From contig NZ_BLPF01000001.1 of assembly GCF_011764425.1 (NCBI RefSeq), positions 620,001-684,000 on the forward strand: 64,000 nt of DNA. Reading direction: 5' to 3'. The notes beneath the pieces are model-generated. The model made no database searches. It had not been told where the DNA came from and worked only from the letters and a program-made list of their open reading frames with translations. Numbering within the stretch: position 1 is the stretch's first letter; the number at the start of each line of letters is the position of its first letter. Positions 1 to 64,000 of the stretch are shown here, piece by piece. Both the position numbers and the translations under genes were made by a program. This DNA comes from Phytohabitans houttuyneae. GTDB lineage: Bacteria > Actinomycetota > Actinomycetes > Mycobacteriales > Micromonosporaceae.

Positions 1-1
1 G

Positions 2-937
2 GGCCGGCTGGTCCCGTCTCCGTGGCAGACCTTCGTGGGGCTGGTACGCATCTCGAAGGTCTCGGTGTACCTGCACTTCTTCCCGTGGACGCTGGCGGCC
101 CTGCTGCTCAGCCCCGCGGCACTCGACCGGGCGGGCGCGCTGCCGGCGATGGCCCTGCTCCTGCTGTCGTCGGCCGGCATCGTGGCGGCGACCGCCGCGG
201 CGGACGACATCGTGGGCCTGCGCAACGGCAGCGACGCGGCCAACTACACCCGGCCCGGATTCCGCCGCGACATCCGGCGCAAGCCGTTGCTCAGCGGCGC
301 GATCACGCTGCGCCAGGCGATCGTCTTCGCGGTGCTCGCGGAGGCCTTCGCCGTGGTCACCGGCGTCGCCGCGTTCGCCGCGCTGGACTGGGACGTGCCG
401 ATGTCCGCGGTGGTCATCTTCATCGCGTGCGCCGTGCTCGGCCCGCAGTACTCGTGGGGCCTGCGGTTCAGCTACCACATCGGCGGCTCGGAGCTGCTGC
501 TCGGCGTCGGCACCGTCGGCGGGATGCTGTTTCCCTACCTGGCGGTGGAGGGCCACTGGACCCGGGCCGCGGTGCTGCAGGGCGTGCTCATGGGCCTGTG
601 GCTGGTCATGCTCGTGTCCTGCTCCAATGTGGGCGACCGGGACGGTGACGCGGCGGTGGGACGCCGCACGCTGCCGGTGGCCGCGCCGATGTGGGTGGTC
701 AAGGGCGCCGTGGTGGTGTACCTGTTCATCTCGGTGACCACGATCACGGCGCTGTCCACATTGACCACGATGCCGTGGTGGACCGCGCTGGCCCTGCTGC
801 CGGCCACCGTGCTGCACGCCGCTCAGGTGCACCTCGCCGTGGTGCGCGGCCGCTGGCGGGTCGCGCGGGTGTCCGCGTTCGTCGCCTACGACCTCGGCTT
901 CCTCGGCCTCGTGGCCGCCAACCTGTTCGCCCGGTGA
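2..937 (+). CDS. UbiA-family prenyltransferase, 5' end outside the window
   Basis: Integral membrane enzyme of the UbiA superfamily, which joins an isoprenyl diphosphate to an acceptor, usually aromatic. The frame is open to the window edge: upstream of the first possible start (GTG at 35) it encodes a UbiA-like N-terminus (PSPWQTFVGLVRISK), so the true start lies to the left. Numbering from the GTG, a first Asp-rich motif DDIVGLRNGSD lies at about residues 57-67 and a second, NVGDRDGDAAVGRRTLP, near 200. About eight hydrophobic segments fill the rest. It is followed after 34 bp by an AMP ligase and then by a Pyr4-like cyclase, which suggests a prenylated, cyclised aromatic (meroterpenoid) product. 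The substrate cannot be read from the sequence. Confidence 0.85.
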   Translation, partial: GRLVPSPWQTFVGLVRISKVSVYLHFFPWTLAALLLSPAALDRAGALPAMALLLLSSAGIVAATAAADDIVGLRNGSDAANYTRPGFRRDIRRKPLLSGAITLRQAIVFAVLAEAFAVVTGVAAFAALDWDVPMSAVVIFIACAVLGPQYSWGLRFSYHIGGSELLLGVGTVGGMLFPYLAVEGHWTRAAVLQGVLMGLWLVMLVSCSNVGDRDGDAAVGRRTLPVAAPMWVVKGAVVVYLFISVTTITALSTLTTMPWWTALALLPATVLHAAQVHLAVVRGRWRVARVSAFVAYDLGFLGLVAANLFAR

Positions 938-971
938 CGCCGGGCCCCTCAATCCTCTAAGGACGATCCAC

Positions 972-2591
972 ATGGGACAGCGCCGGCAATCCCCGTACCA
1001 CATTGGACACCTGTTCCACTGGCACGCCGAACGGCGGCGGCAGGCGGTCGTCCACCTCGACCGCCCCCTCGACGTCGCTCCCGGGGGCGGCACGGTGTAC
1101 GACGCGGCCGCCCTGGCGGGGACGGTCGACGAGCTCACCGACTGCCTGTACGAGGCCGGGCTGCGGGCCGGCGACCGGGTGGTGGTCGCCAAGGACAACC
1201 ACTACGACATGCCGCTGCTGGCCGCGGGCGCCGCCCGGATCGGCGCGCTGCCGGTCATGCTCGCCCCGATCGCGTCCGTGGAGACCGTGCGGAAGCTGAT
1301 CGAGCGGGCCCAGCCGGCGCTGCTCGTCGCCGGTACCGGACTGCTGGCCCGGGCGGAGGCCGCCGGCATCAAGCTCGCCGACCCGGGTGTCCGCACGATC
1401 GCGGTGGGCGCGCCGGCCGGCGAACTGCCCTCCGGCACACTGACCCTCGACGAGGTGCGCCACGGCGCGCGGGCTCCGGTGCGGGTCGGCGGCGCCGACG
1501 ATCCGATGATCTCCACGCACACCTCCGGCACCACCGGCGTACCCAAGCTGGTCGTGCACACCGCCAACACCGCGATCGGGCGGTTTCCGGCGCGGATGGA
1601 GCGCTGCCCCATCCCGTTCCTGACCACCCGGCACGCCGACGTGACGGCCGCCGCGGTCTCGTTCGCCCACATCCGGGTGATGGCGTGGACCGCCTCGCAG
1701 CTGAAGATGGCGCCGAGCAAGGTGGTGGCGATCTCCGATCCCGGCCTGGCGACCGTGGAGCGGATGCTCGACGAGCACCGGCCGACGATGCTGGAGGCGC
1801 TGCCCAACATGTTCCAGCACTGGGAGGCGCTGGTCGCGCGGCGACCGGAGCTGTTCGCCCAGGTGCGGCTCTACGTGACCACCTTCGACGCGGTGCACGC
1901 CCGGACCGTCCGCACGTTCCTGAACGCGTCCCACCGCCGGTTTCCGGTGTGGGGCTGGGGACTCGGCCAGTCGGAGATCACCGGCATCATCGTCAACCTG
2001 TTCACCCGCCGGACCGTGCGCGAGGGCGACGGCCGCGCGGACCGTACCAACATCGGGTTTCCGGCGGCGTTCGTGCGGGTCCGGGTCGTCGACCCGGAGA
2101 CCGGCCGCCGGCAGCCGCGCGGCAAGCCGGGCCTGTTGATGGTGAACAGCCGGGCCCGTTGCCTGAGCTACCTCGGCGAGCACGACCGGTACCAGGCCAA
2201 GCGCACCGGCGAGTGGTGGAACAGCGGCGACCTCGGCGAGCGGGTCGGCTTCGGGCGGATCCGGCTGCTCGACCGCGAGGTGGACACGCTGCCCGGCCAC
2301 AGCTGCATCGAGCTGGAGAGCGTCCTGCTGGACCGGCTGCCGGGGGCGTCGGACGTGACCGTGCTGGCCCGCCCGGACCAGCTGCCGGTACCCGTGCTGT
2401 GCATGGCGGACGGCGAGCTGGACCCGGACGACTGGGCCCGCGCCACCGCGGGCCTGCCCGAGCTGGCACCGCCGCGGCTTGTCGCGTGGGAGGACGTGCC
2501 CCGCACCGCCACGTGGAAGGTGCGCCGGCTGGCCCTGCGCGAGCAGGTGCTCGGCACGTCCGAGGTCAGCGGCACCGGCAAATGGACCTGA
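972..2591 (+). CDS. AMP-binding acyl/aryl-CoA synthetase-like ligase
   Basis: 539-residue member of the ANL superfamily, which adenylates a carboxylic acid and usually passes it to CoA or a carrier protein. Visible core motifs are the phosphate loop THTSGTTGVPK near residue 180, the A5 region WGLGQSEITG near 325, the A8 region GEWWNSGDLGERV near 415 with DRE shortly after, and the C-terminal lysine in TATWKVRRLALR near 520. The ATG at 972 follows AAGGACG at a good distance. It sits between a UbiA prenyltransferase and a membrane terpene cyclase, so it probably activates the acid moiety of the same product. The specificity is unknown. Confidence 0.85.
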   Translation: MGQRRQSPYHIGHLFHWHAERRRQAVVHLDRPLDVAPGGGTVYDAAALAGTVDELTDCLYEAGLRAGDRVVVAKDNHYDMPLLAAGAARIGALPVMLAPIASVETVRKLIERAQPALLVAGTGLLARAEAAGIKLADPGVRTIAVGAPAGELPSGTLTLDEVRHGARAPVRVGGADDPMISTHTSGTTGVPKLVVHTANTAIGRFPARMERCPIPFLTTRHADVTAAAVSFAHIRVMAWTASQLKMAPSKVVAISDPGLATVERMLDEHRPTMLEALPNMFQHWEALVARRPELFAQVRLYVTTFDAVHARTVRTFLNASHRRFPVWGWGLGQSEITGIIVNLFTRRTVREGDGRADRTNIGFPAAFVRVRVVDPETGRRQPRGKPGLLMVNSRARCLSYLGEHDRYQAKRTGEWWNSGDLGERVGFGRIRLLDREVDTLPGHSCIELESVLLDRLPGASDVTVLARPDQLPVPVLCMADGELDPDDWARATAGLPELAPPRLVAWEDVPRTATWKVRRLALREQVLGTSEVSGTGKWT

Positions 2592-2614
2592 ACATCGAGA
2601 GAAAGTAGGCACCT

Positions 2615-3388
2615 ATGGACTGGCTACCCCCGGCGCTCTTCGACCTGCCCGGTGTGGCGCCGGCCGTCTCCGAACCCCGCGACTTCCGCAACTTCTGGTT
2701 CTGGACGATCGTCGTCGGGCTCGGCACGTTCTGGGCGCTGGCGTACGGGCTGGCGATCCACCGCGGCTTCGTGGACAAGTTCGTGGGCATCCCGGTCGTG
2801 GTCGTGGCGATCAACTTCGCGTGGGAGTTCGTCCACTCGATCGTCATCGACCAGGAGCCGGCACAACGCCCCGCCAACTTCGCCTGGGTCTTCATCGACA
2901 TCGTGATCGTCATCCAGGTCATGAAGTGGGGGCACAAGGACTTTCCGAAGCTGCCCCGAAAGCTGTTCCAGCGGCTGTTCATGGTGCTCGTGGTGATCGC
3001 CGGGATCGAGCTGTTCCTGGCCGCCCGCGAGTTCCGTGACATCCTCGGCATGTACAGCGGCTGCGCGCTCAACGTCGGCATCAGCGCCGCCTTCATCGTC
3101 ACGCTGATCAAGCGGCGCTCGTCGGCCGGCCAGTCGCTCTACGTCGGGATCTGCAAGATGATGGGCTCGCTGCTGGCGGGGCTGAACACGCTGATCCTTT
3201 TCCCGGACCGCCACCTGGTGCTGTCCTGGTTCGTCATGATCCTGGTCCTCGACCTGATCTACATCCGCATGATCTACCGGCAGATCCGGTCCGAGGGGCA
3301 GTCGCCGTGGAAGCTCAACCGGCCGCCGGTGAGCCCTCCGGCCGAGGTGCGGGCGCCGGCACGCGAGGAGCCGGTGATGGTGTCCTGA
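2615..3388 (+). CDS. Pyr4-like integral membrane terpene cyclase (candidate)
   Basis: 257 residues with about seven hydrophobic segments. Size, topology and two isolated acidic residues in membrane segments match the Pyr4/PaxB family of small membrane terpene cyclases. Glu71 lies in NFAWEFVHSIV and Asp213 in MILVLDLIYIRMIY; in fungal Pyr4, Glu63 and Asp218 are the essential acids. The C-terminal 35 residues are hydrophilic and Pro-rich. It is the third gene of an apparent UbiA/AMP-ligase/cyclase operon, 23 bp after the ligase. The family call rests on motif spacing and context, not on an alignment I could run. The last 74 bp overlap the convergent sigma-factor gene. Confidence 0.65.
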   Translation: MDWLPPALFDLPGVAPAVSEPRDFRNFWFWTIVVGLGTFWALAYGLAIHRGFVDKFVGIPVVVVAINFAWEFVHSIVIDQEPAQRPANFAWVFIDIVIVIQVMKWGHKDFPKLPRKLFQRLFMVLVVIAGIELFLAAREFRDILGMYSGCALNVGISAAFIVTLIKRRSSAGQSLYVGICKMMGSLLAGLNTLILFPDRHLVLSWFVMILVLDLIYIRMIYRQIRSEGQSPWKLNRPPVSPPAEVRAPAREEPVMVS

Positions 3389-4301
3389 CGGCATGTGCCG
3401 CGCCGTCGCGGAGTGGCCCGGCCGCCCGGGCCACTCCCGCCAGCTTGTCCGGGTTCAGCATCGTGTAGATCGCGCCGACCCGGTCGCTGTCCGGGTCGAG
3501 CTCGACCGCCAGCACGGCGTACAGGTCGTCGCCGGCGAACAGCAGCGCGCCCGGTGCGCCGTTGACCTGCGCCGGCCGCACCGACAGCGGCGGCAGCTCG
3601 GGCAGGCTCCAGCTGATCAGGCGCAGCACCTTGGCGCGGCCTTCGATGACCCGCAGCGCCGCGGGCCGCCGGCCGCCGCCGTCGGTGGACAGGCGCACGT
3701 CGGGCGCGAGTACCTCCAGCAGGGTGTCGATGTCCCCGCCGAGCGCGGCGTCCAGGAAGCGCTGGGTGGCCGCGCGGACCACCTGCGGGCGGGCCGGGCG
3801 GCGCGGCCGGCGGGCCCGCACGTGCCGGCGGGCCCGGTGCGCGAGCTGGCGGACGGCGACCGGTGAACGGCCGAGCAGCGCCGCGATCTCGCCGTGCTCG
3901 TAGCCGAACGCCTCGTGCAGCACGAACACCGCGCGCTCCAGCGGCGTGAGCGTCTCCAGCACCACCATCAGGGCGAGCGACACCGACTCGCCCCAGAGCG
4001 CCGATTCGGCGGCGTCCGGCTCGGTCAGCACCGGCTCGGGCAGCCACGGTCCCACGTAGCTCTCGCGGGAACGCGCGGCGCGCCGCAGCCGGGCCAGCGC
4101 GGCGTTCACCGCGATCCGGACCAGGTAAGCCCGCGGGTTCGCGACCTCGTCACGCCGGGCCGACACCCAGGACACCCAGGTGTCCTGCAGCACGTCCTCG
4201 CTGTCGGCGACGTTGCCGAGCAGGTTGTACGCCAGGGAGAACAGCAGCTCCCGCTGGCCCAGATAGAACGCCGTCAGCTCGTCCGGCTCCCGCATTGCCA
4301 C
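3315..4301 (-). CDS. ECF41-family RNA polymerase sigma factor with SnoaL-like C-terminal domain
   Basis: 328 residues. Residues about 10-180 carry sigma region 2 (AYNLLGNVADSEDVLQDTW) and region 4 (LTPLERAVFVLHEAFGY). The C-terminal half is a SnoaL-like regulatory domain. The ECF41 hallmarks are visible: linker motif WLPEP, DGGGR and NPDKL. In this family the C-terminal domain tunes sigma activity and no separate anti-sigma factor is used. ECF41 genes usually adjoin a carboxymuconolactone decarboxylase or oxidoreductase gene; here the divergent neighbour is instead an MMPL transporter. The start could be this GTG or the ATG six bases downstream. The 3' end overlaps the convergent terpene cyclase gene. 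Confidence 0.93.
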   Translation of the reverse strand: MAMREPDELTAFYLGQRELLFSLAYNLLGNVADSEDVLQDTWVSWVSARRDEVANPRAYLVRIAVNAALARLRRAARSRESYVGPWLPEPVLTEPDAAESALWGESVSLALMVVLETLTPLERAVFVLHEAFGYEHGEIAALLGRSPVAVRQLAHRARRHVRARRPRRPARPQVVRAATQRFLDAALGGDIDTLLEVLAPDVRLSTDGGGRRPAALRVIEGRAKVLRLISWSLPELPPLSVRPAQVNGAPGALLFAGDDLYAVLAVELDPDSDRVGAIYTMLNPDKLAGVARAAGPLRDGAAHAVRTPSPAPRVPAPAPRPEGSPAAG

Positions 4302-4344
4302 TCCCCGTGTCGTGGCGTGAGGTACCCACCAGTTCGCGGGCGGA

Positions 4345-4374
4345 TGTCACACCGCGGTGATCCACCACATCGTA
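4345..4374 (+). promoter_or_regulatory. Possible ECF41-type promoter before the MMPL gene
   Basis: TGTCACA at 4345-4351 matches the ECF41 -35 consensus, and CGTA at 4371-4374 resembles the CGTC -10 element. The spacer is 19 nt instead of the usual 16, so the assignment is weak. The site is in the divergent intergenic region, reads towards the transporter, and overlaps a CACCGCGGTG palindrome. Confidence 0.3.
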
Positions 4375-4413
4375 GGCAAGTCGAGGCAACGCGACCCCCG
4401 AGGAGTGAAGATC

Positions 4414-6642
4414 ATGCTGGAGAAGCTGTCGTGGCTGGTGCTGCGGCGCAGCCGGACGGTCCTGGTGGTGTCCGTCCTGCTGGCGCTGGCCGGCGGCGCG
4501 GCGAGCGTGACGCTGTTCGACAAGCTGACCGCCGGCGGGCTCGCCGACCCGGGCGCGGAGTCCGGCCGGGCGGCCGCGGCGCTGGACGCCGCCGGGCAGG
4601 GTCCGCCCAACCTCACGCTGGTGGTCAGCGCGCCGCGCGGGGTGGACGATCCGGCCGCGGTCGCCGCCGGCACCGCGCTCAGCCAGCGGCTCGACGCGGA
4701 ACCCGACGTCAGCAACGTGACCTCGTACTGGACCGCCGGCCGCCCGCCGCAGCTGCGCGGCCACGACGGCGGCAAGGCGTTGATCGGGGCGACCGTCCAC
4801 GGTGACGAGACGACCGTCAACAAGATCCTGGACGAACTGGTGCCGCGGTACGAGGGCAGCCGCGACGGCCTCGACGTGCGGGTGGGCGGCTCGGCGATGT
4901 TCTGGAAGGAGACCACCGAGATCAGCCAGGCCGACGGCGCCAAGGGCGAGGCGATCGCGTTTCCCCTCACGATGATCGTGCTGGTCATCGTGTTCGGCGC
5001 GCTCGTCGCCGCGCTGGTGCCGCTGTCGGTGGCGTTCGTGACGATGCTGGTCGGCCTGGGGGTGCTGTGGCTGGTCGCCTCGGCGACCGACCTGTCGGTG
5101 TTCGCGGTCAGCGTGGTGACGCTGCTCGGCCTCGGCCTCGCCATCGACTACGGCCTACTGATGATCAACAGGTACCGGGAGGAGCTGGCCCGCGGCCGGG
5201 ACACCGATGACGCGATCCGCGCGACGATGGCCACCGCCGGCCGCACCGTGCTCTTCTCGGCGATCACGATCGTGCTGGTCCTGGCCGGACTGGTGCTGAT
5301 ACCGCTGCCCGCCGTGCGCAGCATGGGGTACGGCGCGATGATCACCGCGATGCTCTCCGCGGCCGGCTCGATCACCGTCCTGCCCGCGCTGCTGAAGGTG
5401 CTCGGCCCGCGCATCGAACGGGGCCGGGTGCTGCGCCGCCGCCGTCCGGCCGCCGCCGCGGATACGGAGTCCGGCTTCTGGCACCGGCTGGCGACGTTCG
5501 TGATGCGCCGTCCGGTGCCCGTCGCCACGCTCGTCATCGCGGTGCTGCTGCTGCTCGGCGCTCCTTTCCTCGGCATCCGGCTGGGCATGCCGGACGAGCG
5601 CTCGATGCCCGAGTCGTCGCAGGCGCGGCAGGTGACGACGCTGATCCGGGAAAACTTCGACGGCGCCGAGATGAACGCGCTGCAGGTCGTCGCGCCGGAC
5701 GCCGACACCACCTCCGCCGACGTAGGCGGGTACGCCACCCGCCTGTCCCAGCTGCCCAACGTCGGCCGGGTGGACACGGTCAGCGGCAGCTACGTCAAGG
5801 GCGCGCTGGCGGTCCCGCCCGGCCCGCCGCACCAGCGGTTCGCGATCGGCGACGGCCTGTACCTTTCCGTGGTCCCCGCCACCGCCGAGCCGGACGACGC
5901 CCTGCACCTCGTCGACGACGTGCGGGCGGCACCCGCGCCGTTCCCGGTCCTGGTGGGCGGCACCGCCGCGGTCAGCGTGGACACCACCGACGTGCTCGTC
6001 GAGCGCCTGCCCTACGTACTGCTGCTGGTCACCGTCACGATGGTGGTGCTGCTGTTCCTGCTGACCGGCAGCGTCCTGCTGCCCTTCCTGGCCCTGCTGC
6101 TGAGCGCGCTGAGCCTGACCGCCACGTTCGGCGCGCTGGTGTGGATCTTCCAGGACGGCCACCTGTCCGGCCTATTCGGCGGCTTCACCGTCACCGGCAC
6201 CATCGCCTCCACGATCCCGGTGATGCTGTTCGCCCTCTCCTACGGCCTCGCCATGGACTACCAGGTGTTCATGCTGTCGCGCATCCGCGAGGAGTACGAA
6301 CGCACCGGCTCCGGCACGACCGCGGTGGCGGTGGGCCTGGAACGCATAGGCCGCATGGTCACCGCGGCCGCCGTCGTCATCTCGATCGTGTTCCTGGCCT
6401 TCACGGTCTCCGGCATCACGTACGTGAAGGCGTACGGCATCGGCCTGCCACTTGCGGTGCTGATGGACGCGACGCTGATCCGCGGCGCGCTGCTGCCCGC
6501 CCTGATGCGCCTGGGCGGCCGGGCGACCTGGTGGGCACCCGCCCCGCTGCGCCGGCTGCACGGCCGCTTCGGCCTGCGCGAGGTGGCGACGCCGGCACCG
6601 ACCACCCACCCCGACAAGGACATCGTCGCGGAGGCCGTCTGA
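4414..6642 (+). CDS. MMPL/RND-family transporter
   Basis: 742 residues. Two repeats each have an N-terminal membrane helix, a periplasmic-type loop (about residues 45-170 and 400-530) and a bundle of five to six helices. The intramembrane motifs GLGLAIDYGLLMINRYREE and LSYGLAMDYQVFMLSRIREE are the proton-relay segments typical of MMPL proteins. These export lipids or hydrophobic small molecules, driven by the proton gradient. The ATG at 4414 follows AGGAGTG eight bases upstream, so I prefer it over an earlier in-frame ATG at 4357. It is divergent from the ECF41 gene and may be its target. Export of a product of the adjacent terpenoid operon is possible but inferred. Confidence 0.92.
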   Translation: MLEKLSWLVLRRSRTVLVVSVLLALAGGAASVTLFDKLTAGGLADPGAESGRAAAALDAAGQGPPNLTLVVSAPRGVDDPAAVAAGTALSQRLDAEPDVSNVTSYWTAGRPPQLRGHDGGKALIGATVHGDETTVNKILDELVPRYEGSRDGLDVRVGGSAMFWKETTEISQADGAKGEAIAFPLTMIVLVIVFGALVAALVPLSVAFVTMLVGLGVLWLVASATDLSVFAVSVVTLLGLGLAIDYGLLMINRYREELARGRDTDDAIRATMATAGRTVLFSAITIVLVLAGLVLIPLPAVRSMGYGAMITAMLSAAGSITVLPALLKVLGPRIERGRVLRRRRPAAAADTESGFWHRLATFVMRRPVPVATLVIAVLLLLGAPFLGIRLGMPDERSMPESSQARQVTTLIRENFDGAEMNALQVVAPDADTTSADVGGYATRLSQLPNVGRVDTVSGSYVKGALAVPPGPPHQRFAIGDGLYLSVVPATAEPDDALHLVDDVRAAPAPFPVLVGGTAAVSVDTTDVLVERLPYVLLLVTVTMVVLLFLLTGSVLLPFLALLLSALSLTATFGALVWIFQDGHLSGLFGGFTVTGTIASTIPVMLFALSYGLAMDYQVFMLSRIREEYERTGSGTTAVAVGLERIGRMVTAAAVVISIVFLAFTVSGITYVKAYGIGLPLAVLMDATLIRGALLPALMRLGGRATWWAPAPLRRLHGRFGLREVATPAPTTHPDKDIVAEAV

Positions 6643-6662
6643 GCGCGCGGCCAACAAGAAAA

Positions 6663-6684
6663 GCGAGGAGCGAAGCTCCCCGCC
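6663..6684 (+). terminator. Hairpin after the MMPL gene
   Basis: GGAGC (6667-6671) pairs with GCTCC (6675-6679) around a GAA loop, about 25 bp after the transporter stop codon. It has no T-tract, so a terminator role is only likely. Confidence 0.35.
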
Positions 6685-6707
6685 GTACTTAACGTATACC
6701 GCACCCC

Positions 6708-6727
6708 GGGGCTTGCGGCAAGACCCC
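6708..6727 (+). promoter_or_regulatory. Rifamycin-associated element (RAE)
   Basis: GGGGCTTGCGGCAAGACCCC differs at one position from the published RAE palindrome GGGGCTTGCGGCAAGGCCCC, which precedes rifamycin-inducible resistance genes in actinomycetes. It ends 45 bp before the start codon of the HelR-type helicase. Its TTGCGG core could act as part of a -35 region, with CACAAT at 6738-6743 as a weak -10. Confidence 0.9.
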
Positions 6728-6772
6728 CGCGATGCCGCACAATCGCTGGCCGAAGGGCAATGAGCTGCGGAA

Positions 6773-8947
6773 ATGGGGGAACGCGGAGTGCGTGTGCTGC
6801 CGTCGACGACCGGGGTGTTCGATCTGCCCGAGCACCTGTCGCCCAAGGCCGACCCGACGTTGATCGCCCGCGACGAGCGGCATTTCGCCGCCATCGCGGA
6901 GAGCTTGGAGGAGGTGTCCGCAGACCTTTCCGGCCGGCTGGACGACGCGCGCAAGGCGCCCGGCGGCAAGGGCCGGCAGGCGCTGGACCGGGACCAGGAG
7001 GTGCGCCGGCTGAGCGCCCGCCTGCGCGCGCTGCGCCGCTACGGCGTGGACCTGTGCCTCGGGCACATGGTCTTCGCCGGTGACCCCGAGCCGGTGTACA
7101 TCGGGCGGCAGGGCCTGGCCGACAGCGGCGGCCACCGGTTACTGCTCGACTGGCGCTCCCCCGCTGCCGAGCCGTTCTTCGGCGCGACCCACGCCAACCC
7201 GATGGGGCTGGTGAGCCGCCGCCGGTACCGGTGGACGCGCGGCCGGATCACCGACTACTGGGACGAGGTGTTCACCCCGGACGGGTTGGAGGGGCACGCC
7301 GCGCTCGACGACCAGTCCGCGTTCATCGCCAGCCTGGGCGGCAACCGGTCGCCCCGGATGCGGGACGTGCTCGGCACCATCCAGGCCGACCAGGACGCCA
7401 TCATCCGCGCGGGTTCCGCCGGCGCGCTGGTAGTGGACGGCGGTCCGGGCACCGGCAAGACCGTCGTCGCGCTGCACCGCACGGCCTACCTGCTCTACGC
7501 CGACCCGCGCCTGGGTCACCGCCGCGGCGGCGTGCTGTTCGTCGGCCCGCACGAGCCCTACCTCGCGTACGTCTCCGACGTCCTGCCCAGCCTCGGCGAG
7601 GAGGACGTGCAGACCTGTACCCTGCGGAATCTTGTCGCGGAGGGCGCGGGCGCGACGGCCGAGACCGACCCGGAGGTGGCGGCGCTGAAGTCGTCCGCGG
7701 AGCTGGTGAAGGCGATCGAGGCGGCCGTCCGGTTCTACGAGGAGCCGCCGGCCAAGGGGCTGCGGGTGGCGACCGACGAGTCCGACATCTGGCTGAGCGC
7801 CGGCGACTGGGCGGAGGCGTTCGGCGCGCGGGACCCCGCCACGCCGCACAACGACGCGCGCGACCAGATCTGGGAGGAGCTGCTCACGATCCTGGTGGAC
7901 AAGTACGACGGCGACGAGCCGGCCGCCCTGCTGCGCCGCTCGCTGCGGCGCAACGCCGACCTGGCCGCCGCCTTCAACCGCGCGTGGCCGCTGCTGGAGG
8001 CGGCCGACCTGGTCGGTGACCTGTGGTCGGTCCCCGCGTACCTGCGCAAATGCGCGCCCTGGCTCACCCCCGACGAGGTGCGGAAGCTGCAGCGCGCGGA
8101 CGCGCAGGCGTGGACCGTTTCCGACCTGCCGCTGCTGGACGCGGCGCGGCAGCGGCTCGGCGACCCGGAGGCGTCCCGGCGCCGGCGGCGGCACGAGGCG
8201 GCGGTCGCGGCCGAGCGGGGACGGATGTCCACTGTGGTCGACGACCTGCTCGCGGCGCACACGTACGACGACGGCGAGGGCGTGCTGGTCATGCTGCACG
8301 GGCAGGACATGCGCGACGCGCTGGTCGACGAGGCGGCGCTGCCGTCCGCGGACCCGGACCGGCTGGCCGGCCCGTTCGCGCACATCGTCGTCGACGAGGC
8401 ACAGGAGCTGACCGACGCGGAGCGGCAGATGTTGCTGCTGCGCTGCCCGTCCCGGAGCTTCACGATCGTCGGGGACCGGGCGCAGGCGCGGCACGGGTTC
8501 ACCGAGTCGTGGCGGGAGCGGCTGGAACGCGCCGGCCTCGACCGGATCGAACTGGCCTCCCTGACGATCAACTACCGGACGCCGGAGGAGGTCATGGCGG
8601 AGGCCGAGCCGGTCATCCGGGCCGCGCTGCCGGACGCCAACGTGCCGACCTCGATCCGCCGCGGCGGCATACCGGTGGCGCACGGGCCGGCGTCGGACCT
8701 GACCGCGATCCTCGACGGCTGGCTGGCCGCCAACGCGGACGGGACCGCCTGCGTCATCGGCGACCCCACCTTCGCCGGACGGCCCCGGGTGCGCTCGCTG
8801 ACCCCGGAGCTGGCGAAGGGCCTCGAGTTCGACCTTGTCGTCCTGGTCGACCCGGACCGGTTCGGCGAGGGTATCGAGGGCGCGGTCGACCGGTACGTCG
8901 CGATGACCAGGGCGACCCAGCGGCTTGTGATCCTCACCAACTCCTGA
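6773..8947 (+). CDS. helR: HelR-type RNA polymerase-associated helicase-like protein (rifamycin tolerance)
   Basis: 724-residue superfamily 1 (UvrD/HelD-like) protein. Walker A GGPGTGKT is at residues 223-230, the Walker B region VVDEAQELTD near 540, and the C-terminal helicase motif YVAMTRATQRLV near 710. The N-terminal 100 residues are the charged arm that HelD proteins insert into the RNA polymerase secondary channel. DWRSPAAEPFF near 126 is a HelD-family signature. HelR proteins displace rifamycins from RNA polymerase and recycle stalled enzyme. The assignment to HelR rather than generic HelD rests on the RAE upstream. The ATG at 6773 has only a weak ribosome-binding site (GCTGCGGAA). Confidence 0.88.
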   Translation: MGERGVRVLPSTTGVFDLPEHLSPKADPTLIARDERHFAAIAESLEEVSADLSGRLDDARKAPGGKGRQALDRDQEVRRLSARLRALRRYGVDLCLGHMVFAGDPEPVYIGRQGLADSGGHRLLLDWRSPAAEPFFGATHANPMGLVSRRRYRWTRGRITDYWDEVFTPDGLEGHAALDDQSAFIASLGGNRSPRMRDVLGTIQADQDAIIRAGSAGALVVDGGPGTGKTVVALHRTAYLLYADPRLGHRRGGVLFVGPHEPYLAYVSDVLPSLGEEDVQTCTLRNLVAEGAGATAETDPEVAALKSSAELVKAIEAAVRFYEEPPAKGLRVATDESDIWLSAGDWAEAFGARDPATPHNDARDQIWEELLTILVDKYDGDEPAALLRRSLRRNADLAAAFNRAWPLLEAADLVGDLWSVPAYLRKCAPWLTPDEVRKLQRADAQAWTVSDLPLLDAARQRLGDPEASRRRRRHEAAVAAERGRMSTVVDDLLAAHTYDDGEGVLVMLHGQDMRDALVDEAALPSADPDRLAGPFAHIVVDEAQELTDAERQMLLLRCPSRSFTIVGDRAQARHGFTESWRERLERAGLDRIELASLTINYRTPEEVMAEAEPVIRAALPDANVPTSIRRGGIPVAHGPASDLTAILDGWLAANADGTACVIGDPTFAGRPRVRSLTPELAKGLEFDLVVLVDPDRFGEGIEGAVDRYVAMTRATQRLVILTNS

Positions 8948-8965
8948 CGCGGTTGCAGGTCGAAT

Positions 8966-8986
8966 CCTGGACATGTAACGTCCAGG
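8966..8986. promoter_or_regulatory. Operator of the Rrf2 regulator, copy 1
   Basis: Perfect inverted repeat CCTGGAC - 7 nt - GTCCAGG, ending one base before the ATG of the Rrf2 gene. A second copy with the same 7-7-7 geometry precedes the flavin oxidase. This suggests autorepression plus control of the oxidase. Confidence 0.75.
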
Positions 8987-8987
8987 T

Positions 8988-9473
8988 ATGCGGATGAGCG
9001 AAGGCGTCGAGTGGGCGATGCACACCTGCCTCAACCTGACGTGGCTGCCGACCGGGCAGGCCGTGCCCGCGGCCAAGCTGGCCGCCTTTTACCGCCTGCC
9101 CGCTGCGTACCTGAACAAGCAGCTCCAGGCCTTGGCGCGGGCCGGCGTCGTCTCGTCGACGCCGGGCCCGCGGGGCGGTTTCCAGCTGGCCCGCACCCCC
9201 GAAAAGATCACGCTGCTGGACATCGTCGTGGCGATCGAGGGGCCCGAGGAGGCGTTCCGCTGCGACGAGCTGCTCAAGCGCGGGCCGGGCGCCGATCCCA
9301 AGACCGACTACCGGCAGGCATGCCTCGTCTCGCGGGCTATGCGCCGCGCCGACCTGGCGTGGCGGCGGGAGCTGGCCGGTCAGACGCTGGCCGATCTGAA
9401 GGCCGACGTGGAGCAGGAGTACCCGGCGTCGCCCGGCAACACCGTCAACAGGTTCACCGCCCTGCGCGCCTGA
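8988..9473 (+). CDS. Rrf2-family transcriptional regulator
   Basis: 161-residue winged-helix regulator. The Rrf2 pattern is clear: an N-terminal helix, the recognition region AAFYRLPAAYLNKQLQALARAGVV, and the wing GPRGGFQLAR near residue 62. Only two cysteines follow (FRCDELL and QACLVS), so it lacks the three-Cys Fe-S set and more likely senses redox state or a small molecule. ATG 8988 abuts the operator; the ATG at 8994 has better spacing from AGGT and may be the real start. A strong terminator follows directly. The next gene carries the same operator. Confidence 0.9.
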   Translation: MRMSEGVEWAMHTCLNLTWLPTGQAVPAAKLAAFYRLPAAYLNKQLQALARAGVVSSTPGPRGGFQLARTPEKITLLDIVVAIEGPEEAFRCDELLKRGPGADPKTDYRQACLVSRAMRRADLAWRRELAGQTLADLKADVEQEYPASPGNTVNRFTALRA

Positions 9474-9500
9474 ATGCCCCTCCTCCGCGGAGGGGCATTT
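9473..9500 (+). terminator. Intrinsic terminator after the Rrf2 gene
   Basis: An 11-bp perfect stem (AATGCCCCTCC with GGAGGGGCATT) around a 5-nt loop, ending in TTT. It starts at the Rrf2 stop codon. Confidence 0.85.
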
Positions 9501-9512
9501 GTCGGACCTAAT

Positions 9513-9533
9513 CCTAGACATCGAATATCCAGG
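9513..9533. promoter_or_regulatory. Operator of the Rrf2 regulator, copy 2
   Basis: CCTAGAC - 7 nt - ATCCAGG is an imperfect copy of the palindrome at 8966-8986 with identical spacing. It lies 13 bp before the oxidase start codon, overlapping its ribosome-binding region AGGAAGGAA. Confidence 0.7.
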
Positions 9534-9546
9534 AAGGAACGGAATC

Positions 9547-10835
9547 ATGAACGCGCTCAGGGCCCTCCGCGGCCAGGTCTGGCTGCCCGGCGACGACGGC
9601 TTCGACACCGCCCGCACGCCGTGGAACCTCGCCGTCGACCAACCGGTGCTCGCCGTCGTCGAGGCCGCCGACGCGGACGACGTCGCCGCGCTGGTGCGCC
9701 ACGCCCGCTCCGCCGGCGTCGGCTCGCCACCCAACCCAACGGGCACGGCGCGACAGGCCGCACCGGCGGCACGATCCTGCTGCGCACCCGGCGGCTGGAC
9801 ACCGTGAACGTCGACCCCGCCACCCGCACCGCCCGCGTGGGAGCCGGCGTGCGGTCCGGACGCCTGCAGGCCGCCGCCGCGGCACACGGGCTGACCGGCC
9901 TGCCCGGCAGCTCCCCCGTGGTCAGCGTCGCCGGCGTGGCGCTGGGCGGCGGGCTGAGCTGGTTCGGCCGCAAGCACGGCTGGATCTCCGACGGCGTCAC
10001 CGCCTTCGAGATCGTCGACGCCGAGGGCAACCAGCGGCACGTCACCGCCGGTACCGACCCCGACATGTTCTGGGCCCTGCGCGGCGCGGGTGGCAACTTC
10101 GCGATCGTCACCGCGCTGGAGGTCGCACTGCACCCCGCACCACACCTCTACGGCGGCCGTACACTGTGGACAGCCGGACACGCCCCCGCCGTCGCCGACG
10201 CCTTCCGCCGGATCACCGCGACCGCCCCCGACGAGCTGACCGCCTGGCTCGACCTGCTCCACTTCCCCGGCGCGCCACCGATGGTCGCGGTCGACGCCAC
10301 GTACCTCGGCGCCGAGGACGAGGCACGCGACCTGCTCGCCCCGCTCGACCTGCTGCCGGCACCGCTCTCCGACAGCAGGAAGACCATGTCGGTCGCCGAG
10401 CTCGGCTCGATCACCGCCGAGCCCACCGACCCCGGCGCCGGCCTGTCGCGCGCCGAGCTGCTGACCACATTGGACGACGACGCGACCGAAGCCCTGCTGC
10501 GAAACCCGATCGCACCCCTGCTGAGCGTCCAGCTCCGCCACCTGGGCGGCGCCTTCACCCGGCCGTCGGACAGCCCGCACGGCCCGCTCACCGAGCCGTA
10601 CGCCCTATACCTCTTCGGCCTCCCCACCGACCCGGCCGCCGCCGCCGCGGTCACCGCCAGGCAACGCGACCTCGCGGCCGCGCTGCCGGCCAGCGGCCGC
10701 AAGCCGTACACGTTCCTCAACCCGGACGAGGACGCGTCGGACGCCTTCACCCCGGAGGCCACGGCACGGCTTCGCACCCTGAAGCGCCAGCTCGACCCGC
10801 ACAACCTCTTCCGCGCCAACTTTCCCGTCGCTTGA
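9547..10835 (+). pseudogene. FAD-linked oxidase of the berberine-bridge (BBE) type, frameshifted near 9725
   Basis: The ATG at 9547 follows AGGAAGGAAC. Reading starts in one frame (MNALRALRGQVWLPG, then ALVRHARSAGVG) and continues after about 9725 in the frame shifted by -1 (ATQPNGHGATGRTGG). Together they form one FAD-binding PCMH-type domain, a substrate domain, and the BBE tail LDPHNLFRANFPV. Restoring GGG in the GTCGGCTCGCC stretch gives GVGLATQPNGHG, which fits the family, so one base is missing. It is either a sequencing error or a young pseudogene. Members oxidise alcohols or close rings in natural-product pathways; the substrate is unknown. Expression is probably controlled by the adjacent Rrf2 regulator. 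Confidence 0.85.
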
Positions 10836-11173
10836 CGCGCGCACCGCGACCGCCGCTGACCCGTTCGTTCACAGAGGGACAGATCTTGGTATGTATCGAC
10901 CCCTCGACTTTCGGAGTTTCGCCGTCTGGAGTCCTTCCGCGGTCACCGCCTCACCTTCCGTGGTCACCCAGTTCAACCCGGGAGCCCGCTCCGGCAGATC
11001 TTGGCAAGTTGGCGTCGAAATAGCGCGCTAACTAACCAAGATTTCGAAGCCCACGCCGCCTGCACCTGATCGGCAGTCACGGACCGCGACGGCGGAGCCG
11101 ACCTGCGGGCGGACTCGCGCACTCCCCGCCTCGAAAGATCCACAGAAGCACGGGGGCGGGAAAGTTCGGACAG
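10836..11173. other. Intergenic stretch without a supportable gene
   Basis: I find no credible reading frame or RNA gene. The ten-mer CAGATCTTGG occurs twice, about 115 bp apart, with further GATCTTG-like words nearby. Its meaning is unclear. Confidence 0.5.
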
Positions 11174-11479
11174 GTGGATCTTGCATCTTGCCTAATCAAT
11201 GCCTTACGCCGCAAAAGCTGGCCACTGCGGCGCGGACACCGTGAGCTGGGAGGACACCGGAGGCTGTCGCACGGCAAGCAATCCCTGCTCCGAAAGTCGA
11301 GCGACCCCATCCAGGACTCCACCGACCAGACCGTCGTCGTGGGGGTGCCGCTGGTGACCTCGCTGGTCCTGTACGTGGCGATCGGCCTGGCCAAGCCCGA
11401 GCGGCAGCCCGACCGGGACGCGCTCGTCGACTCCCTCGACGACGACCCCGTGGAGAAGGAGCGGGTGCCGGTGTCCTGA
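11174..11479 (+). pseudogene. Possible 3' remnant of a membrane protein gene
   Basis: Only the last 50 codons look protein-like. One hydrophobic segment (VVVGVPLVTSLVLYVAIGL) is followed by an acidic cytoplasmic-style tail (DALVDSLDDD). The first half is low-complexity, basic and not protein-like. The tail resembles the C-terminus of secondary transporters such as sodium:solute symporters, but the rest of such a gene is absent. It is most likely a decayed fragment of a transporter that belonged to the neighbouring sugar-acid locus. It ends at a palindromic terminator. Confidence 0.3.
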
Positions 11480-11491
11480 CCCATGACGCGC

Positions 11492-11515
11492 GGCGGCCGG
11501 ACCGGTCCGGCCGCC
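11492..11515. terminator. Bidirectional terminator-like palindrome
   Basis: A 24-bp perfect palindrome with 12-bp arms (GGCGGCCGGACC) between two convergent reading frames. It lies 46 bp beyond the tautomerase stop codon. Confidence 0.6.
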
Positions 11516-11560
11516 ACCCGCGGGCCGGAGAGCGTGCTCTGCGGCCCGCGGTGGTCAGAC

Positions 11561-11746
11561 CTACTTGTCGGACTCGAGCACTCCGCCGTTGGCGACGTCA
11601 CTCTTCTCGATCTCGGTGAAGACGATGCGCACGGACTCCTGGCGCGCCTTGAGGATGTTGACCGCGGCATCGGTCACGGCGGCCACGAACTCCCGGCGCT
11701 GGTCGAGGCTGCGGCCGGAGAGCAGTTCGACGGTGATGTTCGGCAT
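11561..11746 (-). CDS. 4-oxalocrotonate tautomerase-family protein
   Basis: 61 residues, the normal length for 4-OT subunits. Pro2, the catalytic base, follows the initiator Met (MPNITVELLSGRS). A conserved arginine lies in ESVRIVFTEI near residue 40. I use the ATG at 11746 because it places Pro2 correctly. Such enzymes tautomerise enol or hydroxymuconate intermediates. The promoter region holds the same paired operators found before kduI, so it probably belongs to the IclR-controlled sugar-acid pathway. Confidence 0.88.
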   Translation of the reverse strand: MPNITVELLSGRSLDQRREFVAAVTDAAVNILKARQESVRIVFTEIEKSDVANGGVLESDK

Positions 11747-11769
11747 CGTTGTCCTCTCACCCTGGTCTG

Positions 11770-11804
11770 TTGCATAACATAAGACCACATTCCATTACAT
11801 GGAA
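11770..11804. promoter_or_regulatory. Paired IclR-type operators before the tautomerase gene
   Basis: TTCCAT-TAC-ATGGAA at 11790-11804 is a perfect 6-3-6 inverted repeat. A related site, TTGCATAACATAAGA, lies exactly 20 bp away at 11770-11784. The same pair with the same 20-bp offset occurs before kduI at 14406-14440. Two helical turns between sites suits binding of an IclR tetramer. Confidence 0.75.
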
Positions 11805-11850
11805 CAAGATGGGCGAGGAAAGCCCTTTCTTGAGGGTTGATGCCCCCGCG

Positions 11851-12615
11851 TCAGGAACGGACGGTGGGCACCGCGGCCCCCAGCGCGGCGGACACGTCCC
11901 GCGCGGAGGCGATGACCTCTGGGGCGTAGGCCTCAAGGCCGTCCATGCCCATGTCCATCGCCAGCGTCGAGATGGAGATGCCACCGAGCACCTGCCCGGT
12001 GTGGTCGAAGACCGGGGCGCCCACGCAGCGGATGCCCGGCTCGTTTTCCTCGTCGTCCACCGCGTAGCCCAGCGCCCGCACCCGCGCCAGATGGGTCAGC
12101 AGGTCTTCCTCGCTGGTCAGCGTCTTGGGCGTGCGCTGTGCCATGCCGGTGCGCCGGCAGATGCTCAGGATCTCCTCGTCGCTCAGCTCCGCGAGGATCG
12201 CCTTGCCGATCGCCGTCGTGTGCAGCGGCACGCTCATGCCGATCCGGGAAGGCATCTGGTAGGGCCGCCGCCCCTCGAGCTTGTCGACGTAGACCGCCTC
12301 GTCGAGGTTGCGGATCGCGAAGTGGGTGGTCAACCCCGTGCTCTCGTGCAGCGCCCGCAGCGCACCCGAGGCCTGCCGCGCCGGGTCGAACCGGTGCATC
12401 ACCCTGCCGGCAAGCGTCAGGATGCGCGGCCCCGGCTCGTAGGCACCCGACCCGTCGGCGCGCGCGAACCCCCACAGCACCAGGGCCTGCAGGATGCGGT
12501 GCACGGTCGACTTGGACACCCCGGTCGCGGCCGCGATGTCCGTGACGCGGTGGTGCTCGGCGAGCGCTTCGAGCACCGCGAGTGTCTTGTCGATGGAACT
12601 GCCTTCTCTGGGCAC
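11851..12615 (-). CDS. IclR-family transcriptional regulator
   Basis: 254 residues. The N-terminal winged helix spans residues about 8-65 (VTDIAAATGVSKSTVHRIL). The rest is the IclR effector domain, including LHTTAIGKAILAEL and the C-terminal VGAPVFDHTGQVLGGISIS. It lies between the tautomerase and kduID genes, all on the same strand. The shared paired operators at both promoters make it the likely regulator of these genes, with a uronate or 2-keto-3-deoxy sugar acid as the plausible inducer. Confidence 0.93.
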   Translation of the reverse strand: MPREGSSIDKTLAVLEALAEHHRVTDIAAATGVSKSTVHRILQALVLWGFARADGSGAYEPGPRILTLAGRVMHRFDPARQASGALRALHESTGLTTHFAIRNLDEAVYVDKLEGRRPYQMPSRIGMSVPLHTTAIGKAILAELSDEEILSICRRTGMAQRTPKTLTSEEDLLTHLARVRALGYAVDDEENEPGIRCVGAPVFDHTGQVLGGISISTLAMDMGMDGLEAYAPEVIASARDVSAALGAAVPTVRS

Positions 12616-12731
12616 GAATCGAGCCTACTAGGGCCCATGTCAAGAGGTTGCCGCCGCCGACTGCGCCGACCTCCGCTGCAAGGTCCGCGGGCCAAGCCCG
12701 ACCCCCGCGGCGGGTGAGGCCGCGGGAACGC

Positions 12732-12774
12732 CCCCCGAGAAAACGCTCCGCTGCGCTCCACGTTTCCCCGGGGG
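12732..12774 (-). terminator. Large hairpin downstream of kduD
   Basis: Fourteen-base arms (12732-12745 and 12761-12774) pair with two imperfect positions around a 15-nt loop. It lies about 50 bp beyond the kduD stop codon and before the IclR gene. Confidence 0.5.
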
Positions 12775-12826
12775 CCCCGCGCAACGGTCCGGACCACGAC
12801 GGATGCCGCGGTAGCTCAAATCTTTG

Positions 12827-13585
12827 CTATCGGGCTAGCCAGCCGCCGTCGACGGCGAGCACGTGGCCGCTCACGTAGTCGGCCGCCGCGGAGGCCAGGA
12901 AGACGACCGCGCCGGCCACGTCGTCGGGCCGGCCCCAGCGGGCGGCCGGTATGCGCGACCTGATCTCGCGCTCGCGGACCTGGTCGTCGCGGAGGGCGGC
13001 GGTGTTGTCGGTCGCGATGTAGCCCGGCGCGACGGCGTTGACCTGCACGCCGGAGGCGGCCCATTCGCAGGCCAGCGCCTTCGTCAGGCCGGCCACGCCG
13101 TGCTTGGCCGCCGTGTAGCCGGGCACCTGCCACCCGCCCTGGAACGACAGCATCGACGCGACCATGATGATCTTTCCGCTGCCGCGGGCCAGCATGCGCG
13201 CGCCCACCGCCTGGCTCAGGCAGAACACCGCGTCCAGGTTGACGTCGAGCACCGCGCGCCAGTCGCCGAAGCGGTGCGCCGCGGCCGGCGCGCGGCGGAT
13301 GGTGCCCGCGTTGTTGACCAGGATGTCCACATCGGGCAGTGCGGCGACCGCCTCCGGGATGGACGCGGTCGCGGAAAGGTCGAGGATCCAGCGGGTGGAG
13401 CTCCGCCCGGCCGCGCGGACCTCCGCCTCCACCTCGTCGAGGCCGCCGTCGCGCGCGTGCAGCACAAGGTCGGCGCCGGCGCGGGCGAGCGCGACCGCCG
13501 CGGCCCGCCCGATCCCGCCGCGGGCGCCGGTGACCAGCGCCGTCCGGCCCCGCAGCGAGAACATCGACTCGGCGGGAGCCGTCAC
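12827..13585 (-). CDS. kduD: 2-deoxy-D-gluconate 3-dehydrogenase (KduD), SDR family
   Basis: Classical short-chain dehydrogenase. The cofactor motif is TGARGGIGR, then NNAG. The active-site set is Ser (MVASMLS) with YTAAK. The C-terminal region ends VSGHVLAVDGGW. KduD interconverts 2-dehydro-3-deoxy-gluconate and the diketo form made by KduI in uronate/pectin breakdown. I use the GTG at 13585, which overlaps the kduI stop codon as GTGA. The ATG at 13564 (MFSLRGRTAL) is an alternative giving 245 residues. The call is supported by the adjacent kduI gene. Confidence 0.9.
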   Translation of the reverse strand: MTAPAESMFSLRGRTALVTGARGGIGRAAAVALARAGADLVLHARDGGLDEVEAEVRAAGRSSTRWILDLSATASIPEAVAALPDVDILVNNAGTIRRAPAAAHRFGDWRAVLDVNLDAVFCLSQAVGARMLARGSGKIIMVASMLSFQGGWQVPGYTAAKHGVAGLTKALACEWAASGVQVNAVAPGYIATDNTAALRDDQVREREIRSRIPAARWGRPDDVAGAVVFLASAAADYVSGHVLAVDGGWLAR

Positions 13586-14340
13586 CGCAACTGGCCGATC
13601 GCGACCGGCTCCACATCCTCGTACGCCTGGTTTTCGCCGCCCATCGCCCACACGAAGGCGTAGCTGGCGGTGCCGAACCCGGTGTGTACCGACCAGCAGG
13701 GCGAGATGACCGCCTGCTCCCCCGCCACCACGAGGTTGCGGGTCTCGTCGGGACGGCCCATCAGGTGCACCACCCGGTCCTCCTCGGGCAGTCCGAAGTA
13801 GAAGTACACCTCGGTGCGGCGCTCGTGGGTGTGGCAGGGCATGGTGTTCCACATGCTGCCCGGCTCGAGGACGGTCACGCCGAGTACCAGCTGGCAGCTC
13901 TGGATGCCCTTGACGTGGATGTACTTGTAGATGGTCCGCTCGTTCGACCGCTCGGCGCTGCCGAGGCGCACCGGCTCGGCGTCCTCCAGCGTCGCCTTCA
14001 CGGTGGGGTACCCGGTGTGCGCCGGCGTGGACACCAGGTAGAAGCGCCCGTCGAAGCTCACTTCGCGCGCGCCGCGACCGATGTACAGGCACTCGCGGGC
14101 GGCGAGCTCGTGGCGCGTGCCGTCGACGGTCACGGCGCCGTCGCCGCCGACGTTGACGGCGGCGAGCTCGCGGCGCTCCAGGAAGTACTCCGCGCGCAGC
14201 TCGGACGGGCAGGGCAGATCGGCCGGTCCCGCGACCCCGCCGACGACCATGCGGTCCTCGTGGGAGTAGACGAGGCGGACCTCGCCGGGCACGAACAGCT
14301 CCTCCACCAGAAAGCGCCGCCTCAGCTGCTCGGTGGTCAT
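13582..14340 (-). CDS. kduI: 5-dehydro-4-deoxy-D-glucuronate isomerase (KduI)
   Basis: 252-residue cupin-type isomerase converting 5-keto-4-deoxyuronate to 2,5-diketo-3-deoxygluconate. The metal-binding region shows as MPCHTHERRTEVYFYF and the later CWSVHTGFG. The ATG at 14340 has AGGTGG five bases upstream; a GTG three codons earlier has no comparable site. It is translationally coupled to kduD. The promoter region carries the paired operators at 14406-14440. The product acts on unsaturated uronates released by lyases, none of which is encoded in this window. Confidence 0.94.
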   Translation of the reverse strand: MTTEQLRRRFLVEELFVPGEVRLVYSHEDRMVVGGVAGPADLPCPSELRAEYFLERRELAAVNVGGDGAVTVDGTRHELAARECLYIGRGAREVSFDGRFYLVSTPAHTGYPTVKATLEDAEPVRLGSAERSNERTIYKYIHVKGIQSCQLVLGVTVLEPGSMWNTMPCHTHERRTEVYFYFGLPEEDRVVHLMGRPDETRNLVVAGEQAVISPCWSVHTGFGTASYAFVWAMGGENQAYEDVEPVAIGQLR

Positions 14341-14405
14341 GGTCGCCACCTGGTCGGGGCGGTGGCGTGCCGTACTTCCATGAACCCTCCTCGTTCCGGG
14401 GGTTG

Positions 14406-14440
14406 TTCCGCTACATGGGATGCCCTGTCACTACATAGAA
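14406..14440. promoter_or_regulatory. Paired IclR-type operators before kduID
   Basis: TTCCGCTACATGGGA (14406-14420) and TGTCACTACATAGAA (14426-14440) match the 15-bp pattern before the tautomerase gene. They have the same 20-bp offset. They lie 66-100 bp upstream of the kduI start codon. Confidence 0.75.
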
Positions 14441-14450
14441 CACCATACCG

Positions 14451-15134
14451 TCACTGCCGGGGTGGGGGCTGCACCAGACCGCACTGGTAGGCCGTCGCGA
14501 CGGCTTGGGCGCGGTCACGCAGGCCGAGTTTCATCAGGATGCGACCGAAGTGGGTCTTGACCGTGGCCTCCCCGACGAAGATCTCGGCGGCGATCTCCAT
14601 GTTGGACAGTCCTTGGGCAACCAGCGCCAGCACCTCACGCTCCCGCGTGGTGAGGCGGGCGAGCTCGGCGGGTGCCGGCAGCTTCGCCTCGGGGCGGGCG
14701 GCGAACTCGGCCAGCAGTCCGCGGGCGACCGCCGGGTGCAGCCAGGCGTCGCCGGTCGCCACCGCGCGGACCGCCGCGACCAGCTCGGTGGGGGCGGCGT
14801 CCTTGAGCAGGAAGCCGGAGGCACCGGCGCGCAGCGCGGCGTAGACCGCCTCGTCGATGTGGTACGTGGTCAGCATGAGCACCTTGAGCGGCCGATCGTG
14901 GCTGTCGGAGAAGCCGTCCGCGGTGATCCGCCGGGTGGCCTCGACGCCGTCCGTTCGGGGCATGCGCACATCCATGAGTACCACGTCGGGCTGCGCCGAG
15001 CGGGCGAGGGCGATCGCCTGATCGCCGTCGCCGGCCTCGCCGGCGACCTGGATGTCCGGCTCCGCGGTGAGGAGCATCGCGATTCCGGTACGCACGAGCG
15101 GTTGGTCGTCGGCGAGCAGCACGCGAATGGTCAC
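14451..15134 (-). CDS. NarL/LuxR-type response regulator
   Basis: 227 residues. Receiver domain: acidic pocket ADDQ, phospho-acceptor Asp in VVLMDVRMPRTDG near residue 54, and the conserved Lys in FLLKDA. The C-terminal LuxR-type helix-turn-helix reads LTTREREVLALVAQGLSNMEIA. Its start codon overlaps the stop of the histidine kinase gene as ATGA, so the two form one two-component system. The regulated genes are unknown. The adjacent dead-protease gene upstream is a candidate target or partner. Confidence 0.95.
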   Translation of the reverse strand: MTIRVLLADDQPLVRTGIAMLLTAEPDIQVAGEAGDGDQAIALARSAQPDVVLMDVRMPRTDGVEATRRITADGFSDSHDRPLKVLMLTTYHIDEAVYAALRAGASGFLLKDAAPTELVAAVRAVATGDAWLHPAVARGLLAEFAARPEAKLPAPAELARLTTREREVLALVAQGLSNMEIAAEIFVGEATVKTHFGRILMKLGLRDRAQAVATAYQCGLVQPPPRQ

Positions 15135-16342
15135 GGCCTTTCCTTTCCTGTCCCGGGCTGTACGGCCAGCGGCGGCGCGCCGGCGGGCGTCGTGGTGGGG
15201 AGGGTGGCGCAGACCTCGAAGCCGCCGTCAGCGGTGTGCCCCGCGCTCAGGTCGCCGCCGGCGAGCGCGGCCCGTTCGCGGATGCCGAGCAGGCCGTACC
15301 CGCAGGTGAGTCCCGCCGCGGCGGGTCGGCCGGACGCCGGCGCCGGGTTGGCGATCCGGAGGCTGAGCGCCGGGCCGGTCCAGGCCACGTCGACGGTGGC
15401 GGCGGTGCCGCGCGGGGTGTGCTTCGTGACGTTGGTGAGGGCTTCCTGCACGATGCGGTACGCGGCGAGGTCGACGCCGGGTTCCAGGGACACGGGTTCG
15501 CCGGAGTGCCGGAGGGTGACCGGGGTCCCGGCCGCCCGGATGCTCGCGACGAGCGCGGTGGCCTGCGCCAGGCCCGGCTGCGGCGCGGCCGGCGACTGTT
15601 CCGGCCCGTCCGTCGCACGGTCCGGGGCGCGGAGGACGCGCAGCAGCCGGCGCAGCTCGTCCATGGCCTGCTTGCCGACCTCGCCGATCTGGCTGAGGGC
15701 GCGGCCGCTCTCTTCCGGTCTGGTGCGGAGCAGCTTCTGCGCGCCGGCTGCCTGCAGGACGATGACGGTCACCGAGTGGGCGACGATGTCGTGCAGCTCG
15801 CGGGCGATCCGCATGCGTTCGGCGCTGAGGGCAGCTTCGGCCTCCACCCGGCCGAGGCGGCGGATGGTCAGCGCCGCCCGGCCGAACGCCACCGCCGCGA
15901 CGCCGAGGGACAGCTCCATGACGGCGACGATCAGCGCGTTGCGCCAGGCTTCCTCGATCGAGGCGCGGCTGACCGCGTCGGCGACCGCGAACGCCGCCGG
16001 CACCAGGTAGAGCGGCAGGGTCAGCCAGCCGGCCCGGGTGCCCCGGTCGAGCGTCACCGTGTACATGGCGGCGAGCATCGGGATCGTCGGCAGGTAGGCC
16101 ATCTCCGGGATCAGCACGGCGACCATCGCGTGGACCCAGGTCACCCCGAACACCAGCACCGGTGCGCGGCGCCGCCAGAGCAGCGCCGCGCAGGCCAGGG
16201 CGGCGTAGGGCACGACGACCTCGGCGCGGGCGGGGCCGCTGGCGGCGCCCACGTACGAGAACATCGTCAGATCCAGCACCAGTACGGTGACCGCCAGCAG
16301 CAGGTCCCTGGGGCCGATGGCGTACGCGCGGTCGGCGGGCAT
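15131..16342 (-). CDS. NarL-class sensor histidine kinase
   Basis: 403 residues. About five to six membrane segments occupy the first 160 residues. The HisKA_3 phospho-acceptor region RIARELHDIVAHSVTV lies near residue 190. The GHKL ATPase domain shows VQEALTNVTKHT (N box) and GYGLLGIRERAALAGG (G box). There is no large extracytoplasmic loop, so sensing is probably within or at the membrane. It is operonic with the response regulator, and its start lies 6 bp beyond the stop of the pseudoprotease gene on the same strand. Confidence 0.94.
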   Translation of the reverse strand: MPADRAYAIGPRDLLLAVTVLVLDLTMFSYVGAASGPARAEVVVPYAALACAALLWRRRAPVLVFGVTWVHAMVAVLIPEMAYLPTIPMLAAMYTVTLDRGTRAGWLTLPLYLVPAAFAVADAVSRASIEEAWRNALIVAVMELSLGVAAVAFGRAALTIRRLGRVEAEAALSAERMRIARELHDIVAHSVTVIVLQAAGAQKLLRTRPEESGRALSQIGEVGKQAMDELRRLLRVLRAPDRATDGPEQSPAAPQPGLAQATALVASIRAAGTPVTLRHSGEPVSLEPGVDLAAYRIVQEALTNVTKHTPRGTAATVDVAWTGPALSLRIANPAPASGRPAAAGLTCGYGLLGIRERAALAGGDLSAGHTADGGFEVCATLPTTTPAGAPPLAVQPGTGKERP

Positions 16343-16348
16343 GTCCGG

Positions 16349-16930
16349 CTACCCGTCGCCGAAGACGCGCCGCCCGTGGCACGACAGCGGCGGCGGGCAG
16401 GACCGGGCGGCCAGCTCGTCGGCGTTGTCGTACAGCTGGAAATGCCAGGTGGGCTCCGCGTCCACAGTGCCGGCCGGCGCCACCGGGATGCGCTCCAGCA
16501 GGTCGGACACGATCGGCGGGACCTCCTCCGGGATCGCGCCGACCTCCACGAGCGCCCGCCAGTAGTCCCCGTGGCGCCACAGGGCACCGTAGAGCTCCGC
16601 CGCGGTGAAGTCGCCGAACACCGGCCGCGGCAGCCCGCTCGGCTCGGCCAGCTGGACGTAGGCGAGGACGGGCGGCGTCTTGCGGGTCGGCTTCCGCCGG
16701 GCGTCGAAGCGCAGCAACGCCACGCGGCGCGGCGCGATCCGCTCCGCCGCGTCGCCGCCGACCGGCATCACCACCGCGTCGAAGCTCCTGCCCTCCGGCC
16801 CGACGTGTACCGGCGGGGTCGGCACCAGGACCAGGTCCTCGTCGACGAGCAGGCCGGCGGCGAGGTGGCCGCGCACAGGGTCGCCGGCGGAGCGATCCTG
16901 CAGCGACACCACCGAGTTGAGGGTCGTCAT
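16349..16930 (-). CDS. Trypsin-fold-like protein lacking catalytic residues
   Basis: 193 residues. The segment GHLAAGLLVDEDLVLVPTPP aligns by eye with the GHxCGGxLIxxxWVLTAAHC block of trypsin-like proteases, but the catalytic His position is not His. No GDSGGP motif is present and no signal peptide is seen. GGAGG lies well placed before the ATG at 16930. It is the first gene of a run into the sensor kinase and response regulator, so it may act in signal sensing. The family call is tentative; the absence of a normal triad is clear. Confidence 0.5.
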   Translation of the reverse strand: MTTLNSVVSLQDRSAGDPVRGHLAAGLLVDEDLVLVPTPPVHVGPEGRSFDAVVMPVGGDAAERIAPRRVALLRFDARRKPTRKTPPVLAYVQLAEPSGLPRPVFGDFTAAELYGALWRHGDYWRALVEVGAIPEEVPPIVSDLLERIPVAPAGTVDAEPTWHFQLYDNADELAARSCPPPLSCHGRRVFGDG

Positions 16931-17209
16931 CTCTGCCTCCAAGGGGTGCTGACCGGACATCCGCGCCCGATCTTGCGGAGTGGCTGTGGATATATCACCA
17001 CGCAATGGGCGAACAGGACATCCGATTGGGGTCGGACCCCCGGCGTACGACTCAGGGTGGACATGCGGCCCGCTCGGCGTCCGCTCACGGAAAGCCCGAA
17101 ACGGCGCGCCGCTCCCCTGCGTCGGAGCGCGGAAATCCCATTTCAGCCCGACGATTCTTGACCATTGCGGACCGCACCATTGGGTCATGAATTCGACGGG
17201 GGGATCGTC

Positions 17210-17455
17210 ATGAAAACACTGTTGGCAGAGGCGTTGTTTGCCAGCGAGGTGCCCACCGGAGAGCGGCTTTCACCTGCTCAGACGTCCGACGCGGTGGAGC
17301 GCGCTCTGGACTTTCACGAAGGTGTAGGCGGCTGCGCTGTCGCACTCGCCGGCGCGTACGGCGAATGCCCGGAAACGGCTGTCGCACGGATGCGCTGGGC
17401 AAACGAAATGGTAGATGCGAGTTTACGGGGGTCATTGTGCGAGACGTATGGGTAG
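17210..17455 (+). CDS. Small conserved-type hypothetical protein
   Basis: 81 residues, helical. It starts with an ATG behind GGGGGGATC. The pattern DAVERALDFHEGVGGCAVALAGAYGECPETAVARMRW reads like small actinobacterial proteins of unknown function. It overlaps the start of the AfsA-like gene by 19 bp, so it is probably co-translated with it. Confidence 0.6.
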   Translation: MKTLLAEALFASEVPTGERLSPAQTSDAVERALDFHEGVGGCAVALAGAYGECPETAVARMRWANEMVDASLRGSLCETYG

Positions 17456-18147
17456 TCGGCGACAGGTTCGCGGGCTTCGCCCGGCTGAACGGGGTCACCA
17501 CCGTGTCCGGCGCCGGCGACGTGCTCGACGGCGAGCCGGTCACACTGCGGCTGGGCCAGGGCGTGGGACCGCACGAGCGCGACCACCTCCGCGCGCTCGT
17601 CGAACGGCGGGGGCTGGCGGACCGGGTGGTCGTCGTGGACACCACGCCGGCGCCGGCCGGCCGGGACCTCGTGCACAAGCACCTGGCGGCGAACGTGCTG
17701 CTCGGCGACGTGCACGCGGCCGGCGGCGGGATAGTCACCGCGGCGTTGCGGCTGGCCGGCGAGAACGAGCTGCTGCTCGACCACCAGACCGGCCTGCACG
17801 TACAGGGAATGGTCGTCATCGAGGCCGTCCGGCAGATGCTGCTCGCGGCGTACGCCACGGCGAGCCGCCGGCCCGACGACTACGTGGTCTGGAACGGCAT
17901 CCAGCTCGACTTCGAGAGCTTCCTGTTTCCGCTGCCGGCGCGGCTGTACTGCGCGCTGGAGCCGGTCACCGACGGGCGGGGAACCGCGCGCGTCCAGGTG
18001 GAGCAGGGCGGTCGCCGCGTGGCGAGCGCGCTGGCGCGGTTCACCGCGTTCGCGGCGGAGCGGATCGCGCCGGTCGAACAGCGGCGGGCCGAGGGAGCGC
18101 TGCGGGCCGGGATGCCCGAGAGCCTGACCGCAGGAGCGTCCACATGA
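17437..18147 (+). CDS. AfsA-like hotdog-domain protein (butyrolactone/butenolide-type synthase)
   Basis: 236 residues. The A-factor biosynthesis hotdog signature is visible in both repeats: HKHLAANVLLGDVH near residue 80, then ELLLDHQTGLHVQGMVVIEAVRQMLL near 110. AfsA enzymes esterify a beta-ketoacyl chain with dihydroxyacetone phosphate, the first step to gamma-butyrolactones, butenolides and furan signals. I chose the GTG at 17437 behind ACGGGGG. The gene overlaps a HAD phosphatase by ATGA and is followed by KAS III-like and flavoprotein genes, matching the steps expected after AfsA. Confidence 0.88.
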   Translation: MRDVWVVGDRFAGFARLNGVTTVSGAGDVLDGEPVTLRLGQGVGPHERDHLRALVERRGLADRVVVVDTTPAPAGRDLVHKHLAANVLLGDVHAAGGGIVTAALRLAGENELLLDHQTGLHVQGMVVIEAVRQMLLAAYATASRRPDDYVVWNGIQLDFESFLFPLPARLYCALEPVTDGRGTARVQVEQGGRRVASALARFTAFAAERIAPVEQRRAEGALRAGMPESLTAGAST

Positions 18148-18905
18148 GACCGATCGCGTTCTTCGACGTCGACGGCACGCTCGTGGCCGGCACGACGATG
18201 CGCGAGTTCCTGCGCTTCCGGCTCGGCACGGCCGCGGCGGAGCAGCGCTGGCGTGAGCTGCGCGGCGACGGTGCCGGGCGTGCGGAGGCGAACCGCCGCT
18301 ACTTCCGGCTGTACGCCGGGACCCGCTGGGCCGAGCTGATGTCCGAAGGAAGGCGGTGGTACGACACGTGGTCGCGCCGCCCCGACGGCTACGTCTCGGG
18401 CGGCCTCGGCGCGCTGCGCCGCCACCGCGCGCACGGCCACGCCGTCGTGCTCGTCTCCGGCTCGTTCCTGCCCTGCCTGCTCCCGATCGCCGAGCACCTC
18501 GGCGCGGACGCGGTGCTGTGCACCGAGCCGGAGACCGACGGCGGCGGGGTGCTCACCGGCACCGCCCAGCCGATGATCGGCCGGGCCAAGGCGGTGGCGG
18601 CGCAACGGCTCGCCGCGGACTGGCACGTACCGGCCGGTCACTGCTTCGCGTACGGAGACCACGCCAGCGACCTGGACCTGCTGGGCGCGGTGGGGCACCC
18701 GGCGGTGGTCGGCGACGACCCGGACCTGCTCCGGCTGGCCGCACGGTACGGCTGGCCGAGGCTGCCGGCTCAGCCGGTGGCCGCCCCGGACCCCTGCTAC
18801 TGCGGCTGCGCGGTGGCGGCATGGTCGATGCCCACTGTGGAGATTCACCCGCCGGCGGGCCATGGCGCCCCGCCGCGGAACGCGCGAACGAAGGAGGCAT
18901 CATGA
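18144..18905 (+). CDS. HAD-superfamily phosphatase (SerB-like)
   Basis: 253 residues. Motif I FFDVDGTL puts the nucleophile and acid Asp at residues 8 and 10. Motif II is LVSGSF, and motif IV is YGDHASDLDLLG. In methylenomycin-furan type pathways a HAD phosphatase (MmfP) removes the phosphate from the AfsA-type product; this gene is placed to do the same. It overlaps both neighbours by ATGA, so the three are translationally coupled. A C-terminal CYCGC cysteine cluster is unusual. Confidence 0.88.
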   Translation: MRPIAFFDVDGTLVAGTTMREFLRFRLGTAAAEQRWRELRGDGAGRAEANRRYFRLYAGTRWAELMSEGRRWYDTWSRRPDGYVSGGLGALRRHRAHGHAVVLVSGSFLPCLLPIAEHLGADAVLCTEPETDGGGVLTGTAQPMIGRAKAVAAQRLAADWHVPAGHCFAYGDHASDLDLLGAVGHPAVVGDDPDLLRLAARYGWPRLPAQPVAAPDPCYCGCAVAAWSMPTVEIHPPAGHGAPPRNARTKEAS

Positions 18906-19837
18906 CAGCGGCGACGATTCTCGGCACCGGGTCCGCGCTGCCGGCCCGCCTGGTCGGCAACGCCGAGGTCGGTGCGCCGGCCGGGGTCGACGCGGCCTGG
19001 GTGGTGGCGAAGACCGGCATCCGGTACCGGCGGTGGGCCGCGCCGGGCGAGCTGACCTCCGATCTGGCGGTGGCGGCGGCGCGGCGGGCACTGCGCAGCG
19101 CGGGGCGGCGGCCGGAGCAGGTCGGCGTGATCGTGGTCGCCACGTCCACACCGGACCAGCCGCAGCCACCGACCGCCGCGGCGGTGCAGCACCGGCTCGG
19201 CGCCCGGGACGCGGCCGCGTTCGACGTCAACGCCGTGTGCAGCGGGTTCGTGTTCGCGCTGGCCACCGCGCACGGCATGGTCGCCGGCGACCGCTGCGCG
19301 CTGGTGATCGGCGCGGACGTGTACTCGCGGATCCTGGATCCCACCGACCGGCGCAGCGCGATCCTGTTCGGCGACGGCGCGGGGGCCGCGGTGCTCGGAC
19401 CGGCACGGGACGGCGGTGACACCGCGCTGCGGCTGCACACGTTCGGCGCACACCGGGACCTGATCCGCGTACCGCCGGGCGGTCACTTCACCATGGACGG
19501 CCGGGCGGTGCGCGGATTCGTCCGCGACCGCGTACCCGACCTGGTGCACCGCTTCCTCGCGGACCGTTCGGTGCCCCGGGACGCCGTGGCGCATCTCGTG
19601 CCGCACCAGGCCAACGGGGTGATGCTGGACGAGCTCGGCGCGGCGCTCGACCTGCCGGCGGCCACCGTGCACCGGACCGTCGAGACGTACGGCAACACCG
19701 GCGCCGCCTCGGTGCCGGTGACCCTCGACCACGCCGCCCGCGCCGGCCGGATCCGGGCGGGCGAACGGGTGCTGCTGCTCGGCTTCGGCGGCGGCATGGC
19801 GGTCGGCATGGCCCTGCTCACCTGGAGCCCGGCATGA
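18902..19837 (+). CDS. 3-oxoacyl-ACP synthase III-like enzyme (KAS III)
   Basis: 311 residues. The triad Cys113 (NAVCSGF), His235 (VPHQANG) and Asn265 (YGNTGAAS) is complete. The C-terminal GFGGGMAVG loop is typical. KAS III enzymes condense an acyl-CoA starter with malonyl-ACP to give beta-ketoacyl-ACP, which is exactly the acyl donor an AfsA-type enzyme needs. It overlaps the HAD gene and the following flavoprotein gene by four bases each, so it is in the middle of one coupled operon. Confidence 0.9.
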   Translation: MTAATILGTGSALPARLVGNAEVGAPAGVDAAWVVAKTGIRYRRWAAPGELTSDLAVAAARRALRSAGRRPEQVGVIVVATSTPDQPQPPTAAAVQHRLGARDAAAFDVNAVCSGFVFALATAHGMVAGDRCALVIGADVYSRILDPTDRRSAILFGDGAGAAVLGPARDGGDTALRLHTFGAHRDLIRVPPGGHFTMDGRAVRGFVRDRVPDLVHRFLADRSVPRDAVAHLVPHQANGVMLDELGAALDLPAATVHRTVETYGNTGAASVPVTLDHAARAGRIRAGERVLLLGFGGGMAVGMALLTWSPA

Positions 19838-20981
19838 CCGGGGTGCTCGTGGTCGGCGCCGGGCCGAGCGGCCTTGTCACCGCCTGCGAGCTGCTGCGCC
19901 GCGGGGTGACGGTGCGGCTGGTGGACGCCGCGCCGCGGCCCGCGCCGTACTCCAAGGCGCTGCTGCTCTGGCCGCCGACCCTGCGCGTGCTGGCCGGGCT
20001 CGGCGTCCGCGCGACGGTCGAACGGGCCGCGTTGCCGATCCGCGCGTTCCGCTACTTCTCCGGCGGGCGCCCGCTCGCGGCGCTGCCCTTTCCGGACAGC
20101 CTGGCGCCGCTGTGCCTGCCGCAGCGGGAGACCGAGCGCATCCTGACCGACCGCCTGCACCAGCTCGGCGGCGCCGTCGAGCGGGGCGTGCGGCTGACCA
20201 CTGTGGATGGTACCGGCGCCGCGACCCTTGCGCTGCCGGACGGCCGCCTCGAGCACATCCATCCACAGTGGGTGGTGGGCGCCGACGGCGCGTCCAGCAC
20301 CGTGCGGAAGCGGCTCGGGCTGCGCCTGGCCGGCAGCACGCACGAAGAGAGCTACCTCGTGGTCGACGCCACCGCCACCGGCCCGCTGCCGGACGGCGAG
20401 GCGCACTACCACCAGTCCCCGCGGGGGCGCTGGTCGTGGTGGCCCTGCCCGGCGGCCGGTACCGGTTCTTCGCCAACGCCGGCCCGGGCCAGACCATGGA
20501 CCGCATCCTGGCCGAGCGCGGACCGGCCGGCATCCGGCTCGGCCCCGTGGAGTGGGCCAGCACGTTCCGGGTGCACCGGCGGATCTGCACGCGGTTTCAG
20601 CACGGCCGCGTCTTCCTGGTCGGCGACGCCGCACACGTGCACAGCCCGGCCGGCGGCCAGGGCCTGAACACCGGCGTCCAGGACGCCCACCACCTCGCCA
20701 CCGCGATGGCCGCCGTGGCGCACGGCCGGGCGGGCGAGGAGCTGCTCGGGTCGTACACCCGGTGGCGCAAGCCCGTCGTGCGGCGGGTGGTGCGCGAGGC
20801 CGACCTGCAGAACCGGCTGTGGCTGCTGCGCTGCCCCGCCGCCGTCACCGCCCGCGATGTCGCCGTGCGGCTCGCGGACCGCGCCGGGCTGCTGCGCCGG
20901 TACGCCCGCGTGCTCGCCAACCGGTCCGCCGGTTCCAAAACCAACCGTCCCGCCGGCTCCGCCGGACGTCACACCGTCTAG
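19834..20981 (+). pseudogene. FAD-dependent monooxygenase, frameshifted at the G run 20423-20427
   Basis: The N-terminal half has the dinucleotide-binding motif VVGAGPSGLVTACELLRRG and the VVGADGASSTVRK segment. After the GGGGG run it continues in the -1 frame with GALVVVALPGG and the second FAD motif VFLVGDAAHVHSPAGGQG. Adding one G joins them into a normal aromatic-hydroxylase-type enzyme of about 380 residues. The break is therefore a one-base loss in a homopolymer, most simply an assembly error. It overlaps the KAS III gene by ATGA and would tailor the signal molecule by hydroxylation or oxidation. Confidence 0.85.
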
Positions 20982-20990
20982 GAGGCATGA

Positions 20991-22010
20991 ATGTTCCGCC
21001 ATCTCGTCCTGACCGCCCTCGCACTGCTGGGTCCGACCACGGCCGCGCCGGCCGCGGAGCAGATCCTGGACACGCCGGTCAGCTTCACCGTCCGCAACGT
21101 CAACCGCTCGGCGCTGGCATGCCCGGCCGACGGCCGCACCTACACCGTCCGGGGGCACCTCACCGCACCGCGGTCCGCACTGCGCGGAGACGGCCACACG
21201 GTCACGCTCTACCAGCACGGTATCGCCGGCGGCGAGTGGTACTGGCGGCTGAACGTGCCCGGCTACGACCACGCCCGGGAGATGGCCGAGCGCGGGCACG
21301 CCTCGGTCACCATCGACCGGATCGGCTACGACTCCAGCGACGCGCCCGACGGGTACACCACCTGCATCGGCGCGCAGGCCGACATCACCCATCAGATCGG
21401 GCAGCAGCTGCGCGCCGGCGGGTACCGGCTCGGCGGCGGGCGGACCGCGCCCGCGTTCGACCGGCTGGTGCTGGCCGGGCAGTCCAACGGCGGCCTGATC
21501 GCCAACCTTGCCGTCATCTCCTTCGGCGGCTTCGACGCGCTGTCCGTGCACGGCTGGGGCGACCTGGGCTTCACACCACAGGCCGACCGGCGGTTCTGGG
21601 ACGCCACCGCGCGCTGCATCCGCGGTGCCGCCTCGGGTGAGCGCGGCTACGTGTACTACGACGTCGGCAGCACGGACTTCCTGGACGGCAACTTCGCCGA
21701 CGCCGACCCGCGGGTGCGCGACGCGGTCGTGCCGCTGCAGAACCCGCATCCGTGCGGCGACATGACCTCCATCACCGCCGGCATCTACACCGACCTGCGC
21801 CGGCTGGGCGAGATCCGGGTGCCGGTGCTCGTCGTGTACGGCGAACGGGACGCCCGTATCCAGAACGGCGAACTGCAGCGCTCGCTGTACAAGGGGTCAC
21901 CCGACGCCGACCTGGTGACGGTTCCCGCCGCCGGCCACTACATGGGCCTCGAGCGCAACGCCCGGACCGTCCACGACGCGATGGCTTCCTGGCTGGCCGG
22001 GCTGCCCTGA
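20991..22010 (+). CDS. Secreted alpha/beta hydrolase
   Basis: 339 residues with an N-terminal signal peptide (about 22 residues, ending TTAAPAAE). The nucleophile elbow is GQSNG with Ser165. A catalytic Asp is probable in YGERDARI and His in AAGHYMG. AGGAGG lies before the ATG. It is the last gene of the AfsA-like operon, 9 bp after the flavoprotein. An extracellular hydrolase could mature, or turn over, an ester or lactone signal. This role is inference; the fold and export are visible. Confidence 0.85.
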   Translation: MFRHLVLTALALLGPTTAAPAAEQILDTPVSFTVRNVNRSALACPADGRTYTVRGHLTAPRSALRGDGHTVTLYQHGIAGGEWYWRLNVPGYDHAREMAERGHASVTIDRIGYDSSDAPDGYTTCIGAQADITHQIGQQLRAGGYRLGGGRTAPAFDRLVLAGQSNGGLIANLAVISFGGFDALSVHGWGDLGFTPQADRRFWDATARCIRGAASGERGYVYYDVGSTDFLDGNFADADPRVRDAVVPLQNPHPCGDMTSITAGIYTDLRRLGEIRVPVLVVYGERDARIQNGELQRSLYKGSPDADLVTVPAAGHYMGLERNARTVHDAMASWLAGLP

Positions 22011-22026
22011 CCGCCGGTGTCATCGC

Positions 22027-22060
22027 GCGGGCCCGGTCGCCTCGTGGCGGCCGGGCCCGC
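22027..22060 (+). terminator. Strong hairpin terminator after the AfsA-like operon
   Basis: GCGGGCCCGG pairs with CCGGGCCCGC, and the stem extends inward through CGCC/GGCG to a 4-nt loop. It starts 16 bp after the hydrolase stop codon. Confidence 0.7.
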
Positions 22061-22097
22061 GTACGCAACCGGTTAGTCTGTGCGCGGGAGGTGGCCG

Positions 22098-22440
22098 ATG
22101 CCACAGTCGGCGGCGGCGCGCGTGGTGGGCGCCAGCGACGGCGGCGCCAATCACCAGGACGAGCCCCTAGGCCAGCGCATCCGCCGGCTGCGCCAGGCGG
22201 CCGGGCTCACTCAGCACAGCCTCGCCGCTCCCCGATAAACCGGCGCGTTCCTGGCGGCGGTCGAGGCCGGCACCCGCACTCCGAGCCCCGAGGCGCTGGC
22301 CACTTCGCGGGCCGGCTCGGCATCGACGCCGACGACCTGCGGTTCGGGCGGCCGCCCGGCATCGCGCTGATGTACACGTTTCTGGAGCTGGGCTGGCGCG
22401 GGCGCGCCCGCCGCCTGGAAGGTGAGGCGGCGCTGCTGCT
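22098..22440 (+). pseudogene. XRE-type regulator remnant
   Basis: The frame begins MPQSAAARVVGAS and contains the start of a helix-turn-helix (QRIRRLRQAAGLTQ). It stops at a TAA near 22236. Past the stop the text continues as TGAFLAAVEAGTRTPSPEAL, and in another frame as GRLGIDADDLRFGRPPG, the usual continuation of XRE/TPR regulators. One stop and one frame change therefore interrupt it. The remainder is replaced directly by the 3' part of a protease gene, so a deletion fused two dead genes. Confidence 0.6.
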
Positions 22441-22965
22441 GCCGCGGCCGTCGCCGGCAGCACCGAGGCCGCCGTGGGTGCGGCCGTGTGCCGGTCCGGC
22501 TCCACGACCGGCTGGCGCTGCGGCACCATCCAGCAGAAGAACGCCTCGGTCACCTATCCACAGGGGACGGTCACCGGACTGACCCGCAGCGACGCCTGCG
22601 CCGAGCCCGGCGACTCCGGCGGCTCCTGGCTGGCCGGCAGCCAGGCACAGGGCGTCACGTCCGGCGACTCCGGCAACTGCTCGGCCGGCGGCGTCATGTA
22701 CTTCCAGCCGGTCAACCCGATCCTGGTCGCGTACGGCCTGACCCTGGTCACCTCCGGCGGCGGCCCCGGCCCGACGCCCACGGCGACCACCCCGCCGCCC
22801 GGCGGCAGCACCACGTGGCAGGTCGGCGCCACGTACGCCGTGGGCGCGAGCGTCACCTACGCCGGCGTGACCTACCGCTGCCAGCAGGCGCACACCGCCT
22901 ATCCCGGCTGGGAACCGCCGAACACCCCGGCGCAGCCCGGCAAGGATTTTCCGAACTGGGCCTAG
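22441..22965 (+). pseudogene. 3' fragment of a streptogrisin-type (S1E) protease with C-terminal carbohydrate-binding domain
   Basis: The fragment enters at VAGSTEAAVGAAVCRSGS, past the pro-domain and the catalytic His and Asp. It keeps the Ser motif CAEPGDSGGSW and the following GNCSAGG. A Pro/Thr linker and a CBM5/12-type domain (WQVGATYAVGASVTYAGVTY) finish it. No secretion signal remains, and the frame is closed just upstream at 22423-22425. Its stop overlaps the convergent YihY gene by four bases. Confidence 0.75.
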
Positions 22966-23921
22966 TCGTCGAGGGTGCGGGTGTCGCGCAGCTCGACGTA
23001 CGGCTCGCGGTCCGCGGGATGTCCGGCCTCGATCGCGCGGGCCCGGTGCAGCTCGGCGTCGAACTCGGCACCCAGCAGGATCGCGACGTTGGAGATCCAC
23101 AGCCAGACGAAGAAGATGATGACCCCGCCGAGGACACCGTAGGTCTTGTTGTAGGAGCCGAAGTTGGCGACGTACACCGCGAACCCGGCCGAGGCGACCA
23201 TCCACAGCACCACGGCGAGCAGCCCGCCGGGGCTGATCCACCGGTAGCCGCCCTGGCGTGCGTTGGGCGTCGCCCAGTAGAGCAGCGCGAACATCTGGCT
23301 GACGATGACCACGAGGATCGGCCACTTCACGATCCCCCACGCCGTCACCAGCACCGACCCGACACCGAACGCGTCGCCGACCCGCTCGGCCAGGTCGCCG
23401 GTGAGCACCACCATGAACGCGCTGACCGCGAGCAGCACCCCGATCACGATGGTCACGCCGAGCCGGATCGGCACCGTCTTCCAGAACGGCCGCCCCTCCG
23501 GTACGTCGTAGATCGCGTTCGCCGCCCGCATGAACGCGGCGATGTAGCCGGACGCCGACCACAGCGCGCCCGCCGCGCCGACGATGGCGAGGATGCCCGC
23601 GGCACCCTGCGCCTCGGTCAGGCCGCGCGCCCCGTCGGTGAGGATCTGCCCGACCGGCCCCGGCGCGATGGTGCCCATGTTGTCGATCAGCGGCTGCAGC
23701 GCCGGCGCACCGACCAGCCCCAGCACGGACACGAGCACCAGCAGGCCCGGGAAGATCGACAGCACCGCATAGTAGGTCAGCGCCGCCGCCCAGTCGGTCA
23801 GCTTGTCGTCGCCGAACTCCCGCACCGTGCGGCGCAGCACCCCCCACCACGCCCGGCCACCGAGCCGGCTCGGCCGGTCCGGCGCCCGCCCGGCACCGGT
23901 TTCGCGCGCGTCACCGGACAT
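22962..23921 (-). CDS. YihY/BrkB-family membrane protein
   Basis: 319 residues with about six transmembrane segments. The family pattern is visible: DWAAALTYYAVLSIFPGLL near residue 45, ALWSASGYIAAFMRAANAIYDVPE near 115, and the C-terminal IIFFVWLWISNVAILLGAEFDAEL. The molecular function of this family is not settled, and the old RNase BN name is wrong. Its start overlaps the end of the DUF2243 gene, so they are co-transcribed. Confidence 0.93.
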   Translation of the reverse strand: MSGDARETGAGRAPDRPSRLGGRAWWGVLRRTVREFGDDKLTDWAAALTYYAVLSIFPGLLVLVSVLGLVGAPALQPLIDNMGTIAPGPVGQILTDGARGLTEAQGAAGILAIVGAAGALWSASGYIAAFMRAANAIYDVPEGRPFWKTVPIRLGVTIVIGVLLAVSAFMVVLTGDLAERVGDAFGVGSVLVTAWGIVKWPILVVIVSQMFALLYWATPNARQGGYRWISPGGLLAVVLWMVASAGFAVYVANFGSYNKTYGVLGGVIIFFVWLWISNVAILLGAEFDAELHRARAIEAGHPADREPYVELRDTRTLDD

Positions 23922-24402
23922 CGCGGCTCACTCCCTCACCGGTGGCGAGGCTTCGCCGGTAGGTCCAGGTCCCAAGGACGGCGAGCAGCAGACCGAAGAC
24001 CAGAAAACCGATGTCGTACACGGTCTGGTGCGCGCCGGCCCGGACGTGGTGCAGGCCCAGAACATGGTGGTTCACCAGCCCTTCGGTCAGGTTGAACAGC
24101 CCCCACCCGGCCAGCAGCGGTCCGATCAGGGCGGGCCACGGGAAGCTTCTGGAACGCGCCCTGCTGCGCTGCCACAGCCACATCAGCCCGCCGAAGACGG
24201 CAAACCACGTCGCCGCGTGGAACAGCCCGTCGGCGACGAGATTAGCGGTCAGGTCGGCGTCGCGGCGGGCGGTCAGCAGGTGGTGCCAGCGCAGGATCTG
24301 GTGCAGCAGGATGCCGTCCACGAAGCCGCCCAGGCCCGCGCCCAGCAGCAGCCCCGGACCGAGGACCGATCCCACCCATCGACCGGGCTGCGTCTGCGCC
24401 AT
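23911..24402 (-). CDS. DUF2243-family membrane protein
   Basis: 163 residues with four hydrophobic segments. The His-rich first segment GGFVDGILLHQILRWHH and the later LFNLTEGLVNHHVLGLHHVR are hallmarks of DUF2243 proteins. The regular histidines near membrane helices suggest metal or haem binding, but no function is established. I chose the ATG at 24402 (MAQTQPGRW), which places the first helix near the N-terminus. It overlaps the YihY gene. Confidence 0.88.
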   Translation of the reverse strand: MAQTQPGRWVGSVLGPGLLLGAGLGGFVDGILLHQILRWHHLLTARRDADLTANLVADGLFHAATWFAVFGGLMWLWQRSRARSRSFPWPALIGPLLAGWGLFNLTEGLVNHHVLGLHHVRAGAHQTVYDIGFLVFGLLLAVLGTWTYRRSLATGEGVSRDVR

Positions 24403-24611
24403 GCCAGCCGGGTACCCGCGGACCACCCGGGTACACATCGGACGTAAGTTGACCTTCGGGTGGTGGCTCCTCACCGGACAGTCCGACGGCCGCCCATCTC
24501 GGGTAGGCGGACGCTTGTTGCTTATATTCGCGGGTGGGCTCGACTGCTCGGAAGAGCCACCTGCGTACATCGGATCGGCGCGCGCCGTGAACAACCTCGC
24601 CAGGGACTTCT

Positions 24612-24860
24612 ATGAACATCATCCCTACCCGCCTGCTTCTCGAGGTCGTCCGTGACGGCGCCGGACGGTGGGATACCCGGACCATCGACCTCGAGCTTGG
24701 ACGACGCGGCGCTCACGTCGACAGTGGGATCATGGCCGACCTCCGTCAGCTCGCAGATCGACACCTGGTCCAAGAGGACAACAACCCGCCACAAGGGACA
24801 GGCCCACGCTGGCAATTGACCGCTCTTGGCGCGGCCTGGCTGGAGTCACCGCTCGACTAA
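24612..24860 (+). CDS. Small winged-helix-like hypothetical protein
   Basis: 82 residues. It reads as helix-turn-helix plus wing: WDTRTIDLELGRR, IMADLRQLADRHLVQ, RWQLTALGAAWL. This is close to the shape of small DNA-binding proteins of the MarR/PadR type. CAGGGA lies six bases before the ATG. It is isolated, with no partner gene. The function is unknown. Confidence 0.5.
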   Translation: MNIIPTRLLLEVVRDGAGRWDTRTIDLELGRRGAHVDSGIMADLRQLADRHLVQEDNNPPQGTGPRWQLTALGAAWLESPLD

Positions 24861-25143
24861 GGAAGATCGAGGAGCGTGCGTGTGCTGCCGTGCCAGAGCG
24901 GCGGGTCGTGATGGCCGGGTGATCGCGCTCGGCGACGCCGGTGTGGCCTTACCGGCACCCGGTCGGCGACAGCGGTGTCCAGCAGGTGTTGGGCGAGGGC
25001 ATGTTCCGTAGTCGGGTGTCAGCGAGGTGATCCGGGCGGTGATGCCGGACGCGGGCAGTGCGCGACCGGCCGGCCCCACCCGTGACGCCGGCCCGGGTGA
25101 TCGACGCGCGGCCTCAAGACCGACGGGCGGTTCGTGGTACACA

Positions 25144-25160
25144 GTGACGTGTGACGTCAC
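25144..25160. promoter_or_regulatory. TetR operator, copy 1
   Basis: A perfect inverted repeat GTGACGT-GTG-ACGTCAC. The central GTG is the proposed start codon of the TetR gene itself. The site matches 27304-27320 in geometry and in nearly all bases. Confidence 0.8.
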
Positions 25161-25753
25161 AAGCTCCCGCCGATCGCGAGTCCACCGGCATCGAAGACGC
25201 CGTGCTGGATGCCACCCGTGACTGCGTTTTGGCGTACGGGGTTCGGCGTACCACGCTCACCGATGTGGCGAAACGGGCCGGCGTGTCCCGGATGTCGATC
25301 TACCGTCGCTGGCCGGACGTTCAGTCGCTGGTCGCGGACCTGATGAGCCGGGAGTGGCACGCGGTGCTCGTCGCCGCTGCGGCGGCTGGCCTGAAGCGGC
25401 GCGGTCGGCAGCGTACCCGGGGCGTGGCGGAGATCGTCGCGGTCGTGCGCGGGCTGCGCGAGCACCCGCTGCTGCGGAAGATCAAGGAGGTCGACCCGGA
25501 GATCCTGCTGCCGTACATGCTGGACCGCCGCGGCGCCAGCCAGGAGGAGATGCTCGAGTTCGTGGTGCAGGCGCTGCGGACCGGGCAGCAGGATGGATCG
25601 ATCCGGGCGGGTGATCCGGAGCGGATGGGCCGGGCAATCCTGCTGGCGGCGCAGCCGTTCGCGCTGTCGGCGGCTCTGGCGACCGACAAGTACGACGCGA
25701 CCGAGCTCGACGCGGAGTTGACCGCGTTGCTGGATGCGTACCTGTCGCCGTGA
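25151..25753 (+). CDS. TetR-family transcriptional regulator
   Basis: 200 residues. The N-terminal DNA-binding domain reads YGVRRTTLTDVAKRAGVSRMSIYRRWPD (residues about 29-56). The ligand domain is helical. The GTG start lies within the operator palindrome, so translation may start on a leaderless or nearly leaderless transcript, and bound repressor would block it directly. A twin operator lies between the divergent AGPS-like and glpD genes just downstream, so these three genes form one regulon. A TetR, a GlpD and an AGPS-like flavoprotein are also neighbours in mycobacteria (Rv2249c-Rv2251). Confidence 0.92.
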   Translation: MTSQAPADRESTGIEDAVLDATRDCVLAYGVRRTTLTDVAKRAGVSRMSIYRRWPDVQSLVADLMSREWHAVLVAAAAAGLKRRGRQRTRGVAEIVAVVRGLREHPLLRKIKEVDPEILLPYMLDRRGASQEEMLEFVVQALRTGQQDGSIRAGDPERMGRAILLAAQPFALSAALATDKYDATELDAELTALLDAYLSP

Positions 25754-25766
25754 GTCCGGCCGACCG

Positions 25767-27293
25767 TCAGTCGGGAATCAGGACTTCGGGGTTCATGATT
25801 CCCTGCGGGTCAAGAACAGCCTTCACCGCGCGCAACGCGTCGACACCCAGCGGCCCGATCTCCCTGGCGTACCAGTCCCGGTGCTCGGTGCCGACCCCGT
25901 GGTGGTGGCTGATGGTGCCGCCGGCGGCGAGGATCGCGTCGCTGGCCCGGGCCTTCGCCCGCTGCCACGCGCCGACCGGGTCGTCGCCCTGCGCGACGAC
26001 GACGGTGAAGTACAGGGAGGCGCCGGTCTCGTAGACGTGCGAGATGTGGCAGAGCACCAGCGCCCGGTCGAGGCTGTCCAGCAGGGCCGCCCGGACCTGC
26101 GCGTACAGCGCCGGCAGCCGGGACCAGAACGCTGCCGTCTCCAGGGTTTCGGCGTACGCGCCGGCATCGAGCAGGGCGTCACGCAGGTACGGCGCCGCGA
26201 ACCGCTCGGCGGCCCACCGCTGGCCGGGTTCCGGACCCAGGGCCGTCCCGCCGTCCGCGGCCAGTACGGCGTCCGCGTCGGTGCCGTCGTCGTACCCGAG
26301 CACGAGCAGACAGCCGCCGGCAGCCGGTCCGAGCGCGGACTCGTACTCGTCGGAGAGCCGGACCACGGCCGGGCGCGGGCCGTCCTGCGCCAGCCGCCGC
26401 ACGGCCAGCGCACCGGCTTCGAACGACTCGAACCGCCAGCCCTCGTAGCGGCGGCTGACCGGCTGCGGGCGTAGGCGGACCGTCAGAGACGTCACCACGC
26501 CGAGTGCGCCCTCCGAGCCGAGGAACAGCTGCCGCAGATCCGGACCGGCCGCCGACGCCGGTGCCCGTCCGGTGTGGACGGTGCCGACCGGTGTCGCGAC
26601 GGTCAGCGCGACGACCATGTCGTCGAACCGGCCGTACCCGGCGGAAGCCTGTCCGGACGACCGGGTCGCCGCGAAGCCACCGAGGCTCGCGTACTCGTAC
26701 GACTGCGGCACGTGCCCGAGCGTGAACCCCCGCGCGGCGAGGATCTCCTCGGCGCGGGGCGCCCGCACACCGGCCTCGAACGTCGCCGTGCGGGACACCT
26801 CGTCGAGCTCGACAAGCCGGTCCAGCCGGCGCAGGTCGAGCGCGATCCGGGGGCGGCCGGACAGCGACGGACCGACACCGCCCACCACCGACGTGCCACC
26901 GCCGAACGGCACAACGGCGATCCGCCGCTCGGTGCAGGCCCGCAGCACCGCGACCACTTCGTCGTGGCCGCCCGGGTAGATGACCGCGTCCGGTGCACCG
27001 GCCGCGTCACCGGCGCGCTGGCGGACCAGGTCGGCGGTTGACTTCCCGCCGCCGTGGCGGGCCCGGGCTTCGGGGCCGGTCAGCACGTTCGCCGCGCCGA
27101 CAACCGCCGCGAGCGCCTGCCGGACCTCATCGGGCAGCCGGGACTCTGGCACCCGGACGTCGGCGACGTCAACCGATGGGGCGGCCGGGCGTACCCCCAA
27201 GGCCTCCAGCAGTGCGGCGATCGACGGCGGCAGGCTGACCGCGGCGGCCGGATCGCCCCAGCCCGCCCATCGCTCTTCCGCCGACTCACTCAT
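25767..27293 (-). CDS. FAD-binding oxidase, alkyldihydroxyacetonephosphate synthase-like
   Basis: 508 residues. The FAD domain includes VVPFGGGTSVVGGV and LGHVPQSYEYASLGGFAATRSSG. The C-terminal SHHHGVGTEHRDW is the His-rich active-site motif of AGPS-type enzymes. Eukaryotic AGPS swaps the acyl for an alkyl group on dihydroxyacetone phosphate, in ether lipid synthesis; the role of actinobacterial homologues is unsettled. I use the ATG at 27293; an ATG at 27302 is also possible. Neither has a clear ribosome-binding site. It is divergent from glpD across a TetR operator, and the adjacent glpD product also acts on triose phosphates. Confidence 0.88.
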   Translation of the reverse strand: MSESAEERWAGWGDPAAAVSLPPSIAALLEALGVRPAAPSVDVADVRVPESRLPDEVRQALAAVVGAANVLTGPEARARHGGGKSTADLVRQRAGDAAGAPDAVIYPGGHDEVVAVLRACTERRIAVVPFGGGTSVVGGVGPSLSGRPRIALDLRRLDRLVELDEVSRTATFEAGVRAPRAEEILAARGFTLGHVPQSYEYASLGGFAATRSSGQASAGYGRFDDMVVALTVATPVGTVHTGRAPASAAGPDLRQLFLGSEGALGVVTSLTVRLRPQPVSRRYEGWRFESFEAGALAVRRLAQDGPRPAVVRLSDEYESALGPAAGGCLLVLGYDDGTDADAVLAADGGTALGPEPGQRWAAERFAAPYLRDALLDAGAYAETLETAAFWSRLPALYAQVRAALLDSLDRALVLCHISHVYETGASLYFTVVVAQGDDPVGAWQRAKARASDAILAAGGTISHHHGVGTEHRDWYAREIGPLGVDALRAVKAVLDPQGIMNPEVLIPD

Positions 27294-27303
27294 GTGTGAC
27301 ATA

Positions 27304-27320
27304 GTGACATGTAATGTCAC
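27304..27320. promoter_or_regulatory. TetR operator, copy 2
   Basis: A perfect inverted repeat GTGACAT-GTA-ATGTCAC between the divergent AGPS-like and glpD genes. The glpD ATG lies inside its right arm. An extra GTGACAT-like half-site adjoins to the left. Confidence 0.8.
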
Positions 27321-28897
27321 AGGATCACAAGCGCGGCACGCAGCCGCACCACCTCGACGCCGCCTCGCGGGAGCGGGACCTCACCGCACTGGCCGGCGGC
27401 GAGGTGCTCGACGTGCTGGTCGTCGGGCTTGGCGCGACCGGCGCCGGGGTCGCGCTCGACGCGGCGTCCCGTGGGCTGCGGGTGGCCGCCATCGACGCGC
27501 ACGATCTCGCGTTCGGGACGTCGAGGTGGAGCTCCAAGCTGATCCATGGCGGCCTGCGCTACCTCGCAAAGCTTGAACTGGGCATCGCGTACGAGAGTGC
27601 GGTCGAGCGCCACATCCTGATGACCCGCACCGCCCCGCATCTCATCCGGGCGCTGCCGATGCTCTGGCCTCGGAGCGGACCCCGGGCCGTTACGGCGCTC
27701 ACCGCGGCCGCCATCGCCGGCGGCGACCTGCTCCGGATGGCCGCCGGCACGCCGCGCCGGGTGCTGCCTCGGCCGCGCCTGGTCGGCACCGCCGAGACGC
27801 GCGCTCTGGCGCTGGGGCTGCGCTCCGGCCTGCGCGGCGGGATCGTGTCCTGGGACGGCCAGCTCTGCGACGACGCCCGGCTGGTCATCGGGCTGGCCCG
27901 GGCCGCCGCGGGCGAAGGCGCCCGGATCGTGACGCGCTGCCGGGCGCTGGCGCTCGCCGGCGACGGGGCCGAGGTGCGCGACGAGCTGACCGGCTCGACC
28001 TTCGAGATCCGGGCCCGCGCGGTCGTCAACGCGACCGGCGTCTGGGCCGGCACCCTCGCGCCGGGCGTTCAGGTGCGCCCCTCGTTGGGAACGCACATCA
28101 TCCTCCCGCAGGACGCGCTCGGCGGGTTGACGGTCGGCTTGATGGTGCCCGTGCCGGGCACGGTCGGCCGCGCGGTGATGGCGCTGCCCCAGGCGGACGG
28201 CTTGGTATACGCGGGCCTGACCGACAAGCCACTGGACGGGCCGGTGCCCGATGTGCCGGAGCCGCCCGAGGCGGACATCGTGTTCCTGCTCGACGTCCTC
28301 AACACGGTGCTCGACCGGCCACTTCGTCGGGTCGACGTGCTCGGCGCGTACGCCGGCCTGCGCCCGCTGCTGTCCGGCCGCTCCGAGCGCTCCGGGCAGG
28401 CGAGCGGCAACAGCACCGACACCGCCGAACTGTCCCGCCGGCACGCGCTGCTGACCGGACCGGACGGCGTCATGACGATCGTCGGCGGCAAGCTCACCAC
28501 ATACCGCCGGATGGCCGCCGACACGATCGACGCGGTCGTACGGCGGACCGGGCTGCCGGCCGGACCGTGCCGCACCCGAAGTCTCCCACTGCCCGGTGCC
28601 GGATCACCGCAACACCTGGCCCAGGTACGGGCGCCCCGACGGCTGGTCGCACGCTACGGCACCGAAGCGCCCCAGGTACTCGCCGAGGCCGCCAGCCAGC
28701 CGTGGCTGCTGAAACCGGTCGCCGAAACCTCCCCCGTGCTCGGCGCGGAACTGCTCTGGGCGGTCCGCCACGAGGGCGCACTCGACATCGACGACCTGCT
28801 CGACCGGCGTACCCGCATCGGGTTGGTCGCCGCCAACCGGGCGGCCGCGCTGCCCACTGCCGACCACGTGCTCAGCTACGCGCGGAGCACGACGTAA
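27314..28897 (+). CDS. glpD: Glycerol-3-phosphate dehydrogenase (GlpD family)
   Basis: 527 residues. The FAD-binding motif is VVGLGATGAGVALDAASRG near residue 35, then TSRWSSKLIHGGLRYL, the GlpD/GlpA signature. A C-terminal DAO_C domain follows. The enzyme oxidises sn-glycerol-3-phosphate to dihydroxyacetone phosphate at the membrane and feeds electrons to quinone. The start codon sits within a TetR operator, and no ribosome-binding site is visible. The divergent AGPS-like oxidase and the TetR gene next to it complete the locus. Dihydroxyacetone phosphate links both enzymes. Confidence 0.93.
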   Translation: MSQDHKRGTQPHHLDAASRERDLTALAGGEVLDVLVVGLGATGAGVALDAASRGLRVAAIDAHDLAFGTSRWSSKLIHGGLRYLAKLELGIAYESAVERHILMTRTAPHLIRALPMLWPRSGPRAVTALTAAAIAGGDLLRMAAGTPRRVLPRPRLVGTAETRALALGLRSGLRGGIVSWDGQLCDDARLVIGLARAAAGEGARIVTRCRALALAGDGAEVRDELTGSTFEIRARAVVNATGVWAGTLAPGVQVRPSLGTHIILPQDALGGLTVGLMVPVPGTVGRAVMALPQADGLVYAGLTDKPLDGPVPDVPEPPEADIVFLLDVLNTVLDRPLRRVDVLGAYAGLRPLLSGRSERSGQASGNSTDTAELSRRHALLTGPDGVMTIVGGKLTTYRRMAADTIDAVVRRTGLPAGPCRTRSLPLPGAGSPQHLAQVRAPRRLVARYGTEAPQVLAEAASQPWLLKPVAETSPVLGAELLWAVRHEGALDIDDLLDRRTRIGLVAANRAAALPTADHVLSYARSTT

Positions 28898-28905
28898 AGC
28901 CCGGG

Positions 28906-28951
28906 TCGAGCTATGAAAATAGGCCCCCGCAAGTCTTTGACGCCCCCGCAG
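28906..28951 (-). repeat. tRNA-terminator-like repeat, left copy
   Basis: The 36-bp stretch 28906-28941 is about 85% identical to 47008-47043, which lies just downstream of a tRNA-Pro 3' half. It contains GAGCTATGAAAA, a C-rich run and CGCAAGTCTTTGAC. On the minus strand it would read as a hairpin followed by TATTTTC. No tRNA half adjoins it here. It may be the scar of an earlier insertion at a tRNA-Pro gene. Confidence 0.5.
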
Positions 28952-28997
28952 GGCGACGGACCTCGTGGATCGGACTCCGGCACCGAAGCGGGCCACC

Positions 28998-29290
28998 CTA
29001 GCCGCATCCGCTCCTCGCCCTGAACCCGGTCGCGGTGACGCTGAACGTCTTCATCCCGCGGATGATCTCGCCGTTGACGGGAACGCGGCGCTGGGCGCGT
29101 GGTGGCTGGGCGGGCGGTGGGGGTAGCGGGTTGTCGGCGATGCGGGCGCCGGCCAGCCGTGCCCGACGGCCGGGTCCGATGGTGCGGGCAGGGGTCTGGG
29201 CCAGGCAGCCGGCGGCGATGACGTGCGGAAGGTGGCCGTCGAGGCGCAGCGTGACGCGTTGCCCGATCAGGTGGCCGGCCGCAGACACCC
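28998..29290 (-). pseudogene. C-terminal fragment of an IS481-like transposase
   Basis: The minus strand reads AGHLIGQRVTLRLDGHLPHVI, then ARIADNPLPPPPAQPPRAQ and RRVPVNGEII. These blocks resemble the C-terminal tail of actinobacterial IS481-type transposases. The DDE core is absent. The fragment is joined directly to a decayed vanR fragment, so an insertion element took part in the rearrangement of this region. Confidence 0.55.
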
Positions 29291-29372
29291 GGAGGGCCTT
29301 GTCGTCAAGCCGGTCGGCGGCAGTGAGCAGAGCGGTGTCGCCGGCACCGGCGATGTCGGGCGCGATCGCTCG
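29290..29372 (-). pseudogene. Decayed, inverted copy of part of vanR
   Basis: The minus strand encodes AIAPDIAGAGDTALLTAADRLDDKA. This joins two pieces of the intact vanR product (AIAADIAGDGDTALELL and MLTAADRLDDKAS) with the intervening 40 or so residues deleted. It is in opposite orientation to vanR at 33281 and carries the matching upstream promoter module at 29390-29472. Confidence 0.75.
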
Positions 29373-29389
29373 ATCGCTACGAGCCGGCG

Positions 29390-29472
29390 CATATCGTCGG
29401 CATATCGAAATCCGCATACGTGCGGACAACACCACGTTGCCTTGACTGCACATTGCCTTGACTGGAGGTATG
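29390..29472 (+). promoter_or_regulatory. VanR box/promoter module, copy A (before the GH106 gene)
   Basis: Begins CATATCG-TCGG-CATATCG, direct TATCG repeats 11 bp apart. It continues with AAATCCGCATACG, then GACAACACC, and ends with TTGACT. The same order of elements is found before vanH (copy C), before the C39 gene (copy D) and beside vanR (copy B). Here TTGACTGGAGGT runs into an ATG at 29470, mirroring vanH (TTGACTGGGAGGCATG), but that reading frame stops after 17 codons. The next gene on this strand is the GH106 gene, 129 bp away. Confidence 0.75.
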
Positions 29473-29523
29473 ACCGACAGCGAATCAAGGAGAAACACGC
29501 GGCGCGCCGACGCGACCATATAG
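29470..29523 (+). CDS. 17-codon reading frame at a VanR-type promoter
   Basis: An ATG directly after GGAGGT, at the same place relative to TTGACT as the vanH and C39 start codons. It encodes 17 residues (MTDSESRRNTRRADATI) and a TAG. It is either the truncated start of a lost VanR-regulated gene or a leader peptide ahead of the GH106 gene. Confidence 0.35.
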   Translation: MTDSESRRNTRRADATI

Positions 29524-29600
29524 CGCTACTGGCCAACAAAGCTCCCTGACGCTGAGAAGTAACTCATTCCTGGAATTTCGAACTTGTGGGGGGCTGGCCG

Positions 29601-32600
29601 ATGAAACGCCGTACGCTGATGAAACTGAGCGCCGCTCTGGCTGTCACGCCGCTGGGCGCAGGCACCCCGACGAAGGCTGTCGGCGCCGCTGGGAGCATGG
29701 TGCAGAGTTCGGGCGATCTGCTCGAACGAGATTTCCAGGAGCCGCCGAACAGCGCGAAACCGCGCGCCTGGTGGTTCTGGGGGAACGGAAACGTAACTCA
29801 GGAAGGCATCAAGAAGGATCTGGAGTGGATGAAACGCGTCGGCTTCGGCGGCTTCATGCGGGCCGACTTCGCGATGCGCACGCCGCAGATCGTCGAACCC
29901 GTGGGGGTCATGTCGCCCCGGTGGATGGACGACATCAATTACACGACCGAGCTGGCTGACCAACTGGGCCTCCAAATGGGCACTTCCGCCACGCCCGGAT
30001 GGTCCGCCAGCGGCGGCCCCTGGGTCCCGCCTTCGCAGGGCATGAAGAAGTTCGTTTGGACGCAGACACGCGTGGAGGGCGGCAAGCCGTTCAGCGGCAA
30101 GCTGGCTCATCCGCCGACCGAAATCGGCCCATTCCAGAACCTGGATATCAGAGACATCCCCGGCGGCGCCGAGCTGAAACTGCCGGACCCCTGGTACGCC
30201 GACGCCGCGGTGGTGGCGTACCGGCTCCCGGACAACGACGAGTCGATGGCCGAGTTGCAGCCGAAGGTCACCTCCAGCGGTGGCAATTTCGACTTGGCCA
30301 AGCTGACCGATGGCGATTACACAAATGGCACGCTCCTCCCGCCCGCACCAGTTGGCGAGAAGTCGTGGATCCAGTTCGAGTTCCAGAAGCCGGTCACGGT
30401 TCGGGGGCTGTCGATCTACCTCGGCGACCTCGACCGCGAAATGATGACGATGCCAGGCCAGAGTTCGGGTCAGACTCTGGATGTGAGCGATGACGGCAAA
30501 CAGTTCCGTACGATCGCTGAGATTCCTGGACTTCGCCTGCCAAGCTTCGTTCTTGAGCATTCGGTCGGCGCGCGCACGATTTCGTTCGCGCCCGTGACCG
30601 CGAAGTTCTTCCGCGTCGCCATTCTGGCCGAGCAAACGGGCCCGTCCGCACCGCAAGCAACAAACATCTCGGAACTCGTCCTGCGCACCTCAGGCTGGGT
30701 CAACCGCCTCGAGGAGAAGACGGCCACCTTCTCAACACCTCCCGGAATTTACGAGATGACGACACCTGCTGTCGCAGGCGACGCCGTGGTGCACAGGGAA
30801 GACGTCATCGATCTCACGTCGACCATGGAGCCGGATGGAACCCTGAACTGGACTCCACCGGCAGGCAAATGGGCTGTTCTGCGACTGGGCTATTCGCTCG
30901 TCGGAACCATGAACCGCGGGACTACCTCCGAGGCCACCGGCCTCGAAGCAGACAAACTCAGCAAGTCGGCGATGAAGGCCTACTACGACTACTACCTGGG
31001 CAAGTTCGAGCAAGCTACCAGCGGGCTGATGGGCGGACGCGGCCTGAACTACCTGCACAACGACAACTGGGAACGCGGCCAGGCGAACTGGACCGACGAA
31101 ATGATCCCTGAGTTCACCAGGCGCCGCGGCTACGACATGAAGCCCTGGCTCCCGGTGCTGATCGGTCATGTCGTGGGAAGCGCCGAAGCCAGCGACCGGT
31201 TCCTGTGGGACTTCCGCAAGACGATCGCCGAAATGACGGCCGAGTACACCTACGATCAGCTCTCGGACATACTCAGCCAGCGCGGCATGGGCCGCTACAG
31301 CCAAGGTCACGAATTTTACCGCCAGTACATTGCGGACGGCATGGACGTCAAGCGGAGTGCCGCCGTCCCGATGGGCGTGGCGTGGGCCAGCAGCCCGGAG
31401 GAGGGAACCCTCCATAACGAGGACCTCCGCGAAGCCGCCTCCGTGGCCCATATCTATGGGCAGAACCTGACCGTGGCTGAGACATTTCCCGCCGACTCGG
31501 GCGGCGAGGGTGGAAGCGAGGAAAGCAATGCGTTCGCCTTCTCGCCCGAGATGCTCAAACCGGCCGCGGACGCCGCGTTCGCCGACGGAGTAAACCGGAT
31601 CGACTACGAGGGCAGCACCCACCAGCCGGTGGACGACAAAGTTCCAGGATTGGCCCAGGTCTACGGCCAGTGGTTCACCCGACACGAAACCTGGGCCGAG
31701 TACGCCAAGCCGTGGATCACCTATCTCGCGCGCAGCAGCCATATGCTCCAGCAGGGCCGCGCCGTCGCCGACGTCCTCTACTACTACGGCGAGGATTCAA
31801 ACATCACGGCTCTCTTCGGCGACCAGGGGCCGGATGTGCCGGACGGCTACGCGCTCGACTACGCCAGCTCGGACGTGGTCCTGAACCGCATTGGCGTCAC
31901 CAACGGCCGCATCACGGCGGGCTCCGGCATGAGTTATCGCATACTGGTGCTCGACGACAACGCGGTTCACATGCCGCTCAACGTACTGAAAAAGATTCGC
32001 CATCTGGTGAATGCCGGCGCGATCGTGGTCGGTCCGAAGCCGACAGACAGCCCGAGCAACAGCGACAATCAAGCCAAGTTCAAAGCCATCGCCGATCAGC
32101 TTTGGGGGCCCGGTGAAGGGACGCGCAAGGTCGGAAAGGGCCAGGTGTTTGCCGGCCAGACCGCAGCCGACGCTCTTCAGGCTCTAGAGGTCTCTCCGGA
32201 CTTCGAACACACGAAACCGCAAAGCGACACGGCCGTGGCTTACGTCCATCGCAAGATCTCCGATGGCGACATCTACTTTGTGCACAACCGCAAGAACCGC
32301 GCGGAGAATGTGGAGGTCACTTTCCGGGTGGCCGGCAATGCGCCGGAGCTCTGGGACGCCGTGACCGGCGAGATCAAGCCGGCGGCGTACAGTGCCGCCA
32401 ATGGGCGCACCACCGTCCCTTTGAATCTCGATCCGAATGAATCTGTATTCGTAGTGTTTCGCAAGCCCGGGTCTGCGCGGGGCCGTAGGCTGCCGCGGGT
32501 CACGGAAACGCCGGTCGGGACGATCGATGGTTCCTGGACGGTCGCGTTCCAGCCCAACCGGGGCGCTCCGGCCAGCATCACGCTCGACAAGCTGAGCGCA

Positions 32601-33002
32601 TGGAACGAACACTCCGATCCCGGAGTGAAGTACTTCTCCGGCACGGCCACTTATACGAAGACCATCCAGGCCCCGGCCGGATGGTTCGCGACCGGCACCA
32701 AGATGATGCTGGACCTCGGGGACGTAAAGAACATCGCCGAGGTCACGGTGAACGGCACATCCGCCGGCGTGCTGTGGGTGCCGCCTTTCCAGGCTGATGT
32801 CACCGGCGCGCTGAAGCCGGGCCCGAATACGCTGGAGATCAAGGTGACGAACTTGTGGCCCAACCGGTTGATCGGCGACCTGCAGCCCAACGCCACGAAG
32901 AAGTACACGTGGACGTCATTGAACGTTCTACGCGCTGATTCACCCCTTCTTCCTTCCGGCCTTCTGGGGCCGGTGCGGGTCCTCAGAACGTCGAGCAACT
33001 AG
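29601..33002 (+). CDS. Tat-exported glycoside hydrolase, GH106 (alpha-L-rhamnosidase) family
   Basis: 1133 residues. The N-terminus MKRRTLMKLSAALAVTPLGA has a twin-arginine-type signal. Residues about 50-110 carry the GH106 opening pattern RAWWFWGNGNVTQEGIKKDLEW and GFGGFMRADF. The centre contains long conserved acidic stretches (YLHNDNWERGQ). A galactose-binding-like domain ends the protein (MMLDLGDVKNIAEVTVNG). GH106 enzymes release terminal L-rhamnose. Codon use and GC are clearly lower than in the neighbours, so the gene is imported. The ATG at 29601 follows a GGGGGG run; a GTG at 29586 is less likely. A VanR-type promoter module lies upstream and vanRS follow downstream. Confidence 0.85.
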   Translation: MKRRTLMKLSAALAVTPLGAGTPTKAVGAAGSMVQSSGDLLERDFQEPPNSAKPRAWWFWGNGNVTQEGIKKDLEWMKRVGFGGFMRADFAMRTPQIVEPVGVMSPRWMDDINYTTELADQLGLQMGTSATPGWSASGGPWVPPSQGMKKFVWTQTRVEGGKPFSGKLAHPPTEIGPFQNLDIRDIPGGAELKLPDPWYADAAVVAYRLPDNDESMAELQPKVTSSGGNFDLAKLTDGDYTNGTLLPPAPVGEKSWIQFEFQKPVTVRGLSIYLGDLDREMMTMPGQSSGQTLDVSDDGKQFRTIAEIPGLRLPSFVLEHSVGARTISFAPVTAKFFRVAILAEQTGPSAPQATNISELVLRTSGWVNRLEEKTATFSTPPGIYEMTTPAVAGDAVVHREDVIDLTSTMEPDGTLNWTPPAGKWAVLRLGYSLVGTMNRGTTSEATGLEADKLSKSAMKAYYDYYLGKFEQATSGLMGGRGLNYLHNDNWERGQANWTDEMIPEFTRRRGYDMKPWLPVLIGHVVGSAEASDRFLWDFRKTIAEMTAEYTYDQLSDILSQRGMGRYSQGHEFYRQYIADGMDVKRSAAVPMGVAWASSPEEGTLHNEDLREAASVAHIYGQNLTVAETFPADSGGEGGSEESNAFAFSPEMLKPAADAAFADGVNRIDYEGSTHQPVDDKVPGLAQVYGQWFTRHETWAEYAKPWITYLARSSHMLQQGRAVADVLYYYGEDSNITALFGDQGPDVPDGYALDYASSDVVLNRIGVTNGRITAGSGMSYRILVLDDNAVHMPLNVLKKIRHLVNAGAIVVGPKPTDSPSNSDNQAKFKAIADQLWGPGEGTRKVGKGQVFAGQTAADALQALEVSPDFEHTKPQSDTAVAYVHRKISDGDIYFVHNRKNRAENVEVTFRVAGNAPELWDAVTGEIKPAAYSAANGRTTVPLNLDPNESVFVVFRKPGSARGRRLPRVTETPVGTIDGSWTVAFQPNRGAPASITLDKLSAWNEHSDPGVKYFSGTATYTKTIQAPAGWFATGTKMMLDLGDVKNIAEVTVNGTSAGVLWVPPFQADVTGALKPGPNTLEIKVTNLWPNRLIGDLQPNATKKYTWTSLNVLRADSPLLPSGLLGPVRVLRTSSN

Positions 33003-33200
33003 CGAAGAGAAAGGGGCGGGTGGGCGGCAGCCTGCCCGCTCAGAGTTGCCCGGCTGTTGTGGTCGGTTGCGGTGCCGAAGGACCAGTCGTGCCAGTACGG
33101 TGCTGGTCCGCCGAGCCCGGCAACGGTCGGGGCGACGCCGCGGTCGGCGGAGGCGGGGTTCAGGCGCGGGTGAGGCGCCGTTGGTGGTCGTAGTTGAAGG

Positions 33201-33257
33201 ACTCGAGGCAGCAGCGTGTTGTCGAGCCGTAAGCGGTTTCGATAGGCCGACAATATG
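33201..33257 (-). promoter_or_regulatory. VanR box/promoter module, copy B (beside vanR)
   Basis: The minus strand reads CATATTGTCGG-CCTATCGAAA-CCGCTTACGG, then CGACAACACG and CTGCTGCCTCGAGT. It aligns over the full length with the vanH and C39 copies, but the final TTGACT has decayed to TCGAGT. It points away from vanR, where no intact gene now remains. It may serve for vanRS autoregulation, since vanR starts 24 bp to the right. Confidence 0.65.
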
Positions 33258-33280
33258 TACGCGCTCCTACCATTGGGGGC

Positions 33281-33976
33281 GTGCGCGTGCTGGTCGTGGA
33301 GGACGAGGCCTACCTGGCGGAGGCCATCCGCGATGGACTGCGCCTGGAGGCGATCGCGGCCGACATCGCCGGCGACGGCGACACGGCACTGGAGCTGCTG
33401 AGCATCAACACCTATGACATCGCCGTCCTCGACCGTGACATCCCCGGCCCTTCCGGTGACGAGATCGCCGAGCACGTCGTCGCCTCTGGAAGCGGGATGC
33501 CGATCCTGATGCTCACCGCCGCGGACCGGCTGGACGACAAGGCCTCGGGTTTCGAGCTCGGCGCCGACGACTACCTCACCAAGCCGTTCGAGCTGCGAGA
33601 GCTTGTGCTCCGACTCAGAGCTCTCGATCGCAGACGGGCGCATAGCAGGCCGCCCGTGCGCGAGTTCGCCGGGCTCCGGGTGGACCCGTTCCGCCGCGAG
33701 GTCTACCGCGACGGCCGGTACGTCGCGCTAACCCGCAAGCAGTTCGCGGTGCTGGAGGTCCTCGTCGCCGCCGAAGGCGGCGTCATCAGCGCCGAAGAAC
33801 TCCTGGAGCGTGCCTGGGATGAGAACGCCGATCCGTTCACGAACGCCGTACGGATCACGGTCTCCGCGTTGCGGAAGCGGCTCGGCGAGCCCTGGCTGAT
33901 CATCACCGAGCCCGGTGTCGGCTACCGCATCGACACAGGACCGGATGCCGATGACCCCACGACCTCACGTGGATAG
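33281..33976 (+). CDS. vanR: VanR-type response regulator (OmpR/PhoB family)
   Basis: 231 residues. Receiver domain with phospho-acceptor in AVLDRDIPGPSGDE near residue 51 and Lys in YLTKPFE. The C-terminal winged helix has VALTRKQFAVLEVL and VRITVSALRKRLG. The GTG start lies behind GGGGGC. It is translationally coupled to vanS. The order vanRS then vanXAH on the opposite strand, together with four candidate boxes, makes control of the glycopeptide-resistance genes almost certain. Confidence 0.93.
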   Translation: MRVLVVEDEAYLAEAIRDGLRLEAIAADIAGDGDTALELLSINTYDIAVLDRDIPGPSGDEIAEHVVASGSGMPILMLTAADRLDDKASGFELGADDYLTKPFELRELVLRLRALDRRRAHSRPPVREFAGLRVDPFRREVYRDGRYVALTRKQFAVLEVLVAAEGGVISAEELLERAWDENADPFTNAVRITVSALRKRLGEPWLIITEPGVGYRIDTGPDADDPTTSRG

Positions 33977-35060
33977 GCGACGCGGCCTCAGCGTTCGCGT
34001 CAAGCTCACCCTCAGCTACGCGGGATTCCTTCTGTTTGCCGGAGTCCTGCTGCTTGCGGTCGTCTGGTTCTTCCTCCTGCGGCAGCGGTCGAGCGTCTAC
34101 CTTCCCACGTTCGATGATCTGCTGCTCGCGTTCAATCCGGGCAACTTCGGTCCGCGCATCTTCAGTCCGGCGGCCGTGGTCGTGCTCGCCTTCCTTCTCG
34201 TGGTGGGCCTGGTAGGCGGCTGGGTTCTGGCAGGCCGCATGCTCGCCCCGTTGACGCGGATCACGAGCGCCGCGCGGAAGGCGGCGAACGGGTCTCTCTC
34301 GCATCGGATCGAGCTGGAAGGACGCGGCGACGAGTTCCGCGTGCTCGCGGACGCCTTCGACACCATGCTCGCGCAGCTGGAGACGCGGGATGCGGAGCAG
34401 CAGAGGTTCGCGGCCAACGCCTCCCACGAGCTGCGCACCCCGCTCGCGGTGATGCAGACCATCCTGGACGTCGCCGGTCAGGATCCCAGTCCGGACGGCC
34501 GCGAAGAACGCCTCCGCGCCGTCACCGCCCGAGCGATCGCGCTCACCGAAGCGCTGCTCATTCTGGGCCGTGCCGACCAGCGACTGTTCGTCCGCGAGGA
34601 TGTCGACCTCTCGCTTCTGGCGGAGGAGGCTGTCGAGACGCTACTTCCCCTCGCGGAGAAGCACCATGTCGCCGTCGAAACCTCCTCGGATCCCGCCATC
34701 ACCGTCGGCTCGCACGCGCTCCTGCTGCAGATGAACACGAACCTCCTGCACAACGCCATCGTCCACAACCTGCCCGAGAACGGCACGGTGCGGATAGCGA
34801 CCAGCATGGACGCCGAAGGCGTCACGTTGACGGTCGAGAACACCGGCGAACGGCTCCGCCCGGAGTTGATCTCGACGCTGACCGAGCCGTTCCAACGTGG
34901 CACCGGCCGCATCCGCAGCGACCAGGCCGGCGTCGGCCTGGGCCTGGCGATCGTGAAGACCATCGTCCGGGCACACGACGGAACCCTGACGCTCACCCCG
35001 GGAGTCGCCGGCGGTCTCCGCGTCACCGTGCGGCTGCCCATCGCTCAGGTACCGCGCTGA
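33969..35060 (+). CDS. vanS: VanS-type sensor histidine kinase
   Basis: 363 residues from the GTG at 33969. Two membrane helices flank a short extracytoplasmic loop (about residues 13-33 and 60-80; the loop is only about 30 residues). HAMP follows, then the H-box FAANASHELRTPLAV and the ATPase boxes TNLLHNAIVHN and AGVGLGLAIVK. The start is chosen by similarity to streptomycete VanS (which I recall beginning at DR...LSVR); an ATG at 33951 is an alternative. Its first bases overlap the vanR stop codon. The short sensor loop is as in actinobacterial VanS that detect vancomycin-type glycopeptides. Confidence 0.92.
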   Translation: MDRRRGLSVRVKLTLSYAGFLLFAGVLLLAVVWFFLLRQRSSVYLPTFDDLLLAFNPGNFGPRIFSPAAVVVLAFLLVVGLVGGWVLAGRMLAPLTRITSAARKAANGSLSHRIELEGRGDEFRVLADAFDTMLAQLETRDAEQQRFAANASHELRTPLAVMQTILDVAGQDPSPDGREERLRAVTARAIALTEALLILGRADQRLFVREDVDLSLLAEEAVETLLPLAEKHHVAVETSSDPAITVGSHALLLQMNTNLLHNAIVHNLPENGTVRIATSMDAEGVTLTVENTGERLRPELISTLTEPFQRGTGRIRSDQAGVGLGLAIVKTIVRAHDGTLTLTPGVAGGLRVTVRLPIAQVPR

Positions 35061-35061
35061 G

Positions 35062-35118
35062 CGGCCGTCGGACAGCCCGTGAGCGGCAAGCCGGGTTTGC
35101 TTGACCGACGGGCCGTCA
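35062..35118. terminator. Terminator-like hairpin between convergent vanS and vanX
   Basis: CGGCCGTCGG near the vanS stop pairs with CCGACGGGCCG near the vanX stop, with a one-base bulge and an internal CCCG/CGGG pairing. It fills the 60-bp convergent gap. Confidence 0.5.
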
Positions 35119-35120
35119 GC

Positions 35121-35753
35121 TCACGCTGCCAGGCGGTCGGCAGCCGCAGTGATGGGGAAGTCGAAGTAGGTGTCGGGGTGGGGCTCGTTCTTCAGCGTGT
35201 AGTGCCACCACTCGGCGTCGTACCGCGCGAAGCCCGCAGTCCTCATGATCGAGCAGAGACGCTCACGGTTTCCGCTCTCGATCGGAGTGATGCCCTCGGC
35301 GCCGTGATGCGAGATCGGGTCCATGAGGTCGTGGCCGCCGCCCATGGCCGCGAGCTCGCCGCTGTCCAAGTGGTAAAGGGTCAGGTCGACGGTGCTGCCT
35401 CGGCTGTGCCCGGACCTGGCGGCGACGTATCCCTGCTCGAACATGTCCGAGCGGTCGATGTTCGGGTAGTGCCGTTGCTTGGTCCGGCCGTCCTCGGGCT
35501 GCCGGGACCACTGCAGGAAGTGGTCCACGGAGTGCTGGGGACGGTAGCCGTCCCACAGCAGCAGGCCGAAACCGAGGGAGACCGCCTTCTCCTGTGCCCG
35601 TGCCAGCGCCGCGCACAGAGCCCGCGTGCCGACCATGCGGTTGACGAGATAACCGTCGACGGGTCTGCCCGTGAAGTTGTCCCACGTGGCGTACTTGGCG
35701 TCCCAGCGGATCCCGGGCACCAGTTCGTCAACGAACACGAAGTCGCCGTTCAT
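35121..35753 (-). CDS. vanX: VanX D-Ala-D-Ala dipeptidase
   Basis: 210 residues. Zinc ligands and catalytic residues are visible: the SGHSRGSTVDL motif (His and Asp) and the EWWHYT motif (Glu and His). VanX destroys the normal D-Ala-D-Ala dipeptide so that only D-Ala-D-Lac enters peptidoglycan. The start codon overlaps the vanA stop codon (ATGA), so the genes are coupled. It is the last gene of the vanHAX operon and converges with vanS. Confidence 0.96.
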   Translation of the reverse strand: MNGDFVFVDELVPGIRWDAKYATWDNFTGRPVDGYLVNRMVGTRALCAALARAQEKAVSLGFGLLLWDGYRPQHSVDHFLQWSRQPEDGRTKQRHYPNIDRSDMFEQGYVAARSGHSRGSTVDLTLYHLDSGELAAMGGGHDLMDPISHHGAEGITPIESGNRERLCSIMRTAGFARYDAEWWHYTLKNEPHPDTYFDFPITAAADRLAA

Positions 35754-36787
35754 CGCTTCTTTCCCCGCAGCGCCGTCGCGATGAGCCGATCGAGCACCTC
35801 GGACAGCGGCAGTCCGGCGGCGGCCATCATCCGGGGATAGCGGCTGTAGGAGGTGAGCCCGGGCAGGGTGTTGACCTCGTTGAGGACCACGCGCCCGTCG
35901 TCGGTGAGGAACAGGTCGACGCGGGCCAGCCCGCTGCAGCCCAAGGCTCGGTAGACCCTCCTCGCGGTCTCCTGGACGAGCCGACGGGATTCTTCGGGGA
36001 TGTCGGCGGGGACGATGAAGGTCGAGTTCTCGGAGCCGGTCTCGGGCGAGTCCTCCTGGTGGATTCGGAAGAACCCGTGCGAGAGGGCGACGCGGTCGAC
36101 CTCGCCGATGAGGAGATCGGGCCCCTGTCCCAGCATCGCGCAGCCGACCTCCCTTCCGGCCACGGCCGCCTCGATCAGCACTTTCGAGTCGAACTGCCGC
36201 GCGGTCTCCAGTGCGCTCGCCAGCTCGTCCTCCCGACCGACCTTGCTGACCCCGAACGACGACCCGGAACGGGCGGGCTTCACGAACACGGGGTACGTGA
36301 GGCCCTCCGGCGCGACCTGCTCGCCGTCCTCGACGATCCGGAACTCCGGCGTCGCGATTCCCGCCCCCCTGGCGACCGTGTAGGCGAGCGACTTGTCCAT
36401 GCAGACGGCGGAGCTTTGGATGTCGCAACCGACGTACGGGATGCCCGACAGCTCCAGCAGGCCCTGAATCGCGCCGTCCTCGCCGAACCTTCCATGCAGG
36501 ACCGGAAGTATCACATCCAACCGGATCTCGTCGGGACGCCCGTCGTGCAGGACCACAAGGCGGTGCACGCTGCGATCAAGCGACAGCACCACCGTGCGTC
36601 CGGCGTCCTCCCACCCGGGCTCAGGCCCGTCGCAGAGCGTCCACTCGCCGCCCGCTGTGATGCCCACCCAGAACGGTTCGTACTTTTCAGTGTCGAGGTT
36701 CTTCGCGACCTCTCGCGCTGACTTGACCGAGACGGAGTGCTCCTCGGACACGCCCCCGAACACGATGCCGATTCTCGACCTAGCCAT
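35750..36787 (-). CDS. vanA: D-alanine--D-lactate ligase (VanA type)
   Basis: 345 residues of the ATP-grasp Ddl family. The omega-loop region HGFFRIHQED carries the His that favours D-lactate over D-alanine in VanA (His244). The C-terminal RVVLNEVNTLPGLTSYSRYPRMM is nearly that of VanA. N-terminal GGVSEEHSVS is typical. It makes D-Ala-D-Lac, to which glycopeptides bind about a thousandfold more weakly. It overlaps vanH by 8 bp and vanX by 4 bp. Confidence 0.96.
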   Translation of the reverse strand: MARSRIGIVFGGVSEEHSVSVKSAREVAKNLDTEKYEPFWVGITAGGEWTLCDGPEPGWEDAGRTVVLSLDRSVHRLVVLHDGRPDEIRLDVILPVLHGRFGEDGAIQGLLELSGIPYVGCDIQSSAVCMDKSLAYTVARGAGIATPEFRIVEDGEQVAPEGLTYPVFVKPARSGSSFGVSKVGREDELASALETARQFDSKVLIEAAVAGREVGCAMLGQGPDLLIGEVDRVALSHGFFRIHQEDSPETGSENSTFIVPADIPEESRRLVQETARRVYRALGCSGLARVDLFLTDDGRVVLNEVNTLPGLTSYSRYPRMMAAAGLPLSEVLDRLIATALRGKKR

Positions 36788-37811
36788 GCTGGTTCTCGCT
36801 CTCGAAATTCAGGCAGTTGAGGAGGCTGTTCTCGATGGTGTCGCGCAGTGCGTGTTCCGTGTAGTACGCCGTGTGCGGGGTGATGAGCACGTTCGGCAGG
36901 CTCTGCAGCCGCAGCACCGTCTCGCTCTCGACGGGATTGGTCCGGCGGTCGGTGTAGAAGATCCCTTCCTCTCCCTCGAGCACGTCCAGCGCCGCGCCGC
37001 CCAGCCGCCCGCTCTCCAGCGCGTCCAGGAGGGCCTCCGTGTCCAGAAGTGGCCCGCGACCGGTGTTGACGATGAACGCGCCGGGCTTCATCCGCCCGAT
37101 GCGCCGGCGGTCGAGCAGGTGATGCGTGTCCGCGGTCAGCGGGGTGTGGAGCGTCACGATGTCGCTCTGCCGCAGCAGCTCGTCGAGCGGAACGTGGTCC
37201 GCGGAGGTCTTCGCGCGGCTGTCGTTGGCAAGGATGCGGCTGCCGAAGCCTCGCAGTCGGTCGATGACCGCGGTGCCGATGCGTCCCGTTCCGACCACTC
37301 CGACGGTCAGGTCCCGCAACTCTTTACCGCGGACCTCGCCGAGACGGTAGTCGTGCATGTCGACGCGGCGGATGACGGACTTCGCGTGGCGCACAGCCAT
37401 CAGCATCAGCATCAGCGTGTAGTCGGCGACGCTGTCGGGCGAGTAGGCGACGTTTCCGACCGCGATGCCAACGCTCGCCGCGTAGGTCACGTCGAGGTGG
37501 TTGTCGCCGATGCTTCTCGTGGAGATGTACTCCACGCCGGCGCCGCGGAGCGCGAGAAGCGTGGGATTCGACACCTGAGACTTGTGGCCGATACTGATGC
37601 AACGGTTTCCGATAGCCAGCTCGACATTGGCGTCGCAGACCGGCTCCGCGATGATCGTCGGGCGCACGCCGACGCGAGGCGCGACCTCTCGCAGCAGGAC
37701 GGCCTCGTCCTTCTCGCATCCGTAGAACGTGATCCCGCTTCTAACCGCGGAAGGGGCGGGGGCCAGCAACCCGCTGCGGTGCCCGGTTCGTGCTGCTGCT
37801 CTGTAGCTCAT
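36780..37811 (-). CDS. vanH: VanH D-lactate dehydrogenase
   Basis: 343 residues. NAD-binding motif VGVVGTGRIGTAV near residue 175, then ISTRSIGDNHLDVTYAASVGIAVGNVAYSPDSVADYT split across the catalytic domain, and the C-terminal NVLITPHTAYYTEHALRD with the active-site His. It reduces pyruvate to D-lactate for the VanA ligase. The first 25 residues extend beyond enterococcal VanH, as in actinomycete forms. The ATG is placed directly after the promoter module TTGACTGGGAGGC, so the leader must be very short. Confidence 0.95.
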   Translation of the reverse strand: MSYRAAARTGHRSGLLAPAPSAVRSGITFYGCEKDEAVLLREVAPRVGVRPTIIAEPVCDANVELAIGNRCISIGHKSQVSNPTLLALRGAGVEYISTRSIGDNHLDVTYAASVGIAVGNVAYSPDSVADYTLMLMLMAVRHAKSVIRRVDMHDYRLGEVRGKELRDLTVGVVGTGRIGTAVIDRLRGFGSRILANDSRAKTSADHVPLDELLRQSDIVTLHTPLTADTHHLLDRRRIGRMKPGAFIVNTGRGPLLDTEALLDALESGRLGGAALDVLEGEEGIFYTDRRTNPVESETVLRLQSLPNVLITPHTAYYTEHALRDTIENSLLNCLNFESENQHG

Positions 37812-37818
37812 GCCTCCC

Positions 37819-37877
37819 AGTCAAGGCAGCGAGGCGTTGTCAGCCCGTATCCGGTTTTCGATACACCTACGATATGC
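37819..37877 (-). promoter_or_regulatory. VanR box/promoter module, copy C (vanHAX promoter)
   Basis: The minus strand reads CATATCGTAGG-TGTATCGAAA-ACCGGATACGGG, then CTGACAACGCC, CGCTGCC and TTGACT, seven bases before the vanH ATG. TATCG direct repeats 11 bp apart suit an OmpR-type dimer such as VanR. Confidence 0.8.
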
Positions 37878-37896
37878 GGCTTTCCGAGAATCCGGA

Positions 37897-38664
37897 TCAT
37901 GACGTTCTCCCGATCAAGATTCCCCTGTCCGCGTGGAACCGCTGGAATACATGCAGGGGCAACGACGCAGAATCCGAATTGTGCGAGTAGCCCGACGGAT
38001 TGTGGAACCGCACTACCCCGCCGTCGACCGCATAAGCGAGTACGAGATGCCCGCCCCGATGCGGATCAATAGTGTCTGGGTCCCGAATCTCCGCGGATAC
38101 CGAGGCGATCATGACCTGCCCAGGCCGCACCTCGCGAGATGACAACTGGATCGGTGTCCGCTCGACCAGTTGGCAGCTAAAACCGAACTGCGAGCCCACC
38201 CATGCCATGAAGGGCCTGTAGAGCATCCCTTGGACTTCGCCCGAAGGTTCCACCACGTAGCAGCCCCACTCGAGGGCCAGATCAATGAGTTCGCGCATCG
38301 GTAGCCGAACATCGGTCCAACCGTGTAACAGCGACTGTAGGCACGCGAGACCGCAGACCTTGCGAGACCAAAACAGATACTCCTCCTTCGAGCGGTATCC
38401 ATCGGACGCCCAGTCGTTGGCGTGTGATGAATCGGTACGCCGCAAGGAGACCGCAACCCCGGACGGCTCGGTGCGTCGCATGACAACCTCGTCGTTCTGC
38501 TCCAAACATCCCCACTGCGAGACGCAACGAAGGTTTCCGTTGTCGGATGGGACGGTCGAAGCAGGTCCCCTCGGAGACGGCGGCAGACGCGGCTCGGCGG
38601 ACGTTCGTGCGCCGTGAGCGGCGATCGCGTCGCGGCCGATGGAACCCAGGTCGCTAGATGTCAT
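37897..38664 (-). CDS. C39-like cysteine peptidase under VanR-type control
   Basis: 255 residues. Residues about 95-255 look like a peptidase C39-type papain fold: the Cys region WSRKVCGLACLQS, the His region GGHLVLAYAVDGG, and the third catalytic position RFHNPSG. No signal peptide or membrane helix is seen, and the first 80 residues are low-complexity. The ATG at 38664 lies at the same distance after TTGACT as the vanH start, which decides the start. It is transcribed towards vanH from its own box. I know of no such peptidase in described van clusters. Its substrate is unknown. Confidence 0.75.
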   Translation of the reverse strand: MTSSDLGSIGRDAIAAHGARTSAEPRLPPSPRGPASTVPSDNGNLRCVSQWGCLEQNDEVVMRRTEPSGVAVSLRRTDSSHANDWASDGYRSKEEYLFWSRKVCGLACLQSLLHGWTDVRLPMRELIDLALEWGCYVVEPSGEVQGMLYRPFMAWVGSQFGFSCQLVERTPIQLSSREVRPGQVMIASVSAEIRDPDTIDPHRGGHLVLAYAVDGGVVRFHNPSGYSHNSDSASLPLHVFQRFHADRGILIGRTS

Positions 38665-38670
38665 GTGCCG

Positions 38671-38730
38671 AGTCAAGACAGCGCGGCGTTGCCAGTCCGT
38701 ATGCGGCTTTGGATATGCCGCCGATACGCC
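38671..38730 (-). promoter_or_regulatory. VanR box/promoter module, copy D (C39 peptidase promoter)
   Basis: The minus strand reads CGTATCGGCGG-CATATCCAAA-GCCGCATACGGA, then CTGGCAACGCC, CGCTGTC and TTGACT, six bases before the ATG. It aligns without gaps to the vanH copy over about 58 bp. Confidence 0.8.
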
Positions 38731-38945
38731 GAGCGCCGGCGACCCGGTGTCCGGCGGCGCGCGACGCGGCGCCGACCGGCGGCGCGGCGCCAACCTCGCC
38801 GCGCACGTATCCGGCAAGCCGCCACGAACGCCTGCCTTACCCGGCGCAGAAGCCGAAGTGAAGCCGCTCTGTGGTGCCATTTGCGCGCCGCTCTTTTGTC
38901 GAGCGGTGTCGTGGCGTCGTGTTCGCGATTCGCGGGGGAACAGCC

Positions 38946-40784
38946 GTGCGTGTAACTGATGGGAAGACGATCGCCGCCGCGCTCCTGGTCGGTGCGCTGT
39001 TGGCGGTGGGGGGCTGGGTCACCGTCCCGGCGCTGGGAATCGCGGACGGCGCGCCGGATACCGGTGCCGCGTACGGGTTCGTATCCCGGATCGACGTGGG
39101 GCCGGAGAAGCGTGGCTGCTCCGGTACGCTCGTCGATCCGGAGTGGATAGTCACGGTGAAGTCCTGCCTCACCGGCGCGGTGCCGGTGCCGGGTGGGCCG
39201 CCGCTAACCCCCATCCGGGCGAGCGTTGGCACCGCGGTCGACCAGCCGGTGGTCGAGATACAGGGGCATCCCGACCGCGATCTGCTGCTCGCCCGGCTCG
39301 GCAAGCCGGTGACCGGTGTGACACCGGTGCGGATCGGCACGACCGCGCCGCATGCGGGTGAGGCACTGCAGGTGGCCGGCTACGGGCGTACGGCAACCGA
39401 ATGGGCACCCGAGCGGGCGCACTCAGGCACGTTCACGGTCCAGTCCGTCGCGGCCGGCACCATCGACGTGGCGGGCGACCCGGCGGCGTCCGCGACCGTC
39501 TGCCAGGGGGACGCGGGGGGTCCGGCGCTGCGGCAGATCGCTGGCGGTGTAGAGCTCGTGGCGGTGAGCAGTCTGTCGTGGCAGGGCGGGTGTCTCGGCG
39601 TCCCGGCGACGGAGGTCCGGCGCGGCGCCGTGCAGACACGGGTCGACAACGTCAAGGAGTGGATCCAGCAGACGCTGCGCGAGTCCTTCGTGCGGCTCAA
39701 CCCGAGCGGACAGGTGCTCGATACGCGGTCCGGCCTGGGCGCCGCAGCCGGCACCCGCGCGGCGCGCAGCACCACGACATTCACCGTCGCCGGCGTTGGC
39801 GGCGTGCCTGCGACGGGCGCGCACGCGGTGCTGGTCGACGTCACGGCGGTCCCGGCGACGGGGACGGGCACGTTCCTGACCCTGTACCCAGCAGGCGTCA
39901 CAGCCTCCGGCGGACTGTCCATGGTGAACACCCGATCCGCCGCGGTTATCTCGAACACGGCGGTCGTGCCGCTGCGGGCAGACGGCAAGCTGTCGGTCTA
40001 CACGCACAACGCCGCGGACATCGTCATCGACGTACAGGGCTACTACACCCGTGGTGCGGGTGGCGGCTTCGTGCCGCTGGATCACAGCGGCCTGGCGGAC
40101 ACGCGTAGCAGCGGCGGCGCCATCCCCGCGAGGGGCAGCCGTACGTTCACGGTCGCCACCACCGGCGGCGCCATCCCGGCCGGCGCCAGTGCCGCCCTTT
40201 TGGACGTCGTCGTCGTGGACGCGGCCGACGGCGGCTGGCTCGGCGCCTACCCGACCGGTGGCAGCAACAACCGCAGCGTCATGGACTTCGTCCCCGGCGA
40301 GACTGCGCACGCCGTGTCCGTACGGCTAGGCACGGATGGAAAGACCACCTTTACCAACAACAGCAACGCCCCGATCCACCTGGTACTCACCGCCACGGGA
40401 TACCACACGGCGAATCCGGCCTCCGGCTGGGGCCTGCGAACCACGAACGCGACGCGACTGCTGGACACCCGCGCGAACGGCGGCGCGCCGTTGGCCGCCA
40501 GCACTGTCGTCGACGTCGCGCTCGGGGTACCGAGCGGCTGGGCGGCGGTGCTCAACCTCACCGTTGTCGACAACACCCAGAGCGGGTTCTTGCGGGCGTG
40601 GCCGGTCGGTGGCACCGAGCCGGCGACGTCACTGGCCAACTACCCCAGCCCTGGAGGGGTCCGTTCCGGGCTCGCCGTCGTCAAGGTCGGCACAGACGGC
40701 AAGGTGCGGATCCGCAACCGCAGCCAAGGCAGCACGCATCTGCTCGTCGATGTGCAGGGCTGGTTCGCCCCGCCGATCGCCTAA
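38946..40784 (+). CDS. Secreted pseudoprotease with three DTR-type C-terminal repeats
   Basis: 612 residues from the GTG behind GCGGGGGAA. A signal peptide or anchor helix spans about residues 6-28. A trypsin-fold domain follows, but the His block reads WIVTVKSCL instead of TAAHC and the Ser block reads CQGDAGGPAL instead of GDSGGP. His and Ser are thus both replaced, and only an Asp (HPDRDLLL) is in place, so it is probably inactive. Residues about 255-612 hold three repeats, each with a DTR motif (VLDTRSG, LADTRSS, LLDTRAN), a domain common in exported actinobacterial proteins. It lies 31 bp before the polymorphic toxin gene, so it may help its export or presentation. Confidence 0.8.
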   Translation: MRVTDGKTIAAALLVGALLAVGGWVTVPALGIADGAPDTGAAYGFVSRIDVGPEKRGCSGTLVDPEWIVTVKSCLTGAVPVPGGPPLTPIRASVGTAVDQPVVEIQGHPDRDLLLARLGKPVTGVTPVRIGTTAPHAGEALQVAGYGRTATEWAPERAHSGTFTVQSVAAGTIDVAGDPAASATVCQGDAGGPALRQIAGGVELVAVSSLSWQGGCLGVPATEVRRGAVQTRVDNVKEWIQQTLRESFVRLNPSGQVLDTRSGLGAAAGTRAARSTTTFTVAGVGGVPATGAHAVLVDVTAVPATGTGTFLTLYPAGVTASGGLSMVNTRSAAVISNTAVVPLRADGKLSVYTHNAADIVIDVQGYYTRGAGGGFVPLDHSGLADTRSSGGAIPARGSRTFTVATTGGAIPAGASAALLDVVVVDAADGGWLGAYPTGGSNNRSVMDFVPGETAHAVSVRLGTDGKTTFTNNSNAPIHLVLTATGYHTANPASGWGLRTTNATRLLDTRANGGAPLAASTVVDVALGVPSGWAAVLNLTVVDNTQSGFLRAWPVGGTEPATSLANYPSPGGVRSGLAVVKVGTDGKVRIRNRSQGSTHLLVDVQGWFAPPIA

Positions 40785-40814
40785 CCACGCCTCCGGACCG
40801 GATTGGAGTACGTC

Positions 40815-43800
40815 ATGCGCAAGACCAGGGTGAGGGTACTCGCCGCGGTGGTCGTGGCGATCCTGGGTGGTGGCCTGCTGGTCGCGCCGCAGCGCGCGGC
40901 CGCGGCCGATGGCAGCAGCGACCGGGCACTGGCCGTCGAGCTGTTGACCTCGGGTGGCCCGTCGACCCGCCGTGCGGCCGAGTCCGCCCTCCTCGGCTCC
41001 GACGCGGACCTTCGCGAGTTCGTTGCCGCCGGCCGGACGGCGGCGCAGCAAGCCGACGACCGGACGGCGGCCCAGGTACTGGCCGGGATGGACGGTCCGG
41101 CGTTGCGCGCGGCTGCGCTGAGCGCGCTCGACGGGCCGCCGGAGCAGCTGCGCCAGTTCGTCGAAGAGGGTTGGAGGCAACCCTGGGCGGCGGACGAGCG
41201 GCTGCGCGTCCACCGGGTGTGGGAGGCTGGCGGCCCGCGGACCAAAGAGGCGGCGGCCACCGCCCTGGCCGGCACGGCCGAGGATTGGTCCGAGTTCCTG
41301 CTGACCGGCCGGGCCGCCGCCGAGCTGGCCGACGACCGGCTCGCCGCGACCCGGATGCTGGCCGGCGCCCCCAACAGCAGCGGGGCGAACCTCGACACGG
41401 CGGCCCAGCGGGCGCTGGGCGGCAGCGCCGACGAGCTCCGCGAGTTCTTGGTGTACGGGCAGTTCGTGGCCCGGGCGCGGGACACCGAGCTTGCCTCGAT
41501 CAAAAGCCTGACCGAGCAGGCGAAGCAGGCCGGCGAGACCACCGCGCGGGAGTCCCTCGCCGCGGCGGAGGCCTCGGCGCGGGCGGTGAACGCGGCGGCG
41601 GAGGCGAAGCGGGCGGCGCAGACCGCGGCGGCCGAGGCGCAGGCGGCCGGCGGGGCGGCGGCGAAGGCGTCGGCGGCGGCCGGCCGGGCGGCAGACGCGG
41701 CGGCTGGTGCGGCGCGGGCCGCCCGGGAGGCGGTCGCCGCGGCCAACGCGGCCATGCGGGCGGCCCAGGTGGCGGCCGACGGCGCGCGTCGGGCCACGGC
41801 GGCGGCGTCGCTGACCGCGCAGGCGGCCGCACATGCCCAGCGTGCCGCGGCGAACGCGCGGACCGACGCCGACCAGGCGGCGGCGGCGCGGGTGGCGGCA
41901 CAGGCGGCCCGGGACGCGGCCGCCAAGGCGCGCGAGCTGCAACAGGTCAAGGCTGAGCGGGACCGGGCCATCGCGCAGGCCCAGGCGGCGGCCCAGTCCG
42001 CGCACAGCGCCGCCGCGAACGCGGACGCCGCCGCCGTCGCCGCGGACGAGGCGAGCCACCAGGCGGGGGTGTCGGCGGCCCAGGCCCAGCGGGCCCGCGA
42101 GGCGGCCGCGGCCGCACAGCGAGAGGCACACGCCGCGGCCCGCGCGGCGGACCGGGCGCTGTCGTTCGCCCGTGCGGCGGCCGCCGCTTCGGACCAGGCG
42201 TTCGCGTTCGCCGCGCAGGCGGCCGACCACGCCGATCGCGCGGCCGCGGCCGCGGAAACCGCCGCTGAACAGGCCGGCATCGCGGAGAAGGCGGCGGAGG
42301 AGTCGGCCAAGCACGCGGAGGCCGCCGTGCAGGCCGCCAACGTCGCGGTGGCCGCCGCAAACCAGGCGGTGACGCTGGAACAGCTGGCCCGGCAGGAGGA
42401 GGCCGCGCGGCTGGCCGAGTGGACTGAGCAGGGCGTCAAGGACGCGCAGGACGCCGCCGCGCTGGAACAGGCCGAGGGTCGCGACGCGGGCGAATACGCC
42501 GCGTGGAACCGCACGCTGCTATGGGACACCGCGGAGCAGGACCGGATACCTCCGGCCACCAGGACGGTGCTCGACGAGGCGGCGGCTCCCGGCGCGCCGA
42601 CCCAGGTGGTGCTCGACCGGGGCCGCCGGGCCGCGGCGACGCTCGTCGCGACCGGCGGCGAGTGGACCCGCGCCGCCGCCGAGGACGCGCTGGCCGGTGA
42701 CGAGTTCGAGATGCGGATCTGGTTGGCGACCGGGCGTGCGGCCGCTGCCGGCGAAGACGACCGGGAGCGGGTCTGGCGCCTCGTCGACACGCTGCCGGAC
42801 GGGCCGGAGAAGACCGCCGCCCGAACGGCGCTCGACGGCGACAACGCGGCTGTGGCGGCGTTCCTGCGCACCCGCGCCTATACGGGCAAGACCGTAGACG
42901 ACCGCCGCAAGATCTACGCGATCCTCAACGCCAACCCGGGGCCGAACGTGAAGGCCGCGGCCGAGCGGGCGCTGGCGGGTACGCCCGCCGACGCGCACCA
43001 GTTCCTGCGCGCCGGCCAGCACACCGCGCGGACCGCGGACAACCGCCTGGAGATCAACCGGATCATGGACGCCGGCGGTGCCGAGGTGAAGGCCGCCGCC
43101 CAGGTGGCGCTCGCCGGACCTGGCTCCTACGCCTCCTACTTCCTCGCCGTCGGCAGGTACCACGCGGCGCAGCGGGACTACGAGCAGGCCACCCACGTCG
43201 AGGCCGTGCACGCGCTGATCAAGCAGGCACAGCAGTACGCGCAGACCGCGCGGGCGGATGCCGCGGAGGCCAACCGGGTCGCCGCGATCGCCCGCGACGC
43301 CGCGGAGGAGGCCAGGCAGTGGGCCGCCCAGGCGATCGCCTCGGCGGACCTGGCCGCCCGGCACGCGGCCGACGCCCAGGCGGCGGCCGCGGCGGCCAAG
43401 CGTTCGGCGGACGAGGCCGCGCAGTCGGCGCAGACCGCGCGCAACGCTGCCAACTCGGCCCAGGCCAGCGCGAACGCCGCCGCCCATTCCGCTGCCACGG
43501 CGTCTGCGGCCGCCAAGCGCGCGCAGTCCGACGCCCGTTCCGCGCAGGAGGCGAAGCGGGCCGCGTACCAGGCGGCGTACGAGGCCAGCAACGACGCATC
43601 CCTCGCCGCGCAGGCGGCGAAGGAGGCGATGGATATCTACTCCAACCGTCTGCGTACCTGGCAGCAGAACGACCGCAGCGAAACCGCGGGCACCGATCCC
43701 GACGAGAGCGGGTCGGCGGCAGACCATCACCGCTACTGGTCTTGCCTGTCGGTCAACGCCACGACCATGCCGAAGTCCTGCCTGAACGTGTACCTCAGCT

Positions 43801-44093
43801 TCACCCAGGCCCTCACCGACCCGATGAAGTGTGCCTCGCCCTCGGGCCGGCGCACTGCCGGCTGCCAGATGCTCAGCGACGTCGCGGCGATCATGGAGGA
43901 AAACCCGGAGATCGTCTGGGACTTCCTGCAGTTGCTGCTCTTCGCCTGCGGGCTGGTGCCGGTCGCCGGAGAGCCCTGCGACGCCATCGACGCGGCCATT
44001 TCGTTCGTCCGCGGCGACTGGGTCGGTGGCTTCTTGTCAGTCGGTTCAATGGTGCCGATCCTCGGGTGGGGCACTGCGGCAGCCAAGGGATGA
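40815..44093 (+). CDS. Polymorphic toxin, N-terminal part: ALF repeats and alanine-rich coiled coils
   Basis: 1092 residues from an ATG behind GGAG. A signal peptide (LAAVVVAILGGGLLVAPQRAAA) is followed by ALF-type repeats of about 40 residues (pattern ALxGxxxxxxxFLxxGxxxAxxxDDR), at about residues 30-230 and again at 600-790. Between and after them are long Ala/Lys/Glu coiled coils. The C-terminal 120 residues are a pre-toxin region with paired cysteines and two hydrophobic stretches, ending GWGTAAAKG and a TGA. The reading continues in the -1 frame from the overlapping ATG as a HINT-toxin. One extra G in the AAGGGATGA stretch would fuse both, the usual architecture. Confidence 0.85.
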   Translation: MRKTRVRVLAAVVVAILGGGLLVAPQRAAAADGSSDRALAVELLTSGGPSTRRAAESALLGSDADLREFVAAGRTAAQQADDRTAAQVLAGMDGPALRAAALSALDGPPEQLRQFVEEGWRQPWAADERLRVHRVWEAGGPRTKEAAATALAGTAEDWSEFLLTGRAAAELADDRLAATRMLAGAPNSSGANLDTAAQRALGGSADELREFLVYGQFVARARDTELASIKSLTEQAKQAGETTARESLAAAEASARAVNAAAEAKRAAQTAAAEAQAAGGAAAKASAAAGRAADAAAGAARAAREAVAAANAAMRAAQVAADGARRATAAASLTAQAAAHAQRAAANARTDADQAAAARVAAQAARDAAAKARELQQVKAERDRAIAQAQAAAQSAHSAAANADAAAVAADEASHQAGVSAAQAQRAREAAAAAQREAHAAARAADRALSFARAAAAASDQAFAFAAQAADHADRAAAAAETAAEQAGIAEKAAEESAKHAEAAVQAANVAVAAANQAVTLEQLARQEEAARLAEWTEQGVKDAQDAAALEQAEGRDAGEYAAWNRTLLWDTAEQDRIPPATRTVLDEAAAPGAPTQVVLDRGRRAAATLVATGGEWTRAAAEDALAGDEFEMRIWLATGRAAAAGEDDRERVWRLVDTLPDGPEKTAARTALDGDNAAVAAFLRTRAYTGKTVDDRRKIYAILNANPGPNVKAAAERALAGTPADAHQFLRAGQHTARTADNRLEINRIMDAGGAEVKAAAQVALAGPGSYASYFLAVGRYHAAQRDYEQATHVEAVHALIKQAQQYAQTARADAAEANRVAAIARDAAEEARQWAAQAIASADLAARHAADAQAAAAAAKRSADEAAQSAQTARNAANSAQASANAAAHSAATASAAAKRAQSDARSAQEAKRAAYQAAYEASNDASLAAQAAKEAMDIYSNRLRTWQQNDRSETAGTDPDESGSAADHHRYWSCLSVNATTMPKSCLNVYLSFTQALTDPMKCASPSGRRTAGCQMLSDVAAIMEENPEIVWDFLQLLLFACGLVPVAGEPCDAIDAAISFVRGDWVGGFLSVGSMVPILGWGTAAAKG

Positions 44094-45007
44094 AGAACGC
44101 GGACAAGCTCCGCGAGATCCTCCGCATCGTCGACCAGCTCAAGAACGGCTGCAAGATCGGTAGCAGTTTCGTACCCGGCACCCGGGTCCTGCTCGGCGAC
44201 GGCGCCTCGAAGCCCATAGAGGACGTACGCGTCGGCGATGCCGTGCTGGCCGCCGAGCCGGCGGCCGGTCGCACCGGGCCAAGGGCGGTCACGGCGCTTC
44301 TCGGCAGCGCCGGCGACAAGCAGATCGTCGACGTGGCCGTCGATGACGACGGAGACCCGAAGACGCCGCCGCACAGCGTCTCCGCGACCGGGGGCCACCC
44401 GTTCTGGGTGCCGCAGCTTGGCCGGTGGGTGCCGGCAAAGTCGCTCACGTCAGGGGTGATGCTGCGAACCGACGACGGCACTGGCGTACAGGTGGTGGCC
44501 GTCTCCCGGCGGACCGCACGCACGACGGTGCACAACCTTACCGTCGCCGAGCTCAGCACCTACTTCGTGCTTGCCGGCGAGGCGCCGCTGTTGGTGCACA
44601 ACTGCCGGCGGATCGGTGACGACGAAGGCAGACTGGGTGCGCACACCAAGACGGACCACGTCGACCCGAGCGACTCCGACATCGTCGCGCGCGCCGTCAG
44701 GGAGGGTGGCGACGTGGGGAAGTGGAAGACCATGGACGTGATGGAGCAGGCCGTCAACTCCGTACTGGACAAGAACAAAACCAAGATCGATAACTGGGTG
44801 AAGCGGTGCGCGCAGCAGCAGGCGATCAAATGCAACGACCTTCCCCTCAGAGGCCAGTTCGGTGACGACAGCCTGGGGTGGATCGGCACCCGGGACGGCA
44901 CTTTGGTGCAGGCCGGCAACAGCTTCCGGGTCATCCTGCGGTGGGGCACCAGGAGCCAGGGCGCGCGCGGCGGTTTCGTCGTCTACACCGCGTACCCGGT
45001 GCGATGA
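44090..45007 (+). CDS. HINT domain plus RNase A-like (CdiA-CT type) toxin domain
   Basis: 305 residues. Residues about 20-165 form a pretoxin HINT domain (SFVPGTRVLLGDG, then GHPFWV, and the ending YFVLAGEAPLLVHNC) that releases the tip by autoproteolysis. The tip resembles the bacterial CdiA-CT RNase A family: GAHTKTDHVDPSDSDIVAR, an EQAVNSVLDKNKTKIDNW helix, and the final GGFVVYTAYPVR. It would cleave RNA in a target cell. The ATG overlaps the preceding stop codon, but the HINT part has no export signal of its own, so it is probably the C-terminal half of the preceding protein. The immunity candidate overlaps its stop. Confidence 0.85.
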   Translation: MKNADKLREILRIVDQLKNGCKIGSSFVPGTRVLLGDGASKPIEDVRVGDAVLAAEPAAGRTGPRAVTALLGSAGDKQIVDVAVDDDGDPKTPPHSVSATGGHPFWVPQLGRWVPAKSLTSGVMLRTDDGTGVQVVAVSRRTARTTVHNLTVAELSTYFVLAGEAPLLVHNCRRIGDDEGRLGAHTKTDHVDPSDSDIVARAVREGGDVGKWKTMDVMEQAVNSVLDKNKTKIDNWVKRCAQQQAIKCNDLPLRGQFGDDSLGWIGTRDGTLVQAGNSFRVILRWGTRSQGARGGFVVYTAYPVR

Positions 45008-45624
45008 ACGACACGGTCATGGACACACCCGTCAGTCTTGGCCTCGGCAACCTGGCACTCGGCCTCTTCGTACAGAGTTGGCGCCGGTCGGGCCAGAGCG
45101 CTATCGAGCACCTGCGCAGCTACGTGCGGCCCGGCGGCCGTTCGCCGCACCTGGACCAGTGCGCCGATGACGCCCGCTGCCTGCTCGCATCCGGGTTGGC
45201 AGCCGAGGATTTGGAACGGCTCTGGTGCTGGAGCACCGGCGGCAACCACCTGCCGAGCCAGGAAGGGCTGACCGGTCGGGAGTGGATGTCGGCCGTGTCC
45301 GAGATCCTGGCGGCCTACGGGCGTCCGGCGCACATGCCTCACGAGGTGGACGCGGCGACCGCCGCCCGGGTGGCCCACGCCGTGGAGCTGTTCCGGCCAG
45401 GCCCCCAGCACATGGATCGTTGTCCTATGTCGACGGTCGACGCGCGGCGCATCCTGCGCCAGCTCGTCGACTCGGGCCACGCCGAGCTGGCCATGCGGCT
45501 CTTCCTCACGCTGTCGAACGCCAGCTTCTCGCTGGTCGCGCCGGAGCTACGTGCCGAGATCGCGGCTACCTCGCGCGACCTCGGCCACCCCGACCACTTC
45601 CTCGAGGAGATCGACGAACCATGA
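45004..45624 (+). CDS. Putative immunity protein of the RNase A-like toxin
   Basis: 206 residues, mostly helical, with no signal peptide and no recognised family. Its ATG overlaps the toxin stop codon (ATGA), the usual place and coupling for an immunity gene in polymorphic toxin loci. The role is inferred from position only. It overlaps the next gene by four bases too. Confidence 0.6.
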   Translation: MNDTVMDTPVSLGLGNLALGLFVQSWRRSGQSAIEHLRSYVRPGGRSPHLDQCADDARCLLASGLAAEDLERLWCWSTGGNHLPSQEGLTGREWMSAVSEILAAYGRPAHMPHEVDAATAARVAHAVELFRPGPQHMDRCPMSTVDARRILRQLVDSGHAELAMRLFLTLSNASFSLVAPELRAEIAATSRDLGHPDHFLEEIDEP

Positions 45625-46129
45625 AGACACTACGTTTCGTCGCGGCGACCACGCTGGCCGCCGGATTGGTGCTGGCGCTTTCCGGCAACGGTTCGGCGGC
45701 CCGCGAGGCGGCCGACACGCCGGCACCGGCCGTGGAGGACTACGCGTACCCGAACGCCGACCAGGTCCTGGCCGAGCACGGGCTGAAGGTGTTCCGCGGC
45801 GACGGCCGCATCGTGCTCGACAGCTCCCGCACATATGCCGAGGGCAGTGCCCGACGGGCCAGATCCAGGTCGAGAAGGCGCTCGCCGAAGCGCCGTACGG
45901 CGTCTACTACTGCTTCCGGACCTGGGGCACCCGCGGATTCCTGACACTGGAGGTGCCGGCGACGTTCGGCGTCCGAGGCGGGAGCACTGCGCTGCAGGCC
46001 ACGGCCGAACTGCCCAGCGGCGAGGACCGGACCTACACGGTGCCGCCGAACGCGTACGTCGCGATCGAGCCCGGCGAAGGGCCCGAACTGCCCAAGGCGA
46101 TCCTGGTGGAGCTGCGGTTGACACCGTAG
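45621..46129 (+). pseudogene. Small secreted protein, frameshifted near 45845
   Basis: A signal peptide (TTLAAGLVLALSGNGSAA) is followed by AEHGLKVFRGDGRIVLDSSRTYAEG. After about 45845 the sequence continues in the -1 frame with CPTGQIQVEKALAEAPYGVYYCF and ends LVELRLTP. One added base rejoins them into about 168 residues with two cysteines. No family is recognised. It is coupled to the immunity candidate by a four-base overlap. The same one-base-loss pattern occurs in five other genes here. Confidence 0.65.
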
Positions 46130-46249
46130 CAACGCCCCTGCCGCCGCGCGGACCGCAAGGGGCCGCTGTTTCGCGAGCTCGCGGCAGCCGGTCACGGTCC
46201 GGTGCCACCAGCCCGCGCCTTCCTGGCCGAGTTCTCGGGTCTGCGGGTA

Positions 46250-46950
46250 ACGAGTTCTCGTGGCTCGTGCCGGCTACGGTTCGAGGTCCAGGCGGGACCG
46301 GTCCGCCGCCGCACGGGTGCGCCGCGTCGCAGAACGCCGCGTCGATCGCGTCGTCCATCTGGAGTTGAGGGTGCCGCGCCCCGGTCGGCCAGCCACAGAT
46401 TCGGCAACCCGGCGCCCGGTGGTTGCCCCGCGCGCGCAGGTACCTACTGACCGCCCGGGCCGCTCCTTGGCACCCTTGTCGCGGAAGTGCACCGACTCGG
46501 TATTCATGTCCACATCGGCGACCAGCAGCATGCCCACCTCCGACAGCCGGGCGCCGGTGTTGGCGTACAGCCGGACCAGCGCCTCGTCGCGCAGGCTGAC
46601 GAACCCGTTACCGCGGCGTCTTCGGCGGCCGCACCCGCTCCACCGGGTTCCGGTCGACGACCTGCTCGTCGTCCCGCGACCAGCGGAAGAACTGCTGCAG
46701 GCACTTGTACTTGTTCAGCGCCGTCGACGCCGACCGGGTCTCATCATCCACGCCTGGAACGCCTCCACATGCGCCCTCGCAACCGCGCACGGATCGTCGG
46801 CGCCGCCGTCGGCTTGCGCGCCGGCGAGCAGGTAGTTGTACCGGGTCGTCTCCGGATAGTTCCGAACGCAGCGAGCGGTCCCAATCCCGTAGGAACCCGG
46901 CCCAGGTCCGGGACAGCCCTCCGGTGAGCTTTGAAGATCCAGTAGTGCCA
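46250..46950 (-). pseudogene. Degraded tyrosine recombinase (XerC/D-like integrase)
   Basis: Fragments in at least three frames of the minus strand add up to a phage-type integrase. They are a SAM-like N-terminal part (YPETTRYNYLLAGAQ, ARAHVEAFQAWM), then STALNKYKCLQQFFRWSRDD and NPVERVRPPK, then VRLYANTGARLSEVGMLLVADV with the first catalytic Arg region. The distal catalytic box is not recognisable. It lies directly beside a tRNA-Pro att site, so it is the remains of an earlier integrated element. Confidence 0.75.
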
Positions 46951-47007
46951 TGGCAACCTGCCCGAGTTTTGTGGTCCAACAGCGGCGTGCTAGACCAGGC
47001 ATCCATG

Positions 47008-47053
47008 CCGAGCTATGAAAAGAGGGCCCTCGCAAGTCTCTGACCTGCGAGAA
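47008..47053 (-). terminator. tRNA-Pro downstream terminator, right copy of a repeat
   Basis: On the minus strand CTCGCA and TGCGAG pair around an 11-nt loop, followed by GGCCCTCTTTTC. It lies directly downstream of the tRNA-Pro 3' half at 47065-47106. The first 36 bp are repeated at 28906-28941. Confidence 0.6.
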
Positions 47054-47064
47054 CCCTTCCGCTG

Positions 47065-47106
47065 TCGGGACGGCCGGATTTGAACCGACGACCCCTTGAC
47101 CCCCAG
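47065..47106 (-). other. att site: 3' half of tRNA-Pro(GGG)
   Basis: The minus strand starts exactly at the anticodon loop (CTGGGGG), then TCAAG stem, the T-arm with loop TTCAAAT, and the acceptor strand ending CGTCCCGA. The 5' half is missing: what precedes the loop cannot pair with TCAAG. This is the duplicate 3' end left by an element integrated into a tRNA-Pro gene. The element should extend rightward, with the intact tRNA beyond the window. Confidence 0.8.
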
Positions 47107-47227
47107 GACATCGAGTCAGGCTTTTGCGCACGTCAGACACGTCTCGTCGGTGTGGGCGACGTACGCGAGAACGCCGAAGGTGGGCGTGCGCGCGGTTCGT
47201 GTGGTCCCCAACTGGTCCCCATTGCGC

Positions 47228-47275
47228 CGGCCGGCCCGGCGGGAATCGAACCGGCGGCCTCTTCGTCCCGAACAA
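47228..47275 (-). other. Second att-like site: diverged 3' half resembling tRNA-Pro(CGG)
   Basis: The minus strand carries TTCGGGACGAAGAGG, as in the anticodon arm and variable loop of tRNA-Pro(CGG). It is followed by a T-loop TTCGATT and a GC-rich acceptor-like end. The 5' anticodon strand does not pair properly, and the T-stem has one mismatch. It may be an older att duplicate next to the first. Confidence 0.45.
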
Positions 47276-47433
47276 GGTCAACTGCGATGGGTGCCCTGGG
47301 TTGCTGGCTTTGCCTGCTGGTGAGAGCGTTGGTACCAGTTGCTATGAGGGGGTCATTCGCGGGCGGCGTTGCTAGATCATCTCCCCAGCTTCTCCCGAGA
47401 CATCGCGGCGTCATTCCCGTGGGTGGGTTCAGC

Positions 47434-50012
47434 TCACATGCTCTTAGCCCGGATGGCCAGGGCGCGGCGGTGCAGGGGTTCGGCCTCGTCGGCCCGGCCC
47501 AGGGCGCGCAGGCTGGTGGCGAGGTTGTTCAGCCTGGTCGCGGTGGTGGGGTGGTCGGGTCCGAGGGCGGTCTCGGTGATGGCCAGGGCGCGGCGGTGCA
47601 GGGGTTCGGCCTCGTCGGCCCGGCCCAGGTCGCGCAGGCTGACCGCGAGGTTGTCCAGCCTGGTCGCGGTGGTGGGGTGGTCGGGTCCGAGGGCGGTCTC
47701 GGTGATGGCCAGGGCGCGGCGGTGCAGGGGTTCGGCCTCGTCGGCCCGGCCCAGGGCGCGCAGGCTGACCGCGAGGTTGTCCAGCCTGGTCGCGGTGGTG
47801 GGGTGGTCGGGTCCGAGGGCGGCCTCGGTGATGGCCAGGGCGCGGCGGTGCAGGGGTTCGGCCTCGCCGGCCCGGCCCAGGTCGCCCAGGCTGACCGCGA
47901 GGTTGTTGAGCCTGATCGCGGTGTCGGGGTGGTCGGGTCCGAGGGCGGCCTCGGTGATGGCCAGGGCGCGGCGGTTCAAGGGTTCGGCCTCGCCGGCCCG
48001 GCCCAGGGCGCGCAGGCTGACCGCGAGGTTGTCCAGCCTGAGCGCGGTGTCGGGGTGGTCGGGTCCGAGGGCGGCCTCGGTGATCGCCAGGGCGCGACGG
48101 TTCGAGGGTTCGGCCTCGCCGGCCCGGCCCAGGTCGCGCAGGCTGACCGCGAGGTTGTCCAGCCTGAGCGCGGTGGTGGGGTGGTCGGGTCCGAGGGCGG
48201 CCTCGGTGATCGCCAGGGCGCGGCGGTACATAGGTTCGGCCTCGCCGGCCCGGCCCAGGTCGCCCAGGCTGACCGCGAGGTTGTTGAGCCTGAGCGCGGT
48301 GTCGGGGTGGTCGGGTCCGAGGGCGGCCTCGGTGATGGCCAGGGCGCGGCGGTGCAGGGGTTCGGCCTCGCCGGCCCGGCCCAGGGCGCGCAGGCTGACC
48401 GCGAGGTTGTCCAGCCTGAGCGCGGTGTCGGGGTGGTCGGGTCCGAGGGCGGCCTCGGTGATCGCCAGGGCGCGGCGGTACATAGGTTCGGCCTCGCCGG
48501 CCCGGCCCAGGGCGCGCAGGCTGACCGCGAGGTTGCCCAGCCTGATCGCTGTGGTGGGGTGGTCGGGGCCGAGGGCGGCCTCGGTGATCGCCAGCGCCCG
48601 ACTTTCGTAGTCGAGGGCTTGCCGGTAGCGGCCCTGGGTCCATTCGTAGAAGCCGATTCCTCCGAGCACGGACGCGAAGGCTTCGCCGCCGGTGTCATCT
48701 GGACACAGCGCCGCCAGCACGGCGACGTGCGGGCTCAACACCGCGTACCGGGGCCAACCCACCACGTCGTCCGGTGCCCCGTCCGGTCGTGCCTGGTTCA
48801 GCAGGTCTATCGCGGTGCGAAAGGTGTCGTCCCGCATCTCTGGCTGCTGTTGAAGCTGGCTGAGTGTCACGGCTTGGACCAGCCGGTGTACGGCGACGGC
48901 CGTATCCGTAAGGGTGATCATGCTATGCGACGCGAGCAAGCCCACCGCCGCGCCAACATCGCCCGAGTCGGCGAGCGGGCCAAGAACGTCCCGAGGCACG
49001 TCCTCAGGCGCCAGACACGACAGGATCCGCAGCACACGAATCGCGAGTGGGTCATCGCGGGCGATGTCTGTCATGGTCACGGACCAGGTGCGAGCGACTG
49101 CCCGTTGGGCATCGTCGGCGGGTGTAACTGTGTCCAGGATCTGGGCGGGATCTTCGCGCAGCTGTTGCAGGTAGTCGTTCATGCTGGTGCGGGTGTGCCG
49201 CATGTAGGCGACGGCCTGCGTCAACGCCAGCGGCAGGCAGCCCAGTTCACCGGCCAGCACCCCTGCCGTTTCGGGGGCGGTTTGGCCGGTGCCACGGGTC
49301 AACAAGGTGACCGCGGCCTTGGGGGCAGCACGTCCAGGCGCAGGCAGCCATCGGTGATGTCTTCCCAGCCGACATCACGGCGGGTGGTGATCAGCACATG
49401 ACCACGGGACAGCTGCCCGAGCAGCGGCTCGACCTGCCGCCGATGCTCGACGTTGTCCAGCACCAGCAGCCACCCGTCGTGGCTTTGCAGCCAGCCCACC
49501 GCCCACGTCGCCGCCTCCGTCTGCGTGGCGATCACCTGCACCCCCGGATGCAGACGGAAAGCCAACTGCGCCAGCCCGGCCTCGACCGTCTCGGGTGTCT
49601 CCGCCGCTACCCACCACACCACCCGATACCGGTCGTAATGGCGGTGGGCGTACTGCAACGCCAGCTCAGTCTTACCCACCCCACCCAAGCCGTGCACAGC
49701 CTGCGCGACCACCCCGGCCCCGGCACGAACCAACTCGTCCAGCTCGTCCAACGGATCGGCGCGGCCGACGAATACGCGCCGGGCTGGCTTCGGCAACCCG
49801 ACCAGCCCGGCCGGCGGCGCAGGTATCTCACCCGGGGTACCCAGCGACACCCCACCGCTGAGCACCTGGGCTCGGGCGTTGTTGCCCGTCTGCATGACGC
49901 CCGCGTTGTGACCAGCAGCTGCAGCCCGGCCACCTGTCGCTTCGACTCGGCCAGCGGGCCTGTCGCGGGCTGGATTCGGGTCAGCTACGGTCACGGCCGG
50001 CGCTGCTGCCAA
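47434..50012 (-). CDS. NLR-like NB-ARC ATPase with C-terminal TPR array, frameshifted at 49321-49325
   Basis: About 860 residues once one base is added to the G5 run at 49321-49325, where LDVLPPRPRSPC-stop becomes LDVLPPKAAVTLLTRG. N-terminus: Ala-rich tail with motif AGHNAGVMQTGNNARA, which resembles the C-terminal motif of the adjacent small protein. NB-ARC: VFVGRADPLDELDEL, Walker A GLGGVGKTELAL, Walker B WLLVLDNVE, then ITTRRDVGW. The C-terminal part has nine 42-residue TPRs of the kinesin-light-chain type. The domain order is that of STAND/NLR immune sensors, in which the repeats detect a trigger and the NB-ARC domain oligomerises. It probably acts with the gene just upstream. Confidence 0.88.
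47446..48610 (-). repeat. Nine near-identical 126-bp tandem repeats encoding TPRs
   Basis: Period 126 bp (42 codons). The unit reads RRALAITEAALGPDHP and RLDNLAVSLRALGRAGEAEP. Units differ at a few positions: T/D after DHP, A/T in T(A)xRL, G/D in GRAGEA, and MY/LH/SN/LN before RR. Several frames stay open through the array because the period is divisible by three. Near-identity implies recent expansion or homogenisation, so copy number may vary between strains. Confidence 0.9.
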
Positions 50013-50416
50013 GCGCTACTGCTGTCACCGGTCTGGATGATCCCCGAGTTTTCCTGCACCGCGACCGACCGCGGTCCGGAGGCGGTCACGGAGGTCCCGG
50101 CAGCCTGGAGCATGGCGGCCACCTCGGCGGCCAGCTCCGGGTCATCTGCTAGGGCTTTGCGGACCTGTAGCCGTACTGCCGCTACCCGGTCGGCGTCGTC
50201 GGGATCCTGCGCCAAGTCCCGCACCGCCGCCTCGACCTCGGCGGCTGACTCCTGCCGCCGCAGGATCCGGCCTAACAGTCGCCGTCCCCACCCCGCCGTC
50301 GCTTCGACCGTGGCATCAGCGGCGGAGTCTCGGACCCGCTCGATCACCGCCGTGCCGTACGCGCCGGCTGCTGCCGCGATGTACGGCACGACCTGCGTGG
50401 CAAGGTCCACATCCAC
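49991..50416 (-). CDS. Bell-like small effector with C-terminal amyloid-type motif (candidate)
   Basis: 141 residues from a GTG behind GGAG. The first 100 residues are helical: an amphipathic or hydrophobic start (VVPYIAAAAGAYGTAVIERV), a basic linker, then EVEAAVRDLAQDPDDADRV and ALADDPELAAEVAAML. This resembles the Bell domain described as the effector of bacterial NLR pairs. The C-terminus VAVQENSGIIQTGDSSSA matches the motif AGHNAGVMQTGNNARA near the N-terminus of the NB-ARC protein. Shared short motifs of this kind (BASS) pass an amyloid fold from sensor to effector. It overlaps the NB-ARC gene by 22 bp. No database search was possible. Confidence 0.65.
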   Translation of the reverse strand: MDVDLATQVVPYIAAAAGAYGTAVIERVRDSAADATVEATAGWGRRLLGRILRRQESAAEVEAAVRDLAQDPDDADRVAAVRLQVRKALADDPELAAEVAAMLQAAGTSVTASGPRSVAVQENSGIIQTGDSSSAWQQRRP

Positions 50417-51119
50417 TATGATCCACTCCAATCGGGGCGACTTCGACACCGATCAGTACCACCATCCCGTGTGTGCCGGTGTCACGCTGTCGGATGAATT
50501 CCACTTAGGAGCCAGACGATCAAGGTCGGCGGGCTCTCGCACCGCAGATGGCCTATCGCCGTGTCTGGTCCTCCGGCTTCTGCTCACCGGTGACAGGTCC
50601 AAGGGCGGCACGGGTGGCGTCAAGGGTGGCCGAAGGCCATCGGCTTGCCGACGCGAAGCGCCCTTGACGACGGCCGGGCTGCCTGGACAATCCGGCCGGG
50701 AGAGGGAGGCGGATTCGCTCAGGAGTCCGCACTGACCTGCCGGCGCGGTCAGCGTTCTCTGCGGTCCTTGGACCCTCAAGCCCTCAGTTGTCCCTACGCG
50801 GGGATGGCCGAGGGTTTCGGCGTGTCCGGCGTTGGCCGCCTGTTCCGCTGCCGGCTCGCGCCGCGGGAGCTTGCGACCAGAGGCGCGAACGGCCGGCAGA
50901 GTCGGGTGAGGCGTGCGGGCCGCCGGGTTTGCGGCCCGCCTTGAAAACGTAGAGAAAGTTCTCACCGCCTTTGGGCCGCATTAGGGCCGCATACATTTGG
51001 GCCGCACCTTGAACGGCGCTTTCGGACAGCCACAGCTGAGGGTTTGTTCGGCGAGTAGATAGCCGGTCATCATTGCGGCGTGGGCGTGGCCGTGATGGGT
51101 GGCGCGAGGGGCGGTGTGT
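50417..51119. other. Intergenic stretch with one strong hairpin
   Basis: No convincing gene on either strand. A hairpin at 50915-50939 pairs GCGGGCCGC with GCGGCCCGC around a 7-nt loop and is followed by CTTGAAAAC. It could end rightward transcription or belong to a small RNA. Confidence 0.45.
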
Positions 51120-52043
51120 GTGAGCGCGTGGACGGTCGATGACGCGTTGCGGATGCAGGCGGCGTTGGCTCGGTGGCTTGCCACCGGTGACGGGGCGAAG
51201 TGCGCCTACGCGATCGGTGAGTTCATGCACGCCGGTTGGCCGGAGATCGAGCCGGCGACCTGGGAACGCGCCCGTAGGGAGGCGACGGACTTCGCGAGCG
51301 TCGTCGCGGCCGCGACGATGATTTGGTGTGATCCGCCGATGGTCGACATGTGGGCAGCTGCGGCTGACACTTACCCGGATGAGGTCCTGGAACCGCACCA
51401 TCTGCCGGACCCGGACGGGATTGTCATCTTGGCGAAGCCGCTGCCGCGCGTCATCCATTCCGAGGTGCCTGGTGATCACAAGGAGCAGATCAGCGCGATC
51501 ACCTGGTCTACCGGTATAGACGGCAGCTCCGTCGTTCTGTTGACCTGGCACCGTCATCGAGGGTTGGACCGGATCGGGTGGGGTGACCAGCCACGCCGGA
51601 CAGTTGTCGCTCCGGGTTTGAGCCCATCGTCGCTGGGCGTCCGGCAGATGGGGCGCCGTAACGAGGGGGAACAGACGGTTCGGCTGCTCCAGGCGCTCAC
51701 GGGGTTGATTCGCTCTCCGTTGACGGATGAGAACGCCGCCGTGGGGTCGAAGGCCGCGCGGAAGGAGGCCGCCCGGGCAGGGATTACCGAGCCCAGGATT
51801 CGCCGTGTCTATCTGCGCCGCCCAGAACACGCGGCGGACGAGCTGGCCGCGGCCCGGGATGCGCGTGCCGGCCGCCCGACGCGGGGGCATTGGGTGAGTG
51901 GACATTGGAAACGTCAGTGGCATCCCAGCATCGGTGAGCACCGCTGGATCCGGGTCGGAGGCTATCCCCGCGGCGGCTTCACGGCCGGCGAGGTCGTTGG
52001 CCCAACGGCTCGGATCGCCCGCGGCGACCGCAAATCACGCTGA
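51120..52043 (+). CDS. Hypothetical protein of element type
   Basis: 307 residues from a GTG behind GAGGGGCGG. No recognised domain. The N-terminal 60 residues are helical with several Trp. The C-terminus is rich in Trp and His (GHWVSGHWKRQWHPSIGEHRW, then RVGGYPRGGFTAG). This tail pattern occurs in proteins of actinobacterial plasmids and integrated elements. It lies alone between the NLR pair and a large palindrome. The function is unknown. Confidence 0.6.
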   Translation: MSAWTVDDALRMQAALARWLATGDGAKCAYAIGEFMHAGWPEIEPATWERARREATDFASVVAAATMIWCDPPMVDMWAAAADTYPDEVLEPHHLPDPDGIVILAKPLPRVIHSEVPGDHKEQISAITWSTGIDGSSVVLLTWHRHRGLDRIGWGDQPRRTVVAPGLSPSSLGVRQMGRRNEGEQTVRLLQALTGLIRSPLTDENAAVGSKAARKEAARAGITEPRIRRVYLRRPEHAADELAAARDARAGRPTRGHWVSGHWKRQWHPSIGEHRWIRVGGYPRGGFTAGEVVGPTARIARGDRKSR

Positions 52044-52390
52044 CGCCCGTGCTGCCTGCGCGTTGCTTAACCGGTATGCGTTCGTGAAGGCTTTCTGTAC
52101 CTCCTCAAGGCGGCCGCAGCCGCGGGCCGCTCGCGCCGCCGACCAGGGGCCGACCACAAAGGGTCGCCGCTCGGGGACCCCGCCGCCCCCTAGCTATCGC
52201 TGGCCGGGGGCGGCACCCCGGCGGTGTTAGCCCCGCCGGCGGCGCGACGACCCACATAGCAAGGAAGCCCCAGGGCCGCCTTGAGAACAGGCAGGCACAT
52301 GGGGCAGAAGAACAAGGAGGACCGGCCTACGGCCGGGCTCACCACAAGAAGCCTCCGGCGGGGGCCTCCGAATCCAGGATGGTGGAAGAT
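52044..52390. other. Structured non-coding stretch
   Basis: No credible gene. Several GC-rich hairpins are possible (for example around 52225-52240 and ACCGGCCTACGGCCGGG near 52320). It leads into the two-tier palindrome at 52391. Confidence 0.4.
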
Positions 52391-52532
52391 CCATCCCGTC
52401 TGCCGACGACCCAGGCAGAGCCGAGCAGACCAGGGCCAGGGTGCCAAGGTCGTTCGTCCAGTAGGGCGCTCCACCTTGGCACCCTGGCCCTGGTCCGCTC
52501 CCTTGCAGGTGGGTCGACGGCAGACGGGATGG
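52391..52532. repeat. 142-bp two-tier inverted repeat
   Basis: The outer arms 52391-52413 and 52510-52532 pair at 22 of 23 positions (CCATCCCGTCTGCCG...). The inner arms 52428-52450 and 52473-52495 pair perfectly over 23 bp (GACCAGGGCCAGGG...). The spacers between tiers are both 14 nt but unpaired, and the apical loop is 22 nt. It ends 46 bp before the start codon of the HEPN-like gene. Possible roles are a MITE, an origin or transfer site of the element, or a structured RNA. Confidence 0.85.
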
Positions 52533-52578
52533 TATAGCGTATGAGGTCACGTCATTTCGACTTACAAGGGCGGATACG

Positions 52579-53229
52579 TTGGGAGCACTTGAGTTTATTT
52601 CCAAGCTTGTAGATGCACTCTCGTGGCCGCTCGCGATTATCGTTCTCTTGTTTCTGTTCCGAGCTGCCATCCGGAATCTCCTAGAACAGTTCGCCAATCG
52701 CGTAAAGGACATGACTGCTTTTCGAGGGCCTGTGGGAATAGAAGCCGATTTCGACGCCCGAGTCCTCGAAGTCCGCGAGGAAGCGCGAACAATCAGTACA
52801 TCTGACACGACACAGGGGCCTACGGATTCCGATCGATTCGAATATGCAGGCTACGACCTCTCGGGCATAGAGGACTACGACGTCGAAAACCTCGCCATAC
52901 AGGCAGAGCAGATGCCTCGTTCGGCCGTAATTGAGAGCTGGATATATCTAGAGGATGCGATAGAGGGAGCTGCGGACCGCCTCGGCCTCCTAGGCCGCGG
53001 TACGGACCAATCCCCCACGAGTCGGCGACGCCTAATGACCTCTAAGCTGTTGGAGTACCTCGCCTCCGCGAAACCAGACAAGATTCGAGAGATCGAACCG
53101 GTCGTTCAAGAGCTGAGAGCGTTGAGGAACGAAGTCGCTCACAATAGGCGCAAGAACCTGTCACCTTTGGCTGCATACGATTATGCTGTCACGGCCATTC
53201 GTCTTGCGCAAATATTCAAGAATCTCTAG
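52579..53229 (+). CDS. Membrane-anchored HEPN-like protein (candidate)
   Basis: 216 residues from a TTG behind AAGGGCGG. One N-terminal transmembrane helix (WPLAIIVLLFLFRAAI, residues 16-31) precedes a soluble helical domain. The C-terminal part has LRNEVAHNRRKNLSP, an R-x4-H motif as in HEPN and DUF4145-type domains, many of which are RNases in defence systems. GC is much lower than in the surroundings, a sign of recent transfer. It follows the large palindrome and is convergent with the RHIM-like gene. Nuclease activity is not established; only the motif and membrane helix are visible. Confidence 0.55.
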   Translation: MGALEFISKLVDALSWPLAIIVLLFLFRAAIRNLLEQFANRVKDMTAFRGPVGIEADFDARVLEVREEARTISTSDTTQGPTDSDRFEYAGYDLSGIEDYDVENLAIQAEQMPRSAVIESWIYLEDAIEGAADRLGLLGRGTDQSPTSRRRLMTSKLLEYLASAKPDKIREIEPVVQELRALRNEVAHNRRKNLSPLAAYDYAVTAIRLAQIFKNL

Positions 53230-53264
53230 TAGCGTTTCCGGCCGCCGTCAACCTAGCCCTGCTC

Positions 53265-53663
53265 CTAGCTGATGCCCAGCAGCCAGGCGAGGAGGCTACC
53301 GATAAGGCCAATTGGCACGCTAAGCGCGAGACCTAGCATGAACTGCTGGCGACCAGCAGATCGACCTCGTTTGGCCTCCTTTTCGGCACGGTCATGTGCG
53401 GCCTGGGCCACATGCCTCCATCGCTCAACCTCACTGCTCAAGTGAGCCATTGCTTGCTTGATCTCGCTCAGCGACGCGTTCTCAACGCCAGCCGATAGCA
53501 GGTCGAAGTGGTTGGCCTGCGTGTTGTCGTCGCCGATCACAACGCCCTGCATGACCCTCCCGACGTCAGTCGGGAGGGCGCGGTGGTAGTTGACCTGCCT
53601 GTTGCCCTCGCCGATCACAACGCCCTGCGCGCCGCGTATGACCACTCTCCTCTTGGAGTCCAA
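53265..53663 (-). CDS. RHIM-like amyloid-motif protein with C-terminal membrane helix
   Basis: 132 residues from a TTG behind GGGAGG. Two copies of a RHIM-like motif lie at the N-terminus: AQGVVIGEGNRQVNYH and MQGVVIGDDNTQANHF (pattern G-V-V-I-G-x-x-N-x-Q). A coiled coil (about residues 62-105) and a terminal transmembrane helix (FMLGLALSVPIGLIGSLLAWLL) follow. Such motifs form signalling amyloids in actinobacterial immune systems. The protein could nucleate on, or receive signal from, a partner and act at the membrane. It is 35 bp from the convergent HEPN-like gene. Confidence 0.65.
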   Translation of the reverse strand: MDSKRRVVIRGAQGVVIGEGNRQVNYHRALPTDVGRVMQGVVIGDDNTQANHFDLLSAGVENASLSEIKQAMAHLSSEVERWRHVAQAAHDRAEKEAKRGRSAGRQQFMLGLALSVPIGLIGSLLAWLLGIS

Positions 53664-54101
53664 CGACGCCTCCCGTTCAGCCCCTCCAAGACGCAAGCGT
53701 AGCGACAAAGAACCACAACTCAGAAGTTACGAGCCCACCTGCCCACGGGTCTCCCATCCTGTGCCGAATACGTGCCGAAGACTGCCTAGATCATCCATTC
53801 AGCCGGCAGCGTTCGCGCAGGTCAGCGGGCTAAGGCTCCGTGTTGAGCATCCTGCCCTCCGGAGGCGGTAGCCCTCGTCTGCCTCGGCGAGCTCGTCGGC
53901 CTGGACGAAGCCGCGGTTGCCGGCGCGCTCGGGAGACCGCGAGTGCCTAACTGAGTGACAACCGAGACGCACACATACGGACGCTGGTGAACGATGACGA
54001 ACGATGTTCCCAGGTCGAGCCGTCAATTGTGCGATGTCGCGACGCCGTGATCATTACTTCACACCGAAGAGGTCACCTGCTGTCGACATCGATCGGGCGG
54101 G
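53664..54101. other. Intergenic stretch, nothing recognised
   Basis: No gene, RNA or clear repeat is supported in this convergent/divergent gap between the RHIM-like gene and the creatininase-family gene. Confidence 0.5.
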
Positions 54102-54818
54102 TCAGCGCTCCTCATCGAAGAGGGCGATCAACGCACCAAATGATCGGACCAAACTTTCTAGCGCGGTATGTCCCTTGGCCTTGGTGCCTAATGACGGGCG
54201 GCCGATGACCCCAGACTTGGTGTAGGCGGCCATGCCCAGTGTCAGTAGGTGGGGCCTGTCGTCTGCGGACCAGTCGGCCGTCTCGTTGCCGCTGCGGACT
54301 ACATCAGGACAGGTGGCGAGGAGGAGGGACGTCTCCATCTCGCCCGCGTGCATGTCCTCGTGTGCGTTAGTTTCCATGCCAGCATCCGCCCGAGCGCGGT
54401 TCCAATCACTGCTCTGCGGGAAGAGCGCCATCGCAGGTCCCCGGACTGATGCCTCCTGGACGATGTTGGCCAGTACGTAGTTGCCGCCGTGCCCGTTGAC
54501 GACCACAAGTCGGTGTACGCCTGCCTCGGCCAGCGAGGCTGCGATGTCGGTCACGACCTGGTACAGGGTGCGGGCGCTGATGCTGACAGTGCCCCGCCAG
54601 CCAGCGTGCTCGTGCGAGCAGGAGATCGTGATAGGGGGCAGGAGCATCACCGGATACGCGCGCGCGATTTCGCGGGCGATGACGCTCGCTACGATCGTGT
54701 CGGTTGCTAGCGGGAGGTAGTCGCCGTGTTGCTCGAAGCTGCCTACCGGCAACAGTGCGACCGCTGCTTGCCGCTCAGACTCGTCCTTAGATGTGGCCGT
54801 GGTGATGAGGTCGATCAC
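54102..54818 (-). CDS. Creatininase-family amidohydrolase
   Basis: 238 residues from a GTG behind GAGGAGG; a GTG at 54842 overlapping the regulator stop codon is an alternative. Metal-site motifs of the creatininase/MftE family are present: LPVGSFEQHGDYLPLATDT near residue 25, SHEHAGWRGTVS, VNGHGGN, and the acidic HEDMHAGEMETS. These enzymes cleave amide or lactam-type bonds using two metal ions. It is encoded directly after the XRE/TPR regulator, so both form one unit of the element. The substrate is unknown. Confidence 0.88.
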   Translation of the reverse strand: MIDLITTATSKDESERQAAVALLPVGSFEQHGDYLPLATDTIVASVIAREIARAYPVMLLPPITISCSHEHAGWRGTVSISARTLYQVVTDIAASLAEAGVHRLVVVNGHGGNYVLANIVQEASVRGPAMALFPQSSDWNRARADAGMETNAHEDMHAGEMETSLLLATCPDVVRSGNETADWSADDRPHLLTLGMAAYTKSGVIGRPSLGTKAKGHTALESLVRSFGALIALFDEER

Positions 54819-54838
54819 GCCGGTCGCCTCCTCGCGTA

Positions 54839-56029
54839 TCACGCGGCCGGCTGGACCAAGTCCCTGATCCGGTCGCTCAAGTCCGATACTTCCCCACGGC
54901 GTCGCCATGGCGCCAGTCGGACACGGACACGCTGCAGCTCGGCCAGTGCCCGACCGGAGGTTGCTGAGCGGACGACCTCGACCGCTTGGCGCCCTGTGCT
55001 GCACGCGCTCTCGATGTCCTCGCGTCCGGCGTACGCGCTGGTCAGACGTGTGAGGCAGAGGCCCTGGTCGCGGCGCAGAGCACCAGGCCAGTTGGCCAGG
55101 CTTCGCTCGTAGGTCGCTATGGCGGTGTCATAGCGACCGAGGGTGTTCCAGCAATTCGCCGCCTCCATCCCGATGTACGACGGAGAGCAGTAGGCGGTCA
55201 GATCGTCCGGGCCGTCCATCGGCCGCGCGACCTCTTCCTGCGCAGCCTCTAACGCCCGAGCACAATCGCCAGCCTGGCCCAGTGAGGCGTAGGCACGCCC
55301 GCGAACCCGCAACGCCAAGGCCCGCACACGAGGCGAGACCCGCGACCAGTCGCGTAGGGACGCCTCCGAGAGGCCGATGGCTCGATCCGGCTTCCCCCGG
55401 TCTGCCGCGATATCTGCCTTGCGCATCAACACGTACGCGGTCTCCGTCGTTGTGCCGATCTCTAGTGCGTAGTCCATCGCTCGATCGGTAAAATGCATCG
55501 CTTTTTCGGCGTCGCCCGCATCCTGGTAGAGCCAACCAGTGAACTCGCTGTACTGGAATGCCAGAGCCAGCAGCGCACGGCGCTCCTTTCCGCTTGCATT
55601 TGGCAGCATCTCGTCAAGTAACACAGCCTGGGCGCGAACGACATCTACGAGGTGATGCGGCCCCATGAGGTTGTCGGCCAACAGGTGCTCAGCGAATATG
55701 TTGCGGAAGTACTGGACCAGCTCGGGACCGACCGCTGGCGCGACTCGTGGAAGCTTCGGTAAGAGCTGTCCTCGATGGCTGAAGCCCAGGTCATCAGACG
55801 ATTTGCCGTAGATGCGGCAGAGCAGTCGCTGGCTCACCGCGTCTGGACAGTCGTGGCCGTTCTCCCACCGCGACAACATTGTCTTGAGGCTACGAACAGT
55901 AGCGATCGACAACTCTTCGTCGCTCGCCGCTTGTCGGAGCGCATGAATTGTCTGTGCCTGCTTCCAACCCATTTCTAGCCGGGCAGCTTGCAACGGCGTA
56001 GCCGCCTGCGTCGTGGCGCTGAACCCCAT
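54839..56029 (-). CDS. XRE-family regulator with TPR-like C-terminal region
   Basis: 396 residues. The N-terminal helix-turn-helix spans about residues 12-75 (LEMGWKQAQTIHAL, SLKTMLSRWENGHDCPD). The rest is made of TPR-like helical pairs (GDAEKAMHFTDRAMDYA, LGRYDTAIATYERSL). GGGAGAT lies before the ATG. It is divergent from the conjugation-type operon across an inverted repeat at 56092-56123, so it probably controls that operon, perhaps in response to a peptide or host signal bound by the TPR part. Confidence 0.88.
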   Translation of the reverse strand: MGFSATTQAATPLQAARLEMGWKQAQTIHALRQAASDEELSIATVRSLKTMLSRWENGHDCPDAVSQRLLCRIYGKSSDDLGFSHRGQLLPKLPRVAPAVGPELVQYFRNIFAEHLLADNLMGPHHLVDVVRAQAVLLDEMLPNASGKERRALLALAFQYSEFTGWLYQDAGDAEKAMHFTDRAMDYALEIGTTTETAYVLMRKADIAADRGKPDRAIGLSEASLRDWSRVSPRVRALALRVRGRAYASLGQAGDCARALEAAQEEVARPMDGPDDLTAYCSPSYIGMEAANCWNTLGRYDTAIATYERSLANWPGALRRDQGLCLTRLTSAYAGREDIESACSTGRQAVEVVRSATSGRALAELQRVRVRLAPWRRRGEVSDLSDRIRDLVQPAA

Positions 56030-56091
56030 GGCTGTGGATCTCCCTCGTCACTGGTTCAACCATTCTGACGCATCGACGCCAGCCACACACC

Positions 56092-56123
56092 AGTTAACTC
56101 GCGTGCGTTAAGCCGAGTTAACT
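56092..56123. promoter_or_regulatory. Inverted repeat in the divergent promoter region of the element
   Basis: AGTTAACTCG - 12 nt - CGAGTTAACT is a perfect 10-bp inverted repeat, with a third TTAA in the middle. It lies 63 bp upstream of the XRE gene and 84 bp upstream of the conjugation-type operon. It is a likely operator for the XRE regulator. Confidence 0.65.
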
Positions 56124-56206
56124 TCCACCATCTGACACTTCCCGGCATCGGCGCCGTTTTCTTGAGTCACGGCGAAAACCGCCGCGCGATCTCTGGAGGT
56201 GGTGCT

Positions 56207-57064
56207 GTGTTCGGAGGCAAGCTGTTCGGTCCCCGTCCTGGGGTGATCACGGTGGTTGATCCGCCGGTGTCGGCGTCGTACGCCCGGAAGGCGCGGGTTG
56301 CGTTCTTCGTGGTGGCGGCCGGTGTGGGTGGGTTGACTGCGGCGGTGTCGGCGGTGTTCACGCATCCGGTGTTGGCGGTGGCGCTCGGCGTCATGACTGG
56401 CCTGGTGTGTGGGTTGTGTGCGGCGTTGCTGGTGTTGGCGTGGCCGGTTCTGCGGGCGTTGTGGTGGTGGTCGTTGGAGGCCGCCGTGGTGGCGTTCGTG
56501 GTCCTGGTGCCGACGTGGCTGTCGGCCGCGACGCATCCGCTCGTGGCGCTGTCGGTGCTGCTGGTGGTGGTCGGGACGTGTGTCCTGGTCCGCCCGGTGC
56601 GGCGGCGGTTGGCGGCGTGGTCGTGGTGTGTGGTGGTCCGGCATCGGCTACGGGTGTGTTTCGCCGATGTGGTCCGCACGGCGTCCCGGAACCGGGGCGG
56701 GGTGCTGCCGCTGATCCTGTTGGCGCGGCCGACCCCGGCCGGTGAGCGGGTTTGGGTGTGGCTTCGGCCGGGCCTGGACCTGTCCGATCTGGAGGGCAAG
56801 ACCGGCAAGGTGGCGGTCACCTGCTGGGCCGGTGAGGCACGAATCGTGCGGGCCTCGACGCGGTTCGCCGCGTTGATGCGGATCGACCTGACCCGCCGCG
56901 ACCCCCTGACCGCAACCTATGTGTCGCCGCTTGCTGCTCTGGTCGCGCACCTACGCAAGTCCGAGGCGGCTGTGCCAGTGTCGCCGGCTGTTGCGCCGGT
57001 CGGCCTGGATCTGGCCGACGTTCCCGAGGTTCCGGTCGAGCAGCCGCGGGGTGGTCGACGGTGA
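56207..57064 (+). CDS. Integrated-element membrane protein
   Basis: 285 residues from a GTG behind GGAGGT. Four hydrophobic segments fill residues about 25-150. A soluble C-terminal domain ([29 protein letters not shown] split by short loops, then [13 protein letters not shown]) follows. Such proteins precede the FtsK-type gene in actinobacterial AICEs and may work with it in DNA transfer. It is the first gene of the long rightward operon. No enzymatic motif is seen. Confidence 0.75.
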
Positions 57065-57134
57065 CCATCCCTGCTGTATCGCCCGGTGTCAGTGTCCGTT
57101 GTGGACAAAGTCCTGTAGTGAAGGAGTGCCAGTA

Positions 57135-57593
57135 ATGGCAGGAGAAACGAGCCTGACCGTGGTCGGCAACCTGGTGTCTGACCCGGAGTTGCGGTTCACC
57201 CCGCAGGGGGTGGCGTTGGTGAAGTTCACCATCGCTTCCACGCCGCGCACGTTCGACCGTCAGTCGGGGCAGTGGAGCGACGGGGACCCGTTGTTTCTAA
57301 CCTGCACGGCGTGGCGGGACATGGCCGAGAACATCGCCGAGTCCCTGACCAAGGGCACCCGCGTGGTGGTCTCGGGCCGGCTCAAGCTGTCGCGGTGGGA
57401 GACCACCGAGGGTGAGAAACGGTCCGCGTACGGCCTGGATGTGGACGAGGTTGGTCCGTCGCTGCGGTTCGCGCAGGCGAAGGTGACCAAGATGTCCCGC
57501 ACCCGGGGCGGTGACGGCTTCACGCCTGATCAGGCGCCGGATGACTGGTCGATCCCGGCCGGGCCGGCGACTGGTGAGCAGCGGGCGGCCTGA
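57135..57593 (+). CDS. ssb: Single-stranded DNA-binding protein
   Basis: 152 residues. An OB-fold [24 protein letters not shown], then [26 protein letters not shown] split over the core, and SRWETTEG. The C-terminal tail is short and lacks the acidic DDDIPF tip of chromosomal SSB, fitting a plasmid- or element-borne copy. AAGGAG precedes the ATG. It stands directly before the translocase gene. Confidence 0.94.
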
Positions 57594-57596
57594 CCG

Positions 57597-58463
57597 ATGT
57601 CGCCTGTCCTGGTCGCCACCACCCCGGATGACGAGTCGGTGCCGTTGGGTCCGGTGTTGTCGATTTTCGACCCGGTGCATATCGGGATCGATGAGTTCGG
57701 CCACCCGGTCCAGGTGCCGATGATCTACCGGAACATGCTCATCGGCGGCGAACCCGGGGCCGGTAAGTCGGCGCTGCTGAACGCGGTGGTGGCGCATGCC
57801 GCGTTGTCGTTGGACTGCCGGTTGTGTCTGCTGGACGGTAAGCAGGTCGAGCTGGGCCAGTGGCGGCACTGCGCGGACGCCTTCGTCGGCCCCAGCCTCG
57901 ACGGCGCGCTCGGGCTGTTGCGGCGGCTGGCGGTGATGATGGACCGCCGGTACGCGTACCTGTTGGACTGCGAACGTCGCAAGGTCGTCGCGGACGACAA
58001 GTCGATGAGTGCGTATCTGATGGCGATTGATGAGATCGCCTACTTCTCGGCCACGGCTGGCAAGAAACCAGAGCGGGAAGAGTTCGCCTCGCTGCTGCGG
58101 GATCTTGTCGCCCGGGGCCGGGCGGTCGGCATCATCGTCGTCGCCGCGACCCAACGCCCATCGTCGGACATCATCCCGACGAGTCTGCGGGATTTGTTCG
58201 CGTGGCGGTTCGCGGGCCGGTGCACGACCGATTCGTCGTCGGACATCGTGCTCGGCCACGGCTGGGCCCAGCAGGGCTGGACAGCCAACACCATTTCGCC
58301 GACGAACCCGGGTGCGGGGCTGCTGATCGCGGAGGGCGGGTCACCGCAGTTGGTGAAGGTCGCCTACCTCGATGACGGCACCTGCGCCGCAATCGCCGGC
58401 TACGCGGCCACCCTGCGTGACACCGTCGCCGCCAAGCGGCGGCGGTTGCAGGCAGCCGCCTAA
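57597..58463 (+). CDS. FtsK/SpoIIIE-type DNA translocase (TraSA/TraB-like)
   Basis: 288 residues. Walker A GGEPGAGKSALLN near residue 50, Walker B YLMAIDEIAYF near 142, and the RecA-type ATQRPSSDIIPTSLRDLF. A single protein of this class moves double-stranded DNA between mycelial cells in actinomycete conjugation. The protein is shorter than most TraSA and lacks large N-terminal membrane and C-terminal DNA-binding parts, so membrane functions may be supplied by neighbours. The start lies 3 bp after the ssb stop. Confidence 0.92.
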   Translation: MSPVLVATTPDDESVPLGPVLSIFDPVHIGIDEFGHPVQVPMIYRNMLIGGEPGAGKSALLNAVVAHAALSLDCRLCLLDGKQVELGQWRHCADAFVGPSLDGALGLLRRLAVMMDRRYAYLLDCERRKVVADDKSMSAYLMAIDEIAYFSATAGKKPEREEFASLLRDLVARGRAVGIIVVAATQRPSSDIIPTSLRDLFAWRFAGRCTTDSSSDIVLGHGWAQQGWTANTISPTNPGAGLLIAEGGSPQLVKVAYLDDGTCAAIAGYAATLRDTVAAKRRRLQAAA

Positions 58464-58525
58464 AACTCCACCCCCAACCAGGGGCAGGGGAGATCGGAAT
58501 CTCTATCTGAAGGAGGGCCAATTCC

Positions 58526-58903
58526 ATGGCCAAGCCGTATCTGCCGGCCCAGCCGGCGCCACGGGTCGTGCACTACGCCGACCCCGCAAACCCGTTCGCC
58601 GGCCTGGCGCCGTTGTCGCAGCGGGAGCTAGCCGCCAAGCGGGAGCAGGACCAGATCCTGTACAGCCGCTGGCTGCTGCGGCGGGCCGAGCTCGCCGAGC
58701 GGGACCGCAAGGTCCGCCGCTTCTGGCTCGGCTTCGGCGCCACCGCCGGCCTGGGCGTGCTCGCCACGCTCGGCGCGCTCGTATGGGCGATCGCCTCGGC
58801 CGGTATCGGTCTGCTGCTCGCCGTCCCGGCCGTGCTCCTCGCGGTGGCGGGGCTGGCGGTCGGCGGGCACCGCTGCATCACCATCGTCCAGCACTGGCAC
58901 TGA
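58526..58903 (+). CDS. Small membrane protein of the element
   Basis: 125 residues. An N-terminal charged half (RELAAKREQDQILYSRWLLRRAELAERD in pieces) is followed by two transmembrane segments (about residues 70-110). AAGGAGGG precedes the ATG. It follows the translocase gene and may be a membrane partner in transfer. No family is recognised. Confidence 0.7.
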   Translation: MAKPYLPAQPAPRVVHYADPANPFAGLAPLSQRELAAKREQDQILYSRWLLRRAELAERDRKVRRFWLGFGATAGLGVLATLGALVWAIASAGIGLLLAVPAVLLAVAGLAVGGHRCITIVQHWH

Positions 58904-58919
58904 ACGGAAGGACACGTAG

Positions 58920-59246
58920 ATGACGACCGATCAGAGCAGTGGACGGCGGGAGTTCTACGCAGCGGTCGCGTTGACCGACCTGCCAATGCCCGAGCGGGTC
59001 ACGTTCGAGCCCGGCCACGTACGGCTGGTGTTCGACACCCTCGCCGCCGGATCGGACTGGGCCCACGCCTACGGGGTGGACCTGACCAACTGGCGTGACG
59101 ACGACGCGGTCAAGTCCTGCGGCTACGGCATCTTCGCCGGCTGGCGGATCTGCCTCCTGGCCCGAGGACCGCTACCAGTAGCCGAACCGCCTGTGGCCGA
59201 CGCGACCCGCGCCGAGCTGGAGGCCCTGACCCGGGAGGTGGCATAA
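58920..59246 (+). CDS. Hypothetical protein of the element
   Basis: 108 residues, soluble, no recognised motif (for example LTDLPMPERVTFEPGHVRL and SDWAHAYGVDL). GAAGGA precedes the ATG. It is co-linear with the transfer-type genes. Confidence 0.6.
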   Translation: MTTDQSSGRREFYAAVALTDLPMPERVTFEPGHVRLVFDTLAAGSDWAHAYGVDLTNWRDDDAVKSCGYGIFAGWRICLLARGPLPVAEPPVADATRAELEALTREVA

Positions 59247-59250
59247 ATCC

Positions 59251-59367
59251 ATGCTGCCCGCCCGATACCGCTACCACGGTCGGCACCGCCGCACTGCGGC
59301 GCTGCGCCGGCAGGCTCGGCCCACCATTACGGGCCATCGCCGATCGGACTACGCGCTGGCCGCGTAA
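59251..59367 (+). CDS. Very small basic protein
   Basis: 38 residues, rich in Arg and His (RYRYHGRHRRTAALRR). GGGAGGTGG lies about twelve bases before the ATG, within the preceding gene's 3' end. It fits in the gap of the operon. Its reality is uncertain. Confidence 0.4.
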   Translation: MLPARYRYHGRHRRTAALRRQARPTITGHRRSDYALAA

Positions 59368-59481
59368 CACCATCCCGTCTGGATGGGCCGGCAACACCGG
59401 ATCCAAGCCCTGAGAAAGCTTCCGGCGCTACCGACCCAAACACCAACCCCAAGTCCCGTTCCAAGGAGAGGAGGCGGCGTG

Positions 59482-60150
59482 ATGCAGCCTACCCAAAATC
59501 TGGTCACCGACCCGGTGATCAGCCCGGCTGACACCCTGCGGGGTGCCGGCCTGTACCTGATCCGGCACGGCTGGCACCAGGGCGACATGTTCGACCAGGC
59601 TGACCCGGAGGTGGCGTTCCCGCCCGCGTGTGGGCTCGGCGCGATCCGGATGGCCCTGGTCGGTACGGCCGAGATCGGCGCCGACACCTGGTCGCCGCAG
59701 ACGGTGGAGGCGTTCGCCGCTGCGGTCATGGCGTGGGCGGAGCATCTGTTCACCTGTTACGGCGAGCCGGACCCGGCAGCCGTACCGCTCGGGCGGGCAA
59801 CGGCCTGGCACGACGAAGCGGCGACGGCGGAGATGTCCTGGCCGGAGCAGATCGTCGTGGACTGGAACGACGCCTACGACCGCAACGCCGGTCAGGTCAT
59901 CGCCGCGCTGAACGGTGCTGCTGATGAGTGGTTCCGCAAGCACCGCACGTGCTGGTGCGAGTGTGGCGAGGACGATGACCCGCCATCCTGTGACCAGGAG
60001 GGTCACACCCACCCGCACTCCTGCCAGCACTGCGCCACCGACCACTCCCACCTCTGCCGTTCCTGGCGGGGATGGGCGGTGCCCGATGAGTGCTGGCCTG
60101 GATTGGAAGCCGGCGCGGCTGCTCGGTGTCGGGGACGTGATCGTCGGTGA
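59482..60150 (+). CDS. DUF6197-like protein
   Basis: 222 residues from the ATG (GTG at 59479 is equally possible) behind AGGAGAGGAGG. The N-terminal 140 residues show LRGAGLYLIRHGWHQGDMFD, ACGLGAIRMAL and EQIVVDWNDAYDRN, the pattern of DUF6197 proteins. The C-terminal part is rich in Cys and His (CWCECGEDDD, HPHSCQHCATDHSHLC), a likely metal-binding tail. The function is unknown. Its end overlaps the next small gene. Confidence 0.65.
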   Translation: MQPTQNLVTDPVISPADTLRGAGLYLIRHGWHQGDMFDQADPEVAFPPACGLGAIRMALVGTAEIGADTWSPQTVEAFAAAVMAWAEHLFTCYGEPDPAAVPLGRATAWHDEAATAEMSWPEQIVVDWNDAYDRNAGQVIAALNGAADEWFRKHRTCWCECGEDDDPPSCDQEGHTHPHSCQHCATDHSHLCRSWRGWAVPDECWPGLEAGAAARCRGRDRR

Positions 60151-60310
60151 CGGCGGCACGTTCCGGGTTGTCGAGTGGGATCTGACGATGCCGTGTGTCC
60201 GGATCGCCATGACCTTGGTCGACCTGGCCAGCGGTCGGCAGTTTGAGTACACGGCCCGCTGGGGCGACGAGTACGCGGTCGCTACCCCGATGGTGGGGGT
60301 GGCCGGATGA
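60086..60310 (+). CDS. Small hypothetical protein
   Basis: 74 residues, beta-rich (VGDVIVGDGGTFRVVEWDL). It overlaps the previous gene by 65 bp and the next by four. Similar small beta proteins are frequent in actinobacterial integrated elements. The function is unknown. Confidence 0.55.
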   Translation: MSAGLDWKPARLLGVGDVIVGDGGTFRVVEWDLTMPCVRIAMTLVDLASGRQFEYTARWGDEYAVATPMVGVAG

Positions 60311-60612
60311 GCAAGAACACCGTCAAGCCTGGCTTGACGCGTCGTCGCCGCAACCGCCGTACCCGTAACCGCATGTGGCTGCGGGTGGTTCGGCTGGTGG
60401 TCCGGTTCCTGACCGGCCGCCCGCTGGACGGCCGCCGGCACTCCAACGGCACGTTCTGGCGGGCCGGTACCCGCCGGGTCGGCTACCCGCCCTACCTCAT
60501 GACGTGGGGCTGGTGGAACCTGGCCGCCGGCTGGCAACGGGCCCTGGTCCGTCTGCTGGCCGTGGTCCTGGCCGCTGTCGCGGTGTGGGCCGGTGTGGGG
60601 GTGCTCGCATGA
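60307..60612 (+). CDS. Small membrane protein
   Basis: 101 residues. A very basic N-terminus (RRRRNRRTRNR) and one C-terminal transmembrane helix (ALVRLLAVVLAAVAVWAGVGVLA in part). It is coupled to both neighbours by four-base overlaps. The function is unknown. Confidence 0.6.
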   Translation: MSKNTVKPGLTRRRRNRRTRNRMWLRVVRLVVRFLTGRPLDGRRHSNGTFWRAGTRRVGYPPYLMTWGWWNLAAGWQRALVRLLAVVLAAVAVWAGVGVLA

Positions 60613-61271
60613 CCGCCCGCAAACCTGTCCGGCGTAAGCGGCCGGCGCAGCCGGTGGAGAACGCCAAGTTCGACGGGTTCGTACGCCGGATCTTGAAGGC
60701 GTACGGGCGTCGGGTCAGTGCCGGTGACATCGAGGCCCTGGCGTCCCTGGCCCGGCTGTCGTCCGATGTGGACGCGGTCGTCCGGCTCGCGGTCGCGGAG
60801 TTGAAGAACGGCCCGTACAAGTATTCGTGGCAGGAGATCGCTGACCGGCTGGGCACGTCCCGGCAGGCCGCGCAGATGCGCTACGGCGACAAACCTTCCA
60901 CCGGTGGCGGCCTGGACCGCCGGCTCGTCGAGGCCGGCATGACCGTCACCGTCCCCACCCTCGTCAACGTCTTTCAAGACCACTGGCCAGGGGTTCCGGC
61001 CGCCTCGGTCTGTCCCGGGTGCGGCTTTCGCTACACCGACAAAACCATCGACTGCCCCACCCTGGCCACGGTCCGGCCGCTGCTGTACCGGCGCCGCAAC
61101 GAGGACCAGCGGGCGGTCAACCAACTCACCCGTGATCAAACCGATGACCTGCACGGCCGCAACAAGACGCGTAAACGCGCAGCGGCACGGCAGACACCGG
61201 TCACGCCACCGTCCGCTCCGCGCGCGATCCCGGACCTGTTCGGCCAGCCCGCGAAGGAGACGGTGTCATGA
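60609..61271 (+). CDS. Helix-turn-helix and zinc-ribbon-like hypothetical protein
   Basis: 220 residues. A helical domain includes YSWQEIADRLGTSRQAAQMRYG near residue 80, a sigma-70 region 4-like helix-turn-helix. A CPGCGFRYTDKTIDCP segment near 135 could bind zinc. It is probably a DNA-binding accessory protein of the element. Four-base overlaps join it to both neighbours. Confidence 0.65.
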   Translation: MTARKPVRRKRPAQPVENAKFDGFVRRILKAYGRRVSAGDIEALASLARLSSDVDAVVRLAVAELKNGPYKYSWQEIADRLGTSRQAAQMRYGDKPSTGGGLDRRLVEAGMTVTVPTLVNVFQDHWPGVPAASVCPGCGFRYTDKTIDCPTLATVRPLLYRRRNEDQRAVNQLTRDQTDDLHGRNKTRKRAAARQTPVTPPSAPRAIPDLFGQPAKETVS

Positions 61272-61963
61272 ATGCCGAAACCCGATCCACCCCCAACCCG
61301 GTTGCTAACCAGGACAGTGGCTGCCCGGCGTGCGGGTCGGTGTCGCCGACCCGGAACGCTGACGGCTCCTGCCTGACCTGCCAGCACTGGGCGCAGCAGT
61401 TCACGACTCCCGGCGGGCTGATCATCAACGGTAACCACTACCGGATCGGTGACGAACCGCCCGGCGAGGCGTGGGCACGGTTCCCGAAGGGCTACGGCTC
61501 ATACGGGGTCGGCTTCATCATCCGCCGCGCGGACGGCACCGAGATCATCACTCACAACCTGTGGCACCAGGGCGAGATCCCGCCGAACCTGGCACGCCCG
61601 GACAACGCGCAGATCGTCACGTCCGGCGCCCTGGTCCCCGATCCGCCGCCGTCACACCGACACGCCAACCACCTGCGGTACTACCGAAGCTCGGCTTTGG
61701 CGTACCGGTGCATGTTCGACGGCTGCAACTGCTGGTTCTACACCCTCGATGAGGCCATGCAAGCCGACGCACGGGTGTACCCGGCATCCCAAACCAACCA
61801 CCAGCGGGCAGTCACCTACACCCGCGCCAAGCTCATCGACCTGCATCGCCACTACCAACACCGGCTCGACGACGAGAACGCCGACCGGCAACTGCTCCTG
61901 GAAGCCCTACTCGACAAGATCGGCTGGCTGGCCGACCACATGGACGGCCGGGAGGACGCATGA
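61268..61963 (+). CDS. Hypothetical protein with N-terminal zinc-ribbon-like motif
   Basis: 231 residues. An N-terminal CPACGSVSPTRNADGSCLTC pattern suggests a zinc ribbon. The rest is soluble, with CMFDGCNCWFYTLDEAM and a helical C-terminus. No function is recognised. It is coupled to its neighbours by overlaps. Confidence 0.6.
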   Translation: MNAETRSTPNPVANQDSGCPACGSVSPTRNADGSCLTCQHWAQQFTTPGGLIINGNHYRIGDEPPGEAWARFPKGYGSYGVGFIIRRADGTEIITHNLWHQGEIPPNLARPDNAQIVTSGALVPDPPPSHRHANHLRYYRSSALAYRCMFDGCNCWFYTLDEAMQADARVYPASQTNHQRAVTYTRAKLIDLHRHYQHRLDDENADRQLLLEALLDKIGWLADHMDGREDA

Positions 61964-62178
61964 ACCGGTCGTGGATCGGCGCGTCCTACGTGCTGGGCCG
62001 CGAGGTCCGTACTGACGAACCGTATCCACACATCTGCGGCCTGGTCGTTGACGGGCTCATGACCGGCGGTCTTCGGATCCTGCTGGAACCGAGGCAGTGC
62101 GCCGCCTGCGCACAGCACGAGTACGACGCCAAACACCACCCGGAAAGGAGCGGTCATGTCCAAGCCCGCCACGGGTGA
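61960..62178 (+). CDS. Small hypothetical protein
   Basis: 72 residues with Cys and His near the end (CAACAQHEYDAKHH). It overlaps the preceding and the following gene. No function is recognised. Confidence 0.55.
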   Translation: MNRSWIGASYVLGREVRTDEPYPHICGLVVDGLMTGGLRILLEPRQCAACAQHEYDAKHHPERSGHVQARHG

Positions 62179-63208
62179 ACCGCGGCTGGCCTCGGTCGCC
62201 TCGTGGGCGGTCCTGGCGGCCTCGTTCGGCCTGTCCGCCACCACCTGGGTAGCCCTGGCCGTGCTGGCCGGCTTCACCGGCACCCTGTCCGTCTTCGATG
62301 TCACGCTGCACCTGGCGTGGCTGATGCCGGTCGCGGTCGACGGCTACGTGGTCGTCGCGCTGGTGCTGTGGATGTCACCCGTCCCGGCACCGGTGGCCGC
62401 CTTCGCCAAAAAGAACACCTACGGTGCAGCCGGGATCGGCGTGCTCGCCCAAGGCGCCTACCACCTGCTGCACACCGCATCCACCACAACCGAAGCGTGG
62501 CGCGTGGTCCTGGCCGGGATCGTCGGTGTGCTACCGCCGCTGGTCGCCGCCCTCGCAGTCCACATGCGCGCCCTGATCCGCCGGCACAGCAACACCACCG
62601 CCGGCACCGTAACCCCACCGTCGTCAACGACGACGCACGACACCCAACCGTCCACCATCGACACCGCACCTGTACCGGCATCCGCCGGCACGGTGCTGCC
62701 ACCGTCCACCCCGGACAGTGGCCGACCTGGCAAGGCTGCGGACCCGAACCTGGTCCCAGTCGTCATCAGAGTTTCCGGCGAGCAGGTGCCGACCCCGGCA
62801 ACCGTCGCTGCCCGGATCACCAAAACGCACCAGCCAGAACGCCCGACCGATCCGGCACCCGTGCCGGCACGGACTACCCCTGCGCCCCAGCCTCGGCCGT
62901 ACAAGACGGCGGCCACGACAGCGAAGTTGGCACCGTCCACCACCGACACCCCTGTCACCGAGTCGGACCGTGCACAACTCACGCTGCCCGTGGTCCCCGC
63001 CGACGTGCTCGCCAAAGCCGACCGCGTAGCCCGGCAGTACCGCACCGAACACGGAACCCCGATCACCGCTGGCCAACTGGCCGTGCGCCTCAAGGTGACC
63101 TCCGACGAAGCGGCGCAAGCCCTGGCCGTCCTCGACCTCGCCGAAAACTCCCCAACCAAACCGACTCCGACCGTCAACGGCAACCGCCCCAAGCGGACGG
63201 CCCGGTGA
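62156..63208 (+). CDS. DUF2637-family membrane protein (SpdB/TraA-like)
   Basis: 350 residues. Four transmembrane segments in residues about 15-140 contain the DUF2637 pattern (LHLAWLMPVAVDGYVVVALVLW). The C-terminal half is a Pro/Thr-rich linker followed by a helical winged-helix-like end (ITAGQLAVRLKVTSDEAAQAL). Such proteins accompany transfer and spread functions in actinomycete plasmids and AICEs. It is encoded just before the transglycosylase-like gene. Confidence 0.85.
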   Translation: MSKPATGEPRLASVASWAVLAASFGLSATTWVALAVLAGFTGTLSVFDVTLHLAWLMPVAVDGYVVVALVLWMSPVPAPVAAFAKKNTYGAAGIGVLAQGAYHLLHTASTTTEAWRVVLAGIVGVLPPLVAALAVHMRALIRRHSNTTAGTVTPPSSTTTHDTQPSTIDTAPVPASAGTVLPPSTPDSGRPGKAADPNLVPVVIRVSGEQVPTPATVAARITKTHQPERPTDPAPVPARTTPAPQPRPYKTAATTAKLAPSTTDTPVTESDRAQLTLPVVPADVLAKADRVARQYRTEHGTPITAGQLAVRLKVTSDEAAQALAVLDLAENSPTKPTPTVNGNRPKRTAR

Positions 63209-64000
63209 CTGTCTCGACGCTGACCGCCGTACCCCAAGCACCCGCTTGGGGTACGGCCCCATGCGCCGAGCCACCCACCCTCTTCTACCTCGGCACCCAC
63301 CTACCCCACTGGCTCAACCTGCCCACCGTCGCCGTGCCGCTGTTCATCTCCGACCGGCGGCTACGCCGCTACCGCACCCTGCCCGCGCGAACACGGTGTG
63401 GGCGTTGGACTCTGGCGGCTTCACCGAACTGCGGCGGCACGGTACCTGGGATCACGGCCCTACCCCCGCCACCTACGTCGCGCAGATCCGCCGCTACCGG
63501 GACCAGGTCGGCCGGCTGGCCTGGGCTGCTCCGCAGGACTGGATGTGCGAGCCACAGATCCTGGCCAAGACCGGCCTCACCATCGCCGCCCACCAGGACT
63601 ACACCGTCGTCAACTACCTGCGGCTACGCGAGCTCGCGCCAGAGCTGCCCATCATCCCGGTGGTGCAGGGCTGGACGGTCGGCGACTACCTACGCTGCGT
63701 CGACCGGTACGCCACCTACGGCGTGGACCTCACCGGCGCTGGTCTGGTCGGTGTCGGCTCCATCTGCCGCCGCCAATCCACCAACCAAGTCAAGGAAATC
63801 CTGACCGCCCTACACCGGGCCGGCGTAACCCGGCTGCACGGCTTCGGCGTCAAAACCCTCGGCCTGGCCAAATACGCCGACCTACTCGCATCCGCCGACT
63901 CGATGGCCTGGAGCCGCGAGGCACGCAACCGCCCACCGCTACCCGGCTGCTCCCACAAAAACTGCGCCAACTGCCTGCGCTACGCCCTGCCCTGGCGCAC
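63205..64000 (+). CDS. tRNA-guanine transglycosylase-like (DpdA-like) protein, frameshifted near 63393 and cut by the window end
   Basis: It starts at a GTG overlapping the DUF2637 stop (GTGA). The N-terminal part reads LFYLGTHLPHWL and VPLFISDRRLRR. After about 63393 it continues in the -1 frame with VWALDSGGFTEL, the Asp of which is the TGT nucleophile position. It then reads WAAPQDWMCEPQILAKTGL, PIIPVVQGWT and GVGSICRRQ, and ends with a cysteine set CSHKNCANC near the window edge. Adding one base restores the frame. TGT-like DpdA proteins insert 7-deazaguanines into DNA. In this element the protein may protect its DNA, but that is inference. Confidence 0.8.

Follow-up and report, generated by a model that had tools for sequence, protein, structure and literature searches.

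VanR-type promoter modules precede vanH, a C39-like gene and a GH106 gene in a predicted glycopeptide-resistance island of Phytohabitans houttuyneae

The vanHAX genes exchange D-Ala-D-Ala for D-Ala-D-Lac, as is established for the families concerned. In Streptomyces coelicolor, vanHAX are VanR-driven and form part of the VanRS-vanJKHAX cluster (SCO3589-3596), which is induced by vancomycin (PMC7947799). Actinobacterial vanHAX loci with murF, murG, GNAT and vanK genes have been described (PMC8698665). Ktedonobacteria vanHA loci are reported to carry C39-like and M15B peptidase genes; there vanX tends to go missing, and the C39/M15B pair is possibly part of an insertion element (PMC9689679).

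The window analyzed here, 64,000 nucleotides of P. houttuyneae DNA (contig NZ_BLPF01000001.1, positions 620,001 to 684,000 of the forward strand), contains a block at ∼29.0–38.9 kb that is probably a VanRS/vanHAX (D-Ala-D-Lac) glycopeptide-resistance island with a regulon enlarged by two accessory genes. The genes for the VanH D-lactate dehydrogenase (36780..37811, − strand), the VanA-type D-Ala-D-Lac ligase (35750..36787, −) and the VanX D-Ala-D-Ala dipeptidase (35121..35753, −) follow in order, and are accompanied by vanR (response regulator, 33281..33976, +) and vanS (sensor kinase, 33948..35060, +, start possibly at 33960). VanX and the ligase scored above the curated cut-offs (NF033115, 390 vs. 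320 bits; NF000206, 577.5 vs. 550 bits). VanH, VanR and VanS also had van models as their best matches, though below the cut-offs (NF000112, 550 vs. 625 bits; NF033118 VanR-O, 461 vs. 505 bits; NF033094 VanS-O, 524 vs. 720 bits).

The window shares VanR-type control of vanHAX with S. coelicolor, but it has a C39-like gene and a GH106 gene, and vanJ, vanK, vanY and murF found no match in it at E 1e-8, in agreement with the original prediction that vanJ and vanK are missing. The vanHAX and vanRS genes are common to the window and the actinobacterial loci of PMC8698665, the main text of which has 0 occurrences of C39 or rhamnosidase. As in the Ktedonobacteria (PMC9689679), a C39-like peptidase gene lies inside a van locus, a likeness of description; in contrast to them, the window keeps vanX, and its C39-like gene has a VanR-type promoter of its own. 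The literature searched yielded no paper with both vanHAX and a rhamnosidase. The system is of a known kind, and what appears to be new is the two added regulon members. GC content was 0.63 in the GH106 gene, 0.62 in the C39-like gene, 0.67–0.68 in the van genes and 0.71–0.76 in the flanking genes. The island borders were drawn from GC content alone, because the comparison with an empty site failed: the left-flank gene had only 47–48% matches in the five genus mates searched.

The original prediction placed four VanR-type modules in this block; three are intact, and the fourth is a decayed remnant. The vanHAX module (37807..37877, −) has TATCG at 37874 and 37863, TTGACT at 37824 and a leaderless-type ATG at 37811. 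The module of the C39-like gene (38660..38729, −) has TATCG at 38726, TATCC at 38715, TTGACT at 38676 and a leaderless-type ATG at 38664. In the GH106 module (29389..29450, +), TATCG at 29392 and 29403 is followed by CCGCATACG at 29412, CAAC at 29427 and TTGACT at 29442-29447. A 16-bp tandem duplication provides a second TTGACT at 29458-29463, so that the −10 element is doubled and the ATG, at 29470, is displaced by 16 bases. All three sites conform to the pattern of a VanR-driven promoter (TATCG repeats, ATACG, CAAC, TNNANT and ATG at fixed spacing). The gap between TTGACT and ATG is 6–7 bases in the window modules; the close spacing predicted for vanH and the C39-like gene stands, with 6–7 bases measured in place of 6–8. 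The fourth site (33203..33258, −) is divergent from vanR and points away from it. It is 1 base short (between AAA and CCG), has a single TATCG with the repeats partly kept, and retains CAAC; ATACG, TTGACT, an ATG and a recognized gene behind it are all absent from 33258-33203, and it does not conform to the promoter pattern.

These similarities lie far above chance. VanX above the curated cut-off was present in 36 of the 200 family genomes, one of them the window's own. Regions of up to 20 kb from the other 35 (L049-L083) provided 69 aligned module sites for a profile from which the window was left out. With Z = 11.34 Mb, this profile scored 62.5 bits at the GH106 site (E 2e-16), 62.0 bits at vanH (E 3e-16), 53.8 bits at the C39-like gene (E 1e-13) and 33.8 bits at the vanR side (E 2e-7). 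The scan of the genome with the module as a motif, proposed in the original prediction, recovered the window's four sites and a chance-level remainder: when 150 of 8871 first-look candidates in the 11.34-Mb genome (assembly 95.4% complete) were scored with a model built on 66 sites from these loci, the same four places (60.5 bits at GH106) were followed by a match of 13.5 bits (E 0.57). An IUPAC core with ≤1 mismatch gave 3 matches genome-wide vs. 0 for the reversed control.

The scan of related genomes, also proposed there, found modules before vanH, vanY, murF, vanJ and vanK. Gene classes were assigned by BLAST to one reference protein each, chosen in this analysis; vanY, vanJ and vanK behind modules were first recognized by eye. 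In the family vanX loci, 31 modules precede vanH, 22 a vanY-type gene, 13 murF and 3 an unclassified gene, nearly all of these 69 being the sites used to build the profile. The 40 regions picked for modules away from vanX hold 45 (20 before class-C-beta-lactamase-like genes, 10 before a membrane protein gene, 5 vanJ, 4 vanY, 1 murF and 5 unclassified); a further 14 module places outside vanX loci were left out of the catalog. Genome set g70 had matches in 97 of 199 genomes, and the 30 loci taken into the catalog contributed 40 modules (10 vanY, 9 vanJ, 8 vanH, 7 vanK, 5 murF and 1 unclassified). Near-invariant positions are CNTATCG, the TA of the second repeat, ATACG, CAAC, T-N-N-A-N-T and a start codon 6–7 bases on. 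Because the genes behind modules mostly begin at module position 66-67, the mRNAs are probably leaderless.

The modules travel with VanR. Homologues at least 85% identical to VanR were present in 27 of the 35 family vanX loci (L049-L083), and homologues 85–92% identical in 22 of the 40 regions without vanX that were chosen for their module (L125-L164). In locus L177 of set g70, a separate module precedes each of vanJ, vanK and vanH, in the gene order of S. coelicolor SCO3589-3596. Both primers published for the vanH promoter fragment of S. coelicolor, which is vancomycin-inducible (PMC9779433), map to L177, the reverse primer, with one mismatch, inside the vanH module; the two vanJ primers did not map. 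These data suggest that (i) the module is a VanR-linked promoter for leaderless transcripts, and VanR control of it is likely; and (ii) as predicted, this VanR-associated promoter marks vanHAX, the C39-like gene and the GH106 gene. VanS would sense the glycopeptide and phosphorylate VanR, which would bind the TATCG repeats ∼45–60 bp upstream of the start. Bound VanR would then activate the promoter, with TTGACT as a −10-like element 6–7 bases upstream of the ATG, and the resulting mRNAs would be leaderless.

The C39-like gene (37897..38664, −) encodes a stand-alone cysteine-peptidase-like protein of 255 aa. It had no Pfam match at E 0.001 and no NCBIfam match at 0.01, and a PDB sequence search was empty. 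A structure model predicts a C39 fold; the absence of other folds from the match list is uninformative. Residues Q50, C104, H206 and N222 are invariant in 11/11 aligned proteins, forming a Gln/Cys/His/Asn active-site set; their roles are assumed by analogy. Hydropathy shows no hydrophobic N-terminus.

An orthologue 80–82% identical is found in a genome of another family (L048), adjoining vanHAX, murF and vanK. This locus was picked by its protein, not by its promoter, yet the C39-like gene there has its own module of 52.5 bits, and the genome encodes a VanR 92% identical to that of the window (461.6 bits). The locus resembles the Jiangella anatolica gene set as presented in PMC8698665, with vanHAX, vanK, MurF, a weak GNAT match and a MurG-like frame recognized by eye. 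The C39-like gene thus occurs with vanHAX and a module in two genomes of two families, and its predicted place in the VanR regulon gains from this recurrence. At the sequence level, a wider regulon is well supported, with the C39-like gene (two families) on firmer ground than GH106 (one genome).

We considered a replacement of VanY by the C39-like protein and dropped it: the second genome has both genes, so the protein is not a simple VanY substitute. Among distant relatives, 3 of the 10 loci counted adjoin a D-Ala-D-Ala-ligase-like or MurF gene (L005, L085 and L227), and 7 have no such neighbor (L006, L084, L086, L087, L224, L225 and L226); the weak matches L007, L016 and L017 were left out of this count. 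That the protein forms peptide bonds or processes leader peptides, and does not cleave wall precursors, we consider rather unlikely: an ABC transporter is absent among the nine window proteins scanned, and both orthologues accompany vanHAX, in L048 together with murF and vanK. With no sign of export, the C39-like enzyme would most likely aid the precursor switch through cytosolic processing of a stem-peptide precursor.

The GH106 gene (29601..33002, +) encodes a glycoside hydrolase of the alpha-L-rhamnosidase family (1133 aa). It matches PF17132 at E 6e-290, covering profile positions 1-742 of 743, and PDB 6q2f at E 8e-256. In BT_0986, the general acid E461 and the base E593 have been named (PMC6828813); in the printed alignment to 5mqm, E491 and E627 of GH106 align with them, and both are kept. 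Of the BT_0986 Ca ligands, D458 corresponds to D488 and S459 to N489, E561 is Val, and for E538 the alignment is ambiguous by one residue (H570/E571). The N-terminus is Tat-like, as judged by eye. The protein is most likely a secreted alpha-L-rhamnosidase. It shares the long match and the conserved catalytic acid and base with BT_0986 and 6q2f, and differs in sitting under a VanR-type promoter.

The module before GH106 is present as described, but its ATG opens a 17-codon ORF, and the hydrolase starts at 29601, 131 bases past that ATG. This leaderless-type ORF (MTDSESRRNTRRADATI, 29470..29523, +) resembles the start region of VanR-driven genes, in which the first codons behind the ATG are conserved before different genes (consensus MTHSEPARTAARR over 137 sites). 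The ATG at 29470 has a start score of 18.0, a value reached by 2 of the 1119 ATGs of the window, itself and that of vanH (19.5). The C39-like gene scores 7.0 vs. a training mean of 13.8 and does not share the conserved codons. Given the conserved start at 29470, the DNA upstream of GH106 resembles a copy of a promoter-plus-start cassette. A distant gene start has parallels: 13 of 20 murF genes behind modules begin further downstream, at module position 92-168, compared with about 212 for GH106. Scanning 29300-29700 for sigma-70 promoters and terminators returned nothing, including no terminator between cassette and GH106, and the folding of the 151-base stretch from ATG 29470 into GH106 was not unusual (z −0.04). 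Behind such a cassette, GH106 is probably induced too. Given its distance from the ATG and the duplicated −10 region, GH106 may alternatively be transcribed from a separate promoter.

The gene was probably gained horizontally. It was searched in a class sample of 394 genomes and in a contig collection, the 200 family genomes being left out. Matches at E 1e-100 occurred in 3 of the 394 genomes, namely the window's own and two actinobacteria of 34–37% identity. The contig-collection scan used six short peptide patterns, which reach close relatives only, and gave seven loci, the closest being from Bryobacteraceae (57%), Terriglobia (55%) and Bacteroidota (52%), with the others at 37–43%. The first two are presumably Acidobacteriota; Pseudomonadota are also represented. 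The nearest relatives found, which lie in distant phyla, together with the GC content of 0.63 between flanks of 0.71–0.76, read as horizontal gain, although GC content is also low in the van genes and the C39-like gene. The module was absent at the GH106 loci of all nine relatives (L166-L174), although the L168 record is without the 5′ end of the gene.

The chances are about even that the GH106 promoter is an orphan, its van gene (murF, vanY or a vanH copy) lost and GH106 landed behind it by chance; the hydrolase would then perhaps be induced, play no role in glycopeptide defense and scavenge plant or microbial rhamnosides. Relatives without modules, the differing GC content, a 17-codon ORF resembling a truncated VanR-type start and a vanR-side module with no gene left all fit this account. 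In contrast, the cassette is intact, its 62.5 bits on a par with the vanH score, and GH106 retains an uninterrupted frame of 1133 codons and its catalytic Glu residues, so neither is decaying.

The original prediction was that GH106 could strip rhamnose from glycopeptides such as ristocetin or avoparcin, a claim drawn from the family name alone, and the pairing of module and GH106 was seen only here. Induction by VanR of a secreted GH106 acting on these or like glycopeptides appears improbable, despite the VanR-type module, the family with its catalytic acid and base kept, and the Tat-like N-terminus. Beyond the window and L048, the catalog comprises 154 modules, 9 of them unclassified, and none precedes a GH106 gene; the nearest solved structure, 6q2f, is a flavonoid-type rhamnosidase. 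Sugar-free glycopeptides keep D-Ala-D-Ala binding, so removal of rhamnose need not protect. Also against drug modification, a dimer of two vancomycin aglycons is described as remaining active (PMC9379927). The full two-sided defense, in which VanR would induce, beside target modification, a secreted glycopeptide-derhamnosylating GH106 and a cytosolic C39 enzyme removing drug-sensitive precursors, is very improbable. It is distinctly unlikely that GH106 takes part in wall remodeling under glycopeptide stress by trimming a rhamnose-bearing polymer in the envelope of the strain itself, a role with which the wall-synthesis genes (vanH, vanY and murF) behind 66 of the 69 modules in family vanX loci would be consistent. 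In the reading that we prefer, that of an enlarged VanR regulon, a horizontally acquired GH106 gene would have landed behind a duplicated promoter-plus-start cassette.

A leaderless promoter cassette of 70 bases makes the VanR regulon readable from sequence: it picks out candidate members in a genome and may reveal which genes evolution placed under glycopeptide control. The stand-alone C39-like enzyme, which accompanies vanHAX in two families and has a VanR-type promoter in both, is a candidate accessory resistance gene product, and in GH106 a resistance promoter has probably taken over a glycosidase of foreign origin.

Class-C-beta-lactamase-like genes stood behind 20 of the 45 VanR-type modules in L125-L164, the regions retrieved from family genomes because of a module lying away from vanX loci, and a membrane-protein gene stood behind 10 of the 45. 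VanRS homologues often adjoin the modules that precede either type of gene. PMC8698665 already mentions VanRS together with beta-lactamase genes. In L052, a family vanX locus, a module is followed by a short vanH-like fragment (judged by eye) and then vanA (5661-6932); a full vanH with a module of its own lies elsewhere in the locus.

Within the window, the TTGACT before the GH106 gene is doubled by a 16-bp tandem duplication (29440-29470), which gives two possible start points: the transcript may be leaderless from 29470, or may start about 16 bases earlier. For the S. coelicolor vanH promoter fragment described in the literature, the reverse primer falls within the L177 module (2823-2895), ahead of the module's TTGA-type -10 element; the -10 region may be missing from that fragment.

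Window positions 38946-44093 hold a trypsin-like protease gene, then a gene for a long protein in which eight ALF-repeat stretches (PF03752) occur, at a GC content of up to 0.81.

Distant relatives of the C39-like protein directly adjoin a D-Ala-D-Ala-ligase-like gene in both L005 (20-2037) and L227 (9225-11187); in the latter locus a gene for a lone Mur-ligase C-terminal domain comes next.
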